DNA of 64,000 nt from Haematobia irritans (lineage: Eukaryota; Arthropoda; Insecta; Diptera; Muscidae), in assembly GCF_050003625.1 (NCBI RefSeq), contig NC_134397.1, positions 266,284,070 through 266,348,069 of the forward strand, written 5' to 3'. The notes beneath the pieces are model-generated. The model saw only the letters and a program-made list of their open reading frames with translations, ran no database searches and was not told the origin of the DNA. Numbering within the stretch: the first letter of the stretch is position 1; every line of letters starts with the position of its first letter. A program made the position numbers and the translations under genes. Of the stretch, positions 1 through 64,000 are shown piece by piece.

Positions 1-1206
1 ATATAGTCCCCATATAAACCGACCTCCCGATTTGGGGTCTTGGGCTTATAGAAATCGTAGTTTTTATCCAATTTGCTTGAAATTTGAAATCTAGAGGTAT
101 TTAATGACCATAAAGAGGTGTGCCAAAAATAGTGAGTATCGGTCCATGTTTTGGTATAGCCCCCATATAGACCGATCTCCCGATTTTACTTCTTGGGCTT
201 ATAGAAACCGCAGTTTTTATTCAATTTACCTGAAATAGGAAATCTAGAGGAATTGTAAGACCACAAATACGTGTGCCAAAAATTGTGAGTATCGGTCCAT
301 ATTTTGGTATAGCCCCCATATAGACCGATCTTCCGATTTTACTTCTTGGGCTTTTAGAAACCGCAGTTTTTATTCAATTTACCTGAAATTGGAAATCTAG
401 AGGTATTGTAGGACCACAAATACGTGTGCCAAAAATTGTGAGTATCGGTCCATGTTTTGGTATGGTCCCCATATATAACGACCTCCCGATTTGGGGTCTT
501 GGGCTTATAGAAACCGTAGTTTTTATACAATTTGTCTGAAATTGGAAATCTAGAGGTATTTTAGGACCAAAAAGAGGTGTGCTGAAAATGGTGAGTATCG
601 GTCCATATTTTGGTATAGCCTCCATATAGACCGATTTCCCGATTTTACTTCTTGGGCTTCTAGAATCCGAAGTTTTTATCCTATTTGCCTGAAATTGGAA
701 ATCTAGAGGTATTTTCGGGTCATAAAGAGGTGTGCCAAAAACGGTGAGTATCCGCCCATATATTAGTATAGCACGCATAAGAATGATCTCCCGATTTAAC
801 TCCTTGGGTTTCTATAAACCGTAGCTTTTATCTGATTTGCCTGAAATCGTAAATATTCTGGTATTTTAGGCTCACAAAAACGTGTATCGGATTAAGTTTT
901 TATCGGTCCATTTGGCAATGCCTCCATATAGACCGACTTCACTTCTTGAGGGTGTAGAAGGCGCACTGATCATGAAAATTGCTTGCACACTTACAAAAGA
1001 TGTTAATGATTCCTCTAAAACTCAAACAAAAATGGTTCTTATAAATCCAGAATCTGATATAGTCCTCATAGGTGAAATCTTTAAATTTATCTTCGGGAAG
1101 TGTCCTCAAGCCCTCCTGAAATTTCAAAGGAAACCCTAATATTTGGTTCATGGTGGTGGGTATTTAAGATTCGGCCCGGCCGAACTTAGTTCTGTATATA
1201 CTTGTT
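1..1206 (-). repeat. Family C 153-bp-unit element, truncated by window start
   Basis: About six tandem units of roughly 153 bp, each carrying the landmarks 'tatagcccccatatagaccg', 'cccgattt..acttcttggg' and 'tgaaattggaaatctaga'. The right end reads 'ggttcatggtggtgggtat', then a 'cggcccggccgaactta' motif, then 'gtatatacttgtt'. This is the inverted form of the left end of the copy that begins at 1403. The other end lies outside the window. The open frames seen here follow from a period divisible by three and are not treated as genes. Confidence 0.75.
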
Positions 1207-2452
1207 AGTATTAGTTTTTAATCTTTGAGCCAATCCATGCATGGTATGGTAAGTTTTGTAAAAAAGACACAAAACACATCGAAAAAATCTCTTCTGACAA
1301 AGACAAAAAATCAGTTTTCTTGTTTCTCAAATTTTATAGTATTCTATATTTATTATATACAATATGAAATAATTTAGCATTGTGTTTTAACATATCAAAT
1401 ATAACAAGTATATACAGCAGTAAGTTCGGCCGGGCCTAATCTTAAATACCCACCACCATGAATCAAAAATAATAGATTACTTTGAGAACTCTTCGTCGTA
1501 GCTGGTTACTTGATAATATATAGAATTTTAAGGGGTTTGATGACAAATCTTCTCCTCCCAAGCCAATTAGTTCAACCAGTACGCTTCCCGAAGAAAAAAT
1601 TTAGAGATACCTATGAAGACTAGATCAGATTCTGGATTTATGAGAACCAATATTGTTTGAGTTTTAGAGAAATCATAAAAATATCGTGTATATGATGAAA
1701 TAACGTCTTGATTTGAAATCTTAAATCAGTAAATTTTTCCGCCATTTCAATTTCAGGCAAATCGGATAGAAAAACCAGGTTCTAGACGCCCAAAAAACAA
1801 AATCGGGAGATCGGTCTTTATGGGGGCTATACCAAAACATGGAACGATACGGACCATTTTCGACGCACCTCTTTGTGGTTCCGAAATACTTCTAGATCTC
1901 CAATTTCAGGCAAATCGGATAGTAAATACAGTTTCGAGAAGCCCAAGAAGTAAAATCGGGAGTTCGGTCTATATGGAGGATACACCAAAACATGGACCGA
2001 TACACCCCATTTTCGATACACCTCTTGAAGGTCCAAAATACTTCCAGATTTTCAATTTCAGGCAAATTGGATAGAAAATACAGTTTCTAGACGCCCAAGA
2101 AGCAAAATTGGGAGATCGGTCTATATTTGGGGCTATACAAAAACATGGACCGATGGGCACTATTTTTGGCACACCTTTTCAAGTACAACTAGATTTTCTA
2201 TTTCAGGCAAATTGGATAAAAAATACGGTTTTTATAAGTCCAAGACCCCAAATCGGGAAGTCGGTTTATATGGGGACTATATCAAAACTAGGACCGATGT
2301 AGCCCATCTTCGAACTTGACCTGCCTGCAAACAAAACACGAATCTGTATCAAATTTCAGGATGATAGCGCCATTATTGAAGGCTGTAGCGTGATTACAAC
2401 AGACAGATAGACAGACATATTGTCTTAGAATTTCTCCCTGATCAAGAATATA

Positions 2453-3743
2453 AAGGGTGATATGGTCAAAATTTGGTCAAGGGAAAACGCGTGTAAATCG
2501 GTGAAATCGTTTATTTAAAAAATCAAATTAAATTTCTTTTTCAAGTTCAATTAGTATAGAATTCAGGAAAAATATTCAGTTAGGCTTTCGCTTTTCCAAA
2601 TCCGGGCCTCACGCTTGACAACTGCCATCAGATTTTGTGCAGGCACCTTGTCCACCTTCTTCGCCGCAGAAAGCTAGTTTGCCTTGAACTGCTGCTCGTC
2701 CTTAACATTTTTTTTGGTCTTCTTTAGGTTCCGCTTGACAATAGCCCAGTATTTCTCAATTGGGCGGAGCTCTGGCGTGTTGGGAGGGTTCTTGTCCTTC
2801 GGAACCACCTGCACGTTGTTGGCGGCGTACCACTCCATGGCCTTTTTACCGTAATGGCAAGATGCCAAATCCGGCCAAAGCAACGGAACAACCGTGTTTC
2901 TTCAGGAAAGGCAGCAGACGTTTATTCAAACACTCTTTCACGTAAATTTCTTGGTTGACAGTCCCGGAAGCTATGAAAATGCTGATTTTGAAGCCACAGG
3001 TACAGATGGCTTGCCAAACCAGATATTTCTTTGCGAACTTTGACAGTTTTATGTGCTTGAAAATATCTGCTACCTTTCCCCTTCCTTTTGCCGTATAAAA
3101 CTCCTGTCCCGGAAGCTGCTTGTAGTCGGCTTTGACGTAGGCTTCGTCGTCCATTACCACGCAGTCAAACTTCGTCAGCATCGTCGTGTACAGCCTCCGG
3201 GATCGCGCTTTGGCCGTCGTATTTGGTTTATCATCGCGATTTGGAGTCACTACCTTCTTGTAAGTCGATAGTCCGGGTCGTTTTTTTAGCTCGATGCACG
3301 GTTGTAGACGATACACCCAGCTTATTTGCGGCATCTCGGAGAGAGAGGTTAGGGTTTCGCTTGAAACTACCGACAACTCTCTTTGTCGTTTCAGCGGCTT
3401 CCCGTTTTCGATTTCCCCCCGATCCAGACTTCCTGGCTGTCGACAAACGTTCCCCAAACACTTTAATTACATTTGTAACGGTTGATTTGGCAAGTTTTAG
3501 CGATTTTGCCAGCTTTGCGTGCGAGTAGCTCGGATTTTCACGATACGCGAGCAAAATTTTGATACGCTGCTCTTCTTGCTTGAACGGCATTTTGACAACT
3601 GAAGAGTGAATTCCAAAATCAAAATAGGAGCAACATTCTACACCCACACACCTTCAAAATGAGGAGTGTTCAGGATTTTTAAACGCAAAATTGAAAGAAA
3701 TACGTCAAGTTTATATTGACCAAATTTTGACCGTATCACCCTT
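2453..3743 (-). mobile_element. DD37E (ITmD37E-like) Tc1/mariner transposon, copy 1, defective
   Basis: A 1,291-bp element whose ends match as inverted repeats of about 28 bp beginning AAGGGTGATAYGGTC. It is flanked by the expected TA target duplication (2451-2452 and 3744-3745). It carries a broken transposase on the - strand. Its sister copy at 38676-39936 has the same ends and about the same length. It is inserted near the right end of the family C element. Confidence 0.88.
2580..3590 (-). pseudogene. DD37E transposase pseudogene (frameshifted)
   Basis: Homologous to the transposase of copy 2. It begins [19 protein letters not shown] with a helix-turn-helix N-terminus. The frame breaks near 3280, where a base is lost after the 'HRAKK' region, and again near 2885. 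Across the frames the catalytic pattern is visible: VVMDDEAYVK, then WPDLASCHYG, then PELRPIEKYW. The second D and the final E are separated by 37 residues, which defines the DD37E group of the IS630-Tc1-mariner superfamily. An in-frame stop follows FKAN near 2675. The gene is non-functional. Confidence 0.85.
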
Positions 3744-4061
3744 TATATACTTTATATAGTTGGAAATCGATATTTCGATGTGTTACACACGGAATGACAA
3801 ACTTATTATACCCCCATATTCGAAGTAACATTGATTGGAATTTTTATGTGTATCGATTGCAATTTTGCAGTGCTGTGAAAACGCAAAAATGTTAAATAAC
3901 CCACCTTAATGCTATACAAGCACCCAGACAACATTAAATTGGCAACACTATAAAAAATAGTGTAATTTGTCATTGAAAACGTGTTATGGTAACACTGTTT
4001 GAGCAAAGAGAATTTGTTTTGTTTATCTTTTGTTCTCCTCGTTTGTCAAAATTTGACAGTC

Positions 4062-4192
4062 AGTCTTTTTTAGTACGAAAAGAAAAAGTATCCAAACGGA
4101 CGGACGAAGGAAAAAAATTTCTCGCTACCCTTTAAACAATTTGCGCTGTTTTTGGTATACAAATAATTAATAAAATATAAACAAAATAAAAG
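4062..4192 (+). promoter_or_regulatory. Possible first noncoding exon and initiator of the alph phosphatase gene
   Basis: Tentative. TCAGTC at 4060-4065 fits the fly initiator consensus. It is followed by repeat-free sequence ending in a plausible splice donor, AAAAG|GTAAAA, at 4192/4193. A strong acceptor with a pyrimidine tract (ccctacag) sits at 8727, just upstream of the coding start. No TATA box or correctly spaced DPE was seen. Transcript evidence would be needed to support it. Confidence 0.25.
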
Positions 4193-5095
4193 GTAAAATA
4201 TTTTTCTTTTTCGTAGTTGGTGTTTTTTTGTTCTCATATCTGTGTTACTTTTGCATACACCAATGAGTGTACGACGATTCTTTCTTTTATGATATAATCC
4301 CCTACTGTCCTTCTGGTGTATTGTGGTGCAAAAGGAGCTCTGGTAGAATCAATAAAGACGTTTACCATTAAATTTATGGAATATTAGAAGCTCTAGGTAA
4401 ATCGCCTTATAATATAATATCATTTGAAAGTATTTATTTATTGGATAGAAAAAACATAAGAAAATGTGTGTAGCCACAACAATAATTTTGTGAAGTATAC
4501 ATATACGATAGGTTAGGGACTCAGTGACGTTGACGAGACCAGCATTACTATCGGATGGTAGTAGGAAATTGGTCTTGGAGTTAGGTCAACAACCGTTTAT
4601 TCCTGACTCATAATTGTGAAATTGGAAATTAATATATACCATTAGGTATATATTCAATTTATTTGAGTCGCACTGATTTATTTTTTTTTTGTGTCCATCC
4701 ATGACTTTGCTTAATTTTTCTTTCCAAATATCGGATATTGATATATTTGTTTCTTTATGCCTTTAGGGTCGTAAGTTAAATTACTCCGATTGACTAAAGC
4801 AAATTCCTTTGTTTTCTAGAATGATGAGACCAAAGCAAAAACCTTCAAGGAATGCTTAGGAGTTTAAAATATTGTTTTAGAATTTTACTGGTATATTGGT
4901 TTACCTTTAGCGATTATTTATAGCGTGAAGCTTTACATTATAATCCCATATATTTTTAACAAAAATATTGGATTAAATGATAGGATTGGCATATTGTAAG
5001 GTGACGAAGACCGATAAATAGAAAATGTGCTACACAGCATCTCGTGCATTCTATTGGGTTAACCCAACTCCTTTGTATTTAGTATTTTAGAACTG
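4193..5095. other. No gene recognised; AT-rich host sequence
   Basis: No convincing coding frame, RNA gene or named repeat is visible. It could be intron or upstream sequence of the alph phosphatase. Confidence 0.4.
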
Positions 5096-5119
5096 ATTGC
5101 GGTTGTTTCAAAGGACCTA

Positions 5120-5268
5120 TTTAACAGAATGTATGAAACACTCAAAAATGTCGCCAGCGTTACTGAGTGGATAAATCATCGCTGAAAATTTCGGCTGCAA
5201 CTGGAATTGAACTCACGATAATTAGTAAGCAAGGCGGTTATGCTAACCTTTACACCACGATGGCTCTC
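5120..5268 (-). repeat. Decayed tRNA-derived SINE fragment
   Basis: On the - strand it resembles the head and body of the SINE at 61303-61654. Shared landmarks are 'gaaacactc(a/a)aaatgtc', 'catcgctgaaaa', 'gaattgaactcacga', 'gctaacc..acaccacgatggct'. Many substitutions indicate an old copy. Confidence 0.6.
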
Positions 5269-5309
5269 ATTCTAGGTGTTGCTTTATGTTCATTAATTTA
5301 AACAGGCTA

Positions 5310-5352
5310 GGTTAGGTTGTAGAGAATGACAAAAATTCTCTACAACCTAACC
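5310..5352. repeat. Perfect 18-bp inverted repeat (hairpin) with SINE-tail motif
   Basis: Arm GGTTAGGTTGTAGAGAAT at 5310-5327 pairs perfectly with 5335-5352 across a 7-base loop. The TTAGG content matches the SINE 3' tail. A 22-bp direct duplication containing 'gaggtggtctcca' follows at about 5370-5416. Confidence 0.75.
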
Positions 5353-6086
5353 ACTACATCTCCGTTGTGATTTCTTCGTGAGGTGGTCTCCACTTCTTCG
5401 TGAGGTGGTCTCCATTTAAGCCGTTAAAAAACTTCCATTTATCCGTCTTCGTTAAAGTTGCTTAGAACATCCACCAGAGAATCTGATGAAGGCGAGTATG
5501 TTCCTTGAACTACACACCCGCAGATCGGTATTAGCCTGATAGAAAAAGAAGTCCAATATCTTGGACTTGGATATTGCTGGACTGTGGCACAGGAAGTCTT
5601 CCGTAGCTTCCGGGCCCTGACAACATCTTTAAATGACATAATATTTAATGCCTACTTTTATCATATGTGTCCCTCAATCGCCATTAGATTTTGACAATTG
5701 CTACGGCTCGTTTCGTCCCATATCAACTTGGTTTTCCCCCGGCTTTTCCAAGTAACCCTTGCCATAGTTCTTTGTATTTGACATGAATACTGTAAATATA
5801 TGAAGACATCGAAGGAAAACCGTCCCCAAAGACATTATTCGTTCTACGAGCGCCCTCCTTAGCCAGCACATCTGTTCCTTCATTTCGTATTATTTTACAG
5901 TAACCAGCACAGAATTATATTGTAATGTTTAGTGATCTCTAGGACAGATGGACTTTGTGTGCGATGGAATGTCATATATATCTAGAACAGCGTTGTCACT
6001 ACAAAATTTTAGTTTGGCCCAACATTTTTCCAAAATCGGACCAAAATTTCCACCAGCGGACCATTTTTCCGAATTCAGGGAAAAAC

Positions 6087-6117
6087 ACGTGCTATGGATT
6101 TGTAATCCATAGCACGT
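6087..6117. repeat. Perfect 14-bp hairpin
   Basis: ACGTGCTATGGATT (6087-6100), loop TGT, then its exact reverse complement (6104-6117). It lies just upstream of a MITE copy. It could be a relic of a nested insertion or a foldback. Confidence 0.75.
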
Positions 6118-6184
6118 TATAATAATGTCAATATTAGCCGATCCCCATAGATATGTCTCTAATAATCTCAAAAGATTTTCCATA

Positions 6185-6759
6185 CCCAGCAAAAAAAGCG
6201 TCGCCAGAAAAATAATGAAAATGTTCTTTTTGGATCCGGAAGTGGTGCAAAATTGACGCAGAAGCGATGAATTTAACATGGGCTTGTCATAGGACGGAAG
6301 TCCTCCATTTCAACATCCTTTGCACTGAATTTGCATCACTTCTTTAGGTGTGATCCGAATTCAATGTTTTGGATGTAAATTAAAAACATTCTGTGATATT
6401 TCGTCAAATAAATAATTTTTATAATTTTTTATAATTTTTAATGGATTCTAACGCTTGTCGGAAACGTTAGAACTCAAATATTTTCAAAAATTCACAATTT
6501 TCTCAGATTGGATTTAGCATTTTTTTTCGACAAAATTTAAATGAGTTGTACCATTTTATGAATTCTTACTCTGTTTTTAAACTCTTTGAAACAAAAAAGT
6601 TAATATTACCCATTAAAAGTATGAAAAACCCAAGTTATAAAAAATTGAATTAGAAGAACTTCCTGCGTAGTTAAAATATAGAACATCATTGGGAGTGCAT
6701 CTTCTGGAAGTGCTTTTAAAGTTGTGCCTTTGGAAGAACTTCCAATTTTTTTTGCTGGG
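6185..6759 (-). mobile_element. CCCAGC-ended MITE (575 bp), complete copy
   Basis: Begins CCCAGCAAAAAAAGCG and ends TTTTTTTTGCTGGG, giving short terminal inverted repeats, and is flanked by TA on both sides. There is no coding capacity. Related copies or fragments occur at 9895-10420, 28558-29558, 32384-34116 and 43374-43467, all sharing 'ggaagttcttccaaaggcac' and 'cataggacggaagtcctcc'-type blocks. Confidence 0.8.
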
Positions 6760-6949
6760 TAATTATATATTTTTATCTATCACTAACAGTCACCTCCAAA
6801 TTCATCCGTACCGGTCCACATCACCCGAATTTGACTACTTGGAGAGTCATTTTAGTCACTATCCTTTCGGCACTTCAGTTGGTGGATAATTGAAAATAGT
6901 AACTCAAATTATAGTCTTTGAAAAATTTGAAAAAAAAAATTACCAAAAA

Positions 6950-7941
6950 AAAAACGGCCGTAAGTTCGGCCAGGCCAAGCTTATGTTCCGATTCAATACG
7001 TATATAATTCAGTTTGACAAAATTTTCTAAGAAATAAAGTTTTGATAAAATTTTCTATAGAAATGAAATTTTAACAAAATATTCTATAGAAATAAAATTT
7101 TAACAAACTTTTCTATAGAAATAAAATTTTGACACAATTTTCTTGGAAATCAAATTTTGACAATAGTTTCTATAGAAATAAAATTTTGGTATATTATTTT
7201 TGGCTCGAGTGGCAACCGTGATTATGAACCGATATGGGCCAATTTTTGTGTAATTGGAGATCGGCTATATATAACTATAGACCGATATGGACCAATTTTG
7301 GTATGGTTGTTAGCGGCCATATACTACCACCACATTCCACATTTGAACCGGATCGTATGAATTTTGCTCCTCTAAGAGGGGATCTGGGGATCGATTTTTG
7401 CATGGTTATTAGAGACCATATACTAGCACTATGTACCAAATTTCAGCCGGATCGGATGAAATTTGCTTCTCTTAGAGGCTCCGCAAGTCAAATCGGGGTA
7501 TCGGTTTATATGGGGGCTATATATAATTATGGACCGATGTGGACCAATTTTTGCATGGTTGTTGGATACCATATACTAACAGTACCAAATTTCAGCCGGA
7601 TCGGATGAAATTTGCTTCTCGTAGAGGATCAGCAAGCCAAATTTGGGGGTCCGTTTATATGGGGGCTATTCGTAAAAGTGGACCGATATGGCCCATTTGC
7701 AATACCATCCGACCTACATCAATAACAACTACTTGTGCCAACTTTCAAGTCGATAGCTTGTTTCGTTCGGAAGTTAGCGTGATTTCAACAGACTGACGGA
7801 CGGACATGCTCAGATCGACTCAGAATTTCACCACGACCCAGAATATATATACTTTATGGGGTCTTAGAGCAATATTTCGATGTGTTACAAACGGAATGAC
7901 AAAGTTAATATACCCCCCAACCTATGGTGGAGGGTATAATA
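6950..7941 (+). repeat. Family B 153-bp-unit element with embedded 28-bp minisatellite
   Basis: Starts 'ggccgtaagttcggccaggcc' and continues with several 28-bp units (ttctatagaaataaaatttt). Then come 153-bp units with 'tatatgggggctatatataa' and 'ccaaatttcagccggatcgg'. It ends in 'cagaatatatatactttatggg', 'acggaatgacaaagttaatat' and the foldback TATACCCcccaacctaTGGTGGAGGGTATA. Confidence 0.75.
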
Positions 7942-8727
7942 AGTTTTGCAAAATTTAATTTTGATTTCTACAAAAAACAAAGTGTTTGAAAAAAAAATCA
8001 TTTTTATAGAAAATTTATCTCATGCTCGGAAAAACATAGATTTTTTGTAAATTTGTAAAAAATTTATTTCTATAGAAAATGATGTCCAAATTTTATTTCT
8101 ACATATGTGAATTTTAAAAAATATCAATTTGATTAAAGTGGACCAGTATCGATTAAATTTCATTTGGTCCTTGCATTGAGCCAAAATTAAATATTAAAGA
8201 TTTTTTGGACCAATATTGGTCCCATCGGACCAAAATGGCAATACTGAGCAGAATGAGTGTTAGAACACCTGAAGTAATTTCCCTTAGATACGCTGTATAA
8301 GGTGTGTGAAGACATTCTTTATGATAAAAGAAACGCCAATTAGATCAAATTTCCAATAGGTTCAAGTCTTAAAATAAATTATGTTCACCAAAATATTAAA
8401 AGCCCATGTCCCGGAATTCGGAATCGCAATTCATTATACCATAATTTCTTAACCCTGAAACTTATAATCTTTAATGGAGTCCGAGAGTATCTCTATTTTT
8501 TTTTTCTTTACAAGAAAAATAACTTTGTGCGATTTGCGATTCCGAATATTAGAATTCGATAGTGATAGGTTTAAATCTTTCATTGACCAAGACTTGAACC
8601 TTTTTGGCCCTAAATTGCTTGCCATGAAGATCGATATCTATATTTCATTGTATTTTGTTAATGAATTAACAACCATCCACCAAGTGATGTATAACTAATG
8701 TTTTGATTTTTTCTGATTTCCCTACAG

Positions 8728-8874
8728 TGCTGGTTTTTGGATACTTCGGTTGATTGATTGATCTCATAAAATTACTTAATATCGATTTACAGCTGCATTA
8801 TTCCTCAATATTTCATAAAGAGAAGAGAACGAATTTTTTCCACGTATACATTGAGCACAGCATGAATAGGAGAG
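8728..8874 (+). promoter_or_regulatory. alph: alph 5' UTR with overlapping upstream ORF
   Basis: Begins after the strong acceptor 'gatttccctacag' (a weaker alternative is 'cgatttacag' ending at 8793). An upstream ATG at 8862 opens a 10-codon frame that stops at 8892-8894. It therefore overlaps the phosphatase start at 8875 in another frame, an arrangement that usually lowers translation of the main frame. Confidence 0.5.
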
Positions 8875-9669
8875 ATGGGTGCGTTCCTGGATAAACCGAG
8901 AACGAACAAACATAATGACAGCGGTGAAGGAAACAATTTATTCTTCGGTGTAAGTTCGATGCAGGGTTGGCGTTGCCAAATGGAAGATGCATATTATGCT
9001 CAATCAGGTATAGGATTTGGTTTATATGATTGGTCAGTTTTCGCTGTGTTCGATGGCCATGCTGGTTATAAAGTATCTCAACATTGTGCCAAGCATCTGA
9101 TTGACAGTATCGTTAATAACCAGGAATTTCAATTCGGCAATTATGTGAATGGAATACGTAGGGGTTTTTTGGAGATCGATGAATCTATGCGCTACCTGCC
9201 AGAAATATGCGGTGGTACCACAGTTGTTTGTGCATTTGTATCACCCACTGATGTGTACATAGCGAATTGTGGTGACTCACGGGCTGTGCTGTGTCGTGAG
9301 GGCGCTCCTGTCTTTGCCACCCAAGATCACAAACCCATATTGCCAGAGGAAAAAGAACGAATACATAATGCCGGTGGTAGTGTGATGATAAAACGTGTAA
9401 ATGGTACATTGGCGGTTTCAAGAGCTTTGGGCGATTACGATTTTAAGAATGTCAAAAACAGAGGCCAATGTGAACAATTGGTCTCACCTGAACCGGAAAT
9501 CTTTTGCCAACCTCGACAAGATACAGATGAGTTTCTAGTTTTAGCCTGTGATGGCATCTGGGATGTTATGAGCAACGAAGATGTCTGCAGTTTTATACAC
9601 TCGAGGCTGAAAATTACCAACGATTTGGTAGAAGTAGCAAATGAAGTCGTTGACACATGTTTGAACAAG
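8875..9669 (+). CDS. alph: alph coding exon 1 (residues 1-265)
   Basis: Holds the start codon and most of the catalytic domain, from MGAFLDKP to VVDTCLNK. The donor is AACAAG|GTAAGA at 9669/9670, phase 0. The open frame continues past the donor to 9762, but that stretch (VRSYALIRK...) has no PP2C similarity and is read as intron. Confidence 0.95.
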
Positions 9670-12600
9670 GTAAGAAGTTATGCTTTGATTAGAAAAATGT
9701 ACTACAGATGGTCAACACCGGTTCAGATGGTCAACACTGGCTTTCATATACAGTCCCCATAAACACCTAAATTATATTGTTTAAGCATTTAAGATGCTAA
9801 AGCTTCAATGCGATATGTTTGAAGTTTGCTATAGTAATTTATTGATTCGCTAAATATGCTTGAATTCACGGATTCCTTGATATTTCCTCCATATCCCAGC
9901 AAAAAATTTGGAAGTTCTTCCAAAGGCACAGCTTTAAAAGCACTTCCAAAAGATGTACTCCCAAAGATGTTCTTTATTTTAACTACACAGGAAGTTCTTT
10001 TAATTCAATTATTTATAACACGCTTTTTTCTTACTTTTAATGGGTCAATTGTTTTTTTTTTTGAAAAATGGTACAAATTATTGAAAATTTCTCGAAAAAA
10101 ATTCTAAATCCACTTAAGAAATATTGCGAATTTTTCGAAATATTTGAATTCAAACGTTTCAACCAAGCGTTAGAATGCATTAAAAATTATAAAAATTTCT
10201 TTTTTGACAAAATATCGCAACATTTTTCAATTCACATCCAAAACACTGATTTCGAATCACAGTGTAAGTGATAGAAATTCAGTGCAACGGCTGTTGATAT
10301 GGTGGAAATCCGTTCTATGACAAACCCATGTTAAATTCATCGCTTCTGCGCCAATTTTGCACTACTTCCGGATGCAAAAAGAACATTTTCACTATTTTTT
10401 GGCGACGCTTTTTTGCTGGGATTGAATATAGTATCTGCATTTTATTTAAGAATCTAAATCGGAGGATCGGTTTATATAGGGTTTGTCTGTGTCAAAACTT
10501 CGGCACGATACCTATATTACAGAAGGATGTAGCATGATTGCAACAGATAGGCGGACATCATTAGATCGCCTTTAAATTTCATCATGACCATGAATATATA
10601 TTTAAAATGGTCGAAAAGCTATATTTTAAAATACTATGGTGTTAAAGTACTATCGTGTTGAGTATAAAAAGGGAGACCTAACAGGTTGGCTGATAAGTCC
10701 CCGGTCTAACAAAGAAAAACACATTTTTGTTGTCAAAATTCGTTTTTATTATTCAACATAGTTCCCTTCAAGAGCGATACAACGATTATAACGACCTTCC
10801 AATTTTTTGATACCATTTTGGTAGTACTCCTTCGGTTTTGCCTCAAAATAGGCCTCAGTTTCGGCGATCGTCTCTTCATTGCAGCCAAATTTTTTCCCTG
10901 CGAGAATCCTTTTTAGGTCTGAGAACAAGAAAAAGTCGCTGGGGCCAGATCTGGAGAATACGGAGGGTGGGGAAGCAATTCGAAGCCCAATTCATGATTT
11001 TTTGCCATCGTTCTCAATGACTTGTGGCACCGTGTGTTGTCTTGGTGGAACAACACTTTTTATACCCTGCTCCACACTGTGGAACAGGGTATTATAAGTT
11101 AGTGCATATGTTTGCAACACCCAGAAGGAGACGAGATAGACACATGGTGTCTTTGGCAAAAATGCTCAGGGTGGGCTCTTGAGTCGATATAGCGATGTCC
11201 GTCTGTCCGTGAACACATTTTTGTAATCAAAGTCTAGGTCGCAGTTTTAGTCCAATCGCCTTCAAATTTGGCACAAGTATGTGTTTTGGCTCAGAATAGA
11301 TCCCTATTGATTTTGGAAGAAATCGGTTCAGATTTAGATATAGCTCCCATATATATATTTCGCCCGATATGGACTTATATGGCCCCAGAAGCCAGAGTTT
11401 TACCCTTATTTTCTTAAAATTTTGCACAAGAAGAACAATTAGTACTATCGTCAAGTGTGCCAAATTTTATTGAAATCGGTTCAGATTTAGATATATCTCC
11501 CATATATATCTTTCGTCCGATATGGACTAATACGGTCCCAGAAGCCAGAGTTTTACCCCAATTTAGTTGAAATTTTGCACAGGGAGTAGAATTAGCATTG
11601 TAGCTACGCGTGCCAAATTTGGTTGAAATCGGTTCAGATTTAGATATATCTCCCATATATAGCTTTCGCCCGATTTACACTCATATGACCACAGAGGCCA
11701 ATTTTTTTACTCCGATTTAGTTGAAATTTTGCACAGGGAGTAGAATTAGCATTGTTGCTATGCGTGCCAAATTTGGTTGAAATCGGTTCAGATTTAGATA
11801 TAGCTCCCATATATATAGCTTTCGCCCGATTTACACTCATATGACCACAGAGGTCAATTTTTAACTCCGATTTAGTTGAAATTTTGCACTGGGATTAGAA
11901 TTAGCATTGTTGCTATGCGTGCCAAATTTGGTTGAAATCGGTTCAGATTTAGATATAGCTCCCATATATATGTTTTTCTGATTTCGACAAAAATGGTCAA
12001 AATACCAACATTTTCCTTGTAAAATCGCCACTGCTTGTACGAAAAGTTGTAAAAATGGCTCTAATTTTCCTAAACTTCTAATACATATATATCGAGCGAT
12101 AAATCATAAATAAACATTTACGAAGTTTCCTTAAAATTGCTTCAGATTTAAATGTTACCCATATTTTTTTACTAACATTGTGTTCCACCCTAGTGCATTA
12201 GCCGACTTAAATTTTGAGTCTATAGATTTTGTAGAAGTCTATCAAATTCTTCCAGATCGAGTGATATTTAAATGTATGTATTTGGGACAAACCTTTATAT
12301 ATAGCCCCCAACACATTTGACGGATGTGATATGGTATCGAAAATCTAGATCCACAAAGTGGTGCAGGGTATAATATAGTCGGCCCCGCCCGACTTTAGAC
12401 TTTCCTTACTTGTTTCTTCTTCATATGGGGCCGTTTTGCCGCGATTTCGACCTTCAAACGCTCCAATAACGCCATATAATAGTCGCTGTTGATGGTTTTT
12501 CCCTTCTCATAATCGATAAATATTATTCCGAGCGCATCCCAAAAAACAGAGGCTATTACTTTGCCAGCGGACTTTTGAGTCTTTCCACGCTTCGGAGACG

Positions 12601-15600
12601 GTTCACCGTTCGTTGGCCGCTCAGCCGACTGTCGATTGGACTTAGGAGTGTAGTGATGGAGCCATGTTTCATCCATTGTCACATATCGACGGAAAAACTC
12701 GGGTGTATTACGAGTTAACAGCTGCAAACACCGCTCAGAATCATGAACACGTTGTTGTTTTTGGCACTCATTTTGGCACAGAGCTTCTGCATATCCAAAA
12801 ATTGATGAATGATATGACCAACATGTTCCTTTGATATCTTTAAGGCCTCTGCATCTCGATCAACTTCATTTTACGGCCATTCAAAATCATTTTGTGGATT
12901 TTTTTGATGTTTTCGTCGGTAACCACCTCTTTTCGGGCGTCCACTGCGTTCACCGTCCTCCGTGCTCATTTCACCACTCTTAAATTTTGCATACCAATCA
13001 ATTATTGTTGATTTCCCTGGGGCAGAGTCCGGAAACTCATTATCAAGCCAAGTTTTTGCTTCCACCGTATTTTTCCCTTCAGAAAACAGTATTTTATCAA
13101 AATACGAAATTCCTTTTTTTCAATTTTTTCACAATAATAAAAGTTGCTTCACAAAAGACGCTCTATCTCACAAACAAATTGACTAACAGACGTCAAATTT
13201 TGACACGAATCATTTGAAGGTTGGTAATATATAAAAATAATATGCATTAAATGCTAGCGACGCCATCTATGTGTCAGACCGGGGACTTATCAGCCAACTT
13301 GTTAGAGAGAGAGAGATATGTTTAATCTACATACAAAAAAAATTTTTTTGTCTTCAATCACGAAATTAATTGATCCAATTTGAATCAATTAAATTTCTAG
13401 TTGAATATTTTTTAAAACTCAATTAAGACTTTTTAATTGGAAATTTAATGGGAAAGAGGGTCACGCGAAGTAATTTACTTCGCCGCTGTCGGTTCTTCAA
13501 TCAAGACAAAAGGCCATGACGAATAGAAAATTTATTGGATTCTGTTTCTGTTCAGTTTGTGGTGAGGGACACTTCGTGTCAGCCACACACTAAATGTGGG
13601 CTTCGGTAAAAGCTTTTCTTCCATACTTCTATTTTTTAAGACTTTACACCATTGCACATTTTAGAATATTCCTAATTATTATTTATTCATTTCCTTTTTA
13701 CAGGGCAGCCGAGATAATATGAGTATCATTATTATAGCCTTTCCTGGAGCACCAAAACCTACCGAAGAAGCCGTGGCCGAGGATAGACGGTTGGATGAAC
13801 AAATTGAAAAAATCGCAAGAGGTTGTTTTAAATCCATTCTCTGTTTTTAAAATTTAATTGTTTATTCTTCATTGTTTTTTTTTTCAAAACTCTTTAGTCG
13901 TTGTTTGAGTTTTTTTTATACCATTCCTCCAAAACCAACATAAAACTAGAGAAATATTAGGCGAGAGCATATATATGTAACCCCAAAAAAGTAATCGTCG
14001 TCGCTCAAACAAATGTTTAAGTAGATAATTATCAATTGAAATATTTACTTAAGCAAAGATTAGCCAAAAAGAAACTTTGTTTTTAGAAAATTTTATTAAT
14101 ATGTGCGTACCTGCTATATGAAATCCAAAAGTATTATTAATTGTATTAGGTCTCCTCATATTGAATTTATGTAGTTCCTTAATTTGTTATACAAAACTTT
14201 CATATGAAATCTATCTCATAGTGTAATTTACCATATTAGATATTATTTAAAAAAGGAGAAGAATATTGTTTCGAGTATTTATCGATAGTTGTTGCTTCGG
14301 TTACGAAATAAATGTAATTTTCTTAAAACTAGTTCCTGCAAGAATTATATATGCATGTTTTCCGTACCAGCAAACAAGTTATTTCCAAAATGTTTAAAAC
14401 CCAAAATGTTAAAGTGCTGAAAAATCGGATCGGATAAAATATATTAATGATTTTTATATATAGAGAATATTATTTGAAGTGAAAATTAAGCCCATCTCTT
14501 GAAGAACATTTTTTTGATGTATTTCCAAATTTTCTGCTGTGGCAATACCCACCACCAATAGTTAGGCATGTAGACCTTTTATGTCTTTCTCTCTATGACT
14601 TTTCGTTGTAAGGTTAATCAATGCCTGTACAACCTTATGGCCATTCCATCAACAAATGGATAAAACCATTTTACCATAGTGGCCTAACTCCTTTTGTCCG
14701 GCTGGTGCTAAAGATTAACTCCATCAGTTCGAAAGGTCAACTCAATTTTCTTGGTTGATATGTATAGTTGTGTGATTTATGGGGGCTACAGATGTTGCAC
14801 CAGTAGCATTATATCGAGTAAAAAAGATTAGAAAATATAAAGGAAGCATATGATAGTTATATTCTCAAAAAAGTTGCTCGAATTCGACTCGTTTAAATTT
14901 TAAAAATTAAACAATAAATTTAAAAATTTATCGAAGTCATTAAGTTGTGACCGAATACTTTTAAAATACAATTAAGATTTTTTCAATACAGAAAAAATTG
15001 TATGTTATTAATTATTACGTTTGTATTTAGATTATAATTTTCTTTTTTTTATGAGATGGATATTATTTTGGGCCTACCAAGTTAGTCTTGTATTTACGCA
15101 ATGCTTCATTAGGAATCTTCTGAATAATTGCAATATTTAGTCGTCAACCTACGGGAAATTAGTGCAAATTGCCACTGACGGACCTATCACAGAACTGGTA
15201 CCTGTGCTCCAGTTAGTTGCAATTTTTAAATAGTCATAATTTATTTATTTCCGTACTCGCTTGATATTAAAATTTTCCAGATCCATTAAGATTTTAATGT
15301 CAAGCATTTTCACATTTAGTAAAATAAAATTATCAGAATAACGTTGGCTGATAAGTCCCCGGTCTAACAAAGAAAAACACATTTTGTTTTGTCAAAATTC
15401 GTTTTTATTATTCAACATAGTTCCCTTCAAGAGCGATACAACGATTATAACGACCTTCCAATTTTTTGATACCATTTTGGTAGTACTCCTTCTGTTTTGC
15501 CTCAAAATAGGCCTCAGTTTCGGCGATCACCTCTTCATTGCAGCCAAATTTTTTCCCTGCGAGAATCCTTTTGAGGTCTGAGAACAAGAAAAAGTCGCTG

Positions 15601-16336
15601 GGGCCTGAATACGGTGGGTGGGGAACCAATTCGAAGCCCAATTCATGAATTTTTGCCATCGTTCTTAATAACTTGTGGCACGGTGCGTTGTCTTGGTGGA
15701 TCAACCCTTTTTTCTTCTTCATATGGGGCCGTTTAGCTGCGATTTCGACCTTCAAACGCTTCAATAACGCCATATAATAGTCACTGTTGATGGTTTTTCC
15801 CTTCTCAAGATAATCGATAAAAATTATTCCATGCGCATCCCAAAAAACAGAGGCCATTACTTTGCCAGCGGACTTTTGAGTCTTTCCACGCTTCGGAGAC
15901 GGTTCACCGGTCGCTGTCCACTCAGCCGACTGTCGATTGGACTCAGGAGTGTAGTGATGAAGCCATGTTTCATCCATTGTCACATATCGACGGAAAAACT
16001 CGGGTGTATTACGAGTTAACAGCTGCAAACACCGCTCAGAATCATCAACACGTTGTTGTTTTTGGTCGAATGTGAGCTCGCGCGGCACCCATTTTGCACA
16101 GAGCTTCCGCATATCCAAATATTGAGAATGATATGACCAACACGTTCCTTTGATATCTTTAAGGCCTCTGCTATCTCGATCAACTTCATTTTACGGTCAT
16201 TATACACTTCACCACTACTGTGGTACAGGGTATAATAAGTTTGTGCATTTGTATGTAACGCCAAGAAATAGTGGTCATAGACCCATCTTTTAGTATACCG
16301 ATCGGCTTAGAATTAAATTCTGAGTCGATTTAGCGA

Positions 16337-16367
<31 letters not shown>

Positions 16368-19300
16368 CTGTATATGTAATTTTGTGCACAAAGTGCAGCT
16401 CGCAATTTAAGTCCGACCGTCCTCAAATTTGGCATAGGGCCGTTTCCTGGGACAGAGATAATCGCTATTGGTTTTGGAAAAAATCGGTTCAGATTTAGAT
16501 ATAGCTGCCATATATATTTATCCCCGATTTGGTCATAGTTAGCGTGTTTATCAACCGATATTCTTGAAATACCGTACATCCAAATATTTTATGAATCTCG
16601 AAAATCTTGCAAAATATCAGCCAAATCGGTTCAGATTTAGATATAGCTCCCATATATACTTTTCGTCCGATTTAGACTCATATGACCACAGAGGCCAAAG
16701 TTTACTACCAATCTTCGTGAAATTTTGCACAGAGGGTACAATTGACATTCTACCAATGCTTGGTAAATTTGATTGAAATCGGTTCAAATTTAGATATAGC
16801 TCCCATATATATCTTTCGTCCGATTTGAACTTATATGGCCACAAAAGCCAGAGTTTTTCCGTGATTTGCTTCAAATTTTGCACTAGGGGTACGTTTAATA
16901 GTATCGTTAAGTGTGTCAACTTTTGTTAAAATCGGTTCAGATTTAGATATAGCTCACATATATATCTTTCGTCCGATTTGGACTTATATGGTCTCAAAAG
17001 CCAGAGTTTTGCCCTGACTTACTTCAAATTTTGCACAAGCGGTACTTTTAACGATACTATATTGTATGTGCCAAATATGGTCAAAATCGATTCAGATTTA
17101 GATATAGATCCCATGTATATCTTTCGTCCGATTTGAACTTATAAGGCAACAAAATCCAGGGTTTTGCCGTGATTTGCTTCAAATTTCGCACAAGCGGTAT
17201 GGCTCCCATATATACGTACACCAGAATTGGGGAATATGGTAGACTGTTACGCATTTTAGATCCATTTTCAATGGAAGTTTCCTCCAATTAACTGGATAGC
17301 GTTAGCCGATTTAAATTTTAATTCTAGAGATTTTGTGGAAGTAAAAAAATTTGTCTCCTTTATATAGCTTCCAGCAAATGTGAAGTAGTTGAGATGGTAA
17401 CACAAATGTTGGCCTACGTAGGGGTGAAGGGTATAATATAGTCGACCCCGCCCGACTTTAGACTTTACTTACTTGTTCAAAATCATTTTGTGGGTTTTTT
17501 TTATGTTTTTGTCGGTAACCACCACTTTCGGGCGTCCACTGCATACCTAACCATTGCACCATCCGTGGTGCAATGGTTAGCTTGCCCGCCTTGCATACAC
17601 AAGGTCGTGGGTTCGATTCCTGCTTCGACCGAACACCAAAAAGTTTTTCAGCGGTGGATTATCCCACCTCAGTAATGCTGGTGACATTTCTGAGGGTTTC
17701 AGAGCTTCTCTAAGTGGTTTCACTGCAATGTGGAACGCCGTTCGGACTCGGCTATAAAAAGGAGGTCCCTTGTCATTGAGCTTAACATGGAATCATACAT
17801 GATCTATGTGAATCGATCTCATATCCCAAAAAGGATACATGTTCAGAACAATAAACTTCTGTACCTTGAACTATAACTGGTGGCACAGACAAAGTACCGC
17901 AAGAACCATAAAAAAATGTACACTTAATTATATCAGAAAAAATATTCTTTAGCTTCAATAACAAAATTAATTGATCGATTTATTTTTAAATTAAAATTTC
18001 TTCAATTACAGAATTCATAACATCCAATTAAAATTTTAATAAATTTGAAGTCAATTAAAATTTTAATTGAAACATATTGTTGATATTTTTTCAGTGTAGG
18101 CCCATTAAACAGAAAACAAACCACAAACTTTAATTCTTACATTTATTAAAAGTCGTTATTCATGTCTTTTTTTATCAGATGACAAAAAAATAGAATTTTT
18201 ATTATTATATTGTGCCAACAATTGAAAGATAATACAACAAAAATATTAAACCAAACAAACGTAATTGCCAAAAATAAAACCAAACACCAATAACACTCAA
18301 TATATGAGTGACTAAGAACTAGATTATCAAACCAAATGTGCAATTTTTAAAATAAAAATCACAATCACTTATATTTAAGATTATAATAAGATAGTGGAAA
18401 TACTTTACAATAGGCGAAACCGAACGAAAAATAACTTAATATTATACAATTTTGTTTTGTTAAAAAAAAATAAATAAATAAATAAACTACCAAAAACAGT
18501 CTAATGTAAAACCTTATGCTCACCTTAGTTTTGTATGATTTAAAACAATTTAAAACTGAAATTAAAGTAAAAACAAAAAAAATTTTTAAAATCAAATTAA
18601 TAACATAATCTATGTGTAATAAGTAGAAAACCAAAACTACACATTAAAAGAAGAATGACTGATCTAGTAATTGTTTCGAAAAAGGGAAATATATTTATAT
18701 ACATATTTGTGAACAATTTATGACATAAAAAAATAACACCAATAACTATATATATGAATCTTTATTATAACAATTGAAATTTCATTATATATAAAAAAAA
18801 ATATCTACATTCATGAGAATACGCAAAACATTTCACTTCCCCATTTCTCTTCTCAAACTTAAAATGAAAATTTAAATGAAAATTATTGAAATTAATAAAA
18901 AAAAACTAATTATAAGTATTTGTGAAACTATTTGTGCCTTTCAAAATGCTTGAGAATCATGGTGTTGTTGTTGTTACTAGAGAAAGTGAATTGTTATGTC
19001 CGAAAGTGAGCATAAGGTATGTTTACAAAATTTCTACATAGATTTACTTTAAACATAAATTTTTATTATTTCTTCTTGATTGTAATGTATGTATATTTAT
19101 TTTGTTAGTAATTATCATAACTTTTCGCCTGCATGCCTACACGAATTATTATTACTTTTTGTATAGAAATATTCCTAACTACACAGTAACTAGTAGAAAA
19201 AATAATTCCAATATCTCTACACACAAAAAATTTTTTTTCTGATTCAATCACGAAATTAATTGATCCAATTAATTTTTAATTGAAATGTCTTCAATCACAG

Positions 19301-22300
19301 AAATGATAGTATCAATTAAAAAATTAATTGAAGGTCAATTAAAAAGTTAATTGATCCAATTAAAAAATTATTTGATACTATTATTTTTGTGATTGATTTT
19401 TGTTTCAATTAAAAAATTTGTTGAATCAATAAAATTTTTGATTGAATATTTTTTAAAACTCAATTAAAATTTTAATTGGAAAAATTTTCGTGAGTTTTTT
19501 TTTTGTGTGTACGATTCATGTGTATATAATGAAGACGACAGAATCAAGTAGTTAAATTATACGTGGTACATAAATGAAAGAGTCCCTAAGTGTACATAAT
19601 ATTACGCGTTTTCATAAAAAATACCAAATTTTTGAGACAATTTTTTATTGTGGTGTTCCGAGCCTTCAAAATTTCTCAAAGATTGCATACACAGAAAAAA
19701 AATCTCGAAAATTTTTCCAATTAAAATCTTAATTGAGTTTTAAAAAATATTCAATCAAAATTTTAATTGAATCAACAAATTTTTTAATTGAAATAAAAAT
19801 CAATCACACAAATTAATAGTATCAATTAATTTTTTAATTGGATCAATTAATTTTTTAATTGACTGTCAATTAAATTTTTAATTTATACTATAATTTCTGT
19901 GATTGAAGACATTGCAATTAAAAAATTAATTGGATCAATTAATTTCGTGATTGAATCAGAAAAAAAAAATTTTGTGTGTACGTAGTACAGCATATTTGTT
20001 ATACGAGGGTTGTCTTTTATATTTCGAAGTTAGAAAACAAAAACAAATATTAATCGTTGAAGAACGCTTTATCTTTTTTTTTCAAAATATTTCACATTAA
20101 GATCTATACACTTTTGCATGCGATTGAACCAATTTAGCCACTCTGATTGTGGTAACTCCAAAGGATGAATTCTGAACGCATCAAGCGCTTCTTCAGGTGT
20201 CGGAAAAACGTAGACTTCTCATTTTATCTTTAGCCTACGGAAATTTATTTGATGCCAAGCCAGGACTATACGTCGAATGACCCATTACGTCGATTTTCTC
20301 GATGTTCTCAAAAATCCAGTTGTTTGAGCTGATTTGTCAGATCCGTTGTGGATGGTTGTTGTTCCTCATTTCTGGGAAGACAACTGGCAAACAAATGGTT
20401 GTGTACCACTCAAAGGTTTCCGGAACAATAACCGATCTTGGACGACCTTCACGAAATTTAATTGTATGGGAGTGAACTACATCCTCGGTTCAATTCACTA
20501 TAGCATCGATAAACACTGGTTCTTCACACGGAGCTTCATCGCCAAAAATTTAATTATACTCATCGATGTAAAGGGTGATTCTTTTGAGGTTAGGATTTTC
20601 ATGCATTAGTATTTGACAGATCACGTGGGATTTCAGACATGGTGTCAAAGAGAAAGATGCTCAGTATGTTTTGACATTTCATCATGAATAGACTTTCTAA
20701 CGAGCAACGCTTGCAAATCATTGAATTTTATTACCAAAATCAGTGTTCGGTTCGAAATGTGTTTCGCGCTTTACGTCCGATTTATGGTCTACATAATCGA
20801 CCAAGTGAGCAAACAATTAATGCGATTGTGACCAAGTTTCGCACTCAGTTTACTTTATTGGACATTAAACCAACCACGCGAATGCGTACAGTGCGTACAG
20901 AAGAGAATATTGCGTCTGTTTCTGAGAGTGTTGCTGAAGACCGTGAAATGTCGATTCGTTCCCGTTCGCAGCAATTGGGTTTGTGTTATTCGACCACATG
21001 GAAGATTTTACGCAAAGATCTTGGTGTAAAACCGTATAAAATACAGCTCGTGCAAGAACTGAAGCCGAACGATCTGCCACAACGTCGAATTTTCAGTGAA
21101 TGGGCCCTAGAAAAGTTGGCAGAAAATCCGCTTTTTTATCGACAAATTTTGTTCAGCGATGAGGCTCATTTCTGGTTGAATGGCTACGTAAATAAGCAAA
21201 ATTGCCGCATTTGGAGTGAAGAGCAACCAGAAGCCGTTCAAGAACTGCCCATGCATCCCGAAAAATGCACTGTTTGGTGTGGTTTGTACGCTGGTGGAAT
21301 CATTGGACCGTATTTTTTCAAAGATGCTGTTGGACGCAACGTTACGGTGAATGGCGATCGCTATCGTTCGATGCTAACAAACTTTTTGTTGCCAAAAATG
21401 GAAGAACTGAACTTGGTTGACATGTGGTTTCAACAAGATGGCGCTACATGCCACACAGCTCGCGATTCTATGGCCATTTTGAGGGAAAACTTCGGAGAAC
21501 AATTCATCTCAAGAAATGGACCGGTAAGTTGGCCACCAAGATCATGCGATTTGACGCCTTTAGACTATTTTTTGTGGGGCTACGTCAAGTCTAAAGTCTA
21601 CAGAAATAAGCCAGCAACTATTCCAGCTTTGGAAGACAACATTTCCGAAGAAATTCGGGCTATTCCGGCCGAAATGCTCGAAAAAGTTGCCCAAAATTGG
21701 ACTTTCCGAATGGACCACCTAAGACGCAGCCGCGGTCAACATTTAAATGAAATTATCTTCAAAAAGTAAATGTCATGGACCAATCTAACGTTTCAAATAA
21801 AGAACCGATGAGATTTTGCAAATTTTATGCGTTTTTTTTTTTTTTAAAAGTTATCAAGCTCTTAACAAATCACCCTTTACTATCGTTGTGTTAATCTAAG
21901 TCGAAAGTCGTATAAAATAATCAAACGATCGTTGTGTTAATCTAAGTCGAAAGTCGTATAAAATAATCGAACGAAAATTTTCACGATTTAATTCATTTTT
22001 TGTTTTGGCACAACACAAATAGCGCTTGTATATCAAAACGTTCAAAGTTCGTATATCCTCGAAAATGTCAAGCTTTGCGATAGAGCTGTCAGTTGGCAGA
22101 TTATCGTATAACACTATTGTTGCCCAATCCTGAAATATAAAAGACAATTCCCATATGTATGGACTTATTATGTATAATTCAATTGTTCTTGTATATACTA
22201 CCCAAAACCTAAATTTTGGCTAAATGTCCAAATGAGCCTCGAACAAATTTTGACAACAATTATTTCGTTTTTGATTTACAAATTTTGAGAAAAGGCCGCA

Positions 22301-25300
22301 TGGTCTTTTTAAATGTTATCTTTTCGAAATTATTTCAAATTATATTGGAATAAGAGAATTTTTAAATTAAGACGAACAAACTTTAAGAAGCTTCAGATTC
22401 TATTCAATACCCAAATTTTACCACAATGTCCAAATGAGTCTCGGAACAAATTTTGACAAAAAACAAAACTTTGTTTATATTTTGCAAATTTTGAAGAAAT
22501 AATAGACTTTGGTTTACAATGCAAGTAGATTAGTCTGAAATAGTTTGAAGCGAAAAAGGTACTTTTTACTAAATTTCAACAAAACTTTCACTGGAAGATT
22601 ATTTTCAAGAGCTCCTTTAGACTGAATTTTAAAGAAAATAAAATTTTGACAACAATTTCTATAGAAATAAAATTTAAAAAGAATTCTATAAAAATAAAAT
22701 TTTGACAAAATATTCTATAGAAATAAAATTTTGCAAAAATTTTCTATAGAAATAAAATTTTGACAAAATTTTCTATTTAAATAAAATTTTGACAAAATTT
22801 TCTATATAAATAAAATTTTGACAAAATATTCTATAGAAATAAAATTTTGCAAAAAAAAAAATTATATAAATAAAATTTTGAAAAATTTTCTATAGAAATA
22901 AAATTTTGCAAAAATTTCTATAGAAATTAAATTTTGCAAAAAATTTTCTATAGAAATTAAATTTTGCAAAAAAAATTTTTATAGAAATAAAATTTTGCAA
23001 AAAAAAATAAAAAAAAAATTATATAAATAAAATTTTGCAAAAATTTTCTATAGAAATTAAATTTTGCAAAAAATTTTCTATAGAAATAAAATTTTGCAAA
23101 AAATTTTCTATAGAAATAAAATTTTGCAAAAAAATTTTATAGAAATAAAATTTTGCAAAAAAAAATTATATAAATAAAATTTTGGAAAAATTTTCTATAG
23201 AAATAACATTTTGCAAAAATTTTCTATAGAAATAAAATTTTGCAAAAATTTTTTGAAAAAAATTCTATATAAATAAAATTTTGACAAAATTTTCTATATA
23301 AATAAAATTTTGCAAAAAAAATTCTATAGAAATTAAATTTTGCAAAAAATTTTCTATGGAAATAAAATTTTGCAAAAAATTTTCTATAGAAATAAAATGT
23401 TGCAAAAATTTTCTATAGGAATAAAATGTTGCAAAAATTTTCTATAGAAATAAAATGTTGCAAAAATTTTCTATAGAAATAAAATTTTGCAAAAATTTTC
23501 TATGGAAATAAAATTTTGCAAAACTTTTCTATAGAAATTAAATTTTGCAAAAAATTTTCAATAGAAATAAAATTTTGCAAAAAAATTTTTATAGAAATAA
23601 AATTTTGCAAAAAAAATTATATAAATAAAATTTTGGAAAATTTTCTATAGAAATAAAATTTTGCAAACATTTTTTGAAAAAATTTCTATATAAATAAAAT
23701 TTTGACAAAATTTTCTATATAAATAAAATTTTGCAAAAAAATTCTATAGAAATTAAATTTTGCAAAAAATTTTCTATGGAAATAAAATTTTGCAAAAAAT
23801 TTTCTATAGAAATAAAAGTTGCAAAAATTTTCTATAGGAATAAAATGTTGCAAAAATTTTCTATAGAAATAAAATGTTGCAAAAATTTTCTATAGAAATA
23901 AAATTTTGCAAAAATTTTCTATAGAAATAAAATTTTGCAAAAATTTTCTATAGAAATAAAATTTTGACAAAATATTCTATAGAAATAAAATTTTGCAAAA
24001 AAAAATATATATAAATAAAATTTTGCAAAAATTTTCTATAGAAATAAAATTTTGCAAAAATTTTCTATAGAAATTAAATTTTGCAAAAAAATTCTATAGA
24101 AATAAAATTTTGCAAAAAAATTTTTATAGAAATAAAATTTTGCAAAAATTTTCTATAGAAATAAAATTTTGAAAAAATGTCTAAATAAAATTTTGACAAA
24201 ATTTTTCATATAAATAAAAATTTTCAAAAAATTTCTATAGAAATAAAATTTTGCAAAAAATTCCTGGTTTGAAGACATCGCTAATCGATCGGCATTAAAA
24301 ATAGAGACAACATGTTCTCCGAAAAATGGCGTATTTCAATGATGACTACTTTTTGTTACATTGAAAGACAATCCAATTTTGACCAACGTCAAATAGCTAG
24401 TAATCGGCTTTGAATTTCAGTAATCGCAATCGCAAATTGTTTTTTCGAAATATTTGGGACTTCAATCATCTTTCAATTTGAACTTTTCATTACAGAGATT
24501 TATATTGCAAAAAATTACGTTTATATTGCAAAAAATTAAAATTTAAGCTTTTGGCTTAAAAAATATCGCCATGGGAGAATAATCTATAAATCGATGGTCC
24601 AACATCAAAAGTAGATTTGAAATGATTTGGAAAAAGTCGAGTCTATTAGTCGATATTTGTCTGCTAAATTCCATAAATCTAAAGTAAATTGAATTAAATT
24701 AAAACTGTGATTAATTTAATAAAATTTAATTTAAATATATTATTACAATATTCATCCGAACTTATTGGACAGGTGTTGGTCAACACTGAAACATACACCA
24801 AAAAAAATATATATATTTTTTGTCTTCAATCACGAAATTAATTGATCCAATTAATTTTTAATTGAAATGAAAGTCAATTAAAAATTAATTGATCCAATTA
24901 ATTTTTGTTTCAATTACATTTTTAATTGAATATTTTCCTGTCCAATAAGCTCGAATGAATATTGTAATAATATGTAGTTTAATTTGGACATTACCAGCCT
25001 GCTAACATAAAAATTAAATTAACAAAATTTTATTAAAAAACATGAATTAATTATGTTAAATAAGTTATAATTAATAAAAATTAAATACATAACAAATCAA
25101 TACATCAAATTAAATTAAAATAAATTTTTATAATGTATGAAATAAAAATAAATAAAAAATAATTAATAATTCAGGCTCCCCCGCGGTATGTGTATAATTT
25201 AAGTATAGTACCCCTAATTAATTGACAAAAATGTTCAGTTCGTATATTAGGTTTCCTTGTGTAAAACAAAGAAAAAAACTAATATAAGAGAAGATTTAAA

Positions 25301-26706
25301 AAAATGTATTTCCTTAAATTTTAATCTTCATTCTCAAACCAATCCAAATGAAAAATAAAAATTCGTTTTTAATCGCATGTTGAATATTCAAATTTCCTAA
25401 AATTTTCCCCCTTTTACGATTTTTGTGTTATTATAAACAAACTATTTTTATTATATTCTTGTTATTAGTTAACTTATGTATTATTTTGTTTCTTTATCTT
25501 TTATTACAGAGGAAATTGCAAGTAATGATTTCACATATTTCGGTGAATTAAGGGACGCTTTAAAAAATAAAAATATTGAGGGTCTTCCACCTGGTGGCGG
25601 TTTACATTCAAAGTAAGTTTTAGTTGTTTAATGAAAATAGGATTAATAACCCTACGGGAAATGGATCAACCACAGAACCGGTACAGGACTAGAACCTGGT
25701 GTGTATGGACCAGTCCCAGTTCTGGTGAAAACGTATGGAAGAGACCGGTCACTTTAACATGGGTTTGTCATTGACTGGGTAAATTTACATTTTAGGACGC
25801 GTCTTGGACTCATCCCACAGGACACGTCCTGGAACAATTTAGCAAGAGTACCCCATAGACAAGTCCTCAGGAACCAGTCTCGGACAAATTCTTAGAAATC
25901 TGTTTCAATTTGGGCATCCCAATCGAACCCGAAATGAAACAAAGATCTTTTGAAATATGTCGAACAATATGTTATTCTGATAATTTTATTTCACAAAATG
26001 TGAAAATGCTTGATATTAAAATCTTAATGGATTTAAGTTTTTAGTATCAAGCGAGTAAGGAAATAAATAAATTACGACTATTTAAAAATTGCAACTAACT
26101 GGAGCACAGGTATCAGTTCTGTGATAGGTCCGTCAGTGGCAATTTGCACCAATTTCCCGTAGGGAAGTTACAAAACTTGAACTTTCACGACTACATAAAT
26201 TACGTATTTCTGGAAAATCATGAAATTTTCTTAAAATCAATATGGTGCAAAAAATATTTCAAATTTTTATATGCACTTAAACAATTAATTCTTTTTCATC
26301 ATTTATGTTGTTATAAAACACAGAAAAAAATTTCACGAACATTTTTCCAATTAAAATCTTAATTGAGTTTTAAAAAATATTCAATTAAAAATTTAATTGA
26401 TTTAACAAATTTTTTAATTGAAATAAAAATCAATCACACAAATTAATAGTATCAATTAAATATTTAATTGGATCAATTAATTTTGTAATTAAATGATTGA
26501 AGACATTTCCATTAAAAAATTAATTGGATCAATTAATTTCGTGATTGAATCAGAAAAAACTTTTTTGTGAGTACTTACATAATTTAGATGATAATAATCT
26601 TTTGATCTTCTTTTCTCTTTACAGGTATCACATTATACAGCGAATATTTAAGGAAATGTTCCCCAAAGAAGAGTGTGAAGTACGAAATATATTTTATAAT
26701 ATGTAG
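8875..26706 (+). CDS. alph: PP2C-family Ser/Thr protein phosphatase (PPM1A/B type), alph orthologue; spliced gene
   Basis: Coding join is 8875-9669, 13704-13821, 25510-25612, 26625-26706 (365 residues if exon 4 is terminal). It is a Mn/Mg-dependent cytosolic phosphatase; family members dephosphorylate MAPK-pathway kinases and other phosphoproteins. Sequence evidence: the MGAFLDKP start matches vertebrate PPM1A and keeps Gly2, the myristoylation site. The metal and phosphate ligands are present: R33, E37, D38, D60-G61-H62, D134 in GDSRA, D226 in ACDGIWD and the D in GSRDNMS of exon 2. The [10 protein letters not shown] segment of exons 3-4 matches the C-terminal region typical of PPM1A/B. The loop before GGTT is about five residues shorter than in PPM1A. 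Splice phases 0, 1 and 2 all agree. The introns are bloated with transposons. Drosophila alph negatively regulates Ras/MAPK and stress-kinase signalling; that role is inferred by orthology. What is uncertain is the last exon (see 30329). Confidence 0.93.
9895..10420 (+). mobile_element. CCCAGC-ended MITE (526 bp) in alph intron 1
   Basis: Starts CCCAGCAAAAAATTTGG and ends GCTTTTTTGCTGGG. It is the same family as 6185-6759 in the opposite orientation. The short open frames inside are incidental. Confidence 0.8.
10430..10680 (+). repeat. Remnant of a 153-bp-unit element tail
   Basis: Short decayed piece with 'ggaggatcggtttatatag', 'gtagcatgattgcaacagat' and 'catcatgaccatgaatatat', resembling the tail of the family B/C elements. 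Confidence 0.5.
10740..13120 (-). pseudogene. Himar1-type mariner transposase pseudogene, copy A
   Basis: The - strand pieces match a DD34D mariner transposase. They include [18 protein letters not shown] (about 13065), [16 protein letters not shown] (about 12690) with the first catalytic Asp, [11 protein letters not shown] and ALEGNYVE at the C-terminus near 10740. Frameshifts lie around 12730-12900 and 10970-11060. The family A insertion interrupts the frame after RPHMKKK, so no product is possible. Confidence 0.85.
11061..12412 (-). repeat. Family A 153-bp-unit element nested in Himar1 copy A
   Basis: Left margin is the foldback TATACCCTGCTCCACACTGTGG..., followed by 'gacgagatagacacatggtg', then four or five 153-bp units with 'agatatagctcccatatata' and 'aaatcggttcagatttagat'. 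Right margin is GTGGTGCAGGGTATA, 'ggccccgcccgactttagac', then 'ccttacttgt'. It lies in the reverse orientation of the copies at 41789 and 58624. Confidence 0.78.
13330..13450 (+). repeat. AATTAATTG-type (family D) MITE fragment
   Basis: 'ttcaatcacgaaattaattg' and 'ttttaaaactcaattaagac' match the ends of the complete copies at 19212-19511 and 28141-28436. Confidence 0.6.
13704..13821 (+). CDS. alph: alph coding exon 2 (residues 266-304)
   Basis: Acceptor ttttacag, then GGC AGC CGA GAT AAT, giving [19 protein letters not shown]. This holds the last metal-binding aspartate and completes the catalytic fold exactly where PPM1A continues after DTCLYK. The exon ends in phase 1 before GTTGTT, a weak donor. 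It was too short to stand out as an open frame. Confidence 0.92.
13822..15147. other. alph intron 2, 5' part: nothing recognised
   Basis: AT-rich intronic sequence without a convincing repeat or RNA gene. Confidence 0.4.
15148..15340 (-). repeat. CCCTACGGG-type element, partial copy
   Basis: Inverted and similar to the right-hand 190 bp of the complete element at 25650-26164 (shared 'gtgcaaattgccactgacgg' and 'aaatagtcataatttattta'). It is cut off by the Himar1-like insertion starting at 15341. Confidence 0.75.
15408..16200 (-). pseudogene. Himar1-type mariner transposase pseudogene, copy B
   Basis: A long open stretch of 236 residues on the - strand covers the catalytic domain: [17 protein letters not shown] (first Asp), [15 protein letters not shown] (second Asp) and [11 protein letters not shown] (third Asp), ending in ALEGNYVE. 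In the usual mariner motif, tyrosine-serine-proline-aspartate-leucine precedes the last Asp. Here that stretch reads YSGPSD, three residues short, so the D-D spacing is 31 rather than 34. A frameshift upstream (near 16110) and the family A insertion remove the N-terminal DNA-binding part. Very high similarity to known Himar1-type proteins is visible but activity is not expected. Confidence 0.87.
16200..17476 (-). repeat. Family A 153-bp-unit element nested in Himar1 copy B
   Basis: Left margin has 'actgtggtacagggtataat', then a 'gtctgtctgtctgtctgtcc' stretch and several units with 'cggttcagatttagatatag' and 'cccatatatatctttcgtcc'. Right margin is 'gaccccgcccgactttagac' then 'cttacttgt'. It has the same orientation as the copy in Himar1 copy A. 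Confidence 0.75.
17547..17795 (+). repeat. tRNA-derived SINE, 3'-truncated, with foldback at its 5' end
   Basis: Box A TGGTGCAATGG (17566-17576) and box B GGTTCGATTCC (17610-17620) show the tRNA-like head. The body has 'cagcggtggattatcccacc' and 'ctataaaaaggaggtccctt'. It matches the complete - strand copy at 61303-61654 but ends after 'aacatggaatc'. The 5' end starts inside a perfect 15-bp inverted repeat. Confidence 0.82.
17930..18085 (+). repeat. Family D AATTAATTG MITE fragment
   Basis: 'tattctttagcttcaataac' then 'aaattaattgatcgattta' and 'aattgaaacatattg...cagtgta' resemble the ends of family D copies; decayed. Confidence 0.45.
18100..19205. other. alph intron 2: AT-rich, nothing recognised
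   Basis: Low-complexity A/T-rich intronic sequence with short A tracts and a GTT run near 18965; no gene or named repeat seen. Confidence 0.4.
19212..19511 (+). mobile_element. Family D AATTAATTG MITE, complete copy (+)
   Basis: About 300 bp bounded by ACACACAAAAAATTTT and TTTTTTTTGTGTGT. The interior is a run of AATTAATTG(A/G)(T/A)CCAATT-type motifs in both orientations, giving high self-complementarity and no coding potential. Confidence 0.75.
19690..19981 (-). mobile_element. Family D AATTAATTG MITE, complete copy (-)
   Basis: Bounded by 'acacagaaaaaaaatctcg' and 'gaatcagaaaaaaaaaatttt', 'gtgtgta'. It is the inverse of the 19212-19511 copy, with 178 bp between them. Confidence 0.75.
20060..20568 (-). 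pseudogene. Mariner transposase remnant
   Basis: Reading the - strand, an intact C-terminal block of about 46 residues ends [13 protein letters not shown]. Upstream, pieces such as '[15 protein letters not shown]' (about 20450) are typical of the mariner linker region. The catalytic core is missing. Confidence 0.65.
20571..21877 (+). mobile_element. DD41D (rosa-like) Tc1/mariner transposon, structurally complete
   Basis: A 1,307-bp element with inverted ends starting AAGGGTGATT, flanked by TA at 20569-20570 and 21878-21879, and with one uninterrupted transposase frame. It sits inside the decayed mariner. The end core AAGGGTGAT is the same as in the DD37E elements of this window. Confidence 0.88.
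20684..21769 (+). CDS. DD41D (rosa-like) mariner-superfamily transposase, full open frame
   Basis: 361 residues, intact from [17 protein letters not shown] to the stop TAA. The N-terminal 120 residues carry two helix-turn-helix-like parts ([31 protein letters not shown]). The catalytic residues are all present: D159 in [10 protein letters not shown]252 in FQQDGATCH and D294 in [10 protein letters not shown]. Exactly 41 residues separate the last two, the DD41D signature of the rosa group first described from Ceratitis. It acts in the nucleus on its own terminal repeats by cut-and-paste at TA sites. No frameshift or stop is visible, so it may still be functional or only recently silent. Confidence 0.92.
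   Translation: MNRLSNEQRLQIIEFYYQNQCSVRNVFRALRPIYGLHNRPSEQTINAIVTKFRTQFTLLDIKPTTRMRTVRTEENIASVSESVAEDREMSIRSRSQQLGLCYSTTWKILRKDLGVKPYKIQLVQELKPNDLPQRRIFSEWALEKLAENPLFYRQILFSDEAHFWLNGYVNKQNCRIWSEEQPEAVQELPMHPEKCTVWCGLYAGGIIGPYFFKDAVGRNVTVNGDRYRSMLTNFLLPKMEELNLVDMWFQQDGATCHTARDSMAILRENFGEQFISRNGPVSWPPRSCDLTPLDYFLWGYVKSKVYRNKPATIPALEDNISEEIRAIPAEMLEKVAQNWTFRMDHLRRSRGQHLNEIIFKK
21882..21973 (+). repeat. 46-bp tandem duplication
   Basis: Two near-identical units starting 'atcgttgtgttaatctaag', at 21882 and 21928, directly beside the DD41D insertion site within the decayed mariner. Confidence 0.8.
22160..22620. other. alph intron 2: diverged direct repeat, no gene
   Basis: Two diverged copies of a block around 'ccaaatgagcctcgaacaaattttgac' type sequence (about 22230 and 22425). 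No coding frame is supported. Confidence 0.45.
22625..24262 (+). repeat. 28-bp minisatellite array (about 55 units)
   Basis: 1.6 kb of a unit close to 'ttttctatagaaataaaatttt' plus 'gcaaaa'. Each unit contains the perfect palindrome TTTCTATAGAAA. Sub-blocks of several units recur (for example 23240-23480 and 23660-23900), showing higher-order duplication. Related units occur inside the family B element at 7020-7190 and, inverted, at 48130-53400. Confidence 0.9.
24790..24955 (+). repeat. Family D AATTAATTG MITE, shortened copy
   Basis: Contains 'cttcaatcacgaaattaatt', 'gatccaattaatttttaatt' and 'aattgaatattttcctg'. It lies 550 bp upstream of alph exon 3 and is inverted relative to the copy at 26322-26576. 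Confidence 0.6.
25510..25612 (+). CDS. alph: alph coding exon 3
   Basis: Acceptor ttattacag; the phase-1 join restores GAG GAA ATT, giving [18 protein letters not shown] and then [11 protein letters not shown]. The donor is AA|GTAAGT. LPPGGG is a hallmark of the PPM1A/B C-terminal extension. Confidence 0.9.
25650..26164 (+). mobile_element. CCCTACGGG-ended MITE (515 bp) in alph intron 3
   Basis: Terminal inverted repeats CCCTACGGGAAAT (25650-25662) and ATTTCCCGTAGGG (26152-26164). It is non-coding. A partial inverted relative lies at 15148-15340 in the preceding intron. Confidence 0.78.
26322..26576 (-). mobile_element. Family D AATTAATTG MITE (-)
   Basis: Bounded by 'acacagaaaaaaatttcacg' and 'gaatcagaaaaaacttttttg'; it ends 48 bp upstream of alph exon 4. 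Confidence 0.7.
26625..26706 (+). CDS. alph: alph coding exon 4, with stop TAG at 26704
   Basis: Acceptor tctctttacag; AA|G makes lysine, then [16 protein letters not shown], aligning with the PPM1A C-terminal helix. Read straight through, it ends [13 protein letters not shown]. Two possible donors lie inside (after 26674, gtgaag; after 26679, gtacga) and could join to the exon at 30329. Confidence 0.8.
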
Positions 26707-27060
26707 AAAATAAACCTTTCGAATATCCTCCCTCTTTTCGACCTTATTCAATCCTATTTTGCTTTAAACATTTCTTTAGAAAAGAAAACAATTTAAATAT
26801 TAGCAAAATGCAATGATATTTTGTTTTCATAAATTTTATCGAAAAATTAAATGAAATTTTTCCATGATTGGAATGGTTTAAAATTATTTAATATTTTTTT
26901 TTTCATATCACAGCATCACAGCAAAATTGGTTTTTCATTGCTTTTAATATTTGTTGTATTTTGCTATATTATTTTTATAAAAATTATTGTTAAAATCGAA
27001 ATGCTACAAAAATTATGTTGATGTAATTCGTTGATGATAAATCCTAAAAAAAAACTTATG

Positions 27061-27218
27061 GAAAAAAATTAAAAATTTTGAAAAAATTAAAAATTTTGAA
27101 AAAATTAAAAATTTTGAAAAAATTAAAAATTTTGAAAAAATTAAAAATTTTGAAAAAATTAAAATTTTTAAAAAAATAAAAATTTTGAAAAAATTAAAGA
27201 TTTTGAAAAAATTTAGGA
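27061..27218 (+). repeat. 18-bp tandem repeat
   Basis: About eight copies of 'gaaaaaattaaaaatttt' with minor variation near the 3' end. Confidence 0.88.
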
Positions 27219-27476
27219 TTTCTTTAAAAACGCATTACAATTATCTAAATAGTAACCTTAAAATTTAAGTGAACTAACATTTTCCAAATATTGAAAAAAT
27301 ATGGAGTACATAATTTAATATAGGTCCCTTTTCAAAATATGATATTAAAAAAGGCAATTTTTTTTATAAAATTTTCGGAAGAAATTATCTTGAGAAGTCG
27401 ACTATTTCCAAAGTCGATAATCGATTTTGCCAAAATAATGAAAAAGCTACCTATTTCCAAATTTTGAAAAAGTCTA

Positions 27477-27582
27477 CACTCATAGAAAAAAAGTCTGCTA
27501 AAAACAGAAGTCGATGTCTACTGTTACATTTTTGTACTTCAGGGTCTACGAACAACAAATTATAAAATTTTTAGATTATACA
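27477..27582. repeat. ACACCCAAAG/ACACTCATAG-type (family E) MITE fragment
   Basis: 'cactcatagaaaaaaagtctg' and 'cagaagtcgatgtctactg' match, inverted, the right end of the copy at 52719-53192. Confidence 0.55.
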
Positions 27583-28140
27583 CAGAAAAGAATATCACCA
27601 AAATATTCCCAATTAAAAAGTTGATTGATGTTGAAAACTTTTTCAAATGAAAAAATTAATGGATACTATTAACCTTTTAATTAAACTAGAAACATTAAGT
27701 CAATTAAGTTAATGATTGAGAGTTTTTAAATTTTCAATTAAAAACTTAATTAATACAATTAACTTTTTAATCAAACTCGGAAGAGTTAGTTACAAAATTA
27801 TGGATGTATATTTTTTTAAATTCTTAAAATTTAAATTTAAAAATTAAAAAAGAAAATGATTGAAATATAGTATAGCGATTGAAAATAGTTTCGTTTTTAA
27901 TTGAAAAATTAATTTAATTTTGCTTTCAACGTCAATTAAAAATTTAATAGAATCAATTAAAAAATTAATTGAAATTTGCTAATGAAATCAATTAATTTTT
28001 TAATCAAGTATTTTTTTGGATGCTCAATTAAAACTGTGATTGATACTATTATTTTCGTGATTGAAGACCTTTCAATTAAAAAAATTAATTGGATTAATTA
28101 ATTAATTTTTTGATTGAATCTAATAAAATTTTTTTTGTGT
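27583..28140 (-). mobile_element. Long family D MITE variant (-)
   Basis: Starts 'acacagaaaagaatatcacc' and ends in 'aattttttttgtgtgt'. It is similar in length and start to the copy at 45518-46092. It abuts an oppositely oriented family D copy with no spacer. Confidence 0.65.
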
Positions 28141-28436
28141 GTACACACAAAAAAATTTTTTTCTGATTCAATCACGAAATTAATTGATCCAATTAATTTT
28201 TTAATTGAAATGTCTTCAATCACAGAAATGATAGTATCAATTAAAAAATTAATTGAAGGTCAATTAAAAAATTATTTGATCCAATTAAAAAATTAATTGA
28301 TACTATTAATTTTTGTGATTGATTTTTGTTTCAATTAAAAAATTTGTTGATTCAATTAAATTTTTAATTGAATATTTTTTAAAACTCAATTAAAATTTTA
28401 ATTGAAACATTTTTCGTGAAATTTTTTTCTGTGTAC
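28141..28436 (+). mobile_element. Family D AATTAATTG MITE, complete copy (+)
   Basis: Bounded by 'acacacaaaaaaatttttttc' (start) and 'gaaatttttttctgtgt' (end), closely similar to 19212-19511. The junction with the preceding copy is a near-perfect palindrome centred on GTAC at 28141-28144. Confidence 0.75.
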
Positions 28437-28499
28437 ATTTTCCCCAAAGTATATTTAAAAACCAAATGTATATTTTTGCATTGTAATAAACTTACAAGC

Positions 28500-29735
28500 T
28501 CTTAAATGCGACTGACAAATATTTTGTTTGCTGTTATGCCTCAATTTGATAAGTTGACCCCAGCAAAAAAAAAATGGTAGTTCTTCTAAAGGCACAACTT
28601 TAAAAGCACTTCCAAAAATGTTATCCCAAAGATGTTCTTTATTTTAACTGCACAGGAAGTTCATTTGAGTCACTTTTTTTTATAACTCGCTTTTTTCACA
28701 TTTTTAATGGGAATTAAAAAATTTTTTTGTTTCAAATAGGTTTAAAACAGTTTATGAATTAATAAAATGATACAAATTATTTAAATTATGGCGAAAAAAT
28801 GTTAAATCCGTTCTAGAAAACATGCGAGTTTTTGAAAATATTTGATGTCAAACGTTCCAGACAAGCGTTAGAATGCATTAAAAATCATAAAAAATTTAAA
28901 AGTTTATTTATTTGTTAAAATGTCACATATTTTTTAATTCACATCCAAAATACTGAATTCGCATCACACCTTAAGAAGTGATGCAAATTCAGTGCAACGT
29001 CTACTGAAATGGTGGACATCCGTCCTATGACCAGTCCATGTTAAATTCATCGCTTCTACGCCAATTTTGCACCACTTCCGGATCCAAAAAGAACATTTTC
29101 ACTACTTTTTTGGCGGCAGCAAAAAAGCGTCGCCATCCATTTCAACAGCCATTGTAGTGAATTTGCATCACTTCTTTAGGTGTGATCCGAATTCAATGTT
29201 TTGGATGTGAATTAAGAAATTTTGTGATATTTTGAAAAATAAATAATTAAAAAAAAAAAAAAATTATGAGTTTTAATGCATTCTTACGCTTGTGTGGAAC
29301 GTTAATAATTTTTAAAAATTCGCAATTTTTTCAGATTGGATTTAGCATTTTTTTCGACAAAATTTAAATGATTTGTACCATTTTATTACCATAAAATTTA
29401 AAATTACCCATTAAAAATATGAAAACACCAAGTTATACAAAATTGAATTAAGAGAACTCCCTGGGTAGTTAAAATAAAGAACTTCATTGGGAGTGCATCT
29501 TCTGGAAGTGCTTTTAAAGTTCTGCCTTTTGAAGAACATCCAAATTTTTTTTGCTGGGTGGGACGTTTTTATTTGTTTTAGCTCAACTAAGACATGTTTT
29601 AGTGTAATCGAGTTTAAAAAATAGCAGACAATATTTGCCATTTCAGCAAACAGTGACTGCTTTCCCTTTTTTCAGCAGACTTTTTGCTGTTTTAGCAGAC
29701 TTTTCTGTTCTTTCTACTAACAAATTACTTTGGGT
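28500..29735 (-). repeat. Family E element interrupted by a CCCAGC MITE composite
   Basis: The flanks 28500-28557 (aaatgcgactgacaaatatt) and 29559-29735 (gttttagtgtaatcgagttt, cagcagactttttgctgttt) are joined in the uninterrupted copy at 29815-30055. This shows where the MITE inserted, after 'gataagttgac'. Confidence 0.7.
28558..29558. mobile_element. Two CCCAGC MITEs fused head to tail in inverted orientation
   Basis: Forward half starts CCCAGCAAAAAAAAAATGG at 28558. The reverse half starts near 29117 (agcaaaaaagcgtcgccatc) and ends TTTTTTGCTGGG at 29558. The junction lies inside the 'ggcg..gcttttttgctggg' end, so the two copies share a partial terminus. Confidence 0.7.
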
Positions 29736-29814
29736 GTACTCAAATTTTCTATTTTTCTTTTGACGCAAACAAAAAAATGTTGAAACGCAAATCGCTGCAT
29801 CAATTTCGGTGTTT

Positions 29815-30055
29815 TTTCTCCTAAATGCGACTGGCAAACATTTTGTTTGCTATTAAGACTCAATTTGATAAGTTGACGTTTTTATTATTTGTTTCAGCTC
29901 AACTAAAACATGTTTTAGTGTAATCGAGTTTAAAAAATAGCAGACAATATTTGCCATTTCAGCAAACAAAGACTGCTTTCCTTTTTTCGGCAGACTTTTT
30001 GCTGTTTTAGCAGACTTTTCTTTTGTTTCTACTAACAAATTTCTTTGGGTGTACT
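29815..30055 (-). repeat. Family E element, uninterrupted second copy
   Basis: 'aaatgcgactggcaaacatt' to 'caaatttctttgggtgtact'. It is 85-90% similar by eye to the preceding interrupted copy and lies in direct tandem with it just upstream of the possible alph last exon. Confidence 0.65.
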
Positions 30056-30328
30056 CAAATTTTTTTATTTTTCATTTGACGCAACAAAAAAAATCTGCAT
30101 CACTTTCCATAATTTCGGATGTTGTTTTTTTTTTTTTTTTGAAAATACAACTAAGGGAAATTATTTATCTAAAATGTTTTTCTTTTCGTCTATTTTTTTA
30201 TTTTTAATAGATCTTATATGTACTGTAGCTTCGTTAGTCGTTTACCATATGTATATAATCTCTGCATGTTTTCCTACTGTTATTAACATTTGTTTATGTA
30301 TGTTTTCTTTTTCTCCTCCTTTTTTTAG

Positions 30329-31420
30329 ACGACATCACATTGAAACCCGGTTACACCAGATTTTTATATAAATATATATGATAAAGTGCAAATTTAATAA
30401 GAAATTCAACCGTAAAACAAGCAACAACAACAGCATCCATTAAATAAAAAAAAAAATAAAACTGATGTCAACAACCAACCAAAAAACAGCTAAACAAAAG
30501 AAAAATAAAAACAAAATTAAAACATCGTGAAACCTACAATATTTTTGGATACAAAAGAGATTAGAAAAAAAAACAACAACATCATACCTTCCTTTTCATT
30601 AAAAACAGGAAAGCAAATAAACCATCCACAACTATATCATCCCGAACAACAAATCGTATTTAAATACCCAAGAAACAAGAAAAAAAAACATAACATTTAA
30701 ATAGTTTCAATCAAACGCCCAGCCCACTACCATATACACCAACACACGGACAAGATCTATTACAAAACAAAAAAATAATTATTAATTTACAAAATGTGTT
30801 TTTAATTTTATTAAACTATTATAGTAACGATAAAAAAAATACCAAGGAAGAAGAATCAAATTCATTCAAAACCTTTTTTTTTGCAACAGTCATACATACA
30901 CACATACCAACTCTTTTCAGAATCCTGACAAGAAAGTGAAGTGAAAACACGTATACTTAAAAAACAAACAAACAAACTAATTATTAAGTTATTAAACAAA
31001 GAAAAAAACATATTTTCCTTTTTTTATATGAATATGTATACAATACACTCACACACAAACACATTTACATACTCCATTCACCGAAAACAGAAACTACCAA
31101 CAACCCAGCAACAATAAATATCACACATACAAAAGGACATACTATATAGAAAAGCGGAAACGGAAGTTGAATAAGATGAAAATACAAAACACAATTTATA
31201 ATCCTTAATTGTAAGTTTTAATAATAGAATCATATATATATATAATAATAAAAAAAAAAACAGAAATCTAAAATGAGGGAAAACATACACAATATTAAAT
31301 AACAAAAAAAAAAATGAAGAATTAACAAAAATTAAAAAAAGCAAAACAAATGTAATGTTTGCACATACACAGGGATTCCTTTAAGTTTTTTTACTCTTCT
31401 TTTTAAAAAACCTAAAACAA
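30329..31420 (+). other. alph: Likely alternative last exon and 3' UTR of alph
   Basis: The acceptor tttttttag ends at 30328 after a long pyrimidine tract. Joined from the donor after 26674 in phase 1, it would add 17 further codons, to TGA at 30379-30381. Joined from 26679 it would add four codons. From about 30385 to 31400 the sequence is CAA-rich, free of recognised transposons and contains several AATAAA signals (for example near 30445 and 31550), which suits a dipteran 3' UTR. Confidence 0.4.
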
Positions 31421-32383
31421 AATATATTCATTAGCCACTAACTTCAAGAAAATACAAAATCTCAATTTTTTATAGATTATATTGGTTGTCTTGCCATTGT
31501 TAAAAGAAATATATATTTCACTTTCGAAACATCAAAAATATTTAAATAAAAAATAATTTCAGTAAAAAAAACTAAAATTGTCCGAAATTTGTGTAGGTTT
31601 TTAATTTGATGAATAACCTATTTCTGTTAAGGTGATTACTATGTTCGTTTCTTCTACCAAAAACTCGAAACTAAAAGTGCACAAATCAAATCTATATGAG
31701 GACTAAAATAATTTTTTCAAATATTGTCAAATATTAAATGGCAAGTTTGAGGACATTTTGTCTTCGTATATTAATTCATTCATTAACTGCCAAAAAAAAA
31801 CTGGGTTAACGCTCGAAAACTGGACATAGTACCCACCTTTAAATAAAAATCAGTAAAGGTACCCATTAAGAAAAGGCATGATTTCGTATTAACATTTTGG
31901 ATATCTTGAGTTTTATGTTTGCATTTTTATTTTTTTTTTAAAGATGGGTATTAAGTTCCAGTTTAGCCGCTAAAATCGCCATTTTTTCACGATTACTTTT
32001 CTTTAATAATCAATTTTAAGGAATACAAAGTTATAATAAAATTTGCAACAAATATGTATAATCTTATGCCTTTTTTTACTGATTTAGTTTTCACTTTAGC
32101 GGCTAAACTCGAACTTAATACTCACCTTAAGTCAAAAATATTTCACAATTGCTATATTTTTAATTTATATCATGAAGAAATAGAATTAAAAAACTAAAAA
32201 TTAAAAAAAAAAATAAAAAATTTAGGCATCCAAAAGACCGATCATTAACAGAAAGAAATAGGTATCCAAGAACGCCACATTTTTCGATGATGAAAAAAAA
32301 CTTAATAACTATTATAGTCGAAATGTCAATATTACAAACATTATAAAATAATGAAGATTCAAAAAAAAAAAAAAAATCAGCTA
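31420..32383. other. Intergenic region between the converging genes; one inverted repeat
   Basis: No gene is seen. An inverted repeat pairs 31945-31974 with 32095-32124 (28 of 30 positions), containing 'gtttagccgctaaa'. The rest is AT-rich. Confidence 0.5.
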
Positions 32384-34116
32384 CCCAGCAAAAAAATTTG
32401 GAAGTTCTTCCAAAGGCACAACTTTAAAAGCACTTCCAGAAGATGCACTCCCAATGATGTTCTTTATTTTAACTACCCAGGAAGTTCTTTTAATTCAATT
32501 TTTTATAACTTGGTTTTTTCATACTTTTAATGGGTAATTTTAACTTTTTTTGTAATAAAACGGTACAAATCATTTAAATTTTGTCGAAAAAATGCTAAAT
32601 CCAATCTGAAAAAATTGCGAATTTTTGAAAATATTTGCCTTCTTACGCATTAAAACTCATAAAAAATTTTAAAAATTATTTATTTTTCAAAATATCACAA
32701 AATTTCTTAATTTACATCCAAAACATTGAATTCGGATCACACCCGAAGAAGTGCAAAATTAACGCAGAAGCGATGAATTTAACATTGGCTTGTCATAGGA
32801 CGGAAGTCCTCCATTTCAACAGCCCACTATGGGCGGAAATTGAAAATTTGCGGCAAAAATTATTTACAATCAATCTAGTCCGATGATTGATGAGTTGAAA
32901 TATCTCTTTGAAATCATAAGCTCTAATAATCTGTCGCAATCAGAAAAAAATCAACCCTTCCATCAACGCACGGATTGACGCATGGTGTGTAATTTAACCT
33001 TTAGACCATACTGCGCTTATTTATTTCGATTGTTTTCAAATTCAACACAAAGTAATTTTTTATAGTACCCTTAAAGTGTGCAAAATTTCATCAAATTCGG
33101 TTCAGATTTAGATATAGCTACCATATATATGTATCGCCTGATTTTTCCAAATTTGACTATAAAACCCTTACATTTATTTTAGTATGGGCAAGTTTGGGCA
33201 GACAAACTTTACAGCACGTAAAAGTATACTTCCTCACGAACAATAATAAGCAAAAATTTTCATTAACAATCGTTAACATTTCTAGTTCTATTCCTCGCAA
33301 ATATACGTATGTGTTACAATTTTCACATATAAACCGCACTTTTGAATCCATAAATTCAAGTTCGAAAACAAAAATATTTTGTAAAGTCTTTACAATATTT
33401 TGAACTACTAAACCTCCTCTTAGAATCTATATTTAAAAGCTTTCTTTATTCACTTTTATTGCGAAAAAAATTAAGCACAAAATTTTTCAATTTTTGTTCG
33501 CCTTTATTAAACGCAACTGGCATACATTTTGGTAAACATTGACAGCCTTTTTCTCCTGAACAGGGTTGCCAAGTTTTGTTCTATAGTAATATCAATTGGA
33601 ATATCCAATAATTTTTCATTTTGAAAATTTGACTTTTTGCCGCGTTTTTGCGTTTTCCGCCCATAGTGCAGCATTTGCACTGAATTTGCATCACTTCTTT
33701 AGGTTTAGGATCCGAATTCAATGTTTTGGATGTAAATTAAAAAAATTCTGTGATATTTTGTCAAATAAATAATTTTTAAATTTTTTATAATTTTTAATGG
33801 ATTCTAACGCTTGTCGGAAACGTTTGACCTCAAATATTTTCAAAAATTCAAATTTTTTCAGATTGGATTTAAAATTTTTGTTGACAAAATTTAATTGATT
33901 TCTACAATTTTATGAATTCTTACTCAGTTTTTAACCTATTTGAAACAAAAAAAGTTAAAATTCCAATCCATTAAAAGTATGAAAAAATCAAGTTATAAAA
34001 AATTGAATTAAAAGAACTTCCTGGGTAGTTAAAATAAATAATATCATTGGGAGTGCATCTTCTGGAAGTGATTTTAAAGTTGTGCCTTTGGAAAACTTCC
34101 AAATTTTTTTGCTGGG
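32384..34116. mobile_element. CCCAGC MITE composite split by a CACTATGGG-ended insertion
   Basis: Starts CCCAGCAAAAAAATTTGG at 32384 and ends TTTTTTTGCTGGG at 34116. Both outer ends carry the 'gaagttcttccaaaggcac' arm, in opposite orientations. The middle is replaced by an unrelated element at 32825-33668. Confidence 0.72.
32825..33668. mobile_element. Nested element with CACTATGGGCGGAAA inverted ends
   Basis: CACTATGGGCGGAAA at 32825-32839 faces TTTTCCGCCCATAGTG ending at 33668. No transposase is recognisable inside, and a small piece near 33095-33160 resembles a family A unit. The starting CACTA recalls CACTA-type elements, but no matching 3-bp target duplication is clear. Confidence 0.6.
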
Positions 34117-36100
34117 TGGGTAATTTTGCAATTTAAATTCGTTTTATAAACTCAAAAGTCGATTATGGGATTAATGAAAATATTTTTATTAGCGCAACTA
34201 TCAATCAAAAGCTGAAAATTAAGTCTTCAGTTAGACTACGAGGTCGTCTTCAATGATATAGTCAAAAAAGTCGATTATGAAATTATGAAATAGTCAAAAA
34301 AAAAAAAAAAAAATCAGCTTTAGTTCATGGATGTGAATAGACGAAATTGAATTTTTGTGATTTATAAATTCGTCTTATCATGCCAATTTAATTTCGTTTT
34401 ATAAACTCCAAAATCGGACTTTTCATAGACTCCCAAGTCGATTTTTACATTTATTTTTTTTTTAATTTATGGGCGTGGATTGATCTTTGTTTTTCGGTTT
34501 TCATGAAAATTCAAATTCGTTTTATAAACTCAAAGATCGATTCCTGCTGTTAATCAAAATCGATAAATTAAATTTCACTTAATTCTAATTCTATATTAAA
34601 CTGAGTACTATGTTCAGTTTTCAAGCTGAAAACCAGCTTGTTTTAACGGTTACTTTTTTATTAATTAATTTAGAAATATAAAATTATTTGCAATCAATTT
34701 CTTGGATCTTACTATTTGGCAAGACTTGATCAAAATATAATCACCTTCATAAATATATTTATACTTTTAATTTAGTGTTTTGGTGAAAAAACCCGAACAT
34801 AGTACTCACCTTTAGTGAAAATATCAATAAAAACGAAAATTAAATCTCCAAAGTCGACTCTTCAGCAGTGGTTGTCAAATAATCAAAATCGGCCTCCATG
34901 ATCGTTAAAGCGGACATACCAAAGACTCTCAAGTCGATTATTAAAAAAAGTCGAAGAAGTTTTTAGTCGAAAATCAAAAAATGTTCTACAAATCAGCTTT
35001 AGTTTACGTGAATTGACATTTTTTCGTATAGACGAACTAGATTTATGGTGTTAATCAAAAGATTTAGCATCTGATTTTAATATATTTCTTTTTTGTTTGT
35101 GAAAATTAGAGGTGTGCACGTGACACGAAATTATCGTGACTCACGAACATTTTCGTGACTCACGCGTGAGTCACGCTGACGGCAACGGCGTGAGTGTGCG
35201 TGAGCGTGATTAACCAACCAAATGTCGTGCATGATCGTGAGTCACAAAAATAATATGTTCGTGAGTGTGCGTGAGTAACGAATTTCGGAAAAACAAGCTC
35301 ACGAAAATAATCCCGTTTACGAATATCGAGAGACACGTGATATTTCGTGAGTCATGACATTTAAAAGATTTTCGTGAGTGAGTACAAATTTTCTTTTCGT
35401 GAGCGTGCGTGACCGTGAGTCCTACCAAAAAATATCGTGCGTGAGTGTGCGTGAATAAGATTTCTCCGTCGTGAGTGTGCGTGAGCGTGAGCACAATATT
35501 ACTCACGTGCACACCTCTAGTGAAAATATCAATAAAAAAACGAAAATATGTTAAGGTCTCCAAATTCTACTCCTCAGCAATGGTTGTCAAATGACCAAAA
35601 AGTCCAAAAAAAGTCTCCACGAACGTTAAAGCGAACTTTTTACCGATTCCTCGAAGGCGGATTTATTAAAATGTCAAAAACTTTTATATTAAAAAAAGCG
35701 TTATTTTTTGGACGTGAATAAATTTATTTTTATAGTTCGTTTTGAAATTTTGTGATTTGTAAATTCGGCTTCTGACAATATTCAAATAACTCTCAAAGTT
35801 GAACACTCTGAGAGACGGACACCTTTTAAACTTGGGAAATTTACTTCTGACAGTTTTCACTTTATTGGGATTTGCTATAAATATCGAACTTGTAATTTTT
35901 TTGTCAATTTGTAATCATTGGTTTTAAAGATAATTTCAAATCAATATTTAAACGCTTAGAAAATCCAGAAATGAAAATGTTTAACGGCGAAAGATAATTT
36001 CGCTTGGGGCGTTTTAAACAATTATAATTATTGTTTATACTACACGCTGATCGAAGGACCATATTTTCTATAAAACGATTTATTAAATTTATATATTCTC
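34117..36100. other. Intergenic repeat-rich stretch without gene
   Basis: Motifs such as 'cgttttataaactc' and 'aaagtcgatta' recur. A diverged duplication pairs 34846-35100 with about 35545-35760 (shared 'ggttgtcaaat' and 'cgttaaagcg'). The hAT MITE described below is inserted between them. Confidence 0.5.
35107..35519. mobile_element. hAT-type MITE made of CGTGAG repeats, with 8-bp target duplication
   Basis: Perfect 17-bp terminal inverted repeats, TAGAGGTGTGCACGTGA (35107-35123) and its complement ending at 35519. They are flanked by exact 8-bp direct repeats GTGAAAAT (35099-35106 and 35520-35527). An 8-bp duplication with TAGAGGTG-type ends is the hAT superfamily signature. The interior is mostly tandem CGTGAG/CGTGAGTGTG on one strand. 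Open frames across it (THTHE repeats) are artefacts. Confidence 0.85.
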
Positions 36101-37098
36101 TTTTGGAATTTGTGATTTTGTATTTTCTTCAGATGTAGAAGGTTTAATTTGCCAATAAAAAAATTTCCATTCTATATTTTATTCTCGCTCTCATATACAC
36201 ATACATGTTATTTAATGATTACATTATTTTTTTTTTGTTTTTTTTTCTTTTAGTTTGATTTTGTTCTTTTCTTCCCATGAAGGAGTTCCATTTTATTTTA
36301 TTATTTATTATGATTTTTAATGCCGTAACCAAACAATTTTCCTATATTTTTATTAATTTCTGTTTTTGTATTTACTATTGTATTTTTTTCTCTTTGTAGT
36401 TAACGTAATTAGTGTGTTTTTACTTTCTGTATTAAAACAAACAAAACAAAAATATGAATTGTTTAATGTATAATTGTTATTATTTTTTTGTATAACTTTA
36501 AAATCTATGGAATCGTTTGTTTTTTTTTTTTATAGAAGCCTCTTTGTTGCTTTCTTTATACATATATATATATATAGTTTTTTTTTGTCATAAAATGTTT
36601 GTTATACCATCATCTTTACCTATATTAATTAAAACAAAATGGAAAATGTTTACTCTTAAATGATTATTATTAATTTCAAATTTCTATTTTTAATGTAAGC
36701 CTTATTGAAAATAAAAAATAAATTAAAAACAAGAAAATAAAACCACAACTTATATTCCTAAAAAGAAGTAAAAAATAAAACAAAAATAAAATAATAAAAA
36801 AACCAACTAAACATAGAAACCGATAAAAATTGAAGGTGAAAAATAATTTTACACTTTTTTCCAACCTAAGCTAAAGAAAACAAAACAAAAAACCTATTTG
36901 TAAATTTAACAAAAAAAAAAAACAAAGAAAGAAGATGAAAAAAATGATTATAAAAAAATATATGCTCGAGTTTGTAGTAAATGTTGAAAATAAACAAAAA
37001 AAATGCATTTTAGATTTCTTGAAACAAGATAAACAGGGAAACATAACGGTAAGATATCTACTTTAATCGTTTATCATATCCACCGTGTACCAGTCATA
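36101..37098 (-). other. Daw1: Probable Daw1 3' UTR and downstream flank
   Basis: Sequence directly after the Daw1 stop is low-complexity A/T-rich and lacks recognised transposons, resembling the alph 3' region. AATAAA on the - strand occurs around 36290-36310, a candidate polyadenylation signal; the exact end is not determinable. Confidence 0.35.
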
Positions 37099-37296
37099 TC
37101 ACCTCCATAGACGACAGGTATTATCTTTGGATGCTGTAAGTATTATATCTCCGGTATAACTGAAAGCACAAGAGAACACTTCACCTTCATGGCCAGCCAG
37201 TACTTGTGAGCATAGGCCCGATTCTATTAGCCACAAACGTGCCGTGTGATCTGCTGAGGCTGTCATCAGAAGGCTTCCAGGTGGACTGAAGCATAC
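37099..37296 (-). CDS. Daw1: Daw1 coding exon 6 with stop codon
   Basis: Acceptor TTTTCAAG|GTA. It encodes [19 protein letters not shown], then the final WD repeat ending KDNTCRLWR and TGA at 37099-37101. It was missed by simple open-frame searching because it begins without a start codon. Confidence 0.93.
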
Positions 37297-40200
37297 CTTG
37301 AAAATAAATATGGAGGTGGCATTAAAATAAATTAAATTTAATTTATGTATTAAATAAAAATTTATGGGATTTATTATGAACTAGCGTAACCCGGCCCGCT
37401 TCGCTGCGCCTTCCGAAGCGTATTTGTACGAACATTTTGTGTTAACTTAGTCAACCATATCCTTCGTCCTGAAAACAAATTCGAAAAGATTTGAATTCTT
37501 TCAAACAAATCGGACTACTTGCTTTTTCGTTTCTAGGTACAAATACGGCGGATATGCATATGTAAAACGGTTCGTCTTAAAAAATGTCGGAAAGAGGGTG
37601 TACCCTTTCCACTAAATTTTTTTAAATAATGTTCAAAATTCAAGTAGTTGGACAATCTTCTATTGTGAATTTTAAGTGTGGTTTGTCAAGGAAAGGTATC
37701 CTTCTCCTCAACATATTAAGCACTATATTATAATAACATACAAAGAATTACTGTTTCCCATCCAATAAATCGGAAAAAGCAAAAGTAGTAAAAAAATTTA
37801 CCACATTAACATTTGTTAAAATGTTGGACATGAAGAACATCCCTTTCCCGAACATATACCGGAAAATGATGCACCTTCTACGTTGGTTGCCAATTTCATA
37901 TACATTTAAGTTCTTTACTAAAAAGAAGTCTGGAAGCAGAAGCCTGTGCAAAAATCATAAAATTATGTACCGAGTGCCTATTTACGGACAACCCTCTACT
38001 TTCAATTTAAGAAAAAAAAAAACAAGTATATACGGCTGTAAGTTCGGCCAGACCGAATCTTATGTACCCTCCACAATGGATTGCGTAGAAACTTCTACCA
38101 AAGAATGCCATCCACAATCGAATTACTTGGGTTGTGGTATCTTAAAACTTCTTAACATCGTTTTCTAAATTGTGAGTTAGTCCATACGTGGTATATTTAT
38201 ATTAGACAAAAAAGTTATGTATAGGTAAGTCTACAAATAATTACGAATCAATATGGACTTTTTGCACGGTACGTAGAGAGCCAGAATTGAAATATGAGGG
38301 TCGCTTATGTGGGGGCTATATAAAATTACGAACTTGATATGGACCAATTTTTGTGTGATTGGGGATCGATTTATCTGAGGGCTATATATAACTATAGACC
38401 GATATGGACCTAGTTAGGCATGGTTGTCAACGGCCATATACTAGCACAATGTACCAAATTTCAACTGAATCGGATGAAATTTGCTCCTCCAAGAGGGGGC
38501 TATATATGATTATAGACTGATATGGACCACTTTTGGCATGGTTGTTAAAAATCATATACCACCACCACGTACCAAATTGCAACCAGATCTGATGCAATTT
38601 GCTTCTCCAAAAGGCACCGGAGGTCAAATCTGGGAATCGGTTTATATGGGGGCAATATATAATTATGGATTGATAAAGGGTGATACGGTCAAAATTTGGT
38701 CAATATAAACTTGACGTATATCTTTCAATTTTGCATTTAAAAAACCTGAACACCCCTCATTTTGAAGGTGTGTGTGTGTAGAATGTTGCTCCTATTTTGA
38801 TTTTGGAATTCACTCTTCAGTTGTCAAAATGCCGTCCAAGCAAGAAGAGCAGCGTATCAAAATTTTGCTCGCGCATCGCGAAAATCCGAGCTACTCGCAC
38901 GCAAAGCTGGCAAAATTGCTAAAAGTTGTCAAATCAACCGTTACAAATGTAATTAAAGTGTTTGGGGAACATTTGTCGACAGCCAGGAAGTCTGGATCGG
39001 GGGGAAATCGAAAACCGGAAGTCGCTGAGACGACAAAGAGAGTTGCCGGTAGTTTCATGCGAAACCCTAACCTCTCTCTCCGAGATGCCGCAAATAAGCT
39101 GGGTGTATCGTCTACAACCGTGCATCGAGCCAAAAAACGAGCCGGACTATCGACTTACAAGAAGGTAGTGACTCCAAATCGCGATGATGAACAAAATACG
39201 ACGGCCAAAGCGCGATCCCGGAGGCTGTACACGACGATAATGACGAAGTTTGACTGCGTGGTAATGGGCGACGAAACCTACGTCAAAGCCGACTACAATC
39301 AGCTTCCGGGACAGGAGTTTTATACGGCAAAAGGAAGGGGAAAGGTAGCAGATATTTTCAAGCACATAAAACTGTCAAAGTTCTCAAAGAAATATCTGGT
39401 TTGGCAAGTAATCTGTACCTGTGTCAACCAAGACGTGAAAGAGTGTTTGAATAAACGTCTGCTGTCTTTCCTGAAGAAACACGGTTGTTCCGTACTGTTT
39501 TGGCCGTACGGAATGGCATCTTGCCATTACGGTAAAAAGGCCATGGAGTGGTACGCCGCCAACAATGTGCAGGTGGTTCCCAAGGACAAGAACCCTCCCA
39601 ACACGCCAGAGCTCTGCCCAATTGAGAAATACTGGGCTATTGTCAAGCGGAACCTAAAGAAGACCAAAAAAACTGCTAAGGACGAGCAGCAGTTCAAGGC
39701 AAACTGGCTTTCTGCGGCGAAGGAGGTGGACAAGGTGGCTGTACAAAATCTGATGGCAGGTGTCAAACGTGAGGCCCGGCAATTCGGATTTGGAAAAGCG
39801 AAAGCCTAACTGAATATTTTTCCTGAATTTTATATTAATTGAACTTGAAAAAGAAATTTAATTTGATTTTTTAAATAAACGATTTCACCGATGTACACGC
39901 GTTTTCCCTTGACCAAATTTTGACCGTATCACCCTTTACAATTACGAACTTGATATGGACCAATTTTTGTGTGATTGGGGATCGATTTATCTGAGGGCTA
40001 TATAACTATAGACCGATATGGACCTAGTTAGACATGGTTGTTAACGGCCATATACTAGCACAATGTATCAAATTTCAACTGACTCGGATGAAATTTGCTC
40101 CTCCAATAGGTTCCAAAACCAAATCTCGGGATCGGTTTATATGGGGACTATATATGATTATGGACTGGTATGGACCACTTTTAGCATAGTTGTTAAATAT

Positions 40201-43200
40201 CATATACCACCACCACGTTTCAACCAGATCGGATGAATTTTGCTTCCCCATAAGGCACCGGAGGTCAAATCTGGGGATCGGTTTATATGGGAGCTATATA
40301 TAATTATGGACTGATATGAACCAATTCCTGCATGGTTGTTGGATACAATATATTAACATCACGTACCAAATTTCAACCGAATCGGATGAATTTTGCTCTT
40401 CCAAGGGGCTCCGGAGGTCAAATTTGGGGATCGGTTTATATAGGTCCTATATATAATTATGGATCGATTTCGACCAATTTTTGCATGGGTGTTTGAGGCC
40501 ATATATTAACACCACGTACCAAATTTGAACTGAATCAGATGAATTTTGGTCTTCCAAGAGGCTCCGGAGGTCAAATCTGGTGATCGGTTTATATGGCGGC
40601 TATATATAATTATTGAGAGATATGGACCAATTTTTGCATGGTCATTAGAGACCATATACTTACATCATGTACCAAATTTCAGCCGGATCGGATGAAATTT
40701 GCTTCTCTTAGAGGCTCGGTAAGCCAAATCGGGGGATCGGTTTATAAGGGGGCTATATATAATTATGAACCGATGTGGCCCAATTTTTGCATGGTCATTA
40801 GAGACCATATACTTACATCATGTACCAAATTTCAGCCGGATTGGATGAAATTTGCTTCTCTTTGAGGCTACGCAATCCAAATCTGGGGATCGGTTTATAT
40901 GGGGGCTATATATAATTATGGACCGATGTGGACCAATTTTTGCATGGTGCTTAGAGACATGTAGCAAATTTCAGCCGGATTGGATGAAATTTGCTTCTTT
41001 TAGAGCAATCGCAAGCCAAATCTGGGGGACCGTTTATAGCCCCCATATACGTAAAAGTGGACCGATATGGCCCATTTACAATACCATCCGACCTACATCA
41101 ATAACAACTACTTGTGCCCAGTTTTAAGTCGATAGCTTGTTTCGTTCGGAAGTTAGCGTGATTTCAACAGATCTCTTCGCCTCTTGTTACGGGGTTCGAG
41201 AGGGCTCTTACTGTAGACCACAACTTACCTGTGCCTAGACTATATTACCTCATGGTGGTCTAACCACGCTCTTGGTAATCACTTTCGTCATCTCAACTTA
41301 CCTTAGATACTTCTTCAGTATGACCTTCCATGACAGAAATCAATTCAAGATCTCCTTTAATACTCCAGACTCGAGCTGTACAGTCATTACTACCAGTAGC
41401 CAAACGTCGACCCGAACAATCAAAATTTACATCTAAGATTTCATCTGTATGTTCGCGAATTATAAATAGAGGTTCTGTGGTTTTTCTCACATCCCATATA
41501 CGAGCAGTACTATCCAAAGATCCAGTTGCTATCATATTACAAGAAAAATTCCAAATGGTATTACTTAATTCTGCTGTGTGGCCACGTAATTGTGATATCA
41601 AACTGAAATGAGAATAGAGGAAATTAAAAAAATGGAATAAGATAAGAAATCTGAGAATCACTGCGCGTGATATCATCTTAATGCCAATTAAACCTGTTCC
41701 CCAAATTTGAGGAACAAATTGTATTGGATCCGTGTATTATCCGTATTATTATCGATGGGGCCTACTCCGATCTTTTGTAACTATAATAAGTAAGGAAAGT
41801 CTAAAGTCGGTCGGGGCCGACTATAATATATCCTGCACCACTTTGTGCATCGATACCATATCAAACCCTTCAAATTAGTTGGGTGCTATATATAAAGGTT
41901 TGTCCCAAATACATACATTTAAATATCACTCGATCTGGACAGAATTTGATAGACTTCTACAAAATCTATAGACTCAAAATTTAAGTCGGCTAATGCACTA
42001 GGGTGGAACACAATGTTAGTAAACAAATATGGGAAACATTTAAATCTGAAGCAATTTTAAGGAATCTTCGCAAAAGTTTATTTATGATTTATCGCTCGAT
42101 ATATATATTAGAAGTTTAGGAAATTTAGAGTCATTTTTACAACTTTTTGACTAAGCAGTGGCGATTTTACAAGGAAAATGTTGGTATTTTGACCATTTTT
42201 GTTGAAATCAGAAAAACATATATATGGGAGCTATATCTAATTCTGAACCGATTTCAACCAAATTTGGCACGCATAGCTACAATGCTAATTCTGCTTCCTG
42301 TGCAAAATTTCAATTAAATCGAAATAAAGTATTGGCCACTGTGGTCATATGAGTGTAAATCGGGCGAACGATATATATGGGAGCTATATCTGAATCTGAA
42401 CCGATTTCAATAAAATTTGGTACACTTGACTATAATACTAATTGTTCTTCTTGTGCAAAATTTTAAGCAAATTAGGATAAAAATCTGACTTCTGGGGCCA
42501 TATAAGTCCATATCGGGCGAAATATATATATGGGAGCTATATTTAAATCTGAACCGATTTCTTCCAAAATCAATAGGGTTCTATTCTGAGCCAAAACACA
42601 TACTTGTGCCAAATTTGAAGTCGATTGGACTAAAACTGCGACCTAGACTTTGATTACAAAAATGTGTTCACGGACAGACGGACATCGCTATATCGACTCA
42701 AGAGCCCACCCTGAACATTTTTGCCAAAGACACCATGTGTCTATCTCGTCTCCTTCTGGGTGTTGCAAACATATGCACTAACTTATAATACCCTGTTCCA
42801 CAGTGTGGGGCAGGGTATAAATATGGGAAACATTTAAATCTGAAGCAATTTTAACGAAACTTCGCAAAAGTTTATTTATGATTTATAGCTCGATATCGGG
42901 CGAAAGATATATATGGGAGCTATATCTAAATCTGAACCGATTTCAATCAAATTTTGCACACTTGACTATACTACTAATTGTACTCCTAGTGCAAAATTTC
43001 AACCAAATTCGGGCAAAAATCTGGCTTCTGGGGCCATATAAGTGCATATCGGGCGAAAGATATATATGGGAGCTATATCTAAATCTGAACCGATTTCTTC
43101 CAAAATCAATAGGGATCTATTCTGAGCCAAAACACATACTTGTGCCAAATTTGAAGTCGTTTGGACTTAAATTGCGACCTACACTTTGATCACAAAAATG

Positions 43201-46200
43201 TGTTCACAGACAGACGGACGGACGGACAGACAGACATGGTTATATCGACTCAGGGACCCACCCTGAGCATTATTTCCAAAGACACCATGTGTCTATCTCG
43301 TCTCCTTCTGGGTGTTACAAACATATGCACTAACTTATGATACCCTGTTCCACAGTGTGGCGCAGGGTATAAAAAAAACTTCCTGTGTAGAATATCTTTG
43401 GGAGGACATTTGTGGAAGTGCTTTTAAGTTGTGCCTTTAGAACAATTTCCAAATTTTTTTGCTGGAATGTTATTTAAATCTAGTGAAGTTTTAAGGCAAG
43501 TTCAAAAAGTGAGTTTATGATTTATCGGTCGATATTAGATGTATAGGAAAATTTAAGCAATTTTTAAAAGTTTTTTTTTATTTTTTTTGGCGTTTTGGCA
43601 ATTTTTTCTCACATCGGAAAATATTGATATAATTAACTTTTTAAACATTTTTTTTTTAATTTTTATTAAAAATGTATTTCAAACAATCAATTGTTAATCC
43701 AAATAAAAACTCTAAGCCAATTCAGAAAGTACTTGAAAATAGTTACCTTTTTTTAATTAAAAAATTAATTGAGTTTTGCAATCAACATCAAGTAAATTTT
43801 TAATTGAACCAATTAAAAAATGAATTGAAGTTTGCTAATGAAATCAATTAATTTTTTAATTAATTTTTTTTCTATGTCCAATTAAAACTGTGATTGATAC
43901 TATCATTTTCGTGATTGAAGACATTTCAATTAAACAATTAATTGGATCAATTAATTTCGTGATTGAATCAGAAAAAAAATGTTTGTATGTGTGGGTTTTT
44001 CCACGTGATAACTTTAAAAAAATTTAATTTTACACAATTTTGGATGAAAAATAACAAAAATAACTTAAATTTTTCGCCTCGGTATTTTTGAAACGAACAC
44101 TTATTTTATTTTTTTCGAAACGAACACTTTTGACATTTACAACCGTGATACATAGTTGCTACATTTTCGTAAATCGAAAAGAATCTCCGATTGTAGAAAA
44201 TTTACACCTTGAATTCGGAATACATAAGGTCTGTTCGCGTACTTTTCCAGTAAAAAATATCCAGTAAAAACCATAGACAATAGATGTTATATAGATAGGC
44301 CATGTGTCTCTTTAAAAAAAATGTGTCAGTTCCAAAAATTAATTTTCTGACATTTCGTTTTGATTTTTTCTAAAGAGTCAGTCCCAAATATTAATTTTCG
44401 TGCATTTGCTTTTGTGTTGCTCGTAAAGAGCAATGCTGCTCAAAATTAAATTTCGTATTTTCGCGGTTTTGGTCACAATTTTTTGTTCAAATATGAACTT
44501 TTAATATATTAATTTATTTATAAATCCTCTGGTGCATCATAAACGTTCTAATTTTGTGTAATATTGGCATACTACAAAATGGAAAACGAAAGAGATTGTA
44601 AGCGTGCTCTTATTTTTCTCGTTTATTCTTAATCTTCGGAACTGTCAAACATAGTTTGACACCCATGGCCCATCTATGTATTATAAGGTCTATGGTAAAA
44701 ACTAGCAAGAGAGTAAGAGTGTATTTTACTCTCTTCGCTTAAAAGTGCTGATAAGTACTCGAACGGCATCCAGTGCACATTCAAATTTTCAGCTTCTAAA
44801 ATATTAAGAATAAAAAACGGATTTTCTTTTTTTTTTAACTTCCAATTGCAGTTGCGGGACACGTACATTTTATTGGGGCTTTGTTTGTTATCAACAACTA
44901 GCTGGCAACGTATGCTATAGTTTGCAAGATTTTACTGGGGAAAAAAACTCTAGCAAATACTTGCAATTTCTCTAGCTCTTAACTGTCAAATGTAGTCTCT
45001 CTCCGGCTCTTTTTTGTAGACTTTTTGTGATAATTATCAAAAATTATCGGGTCCTCGAACGGAGCTATAGTGGCACTAATTTGTTTTCGATTGATGTTGT
45101 TATCGATACGAATTACATAGTAACCCCTCTGAACCGATTTCAATTTAAATTTTGAATGCATAATAAGAATTTTAACCCTAACCAGTCATCCGTCGTCAAA
45201 ATGACGACGCGTAATTTAATTTTCGATAAATTTAAGTTACACTAATTCTACCATTTTATGAATTTTGGTTTTATATATAATTAAAAAAAAATTTTTTTGA
45301 ATAAGAAAATAAACTCGATTTTGGTTCTGATTTTTGCACACGATGTATGAAACTAACCGTAGTCCAGATATTTTCTGAAGGGTGCTAAGCCCTCCCTTAG
45401 AGGCCTTTCTACGCTTATGTATCGAGGACATAGGGGAGCTACTTTGCGATTTTATATTATTAAAGAATATTATTGGAAAATCCTTTAGTACTAATGGTCT
45501 TTCATAAATTTTCGTACACAGAAAAAAAATATCACCAAAATATTTCCAATTAAAAAGTTAATTGAAGTTGAAAATCTTTTCAATTAATAAATTAATTGAT
45601 ACAATTAACTTTTTAATCATGATAGAAACATTAAGTTAATTAAGTCAATGGTTGAAAATTTTAAATTTTTAATTAAATAATTAATTTATACAATTAAATT
45701 TTTAATCAAATTCGGAAGACTAATTCAGTTACAAAAAGCGCTGTTTTTTGTTTAATTTTTAATTAAAAATGTATTTCAAACAATCATTTGTTAATCCAAA
45801 TAAAACCTCTAAGCCAATTCAGAAAGTAATTAAAAATAGTTACTTTTTAATTAATAAATTAATTGAGTTTTGCAATCAACATCAATTAAATTTTTAATTG
45901 AATCAATTAAAAATTTAATTGAAATTTGCTTAAAAAATCAATTAATTTTTTAATTAAATTTTTTTTTCTATGCCCAATTAAAACTGTGATTGATACTATC
46001 ATTTTCGTGATTGAAGACATTTCAATTAAAAAATTAATTGCATCAATTAATTTAGTGATTGAATAAAAAAAAAAAAAAAATTTTTGTGTGTACGAAATGA
46101 CTCAATTGAAATTGCTATTATTCTCAATGTGATGATATTAGATCTTGCCTTTTGCTTCGTATATCCCATATAGAGGCAGATCTATCAAACGATCCTGTTA

Positions 46201-49200
46201 AGAGCATATTTCCATCTCGGCTAAAACGACAATTTATCACTTCAGCTCCATGATGGTTTAATGTTTGTAATTCTTGTGTTGACTCGACATGAAATATACG
46301 GGCTGTACCATCCATAGATGCCGTGCATATTGTCTCGCTGTTGATCGGCTGAAATTCGGCTGATACAATTTCGGCAGTGTGACCAATTAAAGTACTACGG
46401 CACTGTCCAGACAAGGGACACCATATTTTGGCAGTGTTGTCAAAAGATCCTGTAACTATGCGATCACTGAAAAGAAATAATAAAAAAAACCTAGGTTAGG
46501 TTAGGTATAGGGACAATTTTTTATTTGAGGTTAACTTAGTCTATTCAGTCCATCTTCATGTAAACTTTGTTTTTGAGTCAACAATATACAATACAATATC
46601 CCGTGTGATGTTTCCCCATCATTATTAGATCTGTTCGCGTACTTTTCCAGTAAAAACAAACAAACAGTAAGAGTGTATTTTACTCTCTTTGTTTAAAATT
46701 GCTGAAAAGTACACGAACGTTTTCCAGTAACTAATTGCACATTCAAAATTTCAAATGCTAAAACATTAAGAACAAAAAAACGAATCCTGCTTATTTAACT
46801 TCCAATCGTAGTTGCCGAACATGTACTCAATAATCAGCTGGCAACGTATGATATGGTTTGAAAGATTTTACTGGGGGAAAAGTCTCTAGCAAAAACTTGC
46901 AATTTCTCTATCTCATAACTGTCAAATGTAGTATCTCTCCGGTTCTCTTTTGCTGGCTTTTAGGTATAAACGAACGACTTCCAGTAACAGGTTGGCTGAT
47001 AAGTCCCCGGTCTAACAAAGAAAAACACATTTTTTTTGTCAAAATTCGTTTTTATTATTCAACATAGTTCCCTTCAAGAGCGATACAGCGATTATAACGA
47101 CCTTCCAATTTTTTGATACCATTTTTGTAGTACTCCTTCGGTTTTGCCTTAAAATAGGCCTCAGTTTCGGCGATCATCTCTTCATTGCAGCCAAATTTTT
47201 TCCCTGCGAGCATCCTTTTGAGGTCTGAGAACAAGAAAAAGTCGCTGGAGGCCAGATCTGTAGAATACGGTGGGTGGGGAAGCAATTCGAAGCCCAATTC
47301 ATGAATTTTTTTATCAAAACACGAAATTCTTTTTTTTTTTCAATTTTTTCACAATAATAAAATTTGCTTCACAAAAGACGCTCTATCTCACAAACTAATT
47401 GACTTACAAACGTCAAATTTTGACACGAATTATTTGAAGGTTGGTACTATATAAAAATAATATGCATTTAATACTAGCGACGACATCTACGTGTCAGACC
47501 GGGGACTTATCAGCCAACATGTAAAAAATTTGTGATAATTATCAAAAATTTTCGGGTTCTCGAACGGAGCTATTATCCCGTAACTTTGCCTTGCAGAATG
47601 TAATCATATCATAAAACTTATATTGGTTTGACACATTTACTATAAAGAGCACGTGTAGTTTGAAAGTTGCTATATAATATAGGAATAGAATAAGTCCACA
47701 GAGAAAATATTTTTATATAGAAAAGTTAATGGTTTATAATAACCTACAAAATACAAAATTTTTTTATTTCCAAACGAAATTTTGGGCCAACTAACATCAT
47801 CTTGTAACTCACTCTCTCTCTCAGTGGAAACATTTTTGTCTGAAAGAAAAAACATTATTTTTCTTATAAACAATTTAATAATAGTCCCAAAAAATGTTTC
47901 CTTTTTCCTGGATAATTAAATTTTCCCAACATACCATTTGCTCTGGTATAAAGAATGAATAAGGAATGTAGTAAATATCCGATTTTATATAATTTTCAAA
48001 TTTTACATTTTGCGAACCATCCGTTTGGTAAGCCAACCACGGTTGCCACTCGATCCAAAAATAATCTACCAATATTTTAAGAAAATTTTACCAAAAAAAC
48101 TACCAAATAAATAAATCTTATTTTGAAGTTTTTGATTTTTATAGAAAATTTTTTCGAAATTTTATTTCTATAGAAAATTTTGTCAACATTTTATTCCAAG
48201 CGAAAATTTTGTCAAAATTTTATTCCAAAAGAAAATTTTGTCAAAATTTTATTCCTAGAAAAAAAAAATTGTCAAAATTGTATCCTATAGAAAATTTTAT
48301 TCCCATAAAAAATTTTGTCCGATAGAAAATTTTGTTACTTTTTCCTATAAAAAATTTTATACTACAGAATATTTTGTCAAAATTTTAATACTATAGAAAA
48401 TTTTGTTAAAATTTTATTCCTATAAATTTGTCAAAACTTTATTTGTATAATTTTCCCAACATCATTCCCATATGATTCGTTTAGCTCTTACCATTTGCTT
48501 TGGTATAATACCAAGAATGCGACAGTTAATCCGATTTCATATAATTTTTAATTTTACATTTTGCCCGGACCCGAACCATACGCTCGAACGAATGCGTTTG
48601 GTAAGCCAACCATGATTGCCACTCGATCCAAAAATAATCTATTAAAATTTGAAGAAAATTTTACCAAAAAACTACCAAATAAAAACCTGATTTTTAAGTT
48701 TTTGATCCATATAGAAAATTTTGTCAAAATTTTATTTCAATAGAAAATTTTGTCAAAATTTTATTTCAATAGAAAATTTTGTCAAAATTTTATTTCAATA
48801 GAGAATTTTTGCAAACATTTTTTCTATAGAAATTTTTTAAAAAGTTTTTTTTTCTATAGAAAATTTTGTCAATATCTTTTTCATATTGAAAATTTTGTCA
48901 ACTAAAGAAGATTTTGACAAAATTGTATTCCTACAAAAATTTTTCAAAATTTTATGCCTAAAGGAAAATTTGTCAAAATTTTATTCTTTTTATTCTTAAG
49001 CTATAAAGTATATATATTCTTGATCAGGGAGAAATTCTAAGACGATATAACGATGTCCGTCTGTCCGTCTGTCTGTCTGTCTGTCTGTCTGTTGTAATCA
49101 CGCTACAGTCTTCAATAATGAAGCAATCGTGCTGGAATTTTGCACAAACTCGTCTTTTGTCTGCAGGCAGGTCAAGTTCGAAGATGGGCTATATCGGTCC

Positions 49201-52200
49201 AGGTTTTGATATAGTCCCCATATAAACCGACCTCCCGATTTGGGGTCTTGGGCTTATAGAAATCGTAGTTTTTATCCAATTTGCCTGAAATTTGAAACCT
49301 AGAAGTATTTTATGACCATAAAGAGGTGTGCCAAAAATGGTGAGTATCGGTCCATGTTTTGATATAGCCCCCATATAGACCGATCTCCTGATTTTATTTC
49401 TTGGGCTTATAGAAACCGCAGTTTTTATTCAATTTATCTGAAATTGGAAATCTAAAGGTACTGTAGGACCACAAATACGTGTGCCAAAAATTGTGAGTAT
49501 CGGTCCATATTTTGGATAGCCCCCATATAGACCCATCTCCCGATTTTACTTCTTGGGCTTATAGAAACCGCAGTTTTTATTCAATTTACCTGAAATTGGA
49601 AATCTAGAGGTACTGTAGGACCACAAATACGTGTGCCAAAAATTGTGAGTATCGGTCCATATTTTGGTATGGCCCCCATATAGACCCATCTCCCGATTTT
49701 ACTTCTTGGGCTTATAGAAACCGCAGTTTTTATTCAATTTACCAGAAATTGGAAATCTAGAGGTATTGTAGGACCACAAATATGTGTGCCAAAAATTGTT
49801 AGTATCGGTCCATGTTTTGGTATGGTCCCCATATAAAAAGTCGTCCCGATTTGGGGTCTTGAGCTTATAGAAACCGTAGCTTTTATCCAATTTGTCTGAA
49901 ATTGGAAACCTAGAGGTATTTTAGGACCATAAAGAGGTGTGCCGAAAATGGTGAGTATCGGTCCATATTTTGGTATAGCCCCCATATAGACCGATTTCCC
50001 GATTTTATTTCTTGAGCTTCTAGAATCCGAAGTTTTTATCCTATTTGCCTGAAATTGGAAATCTAGAGGTATTTTCGGGTCATAAAGAGGTGTGCCGAAA
50101 ACGGTGAGTATCGGTCCATATTTTAGTATAGCCCCCATAAGAACGATCTCCCGATTTAACTCCTTGGGTTTCTAGAAACCGTAGTTTTTATCTGATTTGC
50201 TTGAAATTGTAAATATTCTGGTATTTTAGGCTCACAAAAACGTGTATCGGATTAAGTTTTTATCGGTCCATTTGGTAATGCCTCCATATAGACCGACTTC
50301 ACTTCTTGAGGGTGTAGAAGACGCACTGATCATGAAAATTGCTTGAAACTCAATGTAAAATTTCCAGATTTTACTTCTACAGATTTAAGATTTCAAATCA
50401 AGACGTTATTTTATAATTTTCTTGCACACTTACAAGACATGTTAACGATTCCTCTATAACTCGAACAAAAATGGTTCTTATAAATCCAGAATATGATATA
50501 GTCCTCATAGGTGAAATCCTTAAATTTATCTTCGGGAAGTGTCCTCAAGTCCTCAATCCCTCCTGACATTTCAAAGGAAACCCTAATATTTGGTTCATGG
50601 TGGTGGGTATTTAAGATTCGGCCCGGCCGAACTTACTGCTGTATATACTTGTTTAATTTATTCCTAGCGAAATTTTTGTCAAAATCTTATCCTATAGACA
50701 ATTTTGTTAAAATTTTATTCCTATAATTTTTTTTTTCAATTTATTCCTAGCGAAAATTTGTCACCATTTTATTCCTATAAAAAAATTGTATCCTACACTG
50801 AAAAAACAGTGAACCCACCAGGAAGAAAACTTTCGGTTAATTTTTTTTAGAAAATTTTAACTAAACAGTATTACTAACGCTAGCATCACGTCGATATCAC
50901 AAAAACAAGTATATACAGCACTAAGTTCGGCCGGGCCGAATCTTAAATACCCACCACCATGAACCAAATATTAGGGTTTCCTTTGAAATTTCAGGAGGGA
51001 TTGAGGACTTGAGGACACTTCCCGAAGATAAATTTAAAGATTTCACCTATGAGGACTATATCAGATTCTGGATTTATAAGAACCATTTTTGTTTGAGTTT
51101 TAGAGGAATCATTAACATCTCTTGTAAGTGTGCAAGAAAATTATAAAATAACGTCTTGCTTTGAAATCTTAAATCTGTAGATTTTCACCCGAGAAGTATC
51201 TGAAATCTGAAAATTTTACATTGAGTTTCAAGCAATTTTCATGATCAGTGCGCCTTCTATACCCTCAAGAAATTAAGTCGGTCTATATGGAGGCATTACC
51301 AAAAGGACCGATAAAAACTTAATCCGATACACGTTTTTGGGAGCCTAAAATAATATTTACAATTTCAGGCAAATCGCATAAAAACTACGGATTCTAGAAA
51401 CCCAAGAAGTAAAATCGGGATATCGGTCTATATGGGGGCTATACCAAAACATGGACCGATACTCACCATTTTTGGCACACGCCTTTATGGTCCTCAAATA
51501 CCTTCAAATTTCCAATTTCAGACAAATTGTATTTAAGCTACGGATTCTATAAGCCCAAGACCCCAAATCGGGAGGTCGTTTTATATGGGGACCACACCAA
51601 AACATGGACCGATACTCACAATTTTTGGCACACGTATTTGTGGTCCTACAATACCTCTAGATTTCCAATTTCAGGTAAATTGAATAAAAACTGCGGTTTC
51701 TATAAGCCCAAGAAGTAAAATCGGGAGATCGGTCTATATGGGGGCTATACCAAAATTGGACCGATACTCACCATTTTCGGCACACATCTTTATGGTCTTA
51801 AAATACCACTAGATTTCCAATTTCAGGCAAATAGGATAAAAACTTCGGATTCTAGAAGCCCAAGAATTAAAATCGGGAAATCGGTTTATATGGCGGCTAT
51901 ACCAAATATGGACCGATACTTGCCATTTTCGGCACACCTCTTTATGATCCTAAAATACCACTAGATTTCCAATTTCAGACAAATTGGATAAAAACTACGG
52001 TTTCTATAAGCCCAAGACCCCAAATCGGGAGGTCCTTTTATATGGGGACCATACCAAAACATGGACCGATACTCACAATTTTTGGCATACGTATTTGTGG
52101 TCCTACAATACTTCTAGATTTCCAATTTCAGGTAAATTGAATAAAAACTGCGGTTTCTATAAGCCCAAGAAGTAAAATCGGGAGATCGGTCTATATGGGG

Positions 52201-55200
52201 GCTATACCAAAACATGGACCGATACTCACCATTTTTGGCACACCCCTTTATGGTCATAAAATACCTCTACATTTCTAATTTCAGGCAAATTGGATAAAAA
52301 CTACGATTTCTATAAGCCCAAGACCCCAAATCGGGAGGTCGGTTTATATGGGGACTATATCAAAACCTGGACCGATATAGCCCATCTTCGAACTTGACCT
52401 GCCTGCAGACAAAAGACGAGTTTGTGCAAAATTTCAGCGCGATTGCTTCATTATTGAAGACTGTAGCGTGATTACAACAGACAGACAGACAGACGGACAG
52501 ACGGACATCGTTATATCGTCTTAGAATTTCTCCCTGATCAAGAATATATATACTTTATATAGTCGGAAATCGATATTTCGATGCGTTACAAACGGAATGA
52601 CAAACTTATTATACCCCCGTCACCATTCTATGGTGGTGGGTATAATAAGTAAATATTTTTCGACAAATTCAAGAAAATTTATTGAGTGTATAGAAAATTT
52701 GGTCAAAATTTTATTCCTACACCCAAAGAAATTTGTTAGTAAGGACAGCAGAAAAGTCTGCTAAAACAGCAGAAAGTCTGCTGAAAAAGGGGCAGCAGTC
52801 ACTGTTTGCTGAAATAGCAAACATTCCCTGCTATTTTTTAAGCTCGATTAGACTAAAACATGTTTTATTTTGGCAAAAATGTCAACTTTGGAGCTATCCT
52901 AACAGAATTAACACAATATTTTATGAATATCTATAGTATTTGACCAAAAATCTAAATATTTATCGAATTGAGGTATAACAGCAAACAAAATGTTTGCTGA
53001 TCGTATTTAGGAGCTTGTAAGTATATTACTGAGCAAAAATATACCAAAAACTACTTTTGGTTCTTAAATATGCTTTAGGGAAAATTTTATAACCTAAAAA
53101 TTTTATAAATTGTTGTTCATTAGGCCCTGAAGTACAAAAATATAACAGCAGACATCGACTGCTGTTTTTAGCAGACTTTTTTCTATGAGTGTATAGAAAA
53201 TTTTGTCAAAATTTTATTCCCATAGAAAATTTTGGCAAAGTTTTATACCTGTAAAAAATTTTATCAACATTCAACATCAACAAATTTGTCAAAATTTTAT
53301 TTCTAGACAAAATTTTGTCAAAATTTTATTCCAGAGAAATTTTTGCCAAAATTTTATTTCGATAGATAATTTTGTAAAAATTTTATTTTGATAGAAAAAG
53401 TTATAGAATTCTACCAATCTACCAAGCAGTAAAAAAATCTACCATTTTTGTCCGGATTCGAACCACGGACCAATATCCACTGGGTCATGTAGCTCGTATA
53501 CTGATTAACACACAAATATCGTTGTAGCCATCAGCACACACATAACGAATATAGCTAAGCATGTCTATTTATAGACCAGTGTGCTATGCACACACAAGCG
53601 CATTTAAAGACACTTCGTTTAAACGTATGATGCTCCATTTCTTTCATTTATACCTTTTCTTAAATGAACCACAAAAATGACAATCGTATATATCCGTAAG
53701 ACTAAACTGACTATCTTTTTTGTGATGTAATTGGAGAGTTTGTCTTACCATTTGGGAAAATTGAAGGCGACCGAAAAGACAACATTATCATGCTCTGCCA
53801 GCACATGTTCGACATTTCCATTGTGCGTGTTGATGAGGCGACACGTTCTATCGTAGCTTCCGGTTAAACAACGTTCTCCGCTCCTATCAAATGCCACATT
53901 AGTCAATGGCAGGATGTGCGTGTCGAGTCGCGTGTGCAGATAGAATTTTTTCTTAGTGGGCTCTTGCAGTTTACGTTGCAGCTTAGCAATGGCTTTCCGC
54001 AGGACACCATTGACAGTATCTGTATCACGAATAGCCTGTTTTCCATGGGCTGGTACACGAGAGGATGAAGACAATGACGAGGAAGAGTTGTTTCTGGTAT
54101 AGGTTTTACGTTTGCTTAATGTTCCCGATGATGTTTGTTCATCTGGCTGGAGTTTTTGGTTTTGCCCTTGTTGTTGACTTTCATTGTCATGGTCTCTTAG
54201 AAGTAGATTACGTGCCACATCATTTGGATTGGAACTGCAAATGAATAAGGAACATCAATGAGAGGAATGTGTGTGGGTGGGCATAAGCATATGAGGACAT
54301 GTGACGCTATCAATATGGGCCCCATGAAAATGAAACTCCAAATCTATGTGAAGTAAAGCCACAAAATATTAACGACATGAGCCCCAAACCTCAAATGAGA
54401 CAGGGCCACAAATGTGGGGGCGACGCCTAATAATGGATATGAGTCCCATGCAAATGAACCCCACCAAAATGTAACTGAAGCATGAAAATCAACCCCAAAT
54501 TAAAATTAGGGCTCATTTTCACTTTTAATGTAAAAGACCGTGTGAAAATAAACCCTAACTGATGGGAAAAATATTAAGTCTTAAAAAAATTAAATTTCGA
54601 AATACTCCACCACATGACTTGGAGGTATGAGAATGGGCACCAAATGAGCCCCAAAACTCAAATGAAACAGGGCGCCAAATGTAGGACGACACTTCACAAT
54701 GAATATGAGCCCCAACAAAATGTACATGTAGGATGAAAATCGAGGCCAAAGCAAATTTAGGGTTTATTTTCGCATCTGATTTAAAAGATGTTCTGAATAA
54801 GAGCGCTAACTGATGGAAAATTAAATATGTGCTACTAAAAGTAGCAAGTAGGATTTGACTATTCCAGTATACGAAAATAGGCCCCACTTGAAAACGAAGC
54901 GCAATCCAAAAAAGGAAATTGGGATTTATTTTCATTTGAAATAATTGGGATTATATTCATAATGCAAACGGGCCCCAAAAATATAATGGAGTTACTCAGC
55001 ACAAAAACATAAAAATTTGGCGTTTTCGTGTTTCATATTTTTTTCATGGATCCCATATTTCTAGCTCCCACATTTTTATGTTTTTTGGTGTGTAACTTTA
55101 TTTTATGATCAAATCCCAGAAAGCGAAAATAGGCCCCACTTGAAAAGGAAGCGCTATCGAAAAATTAGGGCTTATTTTCACGTCTGATTTAAACAATTTT

Positions 55201-57903
55201 CACATCTGATTTAAAAGATTTTCTGAGAAAGAACGCTAACTGATGGGAAATATTATATGTGCTGCTAAAAGTAGCAAGTAGGATTTGACTATCCCAGAAT
55301 ACGAAAATAGGTCCCACTTGAAAAGGAAGCGCAGTCCCAAAAAGGAAATTTGGGTTCATTTTTATTTGAAATATTTGGGTTTATTTTCATAATGCAAAAA
55401 GGACCCAAAATGGAAATGAAGTTACTCTCCAAAAAAATTAAAAATTTGCTGTCTTTGTTTTCCATGTAATTTGTTAGGGTCCTACTTCATTTAGGTTTTG
55501 GGGCCAATTTTCATGGGACCCATATTCATAGCGCCCAAATAACATATATGGAAAATCACAACACGAAATGTTTATTGTTTTTTTTTTGGGTGCAGCTTAA
55601 TTTTATCTTTGGTTGCAGTTTGCATTATGAAATTAAACTCCAATATTTGGAATAAAATAAAACCCCAATTTCCTTGGGGATTGTGCTTGGTTTTCTAGTG
55701 GGATCTAATTTCGGGACCAATCTTCATGGGGCCCATATTCATAGCGCCCAAAAATTTTATGGAAAACCACAACACGAAATGTTTATTGTTTTTTTTTTTT
55801 TTGGGGTGCAGCTTAATTTTATCTTTGGTTCCGGTTTGCATTATGAAAATAAACTCCAATATTTCGAATAAAATAAAACCCCAATTTCCTTTGGGATTGT
55901 GCTTGGTTTTCTAGTGGAATCTAATTTCGCTTTCTGGAATTTGACAATGGTGTCAACTATACACCCTTTTGTTGGGCGCTATGAATATGGACTCCGTGAA
56001 AATGAGTCCAAAAGCCCAAACGACACTGGTTATGTTTAAGACTTTCTTCTATAAATAGATCCAAAATGGGCTAACGCGAACTTAGCCCTACGGCCCTTAG
56101 ACGTAGGTTAAGGTTTTGTCCTATGGACCGAGTCCAATGTGAGCTAACGTGATTCCAAAGTGGTAAAAGTTGGAGGCCTTGGGCGAAGGATTATGATTTT
56201 CTAATATGGACAGAGTTCAAAGTGGGCTAATGCAATTCCAAAGAGATATAAGTGGCCGCCTTTCGACCGGGGTTTCAAACTTTCTCCAATGTTTTCCATC
56301 AGTTAGGGTTCATTTTCACACAGTCGTTTAAATCAAAATTGAAAACAATTTGTGAAATGAACCCATCAGTTAGGGTTCATTTTCACACAGTCGTTTAATT
56401 CAAAATTGAAAACAATTGGGGTCTTGGCGTCGATTTTCATGATTCAGTTTCATGTTGTTGGGGCTGAGTCTCATGGGACTCATGCTAAGTATGAAACGTC
56501 GCCCCACTTTTGGGACCCTGTTTCATTTTTTGGGTTATTTTCCTGGGCCCATTTTCAAACCACACCAGGGTCCAAAGTGGGCTAACGCAATTCCAAAGAG
56601 ATATAAGTGGCCGCCTATCGACCTGGGTTTCAGACTTTCTCCAATGTTTTCCATCAGTTAGGGTTCATTTTCACACAGTCGTTTAAATCAAAATTGAAAA
56701 CATTTTGTGAAATGAACCCATCAGTTAGGGTTCATTTTCACACAGTCGTTTAAATTAAAATTGAAAACAATTTAGCTTTTGGCGTCGATTTTCATGATTC
56801 AGTTTCATGTTGTTGGGGCTGAGTCTCGTGGGACTCATGCTAAGTATGAAACGTCGCCCCACTTTTGGGACCCTGTTTCATTTTTTGGGTTATTTTCCTG
56901 GGCCCATTTTCACACCATCTTTTGTTGTTCGGAAGAACATTGACGAGGTTTAAGATTTTCTCATATTGATAGATCCAAAGTGGGTTGATGCGAACTTAAA
57001 ATGATACGCACGGATAGTCTTCGGTCAGGGTTCAAGATTATGTCCTAAGGACAGAGTCCAAAGTGAGTGAATGCGATTGCAAAGGGATATGTGATGAAGG
57101 CCTTTGGCCGTTATTTAAGATTTTCTCCTATGGACAGAGTTCAAAGTGGACCGGTCTTAATATTTTTTTTTGTACTCAGTAATTTTCCATTAGTTCGGGT
57201 ACATTTTCACACAAGTTTAAGTCGGAATTGAAAATTAGGCCTAATTTAGCTTTGGGCTTGATTTTCATGCTTCAGTTACACTTTGTTGGGACTATTTTCA
57301 TGAGGCTCATATTCATTGTGAAGTGTCGTCTCACTTTTGGATCCCTGTTTAATTGGAGTTTTGGGACTCTTTTTCCTGGGGCCCATTTTCCTACCGCCAC
57401 GGTATATATGAGAGATTTCATGTGTTGGTGTATTTAGAAGATTCCCCTATGCGTGTGTGTGTTTGTGATCCACATATCCAAATCCTGTGTTTGTGATCCA
57501 CATATCCAAATTAAGTCTCACTTTTGGGACCCCGTTTAATTGGAGTTTTGGGGCTCTTTTTCCTGGGGCCCATTTTCATACCGCCAGGACATATATGAGA
57601 GATTTCATGTGTTGGCGTATTTAGAAGATTCCCCTATGTATGTGTGTGTGTTTGTGATCCACACATCCAAATCCTCCTGTCACCAATTCTACTTACTTTA
57701 TATCCAAATCCAATAAGTCAATATGTTCCATAGACTCCTCACCATTATCGTGTTGGAAATTTAAGGCTATTCCTTGGGGCATATAAAAAAATGTACATAT
57801 GAAAATGAGCGTTTTTTTAATTGAATTAAAGGCACTCTCCTTTTTTTGTTTTGTCATAATTACCTGGAGGATAATAACGCAAATAGATTTTATTTAGACT
57901 CAT
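37099..57903 (-). CDS. Daw1: DAW1/WDR69 outer-arm dynein assembly factor, complete spliced gene
   Basis: Coding join on the - strand: 57903-57864, 57772-57697, 54234-53749, 46466-46149, 41602-41302, 37296-37099; 1,419 bp, 472 residues plus TGA. DAW1 (ODA16) carries preassembled outer-arm dynein to the intraflagellar transport machinery; in flies it would serve sperm flagella or sensory cilia (inference). Evidence: the N-terminus [14 protein letters not shown] aligns with the conserved LRYYPPG start of DAW1. Eight WD40 repeats run from about residue 125 to the C-terminus, each with GH...D..F...TGS.D.TA..W features. The last residues, CRLWR, match the family end. About 55-60 residues rich in Gln and Ser (about 53-105) make it longer than the 415-residue human protein. 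Phases agree at all five junctions. The intron after exon 4 has a GC donor. Introns 2-5 hold most of the repeats from 37.3 to 57.7 kb. Confidence 0.94.
37381..37995. repeat. GC-rich interspersed fragment in Daw1 intron 5
   Basis: Abruptly GC-rich start 'gtaacccggcccgcttcgct' in an AT-rich intron, with 'gcgccttccgaagcg' foldback potential. It looks like the end of an interspersed element of unknown class; the far boundary is unclear. Confidence 0.4.
38676..39936 (+). mobile_element. DD37E (ITmD37E-like) Tc1/mariner transposon, copy 2
   Basis: 1,261 bp with inverted ends AAGGGTGATACGGTC... and the complement, flanked by TA at 38674-38675 and 39937-39938. Its transposase frame is open but internally damaged. 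It is nested in a family B element. Confidence 0.9.
38829..39809 (+). CDS. DD37E transposase, open frame but catalytically damaged
   Basis: 326 residues from [19 protein letters not shown], the start homologous to copy 1 (an in-frame ATG at 38772 lies in the untranslated leader). The paired helix-turn-helix DNA-binding region is intact ([40 protein letters not shown]). The first catalytic Asp is kept in [10 protein letters not shown] and the Glu in LCPIEKYW. The second catalytic site, WPDLASCHY in copy 1, reads [10 protein letters not shown], so the Asp is lost. About 14 residues before VKECLNKR are also deleted in frame. The product could bind DNA but should not cut. Confidence 0.88.
   Translation: MPSKQEEQRIKILLAHRENPSYSHAKLAKLLKVVKSTVTNVIKVFGEHLSTARKSGSGGNRKPEVAETTKRVAGSFMRNPNLSLRDAANKLGVSSTTVHRAKKRAGLSTYKKVVTPNRDDEQNTTAKARSRRLYTTIMTKFDCVVMGDETYVKADYNQLPGQEFYTAKGRGKVADIFKHIKLSKFSKKYLVWQVICTCVNQDVKECLNKRLLSFLKKHGCSVLFWPYGMASCHYGKKAMEWYAANNVQVVPKDKNPPNTPELCPIEKYWAIVKRNLKKTKKTAKDEQQFKANWLSAAKEVDKVAVQNLMAGVKREARQFGFGKAKA
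41302..41602 (-). CDS. Daw1: Daw1 coding exon 5
   Basis: Acceptor CATTTCAG|T. It encodes [17 protein letters not shown] to [10 protein letters not shown], covering WD repeats 5-7. Donor AAG|GTAAGT, phase 0. Confidence 0.93.
41789..42819 (+). repeat. Family A 153-bp-unit element
   Basis: Starts 'aagtaaggaaagtctaaag', 'cggtcggggccgactataat', 'cctgcaccactttg'. The units have 'tatatatgggagctatatct' at 153-bp spacing (for example GGG at 42379 and 42532). Ends with 'cacggacagacggacatcgc', 'gtgtctatctcgtctccttc' and the foldback ACCCTGTTCCACAGTGTGGGGCAGGGT. Confidence 0.78.
42820..43371 (+). repeat. Family A element, 5'-truncated tandem copy
   Basis: Begins inside the element ('atatgggaaacatttaaatc'), and repeats the units and the terminal foldback. 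It directly follows the previous copy, so the two share an end. Confidence 0.72.
43374..43467 (-). repeat. CCCAGC MITE end fragment
   Basis: 'gtggaagtgcttttaagttg' then 'ccaaatttttttgctgg' match the arm of the CCCAGC family. Confidence 0.65.
43478..43985. repeat. Family A remnant followed by family D MITE piece
   Basis: 'gtttatgatttatcggtcga' (43523) is a family A remnant; 43730-43985 contains AATTAATTG motifs, 'cgtgattgaagacatttcaa' and 'cgtgattgaatcagaaaaaa', the (-) orientation end of family D. Confidence 0.5.
44229..45070 (+). mobile_element. Family F element, copy 1, with nested CCATAGAC MITE
   Basis: Shares 'ggtctgttcgcgtacttttc', 'gtaagagtgtattttactct', 'caactagctggcaacgtat' and 'ctcgaacggagctat' with 46628-47572. 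No inverted ends or coding capacity were identified. Confidence 0.6.
44271..44695. mobile_element. 425-bp MITE with CCATAGAC inverted ends
   Basis: CCATAGACAATAGATG at the left and CCATAGACCTTATAAT in the complement at the right, with a shared 'ATAGAT.GGCCATG' inner block, giving imperfect inverted repeats of about 32 bp. It is flanked by TAAAAA on both sides, a possible 6-bp target duplication. The intact site is visible in the sister family F copy. Confidence 0.72.
45518..46092 (-). mobile_element. Long family D MITE variant (-)
   Basis: Starts 'acacagaaaaaaaatatcac' and ends 'aatttttgtgtgta'. Many AATTAATTG motifs; similar to 27583-28140. It ends only about 55 bp from Daw1 exon 4, on the side of the GC donor. 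Confidence 0.68.
46149..46466 (-). CDS. Daw1: Daw1 coding exon 4, with GC splice donor
   Basis: Acceptor TTTTCAG|T. It encodes [15 protein letters not shown] through [18 protein letters not shown]. The 3' border is AAAAG|GCAAGA; no GT donor exists nearby. Ending here and joining to the next exon gives [15 protein letters not shown], the same length as the DAW1 interblade segment. Confidence 0.9.
46491..46560 (-). repeat. SINE tail fragment
   Basis: 'ctaggttaggttaggtatag' followed by 'acttagtctattcagtcc' matches the 3' part of the complete SINE. Confidence 0.6.
46987..47522 (-). mobile_element. Himar1-like mariner copy C, internally deleted (536 bp)
   Basis: Both irritans-type ends are present (ACAGGTTGGCTGATAAG at left; 'ggggacttatcagccaacat' at right), with TA at the left. 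Only the last 80 residues of the transposase remain, from [19 protein letters not shown] with normal third-Asp spacing to ALEGNYVE. They are fused to the 5' leader. It is a MITE-like deletion derivative that could be moved only in trans. Confidence 0.88.
47055..47297 (-). pseudogene. Himar1-type transposase C-terminal remnant, copy C
   Basis: 80 residues covering the third catalytic Asp region ([13 protein letters not shown]) to the C-terminus. The N-terminal two thirds are deleted between about 47310 and the leader sequence. Confidence 0.8.
48130..49003 (-). repeat. 28-bp minisatellite, inverted and diverged, with family B head repeats
   Basis: Units close to 'tatagaaaattttgtcaaaa' at 48140-48450 and 48705-48990. 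A block 'gcgtttggtaagccaacca' to 'ttgccactcgatccaaaaat' occurs twice (48010-48070, 48590-48640). The same composition appears, inverted, in the family B copy at 7000-7230. Confidence 0.7.
49004..50654 (-). repeat. Family C 153-bp-unit element (-)
   Basis: Starts near 'ctataaagtatatatattc', then 'gtctgtctgtctgtctgtct', then units at 153-bp spacing (TATCGG at 49192, 49345, 49498). Ends 'ggtggtgggtatttaagat', 'cggcccggccgaacttact', 'gtatatacttgtt'. It is very similar to 1-1206. Confidence 0.8.
50655..50903. repeat. Spacer of diverged 28-bp units between inverted family C copies
   Basis: 'ttattcctagcgaaattttt' and 'aaattttattcctataattt' belong to the 28-bp family. They show that the family C pair sits inside the minisatellite. 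Confidence 0.55.
50904..52650 (+). repeat. Family C 153-bp-unit element (+), complete
   Basis: Best full-length copy. Left end 'aacaagtatatacagcacta', 'agttcggccgggccgaatct', ATACCCACCACCATG. It has about seven 153-bp units, an 'acagacagacagacagacgg' stretch and 'gatatttcgatgcgttacaa'. The right end foldback runs TTATACCCCCGTCACC to GGTGGTGGGTATAA. Confidence 0.82.
52719..53192 (+). mobile_element. Family E MITE (474 bp)
   Basis: ACACCCAAAGAAATTTG at left; 'gacttttttctatgagtgt' at right, giving imperfect inverted ends. Internal 'agcagac' motifs are frequent. It is embedded in the 28-bp array, which resumes at 53193-53400. Confidence 0.65.
53193..53400 (-). repeat. 28-bp minisatellite, inverted block
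   Basis: Seven diverged units of 'atagaaaattttgtcaaaat' type. Confidence 0.75.
53440..53650 (-). repeat. Possible second tRNA-like SINE family (family K)
   Basis: On the - strand, GGTTCGAATCC (near 53455-53465) fits box B and 'gacccagtgg' upstream could be box A. The remainder shares 'tttatagac' and 'cacacaagc' with 62312-62460. Not a tRNA gene, since no cloverleaf or acceptor pairing is seen. Confidence 0.4.
53749..54234 (-). CDS. Daw1: Daw1 coding exon 3
   Basis: Acceptor TTTGCAG|T completes an AAT codon. It encodes [14 protein letters not shown], the Gln/Ser-rich insert, a basic helix ([14 protein letters not shown]) and the first WD repeats ([25 protein letters not shown]). Donor TG|GTAAGA, phase 2. 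Confidence 0.93.
54250..57690. repeat. Domain of nested local duplications in Daw1 intron 2
   Basis: Dominated by variants of GGGGCC(C)ATTTTCAT and its complement. Clear tandem duplications: period about 430 (54829 and 55259, 'aaaagtagcaagtaggattt'), about 206 (55522 and 55728), about 356 (56226-56580 and 56581-56935) and 187 (57404 and 57591). No terminal repeats or coding frame were found. It stands out as less AT-rich than the surroundings. Confidence 0.7.
57697..57772 (-). CDS. Daw1: Daw1 coding exon 2
   Basis: Acceptor after a T tract, CCCCAAG|GA. The join gives [20 protein letters not shown], matching the family pattern GI.LEY..........IDLL. Donor ATAAA|GTAAGT, phase 2. Intron 1 is only 91 bp. 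Confidence 0.87.
57864..57903 (-). CDS. Daw1: Daw1 coding exon 1
   Basis: ATG AGT CTA AAT AAA ATC TAT TTG CGT TAT TAT CCT CCA G, then donor GTAATT; phase 1. It encodes [13 protein letters not shown]. Only 40 bp, it is recognised by the DAW1 N-terminal motif and phase. A six-codon upstream ORF (ATGCCCGCC...) lies just 5' of it at about 57934. Confidence 0.85.
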
Positions 57904-58555
57904 CTGAGGAACTCTTATTTGTAATTGGCGGGCATGTGTAAAGGAATGTTAAAGGTTTTGTGGAAAAACTGTTAATAACTTTGATGTATTGAAATTTCTT
58001 TTGTCTACCCCCATTAAGACGGAAAGATTGTTTATTTTTTGATGTCAACTCGTTGTCAAGGATTTTGTTGGAGCTCTTTGTTAGTTCAATATTGAGGCCA
58101 GCTGGTGGAAGAAGAAGCCTTATTCAGATATAAATAAAATCATTGTGGTTCATGAAAGATTTAGATATTTTTAAATATCTAAAAATATTTATGAGTGTAT
58201 ATATATTAAATAGTAGAATTTAAAAGTGGTCAGGGAAAACACTTTGAAACGGTCCAATGGCTTTGTTAATAAGTCAGATGACTTTAATAGGAAATAAAGC
58301 TTTTGCGGGAGCTTTTTTAGTACTCTAAGCAAATCTACTTAGAGTTAATACTGGGAACAGTGCCAGTATTTTGTTTATTAGGGAGAGGAAAAATAAATTG
58401 CGATCAGAAATTAATAATGTTTGTGGTGAACATATTCCTAAACAATATACAGCATGGATGATATGCATTTTTATTTATTTTTTGTTCAATCAGTTTAGTT
58501 TTTTTCGAATCATCAAAATGTTTCTAACTAAAAAGTTGACTAAAACTGCAAACTT
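57904..58555 (-). promoter_or_regulatory. Daw1: Daw1 5' flank
   Basis: Upstream of the start codon the sequence is free of recognised repeats to about 58550 and should hold the 5' UTR and promoter. 'TTCCTCAG' immediately before ATG could also be an acceptor of an upstream noncoding exon. No TATA box or other confident core promoter element was found. Confidence 0.3.
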
Positions 58556-58623
58556 TTTCTTTTAAAAAATTAATTAATACAATTAACTTTTTAATCAAAC
58601 TCGGAACACTAAGTCAGTTAAAA
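58556..58623 (-). repeat. Family D-like fragment, left half
   Basis: 'aattaatacaattaactttt' and 'caaactcggaacactaagtc' resemble the long family D variants. Its partner half appears at 61798-61995 beyond the A/B insertions. Confidence 0.55.
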
Positions 58624-59989
58624 AACAAGTAAGGAAAGTGTAAAGTCGGGTGGGGCCGACTATATTATACCCTGCACCACTTTGTAGATCTAAATTTTCG
58701 ATACCATATCACATCCGTCAAATGTGTTGGGGGCTATATATAAAGGTTTGTCCAAAATTCATACATTTAAATATCACTCGATCTGAACAGAATTTGATAG
58801 ACTTCTACAAAATCTATAGACTCAACATTTAAGTCGGCTAATGCACTAGTGTGGAACACAATGTTAGTAAAAAATATGGGAAAAATTTTAAATCTGAAGC
58901 AATTTTATGGAAACTTCGCAAAAGTTTATTTATGATTTATCGCTCGATATATATGTATTAGAAGTTTAGGAAAATTAGAGTCATTTTTACAACTTTTCGA
59001 CTAAGCAGTGGCGATTTTACAAGAAAAATGTTGGTATTTTGACAATTTTTGTCGAAATCAGAAAAACATATATATGGGAGCTATATCTAAATCTAAACCG
59101 ATATCAGCCAAATTTGTCACGCATAGCTACAATGCTAATTCTACTCTCTGTGCAAAATGTCAACTAAATCGGAGCAAAAAATTGGCCTCTGTGGTCATAT
59201 GAGTGAAAATCGGGCGAAATCTATATATGGGAGCTATATCTAAATCTGAACCGATTTCAACTAAATTTGGCACGCATAGCAACAATGCTAATTCTTCTCC
59301 CTGTGCAAAATTTCAACCAAATTGGGGTAAAACTCTGGCTTCTGGGACCGTATTAGTCCATATCGGGCGAAAGATATATATGGGAGCTATATCTAAATCT
59401 GAACCGATTTCAATAAAATTTGGCACACTTGACTATACTACTAATTGTACTCCTAGAGCAAAATTTCAACAAAATTGGAGTAAAACTCTGGCTTCTGGGA
59501 CCGCATTAGTCCATATCGGGCGAAAGATATATATGGGAGCTATATCTAAATCTGAACCGATTTCAATAAAATTTGGCACACTTGACTACACTATTAATTG
59601 TGCTCCCTGTGCAAAATTGCAACCAAATTGGGGTAAAACTCTGGCTTCTGGGACCGTATTAGTCCATATCGGGCGAAAGATATATGGGAGCTGTATCTAA
59701 ATTTGAACTGATTTCAATCAAATTTTGCACACTTGACTATACGACCAAGTGTTATGTTTGTGCAAAATTTCAAGCAAATCAGGGTAAAATTCTGGCTTCT
59801 GGGTCCATATAAGTGCATATCGGGCGAAAGATATATATGGGAGCTATATCTAAATCTGAACCGATTTCTTCCAAAATCAATAGGGTTCTATTCTGAGCCA
59901 AAACACATACTTGTGCGAAGTTTGAAGTCGATTGGACTAAAACTGCGACCTAGACTTTCATTACAAAAATGTGTTCACGGACGGACACC
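58624..59989 (+). repeat. Family A 153-bp-unit element (+), nearly complete
   Basis: Starts 'aacaagtaaggaaagtgtaa', 'gggtggggccgactatatta', 'taccctgcaccac'. The GGGAGCTATATC landmark recurs at 59229, 59382 and 59535, exactly 153 bp apart. It is truncated after 'gtgttcacggacggacacc', where a family B copy begins. Confidence 0.82.
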
Positions 59990-61797
59990 ATAGTAACACA
60001 CATCGAATTATTGTTCTAATACCCCATAAAGTATATATGTTATATTCTGGGTCGTGGTGAAATTCTGAGTCGATCTAGCTATGTCCGTCTCTGTCCGGCT
60101 GTACGTCCGTCTGTGGAAATCACGCTAACTTGAAACTTGCCACAAGTAGTTGTTATTGATGTAGGTCGGATGGTATTGCGGACCACGTTTACGTATAGGC
60201 CCCATATAAACCAGTCCCCTGAGTTGACCTCCGGAGCCTCTTGATGGAGCAAAATACATCGGATGCGGTTGAAATTTGGCACGTGTTGTTAGTATATGGT
60301 ATTTAACAACTATGCAAAAATTTATTATTATCGATCCATAATTATATACAGCCACCATGTAAATCGAACCCCAGATTTGACTTTCGGAGCCTCTTGGAGG
60401 AGCAAATTTGATCCGATCCGGTTGAAATTTGGTACGTGGTGTTAAGATACGGTCTCTGATAACCATGCAAAAATGTATCCATATCGGTCCATAATTATAT
60501 ATAGCCCCCATATAAACCGCTCCCCAGATTTGACCTCCGAAGCCTCTTGGAGGAGCAAAATACATCCGATCCGGTTGAAATTTGGCATGTGTTGTTAGTA
60601 TATGGTCTCTAACAACCATGCAAAAATTTATCCATATCGGTCCATAATTATATATAGCCCCCATATAAACCGATCCCCAGGTTTGACCTCCGGAGCCTCT
60701 TGGAGGAGCAAATTTGATCCGATCCGTTTGAAATTTCTCACGTGTTTTTAGTATATGATCTCTAACAACTATACAAAAATGTATTCATATCGGTCTATAA
60801 TTATATAGAGTCCCCATATAGTCCTATCCCCAGATTTGATCTCCGGAGCCTCTTGGAAGAGCAAATTTCATCCGATCCGGTTGAAATTTGGTACCTGGTA
60901 TAAGTACATAGTCTCTAGCAACTATGAAAAATTAGTACATATCGGTCCATAATTATATATAGCCCCAATTTAAATCGATCCCCAGATTTGACCCCCGAAG
61001 TCTCTTGGAGGAGCAAAATTCATCCGATTCGGTTGAAATTTGGTACATTTTGCTAGTATATAGCCACTAACAACAATGCACGCAAAAATTGGTCCATATC
61101 GGTTCATTAGTGTTATCCCCATATTCAATTCTGGCTCTCTAATTACCGCGCAAAAGATCGTATCGGATTGTAATTATTTGTAGACTTCCCTATATATCGG
61201 TCAACAATTGAATTATATACTCTGCATTTTTGTCTAATTTATACCACGTATTGACTAACTTACAATTTAGAAGGCGATGTTAAAATGTTGTAAGATACCT
61301 TAGGTTAGGTTAGGTTAGGTTAGGTGGCAGTCCGATGTATCAGGCTCACTTAGACTATTCAGTCCCTTGTGATACCACATTGGTGAACTTCTCTCTTATC
61401 ACTGAGTGCTGCCCGATTCCATGTTAAGCTCAATGACAAGGGACCTCCTTTTTATAGCCGAGTCCGATCGGCGTTCCACATTGCAGTGAAACCACTTAGA
61501 GAAGCTTTGAAACACTCAGAAATGTCACCAGCATTACTGAGGTGGAACAATCCATCGCTGAAAAACTTTTTGGTGTTAGGTGGAAGCAGGAATCGAACTC
61601 ACGACTTTGTGTATGCAATGCGGGCATGCTAACCATTGCACCACGGTGGCTCCCAAGATACCTTATTATCGGCAAGTATTACCACAACCCAAGTAATTCG
61701 ATTGTGGATGACAGTCTTAAGTAGAAGTTTCCACGCAATCCATTGTGGAGGGTACATAAGATTCGGCCTGGCCGAACTTACGGCCTATATATAGTTG
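59990..61797 (-). repeat. Family B 153-bp-unit element (-), interrupted by a SINE
   Basis: Left part 'accccataaagtatatatg', 'tattctgggtcgtggtgaaa', then units with CCCCCATATAAACCG at 153-bp spacing (60505 and 60658). Right end 'ggagggtacataagattcgg', 'cctggccgaacttacggcc'. The SINE lies at 61303-61654. Confidence 0.8.
61303..61654 (-). mobile_element. tRNA-derived SINE, complete, with perfect 11-bp target duplication
   Basis: Box A (complement of 61633-61643, TGGTGCAATGG) and box B (complement of 61589-61599, AGTTCGATTCC) form a tRNA-like pol III promoter. The body is about 270 bp and the 3' tail is several TAACC units instead of poly(A). Flanks AAGATACCTTA at 61292-61302 and 61655-61665 are identical direct repeats, the mark of target-primed insertion. 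It needs a LINE partner in trans. Confidence 0.88.
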
Positions 61798-61995
61798 TTT
61801 TAATTTAAAATTTTTAATCAAACTAAAAACACTAACGACCATTTTCATGTGCTCCATTAGCCTTTAACTACCAATCAACAAAAATATCTTCTTTCTGATT
61901 AACTTAAAATTAATTGAGTTTTACAATCAACATCAATTAAATTTTTATTTGAATTTATTAAAAAATTAATTGAAAATTTTTTATCAAGCCTTTTT
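61798..61995 (-). repeat. Family D-like fragment, right half
   Basis: 'aaaatttttaatcaaactaa' continues the sequence type interrupted at 58623; further AATTAATTG motifs run to about 61980. Confidence 0.5.
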
Positions 61996-61999
61996 GTAG

Positions 62000-62235
62000 G
62001 AGGAACTTCTATTTATGCCATTATTGGTGCTATGAAAACCTTTTGGAATGCCTTTGTTCTGCGTCCGAAATGTTTATCTGGTCAGGGCTTCACTACTCTC
62101 TTTAGTATATTTTCCCGATAATATACGGCATTTATTGTGATCTCACGGCCGATGAATACGAACGACCATCGGCCGTTACGGCGGCTCACACCATTATCAT
62201 CGGCGGAGCTTGAATTCTGGTGGCCTCCAAACAAA
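62000..62235 (-). pseudogene. Tc1/mariner-superfamily transposase fragment
   Basis: The - strand frame reads WSFVFIGREITINAVYYREN, then ILKRVVKP, a stop, and PDKHFGRRTKAFQK. This matches the region between the first and second catalytic residues of Tc1/mariner transposases. It has an internal stop and no catalytic residues in view, and is a short relic. Confidence 0.6.
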
Positions 62236-62311
62236 GCAATGCCTTGCATCTTTCCAGACTTGTTTTTTTTTTGCTCTTGAAGGGATTTAGTTCAAGCTCA
62301 TTTTTCGATAT

Positions 62312-62460
62312 GTGTCGCCACCATGGTTAGCATATCCGTCTTGCATTCATAGGGTCATGAGTCCAATGCAAACCGTACAGTCGAGCAGTTCCATTTATAG
62401 ACTTCATTATTGGACACACAAGCAAGCCCATGTTAAGAAACTTTATTTAAAGGCAACAAA
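62312..62460 (+). repeat. SINE-like fragment (family K type)
   Basis: 'caccatggttagcatatccg' resembles the SINE head; 'tccatttatagac' and 'cacacaagcaagc' resemble 53560-53600. Decayed. Confidence 0.4.
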
Positions 62461-63530
62461 CCTCTTTAGTCGGTCCCTTTTTTACAGAAATGAACTAAAT
62501 ACTACTACGGATACGGAAATGATGTAATCTTACATATTATACCAAAAATGTTCGCAAAACTTCGCTACTTTAAATGTTTACTACGAAACCTAAAAATTTG
62601 AAAAGTGCATTGCTTAATATAAACGAAAGTTTTGATTTTGAAATAAAAAGTAAACACAGAGAAGGATTACTCTATGGTGAGGAATTACTCTATGGATACA
62701 TTAAAGACTTAACTCACTTTTAAATTTAGATTTTGAGTAATTGATAGTGAAAAATAAATTTTCATTTATTTGTTTTTTAGTTTCTTTTTCGCAATGCAGT
62801 TAAAAATTATTTCCTAAAATTCCGCACTCACAAACCGATTTATTTCTTTATTCACGCCCCATTCATGGAATTTGTTTTGAATTTTGTCCACTTGATTCAC
62901 GTGTATTACGTGCACACCTCTACTACAGGTATAATGAATAGCAGTATGCATTTTAGCCCCTCCTCCAGTCTCATATCCAATCAAGGAGGTTTCATTTACA
63001 ATTAGCTATAATAAAGTATGTACTATGCTAAAACTACTAAATATACATTTCCGGCACAATGTTAACATTTAATGGAAATATTGAGAAAAAGGATACATGT
63101 TTCTCTTAGAAATTTGTAAGCAATAGTTTTAATTGAGATAGGTTCCTTAATTAAAATTTAATGTGCTGTAAAATTTTATACACTAACACCTTCCAGTAGA
63201 AGTTGGGGCATTGCAAACAAAATATTCGACACCGATACAAAAACAAAATAAGAAAATTGGGCAAAATTAGGGTTGCCATTGTGTGACGTGATGTGAACTT
63301 GGGATTATGATTAGTGCTTCTCACATGTTTAGCCATGTCAGCTTTTTAAATTTCAACATCTTAAAAAGTCGAATTTCGGGTTTTCGGCAAAAACCTACAC
63401 TCGAAAAAGGGGGCGCTATTGGCAACTGAACTTTTTTTTAGTTCATGAATATAAGTTAAAATTTTCCGAATATGAGGTAATGTTCCTTATTTGAATAATT
63501 TTTAAATAAATAAATAAGAAAAAAGTTATA
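62460..63530. other. Intergenic; no gene recognised
   Basis: AT-rich with short incidental frames. A lone hAT-type end, 'cgtgcacacctcta', occurs at about 62908-62923, matching the MITE end at 35503-35519 but without a partner end. Confidence 0.45.
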
Positions 63531-63534
63531 TACA

Positions 63535-64000
63535 CCCTCAAAAAAATCACTTCTGTAACATATGGCAAAAACACATTTTGCTTCAAGCATATAACATATA
63601 TTTTCAGGTTTGAACAATACAAACAAAACATTGTTTGTATTGTTCAAACATATTATGTTTCACCTTAGGACATACACTGGTAGTAAAAAATTTTAATGAA
63701 ATTTTCTTTGTGTCGATATATTCTTACTATCTAGGTCTCTCTTTCAAAACACATATATGTTTATAGGCTATTTCTAAATTAATATATGTTTGCATCCAAG
63801 CATATTATATTTACAAACATTTTATGTCCCAAACATAATATGTTCTAACATATTAATATATATGTACCAAACATGTTATGCTAGTTTACGAATATTATAT
63901 GCTTGCACTTAAAAATATTGTGTTAAAAAATTTGAGTTCCAAACATATATTTTTACACCCAAACATATGTAGAACAGTCTTTTTCGTCCGTGTACAAATA
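63535..64000. repeat. CAAACATAT-rich repeat with strong hairpin, continuing past window
   Basis: Repeated 'aaacatattatgtt'/'caaacatat' words. A perfect inverted repeat has the arm GTTTGAACAATACAAACAA (63608-63626), loop AACA, and a complementary arm 63631-63649. The right boundary is outside the window. Confidence 0.6.

Follow-up and report, generated by a model that had tools for sequence, protein, structure and literature searches.

Homologous tandem repeats with a 153-bp period in probable Helentron families of Haematobia irritans

Introduction

What are the 153-bp tandem repeats found at one locus of Haematobia irritans (Diptera, Muscidae), and why do units of differing sequence keep a single length? 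The locus occupies positions 58624-61797 of a 64,000-nucleotide stretch of DNA (RefSeq assembly GCF_050003625.1, contig NC_134397.1, forward-strand positions 266,284,070 to 266,348,069), which was analysed as a whole and is called the window here. A preliminary description of the window had distinguished three repeat families (A, B and C), proposed that they descend from one ancestral unit whose length is under constraint, and been unable to place them in a known transposon class.

Repeats of similar length have been described in other flies. Helitron-2 of Drosophila virilis contains four 153-154-bp repeats at positions 237-1087 of its 9141 bp (PMC3833285), and the 154-bp repeat is transcribed and is a source of piRNAs (PMC12910113). 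Homology of the DINE-TR1 repeats, which are about 150 bp long, extends across Drosophila and Bactrocera (PMC9957191), and satellites have arisen from them (PMC9957191; PMC6922343). Names differ between sources: one speaks of the virilis DINE-1 (PMC3833285) and another reports its classing as DINE-TR1 (PMC6922343).

We found no description of the present repeats in the muscoid-fly literature; one may exist in Repbase, in supplements or in subscription papers. The main text of the stable fly genome paper (PMC7944917) contains no occurrence of 'helitron'. Literature searches with the core strings returned no relevant paper, the papers retrieved for a 153-bp Helitron repeat were three on plants, and searches of viral and prokaryote collections for exact-pattern relatives gave 0 matches.

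Results

Repeat units of four families are homologous

TRF detected period-153 arrays at 10 places in the window, including 59064-59868, 60194-61080 and 49192-50214, and the landmark positions originally named for families A, B and C were all correct (10 of 10). Units were cut from 11 arrays, namely these ten and the array at 7263-7691 (TRF period 149), after two spurious core matches (offset 102, inside A arrays) had been taken out by hand. Exactly 153 bp was the length of 34 of the 47 window units, and the remaining 13 measured 142-155 bp. The A, B and C consensuses were built solely from the 34 units of 153 bp.

Aligned without gaps over 153 bp, the consensuses show identities of 0.562 (A-B), 0.614 (A-C) and 0.621 (B-C). 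Offset 0 on the same strand is the best of 306 offsets for every pair, with the register partly given by the cutting of units at a shared 14-bp core. None of 1000 dinucleotide shuffles per pair reached the observed identity (best-of-306 mean 0.365-0.367, maximum 0.451). With the first 31 bp removed, identities are still 0.51-0.59, and the other 121 offsets give at most 0.377. These gap-free alignments bear out the proposal that A, B and C units share ancestry, which extends to a fourth family.

This family, D, came to light among units pooled from the window and the sampled loci, where those of 153 bp cluster as the same three families (53, 44 and 29 units) plus one outlier. The outlier represents D, which is built on the same 153-bp unit (loci L063 and L024). 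The D unit of L024 is 0.61, 0.56 and 0.58 identical to A, B and C, respectively, again with offset 0 as the best. Spacings in the D array of L063 (G000 C1:2704800-2707799) are 174, 153, 153, 153, 154 and 153 bp, and one of the four 153-bp units there is just 0.69 identical to the L024 unit. Across A-D units, 57 of 153 positions are invariant.

Across the genome, too, the spacing is mostly 153 bp, which supports the fixed unit length of the preliminary description. We counted 193,171 neighbouring pairs of perfect cores spaced 138-168 bp, and 160,887 of them (83%) are exactly 153 bp apart. Pairs spaced 124-148 bp, a range that overlaps the first, number 12,996; arrays that lack a perfect core are invisible to the patterns used in these counts. 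The reversed-pattern control gave 0 pairs in all three genome-wide spacing counts. Spacing equals 153 bp in 80 of 100 among the genome core-pair matches listed, and in 127 of the 187 units (spacing 100-210 bp) from the window and sampled loci together, the other 60 having a different length. The exact 153-bp pairs correspond to about 24.6 Mb, or 2.1% of the 1.17-Gb genome, with units of changed core uncounted.

An autonomous element carries an A-type array

We conclude that A, B, C and D are very probably families of Helentrons (DINE-1-like rolling-circle transposons), and that their 153-bp arrays are central repeats derived from one ancestral unit. A genome search for the Rep domain (Helitron) produced 69 matches, four of them with frames of 1596-2221 aa. 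The autonomous element is described from two of the 69 matches, which were examined in full length: RH1 (724-11097) and RH2 (556-11029) are 10.4-kb Helentron copies, 98.6% identical over 10,474 bp. Each begins with a 5' TTATACCCTTCACC subTIR and an inverted repeat, followed by a leader, a (GTCY)n microsatellite, an A-type array, decayed units, the Rep-helicase frame and the 3' end. The microsatellite (at 865 in RH1 and 697 in RH2) lies between the 5' block and the repeats. In DINE-1, too, the microsatellite sits between the 5' block and the repeats. The A-type array is placed between the microsatellite and the Rep-helicase gene, with cores on the minus strand and core spacings of 152/153/153 bp in RH1 and 152/153 bp in RH2. 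At the 3' end, GGTGAAGGGTATAA, the reverse complement of the 5' subTIR, precedes a hairpin and a final TT.

RH1 contains a 2169-aa stop-to-stop frame, the RH2 counterpart of which is broken into pieces of 1596, 382 and 341 aa. The 2169-aa frame encodes Helitron_like_N (E 2.4e-22), PIF1 (E 3.6e-26) and DUF6570 domains, as well as a weak Exo_endo_phos match (E 4.3e-4, below the Pfam cut-off). The Rep-helicase frame matches 19 solved sequences, Helraiser among them. Near its start, the frame (L059 3351-9857; also in L060) contains 189-bp (63-codon) tandem repeats, which constitute a second array in the element. A third long-frame Rep match, L056, is a 64-72% relative of the autonomous element over the alignable parts.

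An autonomous partner with Rep, helicase and endonuclease (the last below the cut-off) was identified for the A family alone. Near Rep-domain matches we also found B arrays (L041, L051 and L052) and a C 3' end (L039). B-type 3' ends lie 459 and 1306 bp downstream of the two autonomous copies (L059 and L060), in the same orientation.

The insertion site of RH1 is present without the element at L052 3110-3190, with 99.6% identity over 225 bp on the left and 96.3% over 218 bp on the right. The empty site reads CCATTATTAT-TAATCATAG and RH1 has the same flanks around the element, indicating at this one site a TT insertion without target duplication. The empty site strengthens the Helentron reading, and together with the near-identical autonomous pair it makes the element testable. 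The repeats, which the preliminary description could not assign, thus have a class: they lie between Helentron ends, family A has a Rep-helicase partner, and central repeats of about 150-154 bp have been described for Drosophila DINE-TR1/Helitron-2.

Elements in the window

Elements of the window (Table 1) share one order in Helentron orientation: 5' end, microsatellite, array (cores on the minus strand) and 3' end. The locus at 58624-61797, first taken for a single element, instead consists of two elements that abut head to head, A in reverse and B, with a SINE-like insertion, in forward orientation. The build of RH1 and RH2 identifies the end at 58624, initially read as 5', as a 3' end. A single fold-back element spanning 58624-61801, whose inverted arms would be A and B, was dropped for the same reason. 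The SINE-like insertion, with its flanking repeats at 61292-61665, ends on one side in TTAGG repeats; its other end gives a tRNA-like impression, and ARAGORN found no tRNA there. Sequences related to the insertion lie at 17563-17794 and 5126-5269.

Table 1. Helentron-family elements and their parts in the window
Feature	Position	Strand	Basis
A-family non-autonomous Helentron; 5' end lost at junction ~59988	58624-59988	-	3' end 83% identical over 100 bp to autonomous element; array; microsatellite remnant (by eye)
A 3' end: subTIR (reverse complement of TTATACCCTGCACCAC), hairpin GTCGG..CCGAC, terminal CTTGTT	58624-58723	-	sequence comparison with autonomous end
A array, 5.3 units of 153 bp; core ATATGGGAGCTATA on plus strand, i.e. 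minus relative to Helentron	59064-59868	+	TRF, unit alignment
B-family non-autonomous Helentron, most of 5' leader lost; abuts A head to head	59989-61799	+	leader like that of the B copy at 7944 from ~59992 (by eye); array; 3' end
(GTCY)n-type microsatellite of B element	60082-60116	+	sequence; same place as in autonomous element
B array, 5.8 units of 153 bp; core on minus strand	60194-61080	-	TRF, unit alignment
SINE-like insertion in B element; 11-bp duplication AAGATACCTTA at 61292 and 61655	61303-61654		sequence
B 3' end: subTIR, palindrome TTCGGCCTGGCCGAA, terminal palindrome CTATATATAG, TTGTT	61740-61799	+	sequence
A element, both ends; array 42214-42561; 3' subTIR mutated	41785-42820	-	TRF, end comparison
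A element, 5' end present, 3' part missing	42821-43375	-	end/leader comparison
A element, both ends; array 11312-11975	11057-12414	+	TRF, end comparison
A element, both ends; leader 96.5% identical to autonomous (173 bp); array 16481-17199	16199-17477	+	leader comparison
B element, decayed 3' end; degenerate array 7263-7691 (period 149)	6946-7944	-	TRF, leader/end comparison
B element; array 39976-40958; interrupted by transposase-like ORF 38766-39809	38020-41129	-	TRF, Pfam
C element, both ends; array 51355-52377; subTIR ATACCCACCACCAT at each end	50903-52650	-	TRF, end comparison
C element without 5' end; array 49192-50214	49002-50654	+	TRF, end comparison
C element cut by window start; array 2-854	2-1206	+	TRF
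C element without 5' end; array 1748-2298	1404-2452	-	TRF

Other features of the window were recorded alongside. Scans with Rfam (gathering threshold) and for tRNAs gave 0 matches in the window. Pfam families were matched by the frames at 15408-16190 (Transposase_1, E 1.7e-23) and 20675-21769 (DUF4817, E 1.4e-14); the frame at 2846-3466 matched none. The 38766-39809 frame inside a B element contains helix-turn-helix domains and has a DDE_3 match below the cut-off. Between an A and a B element, a frame of 298 aa (8866-9762) encodes a PP2C phosphatase domain (E 4.4e-74). A WD40 exon is located at 46124-46495 on the minus strand (E 1.8e-19); frames at 41293-41736 and 53745-54254 resemble it by eye, perhaps as parts of one gene with transposon-filled introns. 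Variants of a 29-bp AT-rich unit, AAATAAAATTTTGCAAAAATTTTCTATAG among them, form arrays at 7013-7188, 22636-24262, 48141-48984 and 53193-53398, some of which adjoin Helentrons.

Terminal structures differ between families

The letters that follow TACCC in the subTIR are family-specific and change jointly at both ends: TTCACC in autonomous A, TGC.CC in window A, TCCAC in B, ACCACCAT in C and TAAACCAC in D. The D element has the Helentron architecture as well, with ATACCCTAAACCAC near both ends and a reversed microsatellite. Helentron subTIRs measure about 11-15 bp. Within one element, the exact match between the two subTIRs extends over 18 bp in RH1, 16 in RH2, 14 in C and 11 in the A element 11057/12414, four of the seven two-ended elements compared; in D it extends over 14 bp. 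It extends over 6-7 bp only, interrupted by changes, in the other three of the seven (42820/41785, 16199/17477 and 7944/6956). The B 5' end has 11 bp in common with A 3' ends versus 10 with B 3' ends (best B match 10). Since subTIR matches are this uneven, we named families by unit and subTIR type, and the published 11-bp family rule was not strictly applied.

Beside the 5' subTIR, RH1 and RH2 both contain the inverted repeat TTATACCCTTCACCAC..GTGGTACAGGGTATAA, and similar repeats are seen by eye in A, B, C and D copies. The 3' stem-loop or palindrome is GTCGG..CCGAC in A and TTCGGCC.GGCCGAA in B and C.

Discussion

Unit length appears more conserved than shared descent predicts

Among nearest units, within or between copies, we measured 13 indels per 201 substitutions (34 reciprocal best pairs) or 113 per 850 (85 disjoint pairs), a ratio of 0.065-0.13. 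A Jukes-Cantor tree of A-D, based on 153-bp-unit consensuses with D represented by one unit, contains about 173-181 substitutions per unit. At the measured ratios, about 11-24 indels are expected, and there is no net length change. Roughly 175 substitutions without net length change, set against these ratios, make the length seem conserved beyond shared descent, although at an assumed ratio of 0.02 the indel deficit would reach only P 0.02-0.04. Some length constraint on the unit beyond shared descent is thus suggested, as the preliminary description had proposed, and this conclusion is supported rather than proven.

Compensating indels were considered and rejected. Gapped alignment of the consensuses is no better than the gap-free null (66 to 1000 of 1000 replicates equal to or above the observed value, 12 tests). 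The gapped procedure overfits, with simulations free of indels at 40% divergence yielding 4.6-4.8 gaps versus the 6, 9 and 4 seen.

Leaders offer a comparison within the same elements. Between families or subfamilies they differ by 2-12 indel events (B-C by only 2), counted in single copies, with some indels private. Simulations free of indels were run at 20, 25, 30 and 35% divergence; the leader means were 0.16, 0.56, 1.37 and 2.41, and the highest values 3, 6, 9 and 10. Leader indels are mostly above these simulations and some values, B-C included, fall within the simulated maxima, a pattern that is suggestive only.

Copying in register, selection and other origins

The constant length may be a by-product of array copying, a reading to which we give somewhat less than an even chance. 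Units in register would be duplicated together and units with an indel would drop out, with no selection on length. Consistent with such copying, C arrays are copied as blocks with the order of units largely kept between copies, and indels occur in a minority of units (13 of 47 in the window; 60 of 187 with the sampled loci). The closest relative lies in another copy for 16 of 20 C units and 8 of 15 A units, but for just 3 of 11 B units, which argues against copying in register in B. Moreover, substitutions have spread through the arrays, so indels would be expected to spread too. The same relationships weaken local concerted evolution, another of the mechanisms first suggested for the length, in A and C, and leave it unweakened in B.

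Alternatively, the unit may be under selection, a possibility we take seriously while considering it short of probable. A protein, RNA or chromatin feature would need cores spaced at 153 bp (15 turns of 10.2 bp), for example to drive expression of the downstream Rep-helicase gene. Several observations are in keeping with this idea. First, four families have kept 153 bp across the divergence at which those 11-24 indels are predicted. Second, most comparisons between leaders of these elements reveal indels. Finally, the autonomous element has its array upstream of the Rep-helicase gene. Against selection, a 10.2-bp AT periodicity is absent from the A, B and C consensuses (harmonic 15 non-significant), although harmonic 14 in A and B (p 0.03-0.04) and harmonic 16 in A (p 0.02) and C (0/500) are nominally significant. 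The AT analysis thus lends no support to nucleosome-scale packaging, which had likewise been suggested at first for the length. Nor do the units have a common fold, as judged from the A, B and C consensuses: B (z -3.6/-1.7 as RNA, -3.9/-5.0 as DNA) and C (-2.1 to -2.8) beat dinucleotide shuffles, and A (+0.5 to -0.7) does not. The 60 units of other lengths indicate that single units tolerate indels, and the low assumed ratio considered above leaves only a marginal deficit. We slightly prefer copying in register over selection since it requires nothing else.

A more specific proposal is that the 153-bp period is a functional Helentron trait, with the spacing of phased sites selected for expression, replication start or silencing while sequence drifts by 40% and length does not. 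Such a trait might date to the split from Drosophila. We offer this tentatively and regard it as rather unlikely.

Repeated capture of an independent satellite DNA by different transposons is improbable. Helitrons are able to capture tandem repeats (PMC12628747), but here the array occupies the same slot in the same orientation across families, and the leaders themselves are related, with 69-84% aligned identity when families or subfamilies are compared.

That the unit is, or once was, a 51-codon repeat of a protein is more improbable still. In favour of this reading, 153 is divisible by 3, and the YMGAI... frame runs open through the B and C consensuses and gives frames of 145-219 aa in the window. 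Against it, the A consensus contains a stop, and 22 of 34 units are stopped in the YMGAI frame. Within families, changes are synonymous about as often as expected (47 vs 49.0, 32 vs 30.5 and 65 vs 66.1), and third positions show no excess of changes (codon positions 1/2/3: AB 25/19/23, AC 22/20/17, BC 27/16/17). These tests show no purifying selection on the frame, and the coding phase once suggested as a source of the constraint is contradicted.

A possible history of the repeats

We propose that an ancestral central repeat was inherited with the element, and that ends and array would then have diverged into the present families, with whole arrays copied along with the element. Short gene-less elements are presumably moved in trans by the Rep-helicase protein of autonomous copies. 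The array might act in cis, as a 5' regulatory region or a piRNA source, with its units kept in register. The 153-bp unit may also share descent with the DINE-TR1 repeat.

The transposon class is already known, and the unit has clearly conserved its length while about four in ten letters have changed. Because several families whose units are homologous coexist, they provide a natural experiment on why transposon-internal repeats keep a satellite-like length. Such a length in internal repeats has been proposed as a stage in how satellite DNA arises.

Comparison with known systems

The elements resemble the Helentrons and DINE-1 of Thomas et al. 2014 (PMC4067079) in terminal architecture, Rep-helicase partner, TT insertion and the presence of tandem repeats in some copies; the relevant passages of that paper make no mention of a unit length common to families. 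Like the oyster HINE/Cg_HINE elements (PMC7492417), they have subTIRs, a 5' inverted repeat, a microsatellite, central repeats and a 3' palindrome. In oyster, 13 clusters, not all of them related, have monomer consensuses of 138 to 181 bp (PMC7492417), whereas all four families here have units of 153 bp, a comparison that is uneven in that our families were found through their shared core.

The closest known system is Helitron-2/DINE-TR1 (154TR) of D. virilis and its relatives, likened to ours by period and position, not by sequence. Both are rolling-circle elements with very many truncated copies, and in both the array lies close to the 5' terminus (in Helitron-2 at 237-1087 of 9141 bp; here at about 317-1290 of 10.4 kb). 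Identity between dmgsat-7 and DINE-TR1 repeats is reported to be confined to the first 30 bp (PMC9957191); in the present units, the first 31 bp belong to the best-conserved part. Unlike Helitron-2/DINE-TR1, the H. irritans elements fall into four or more diverged families that coexist in a single genome and whose units are homologous over their full length.
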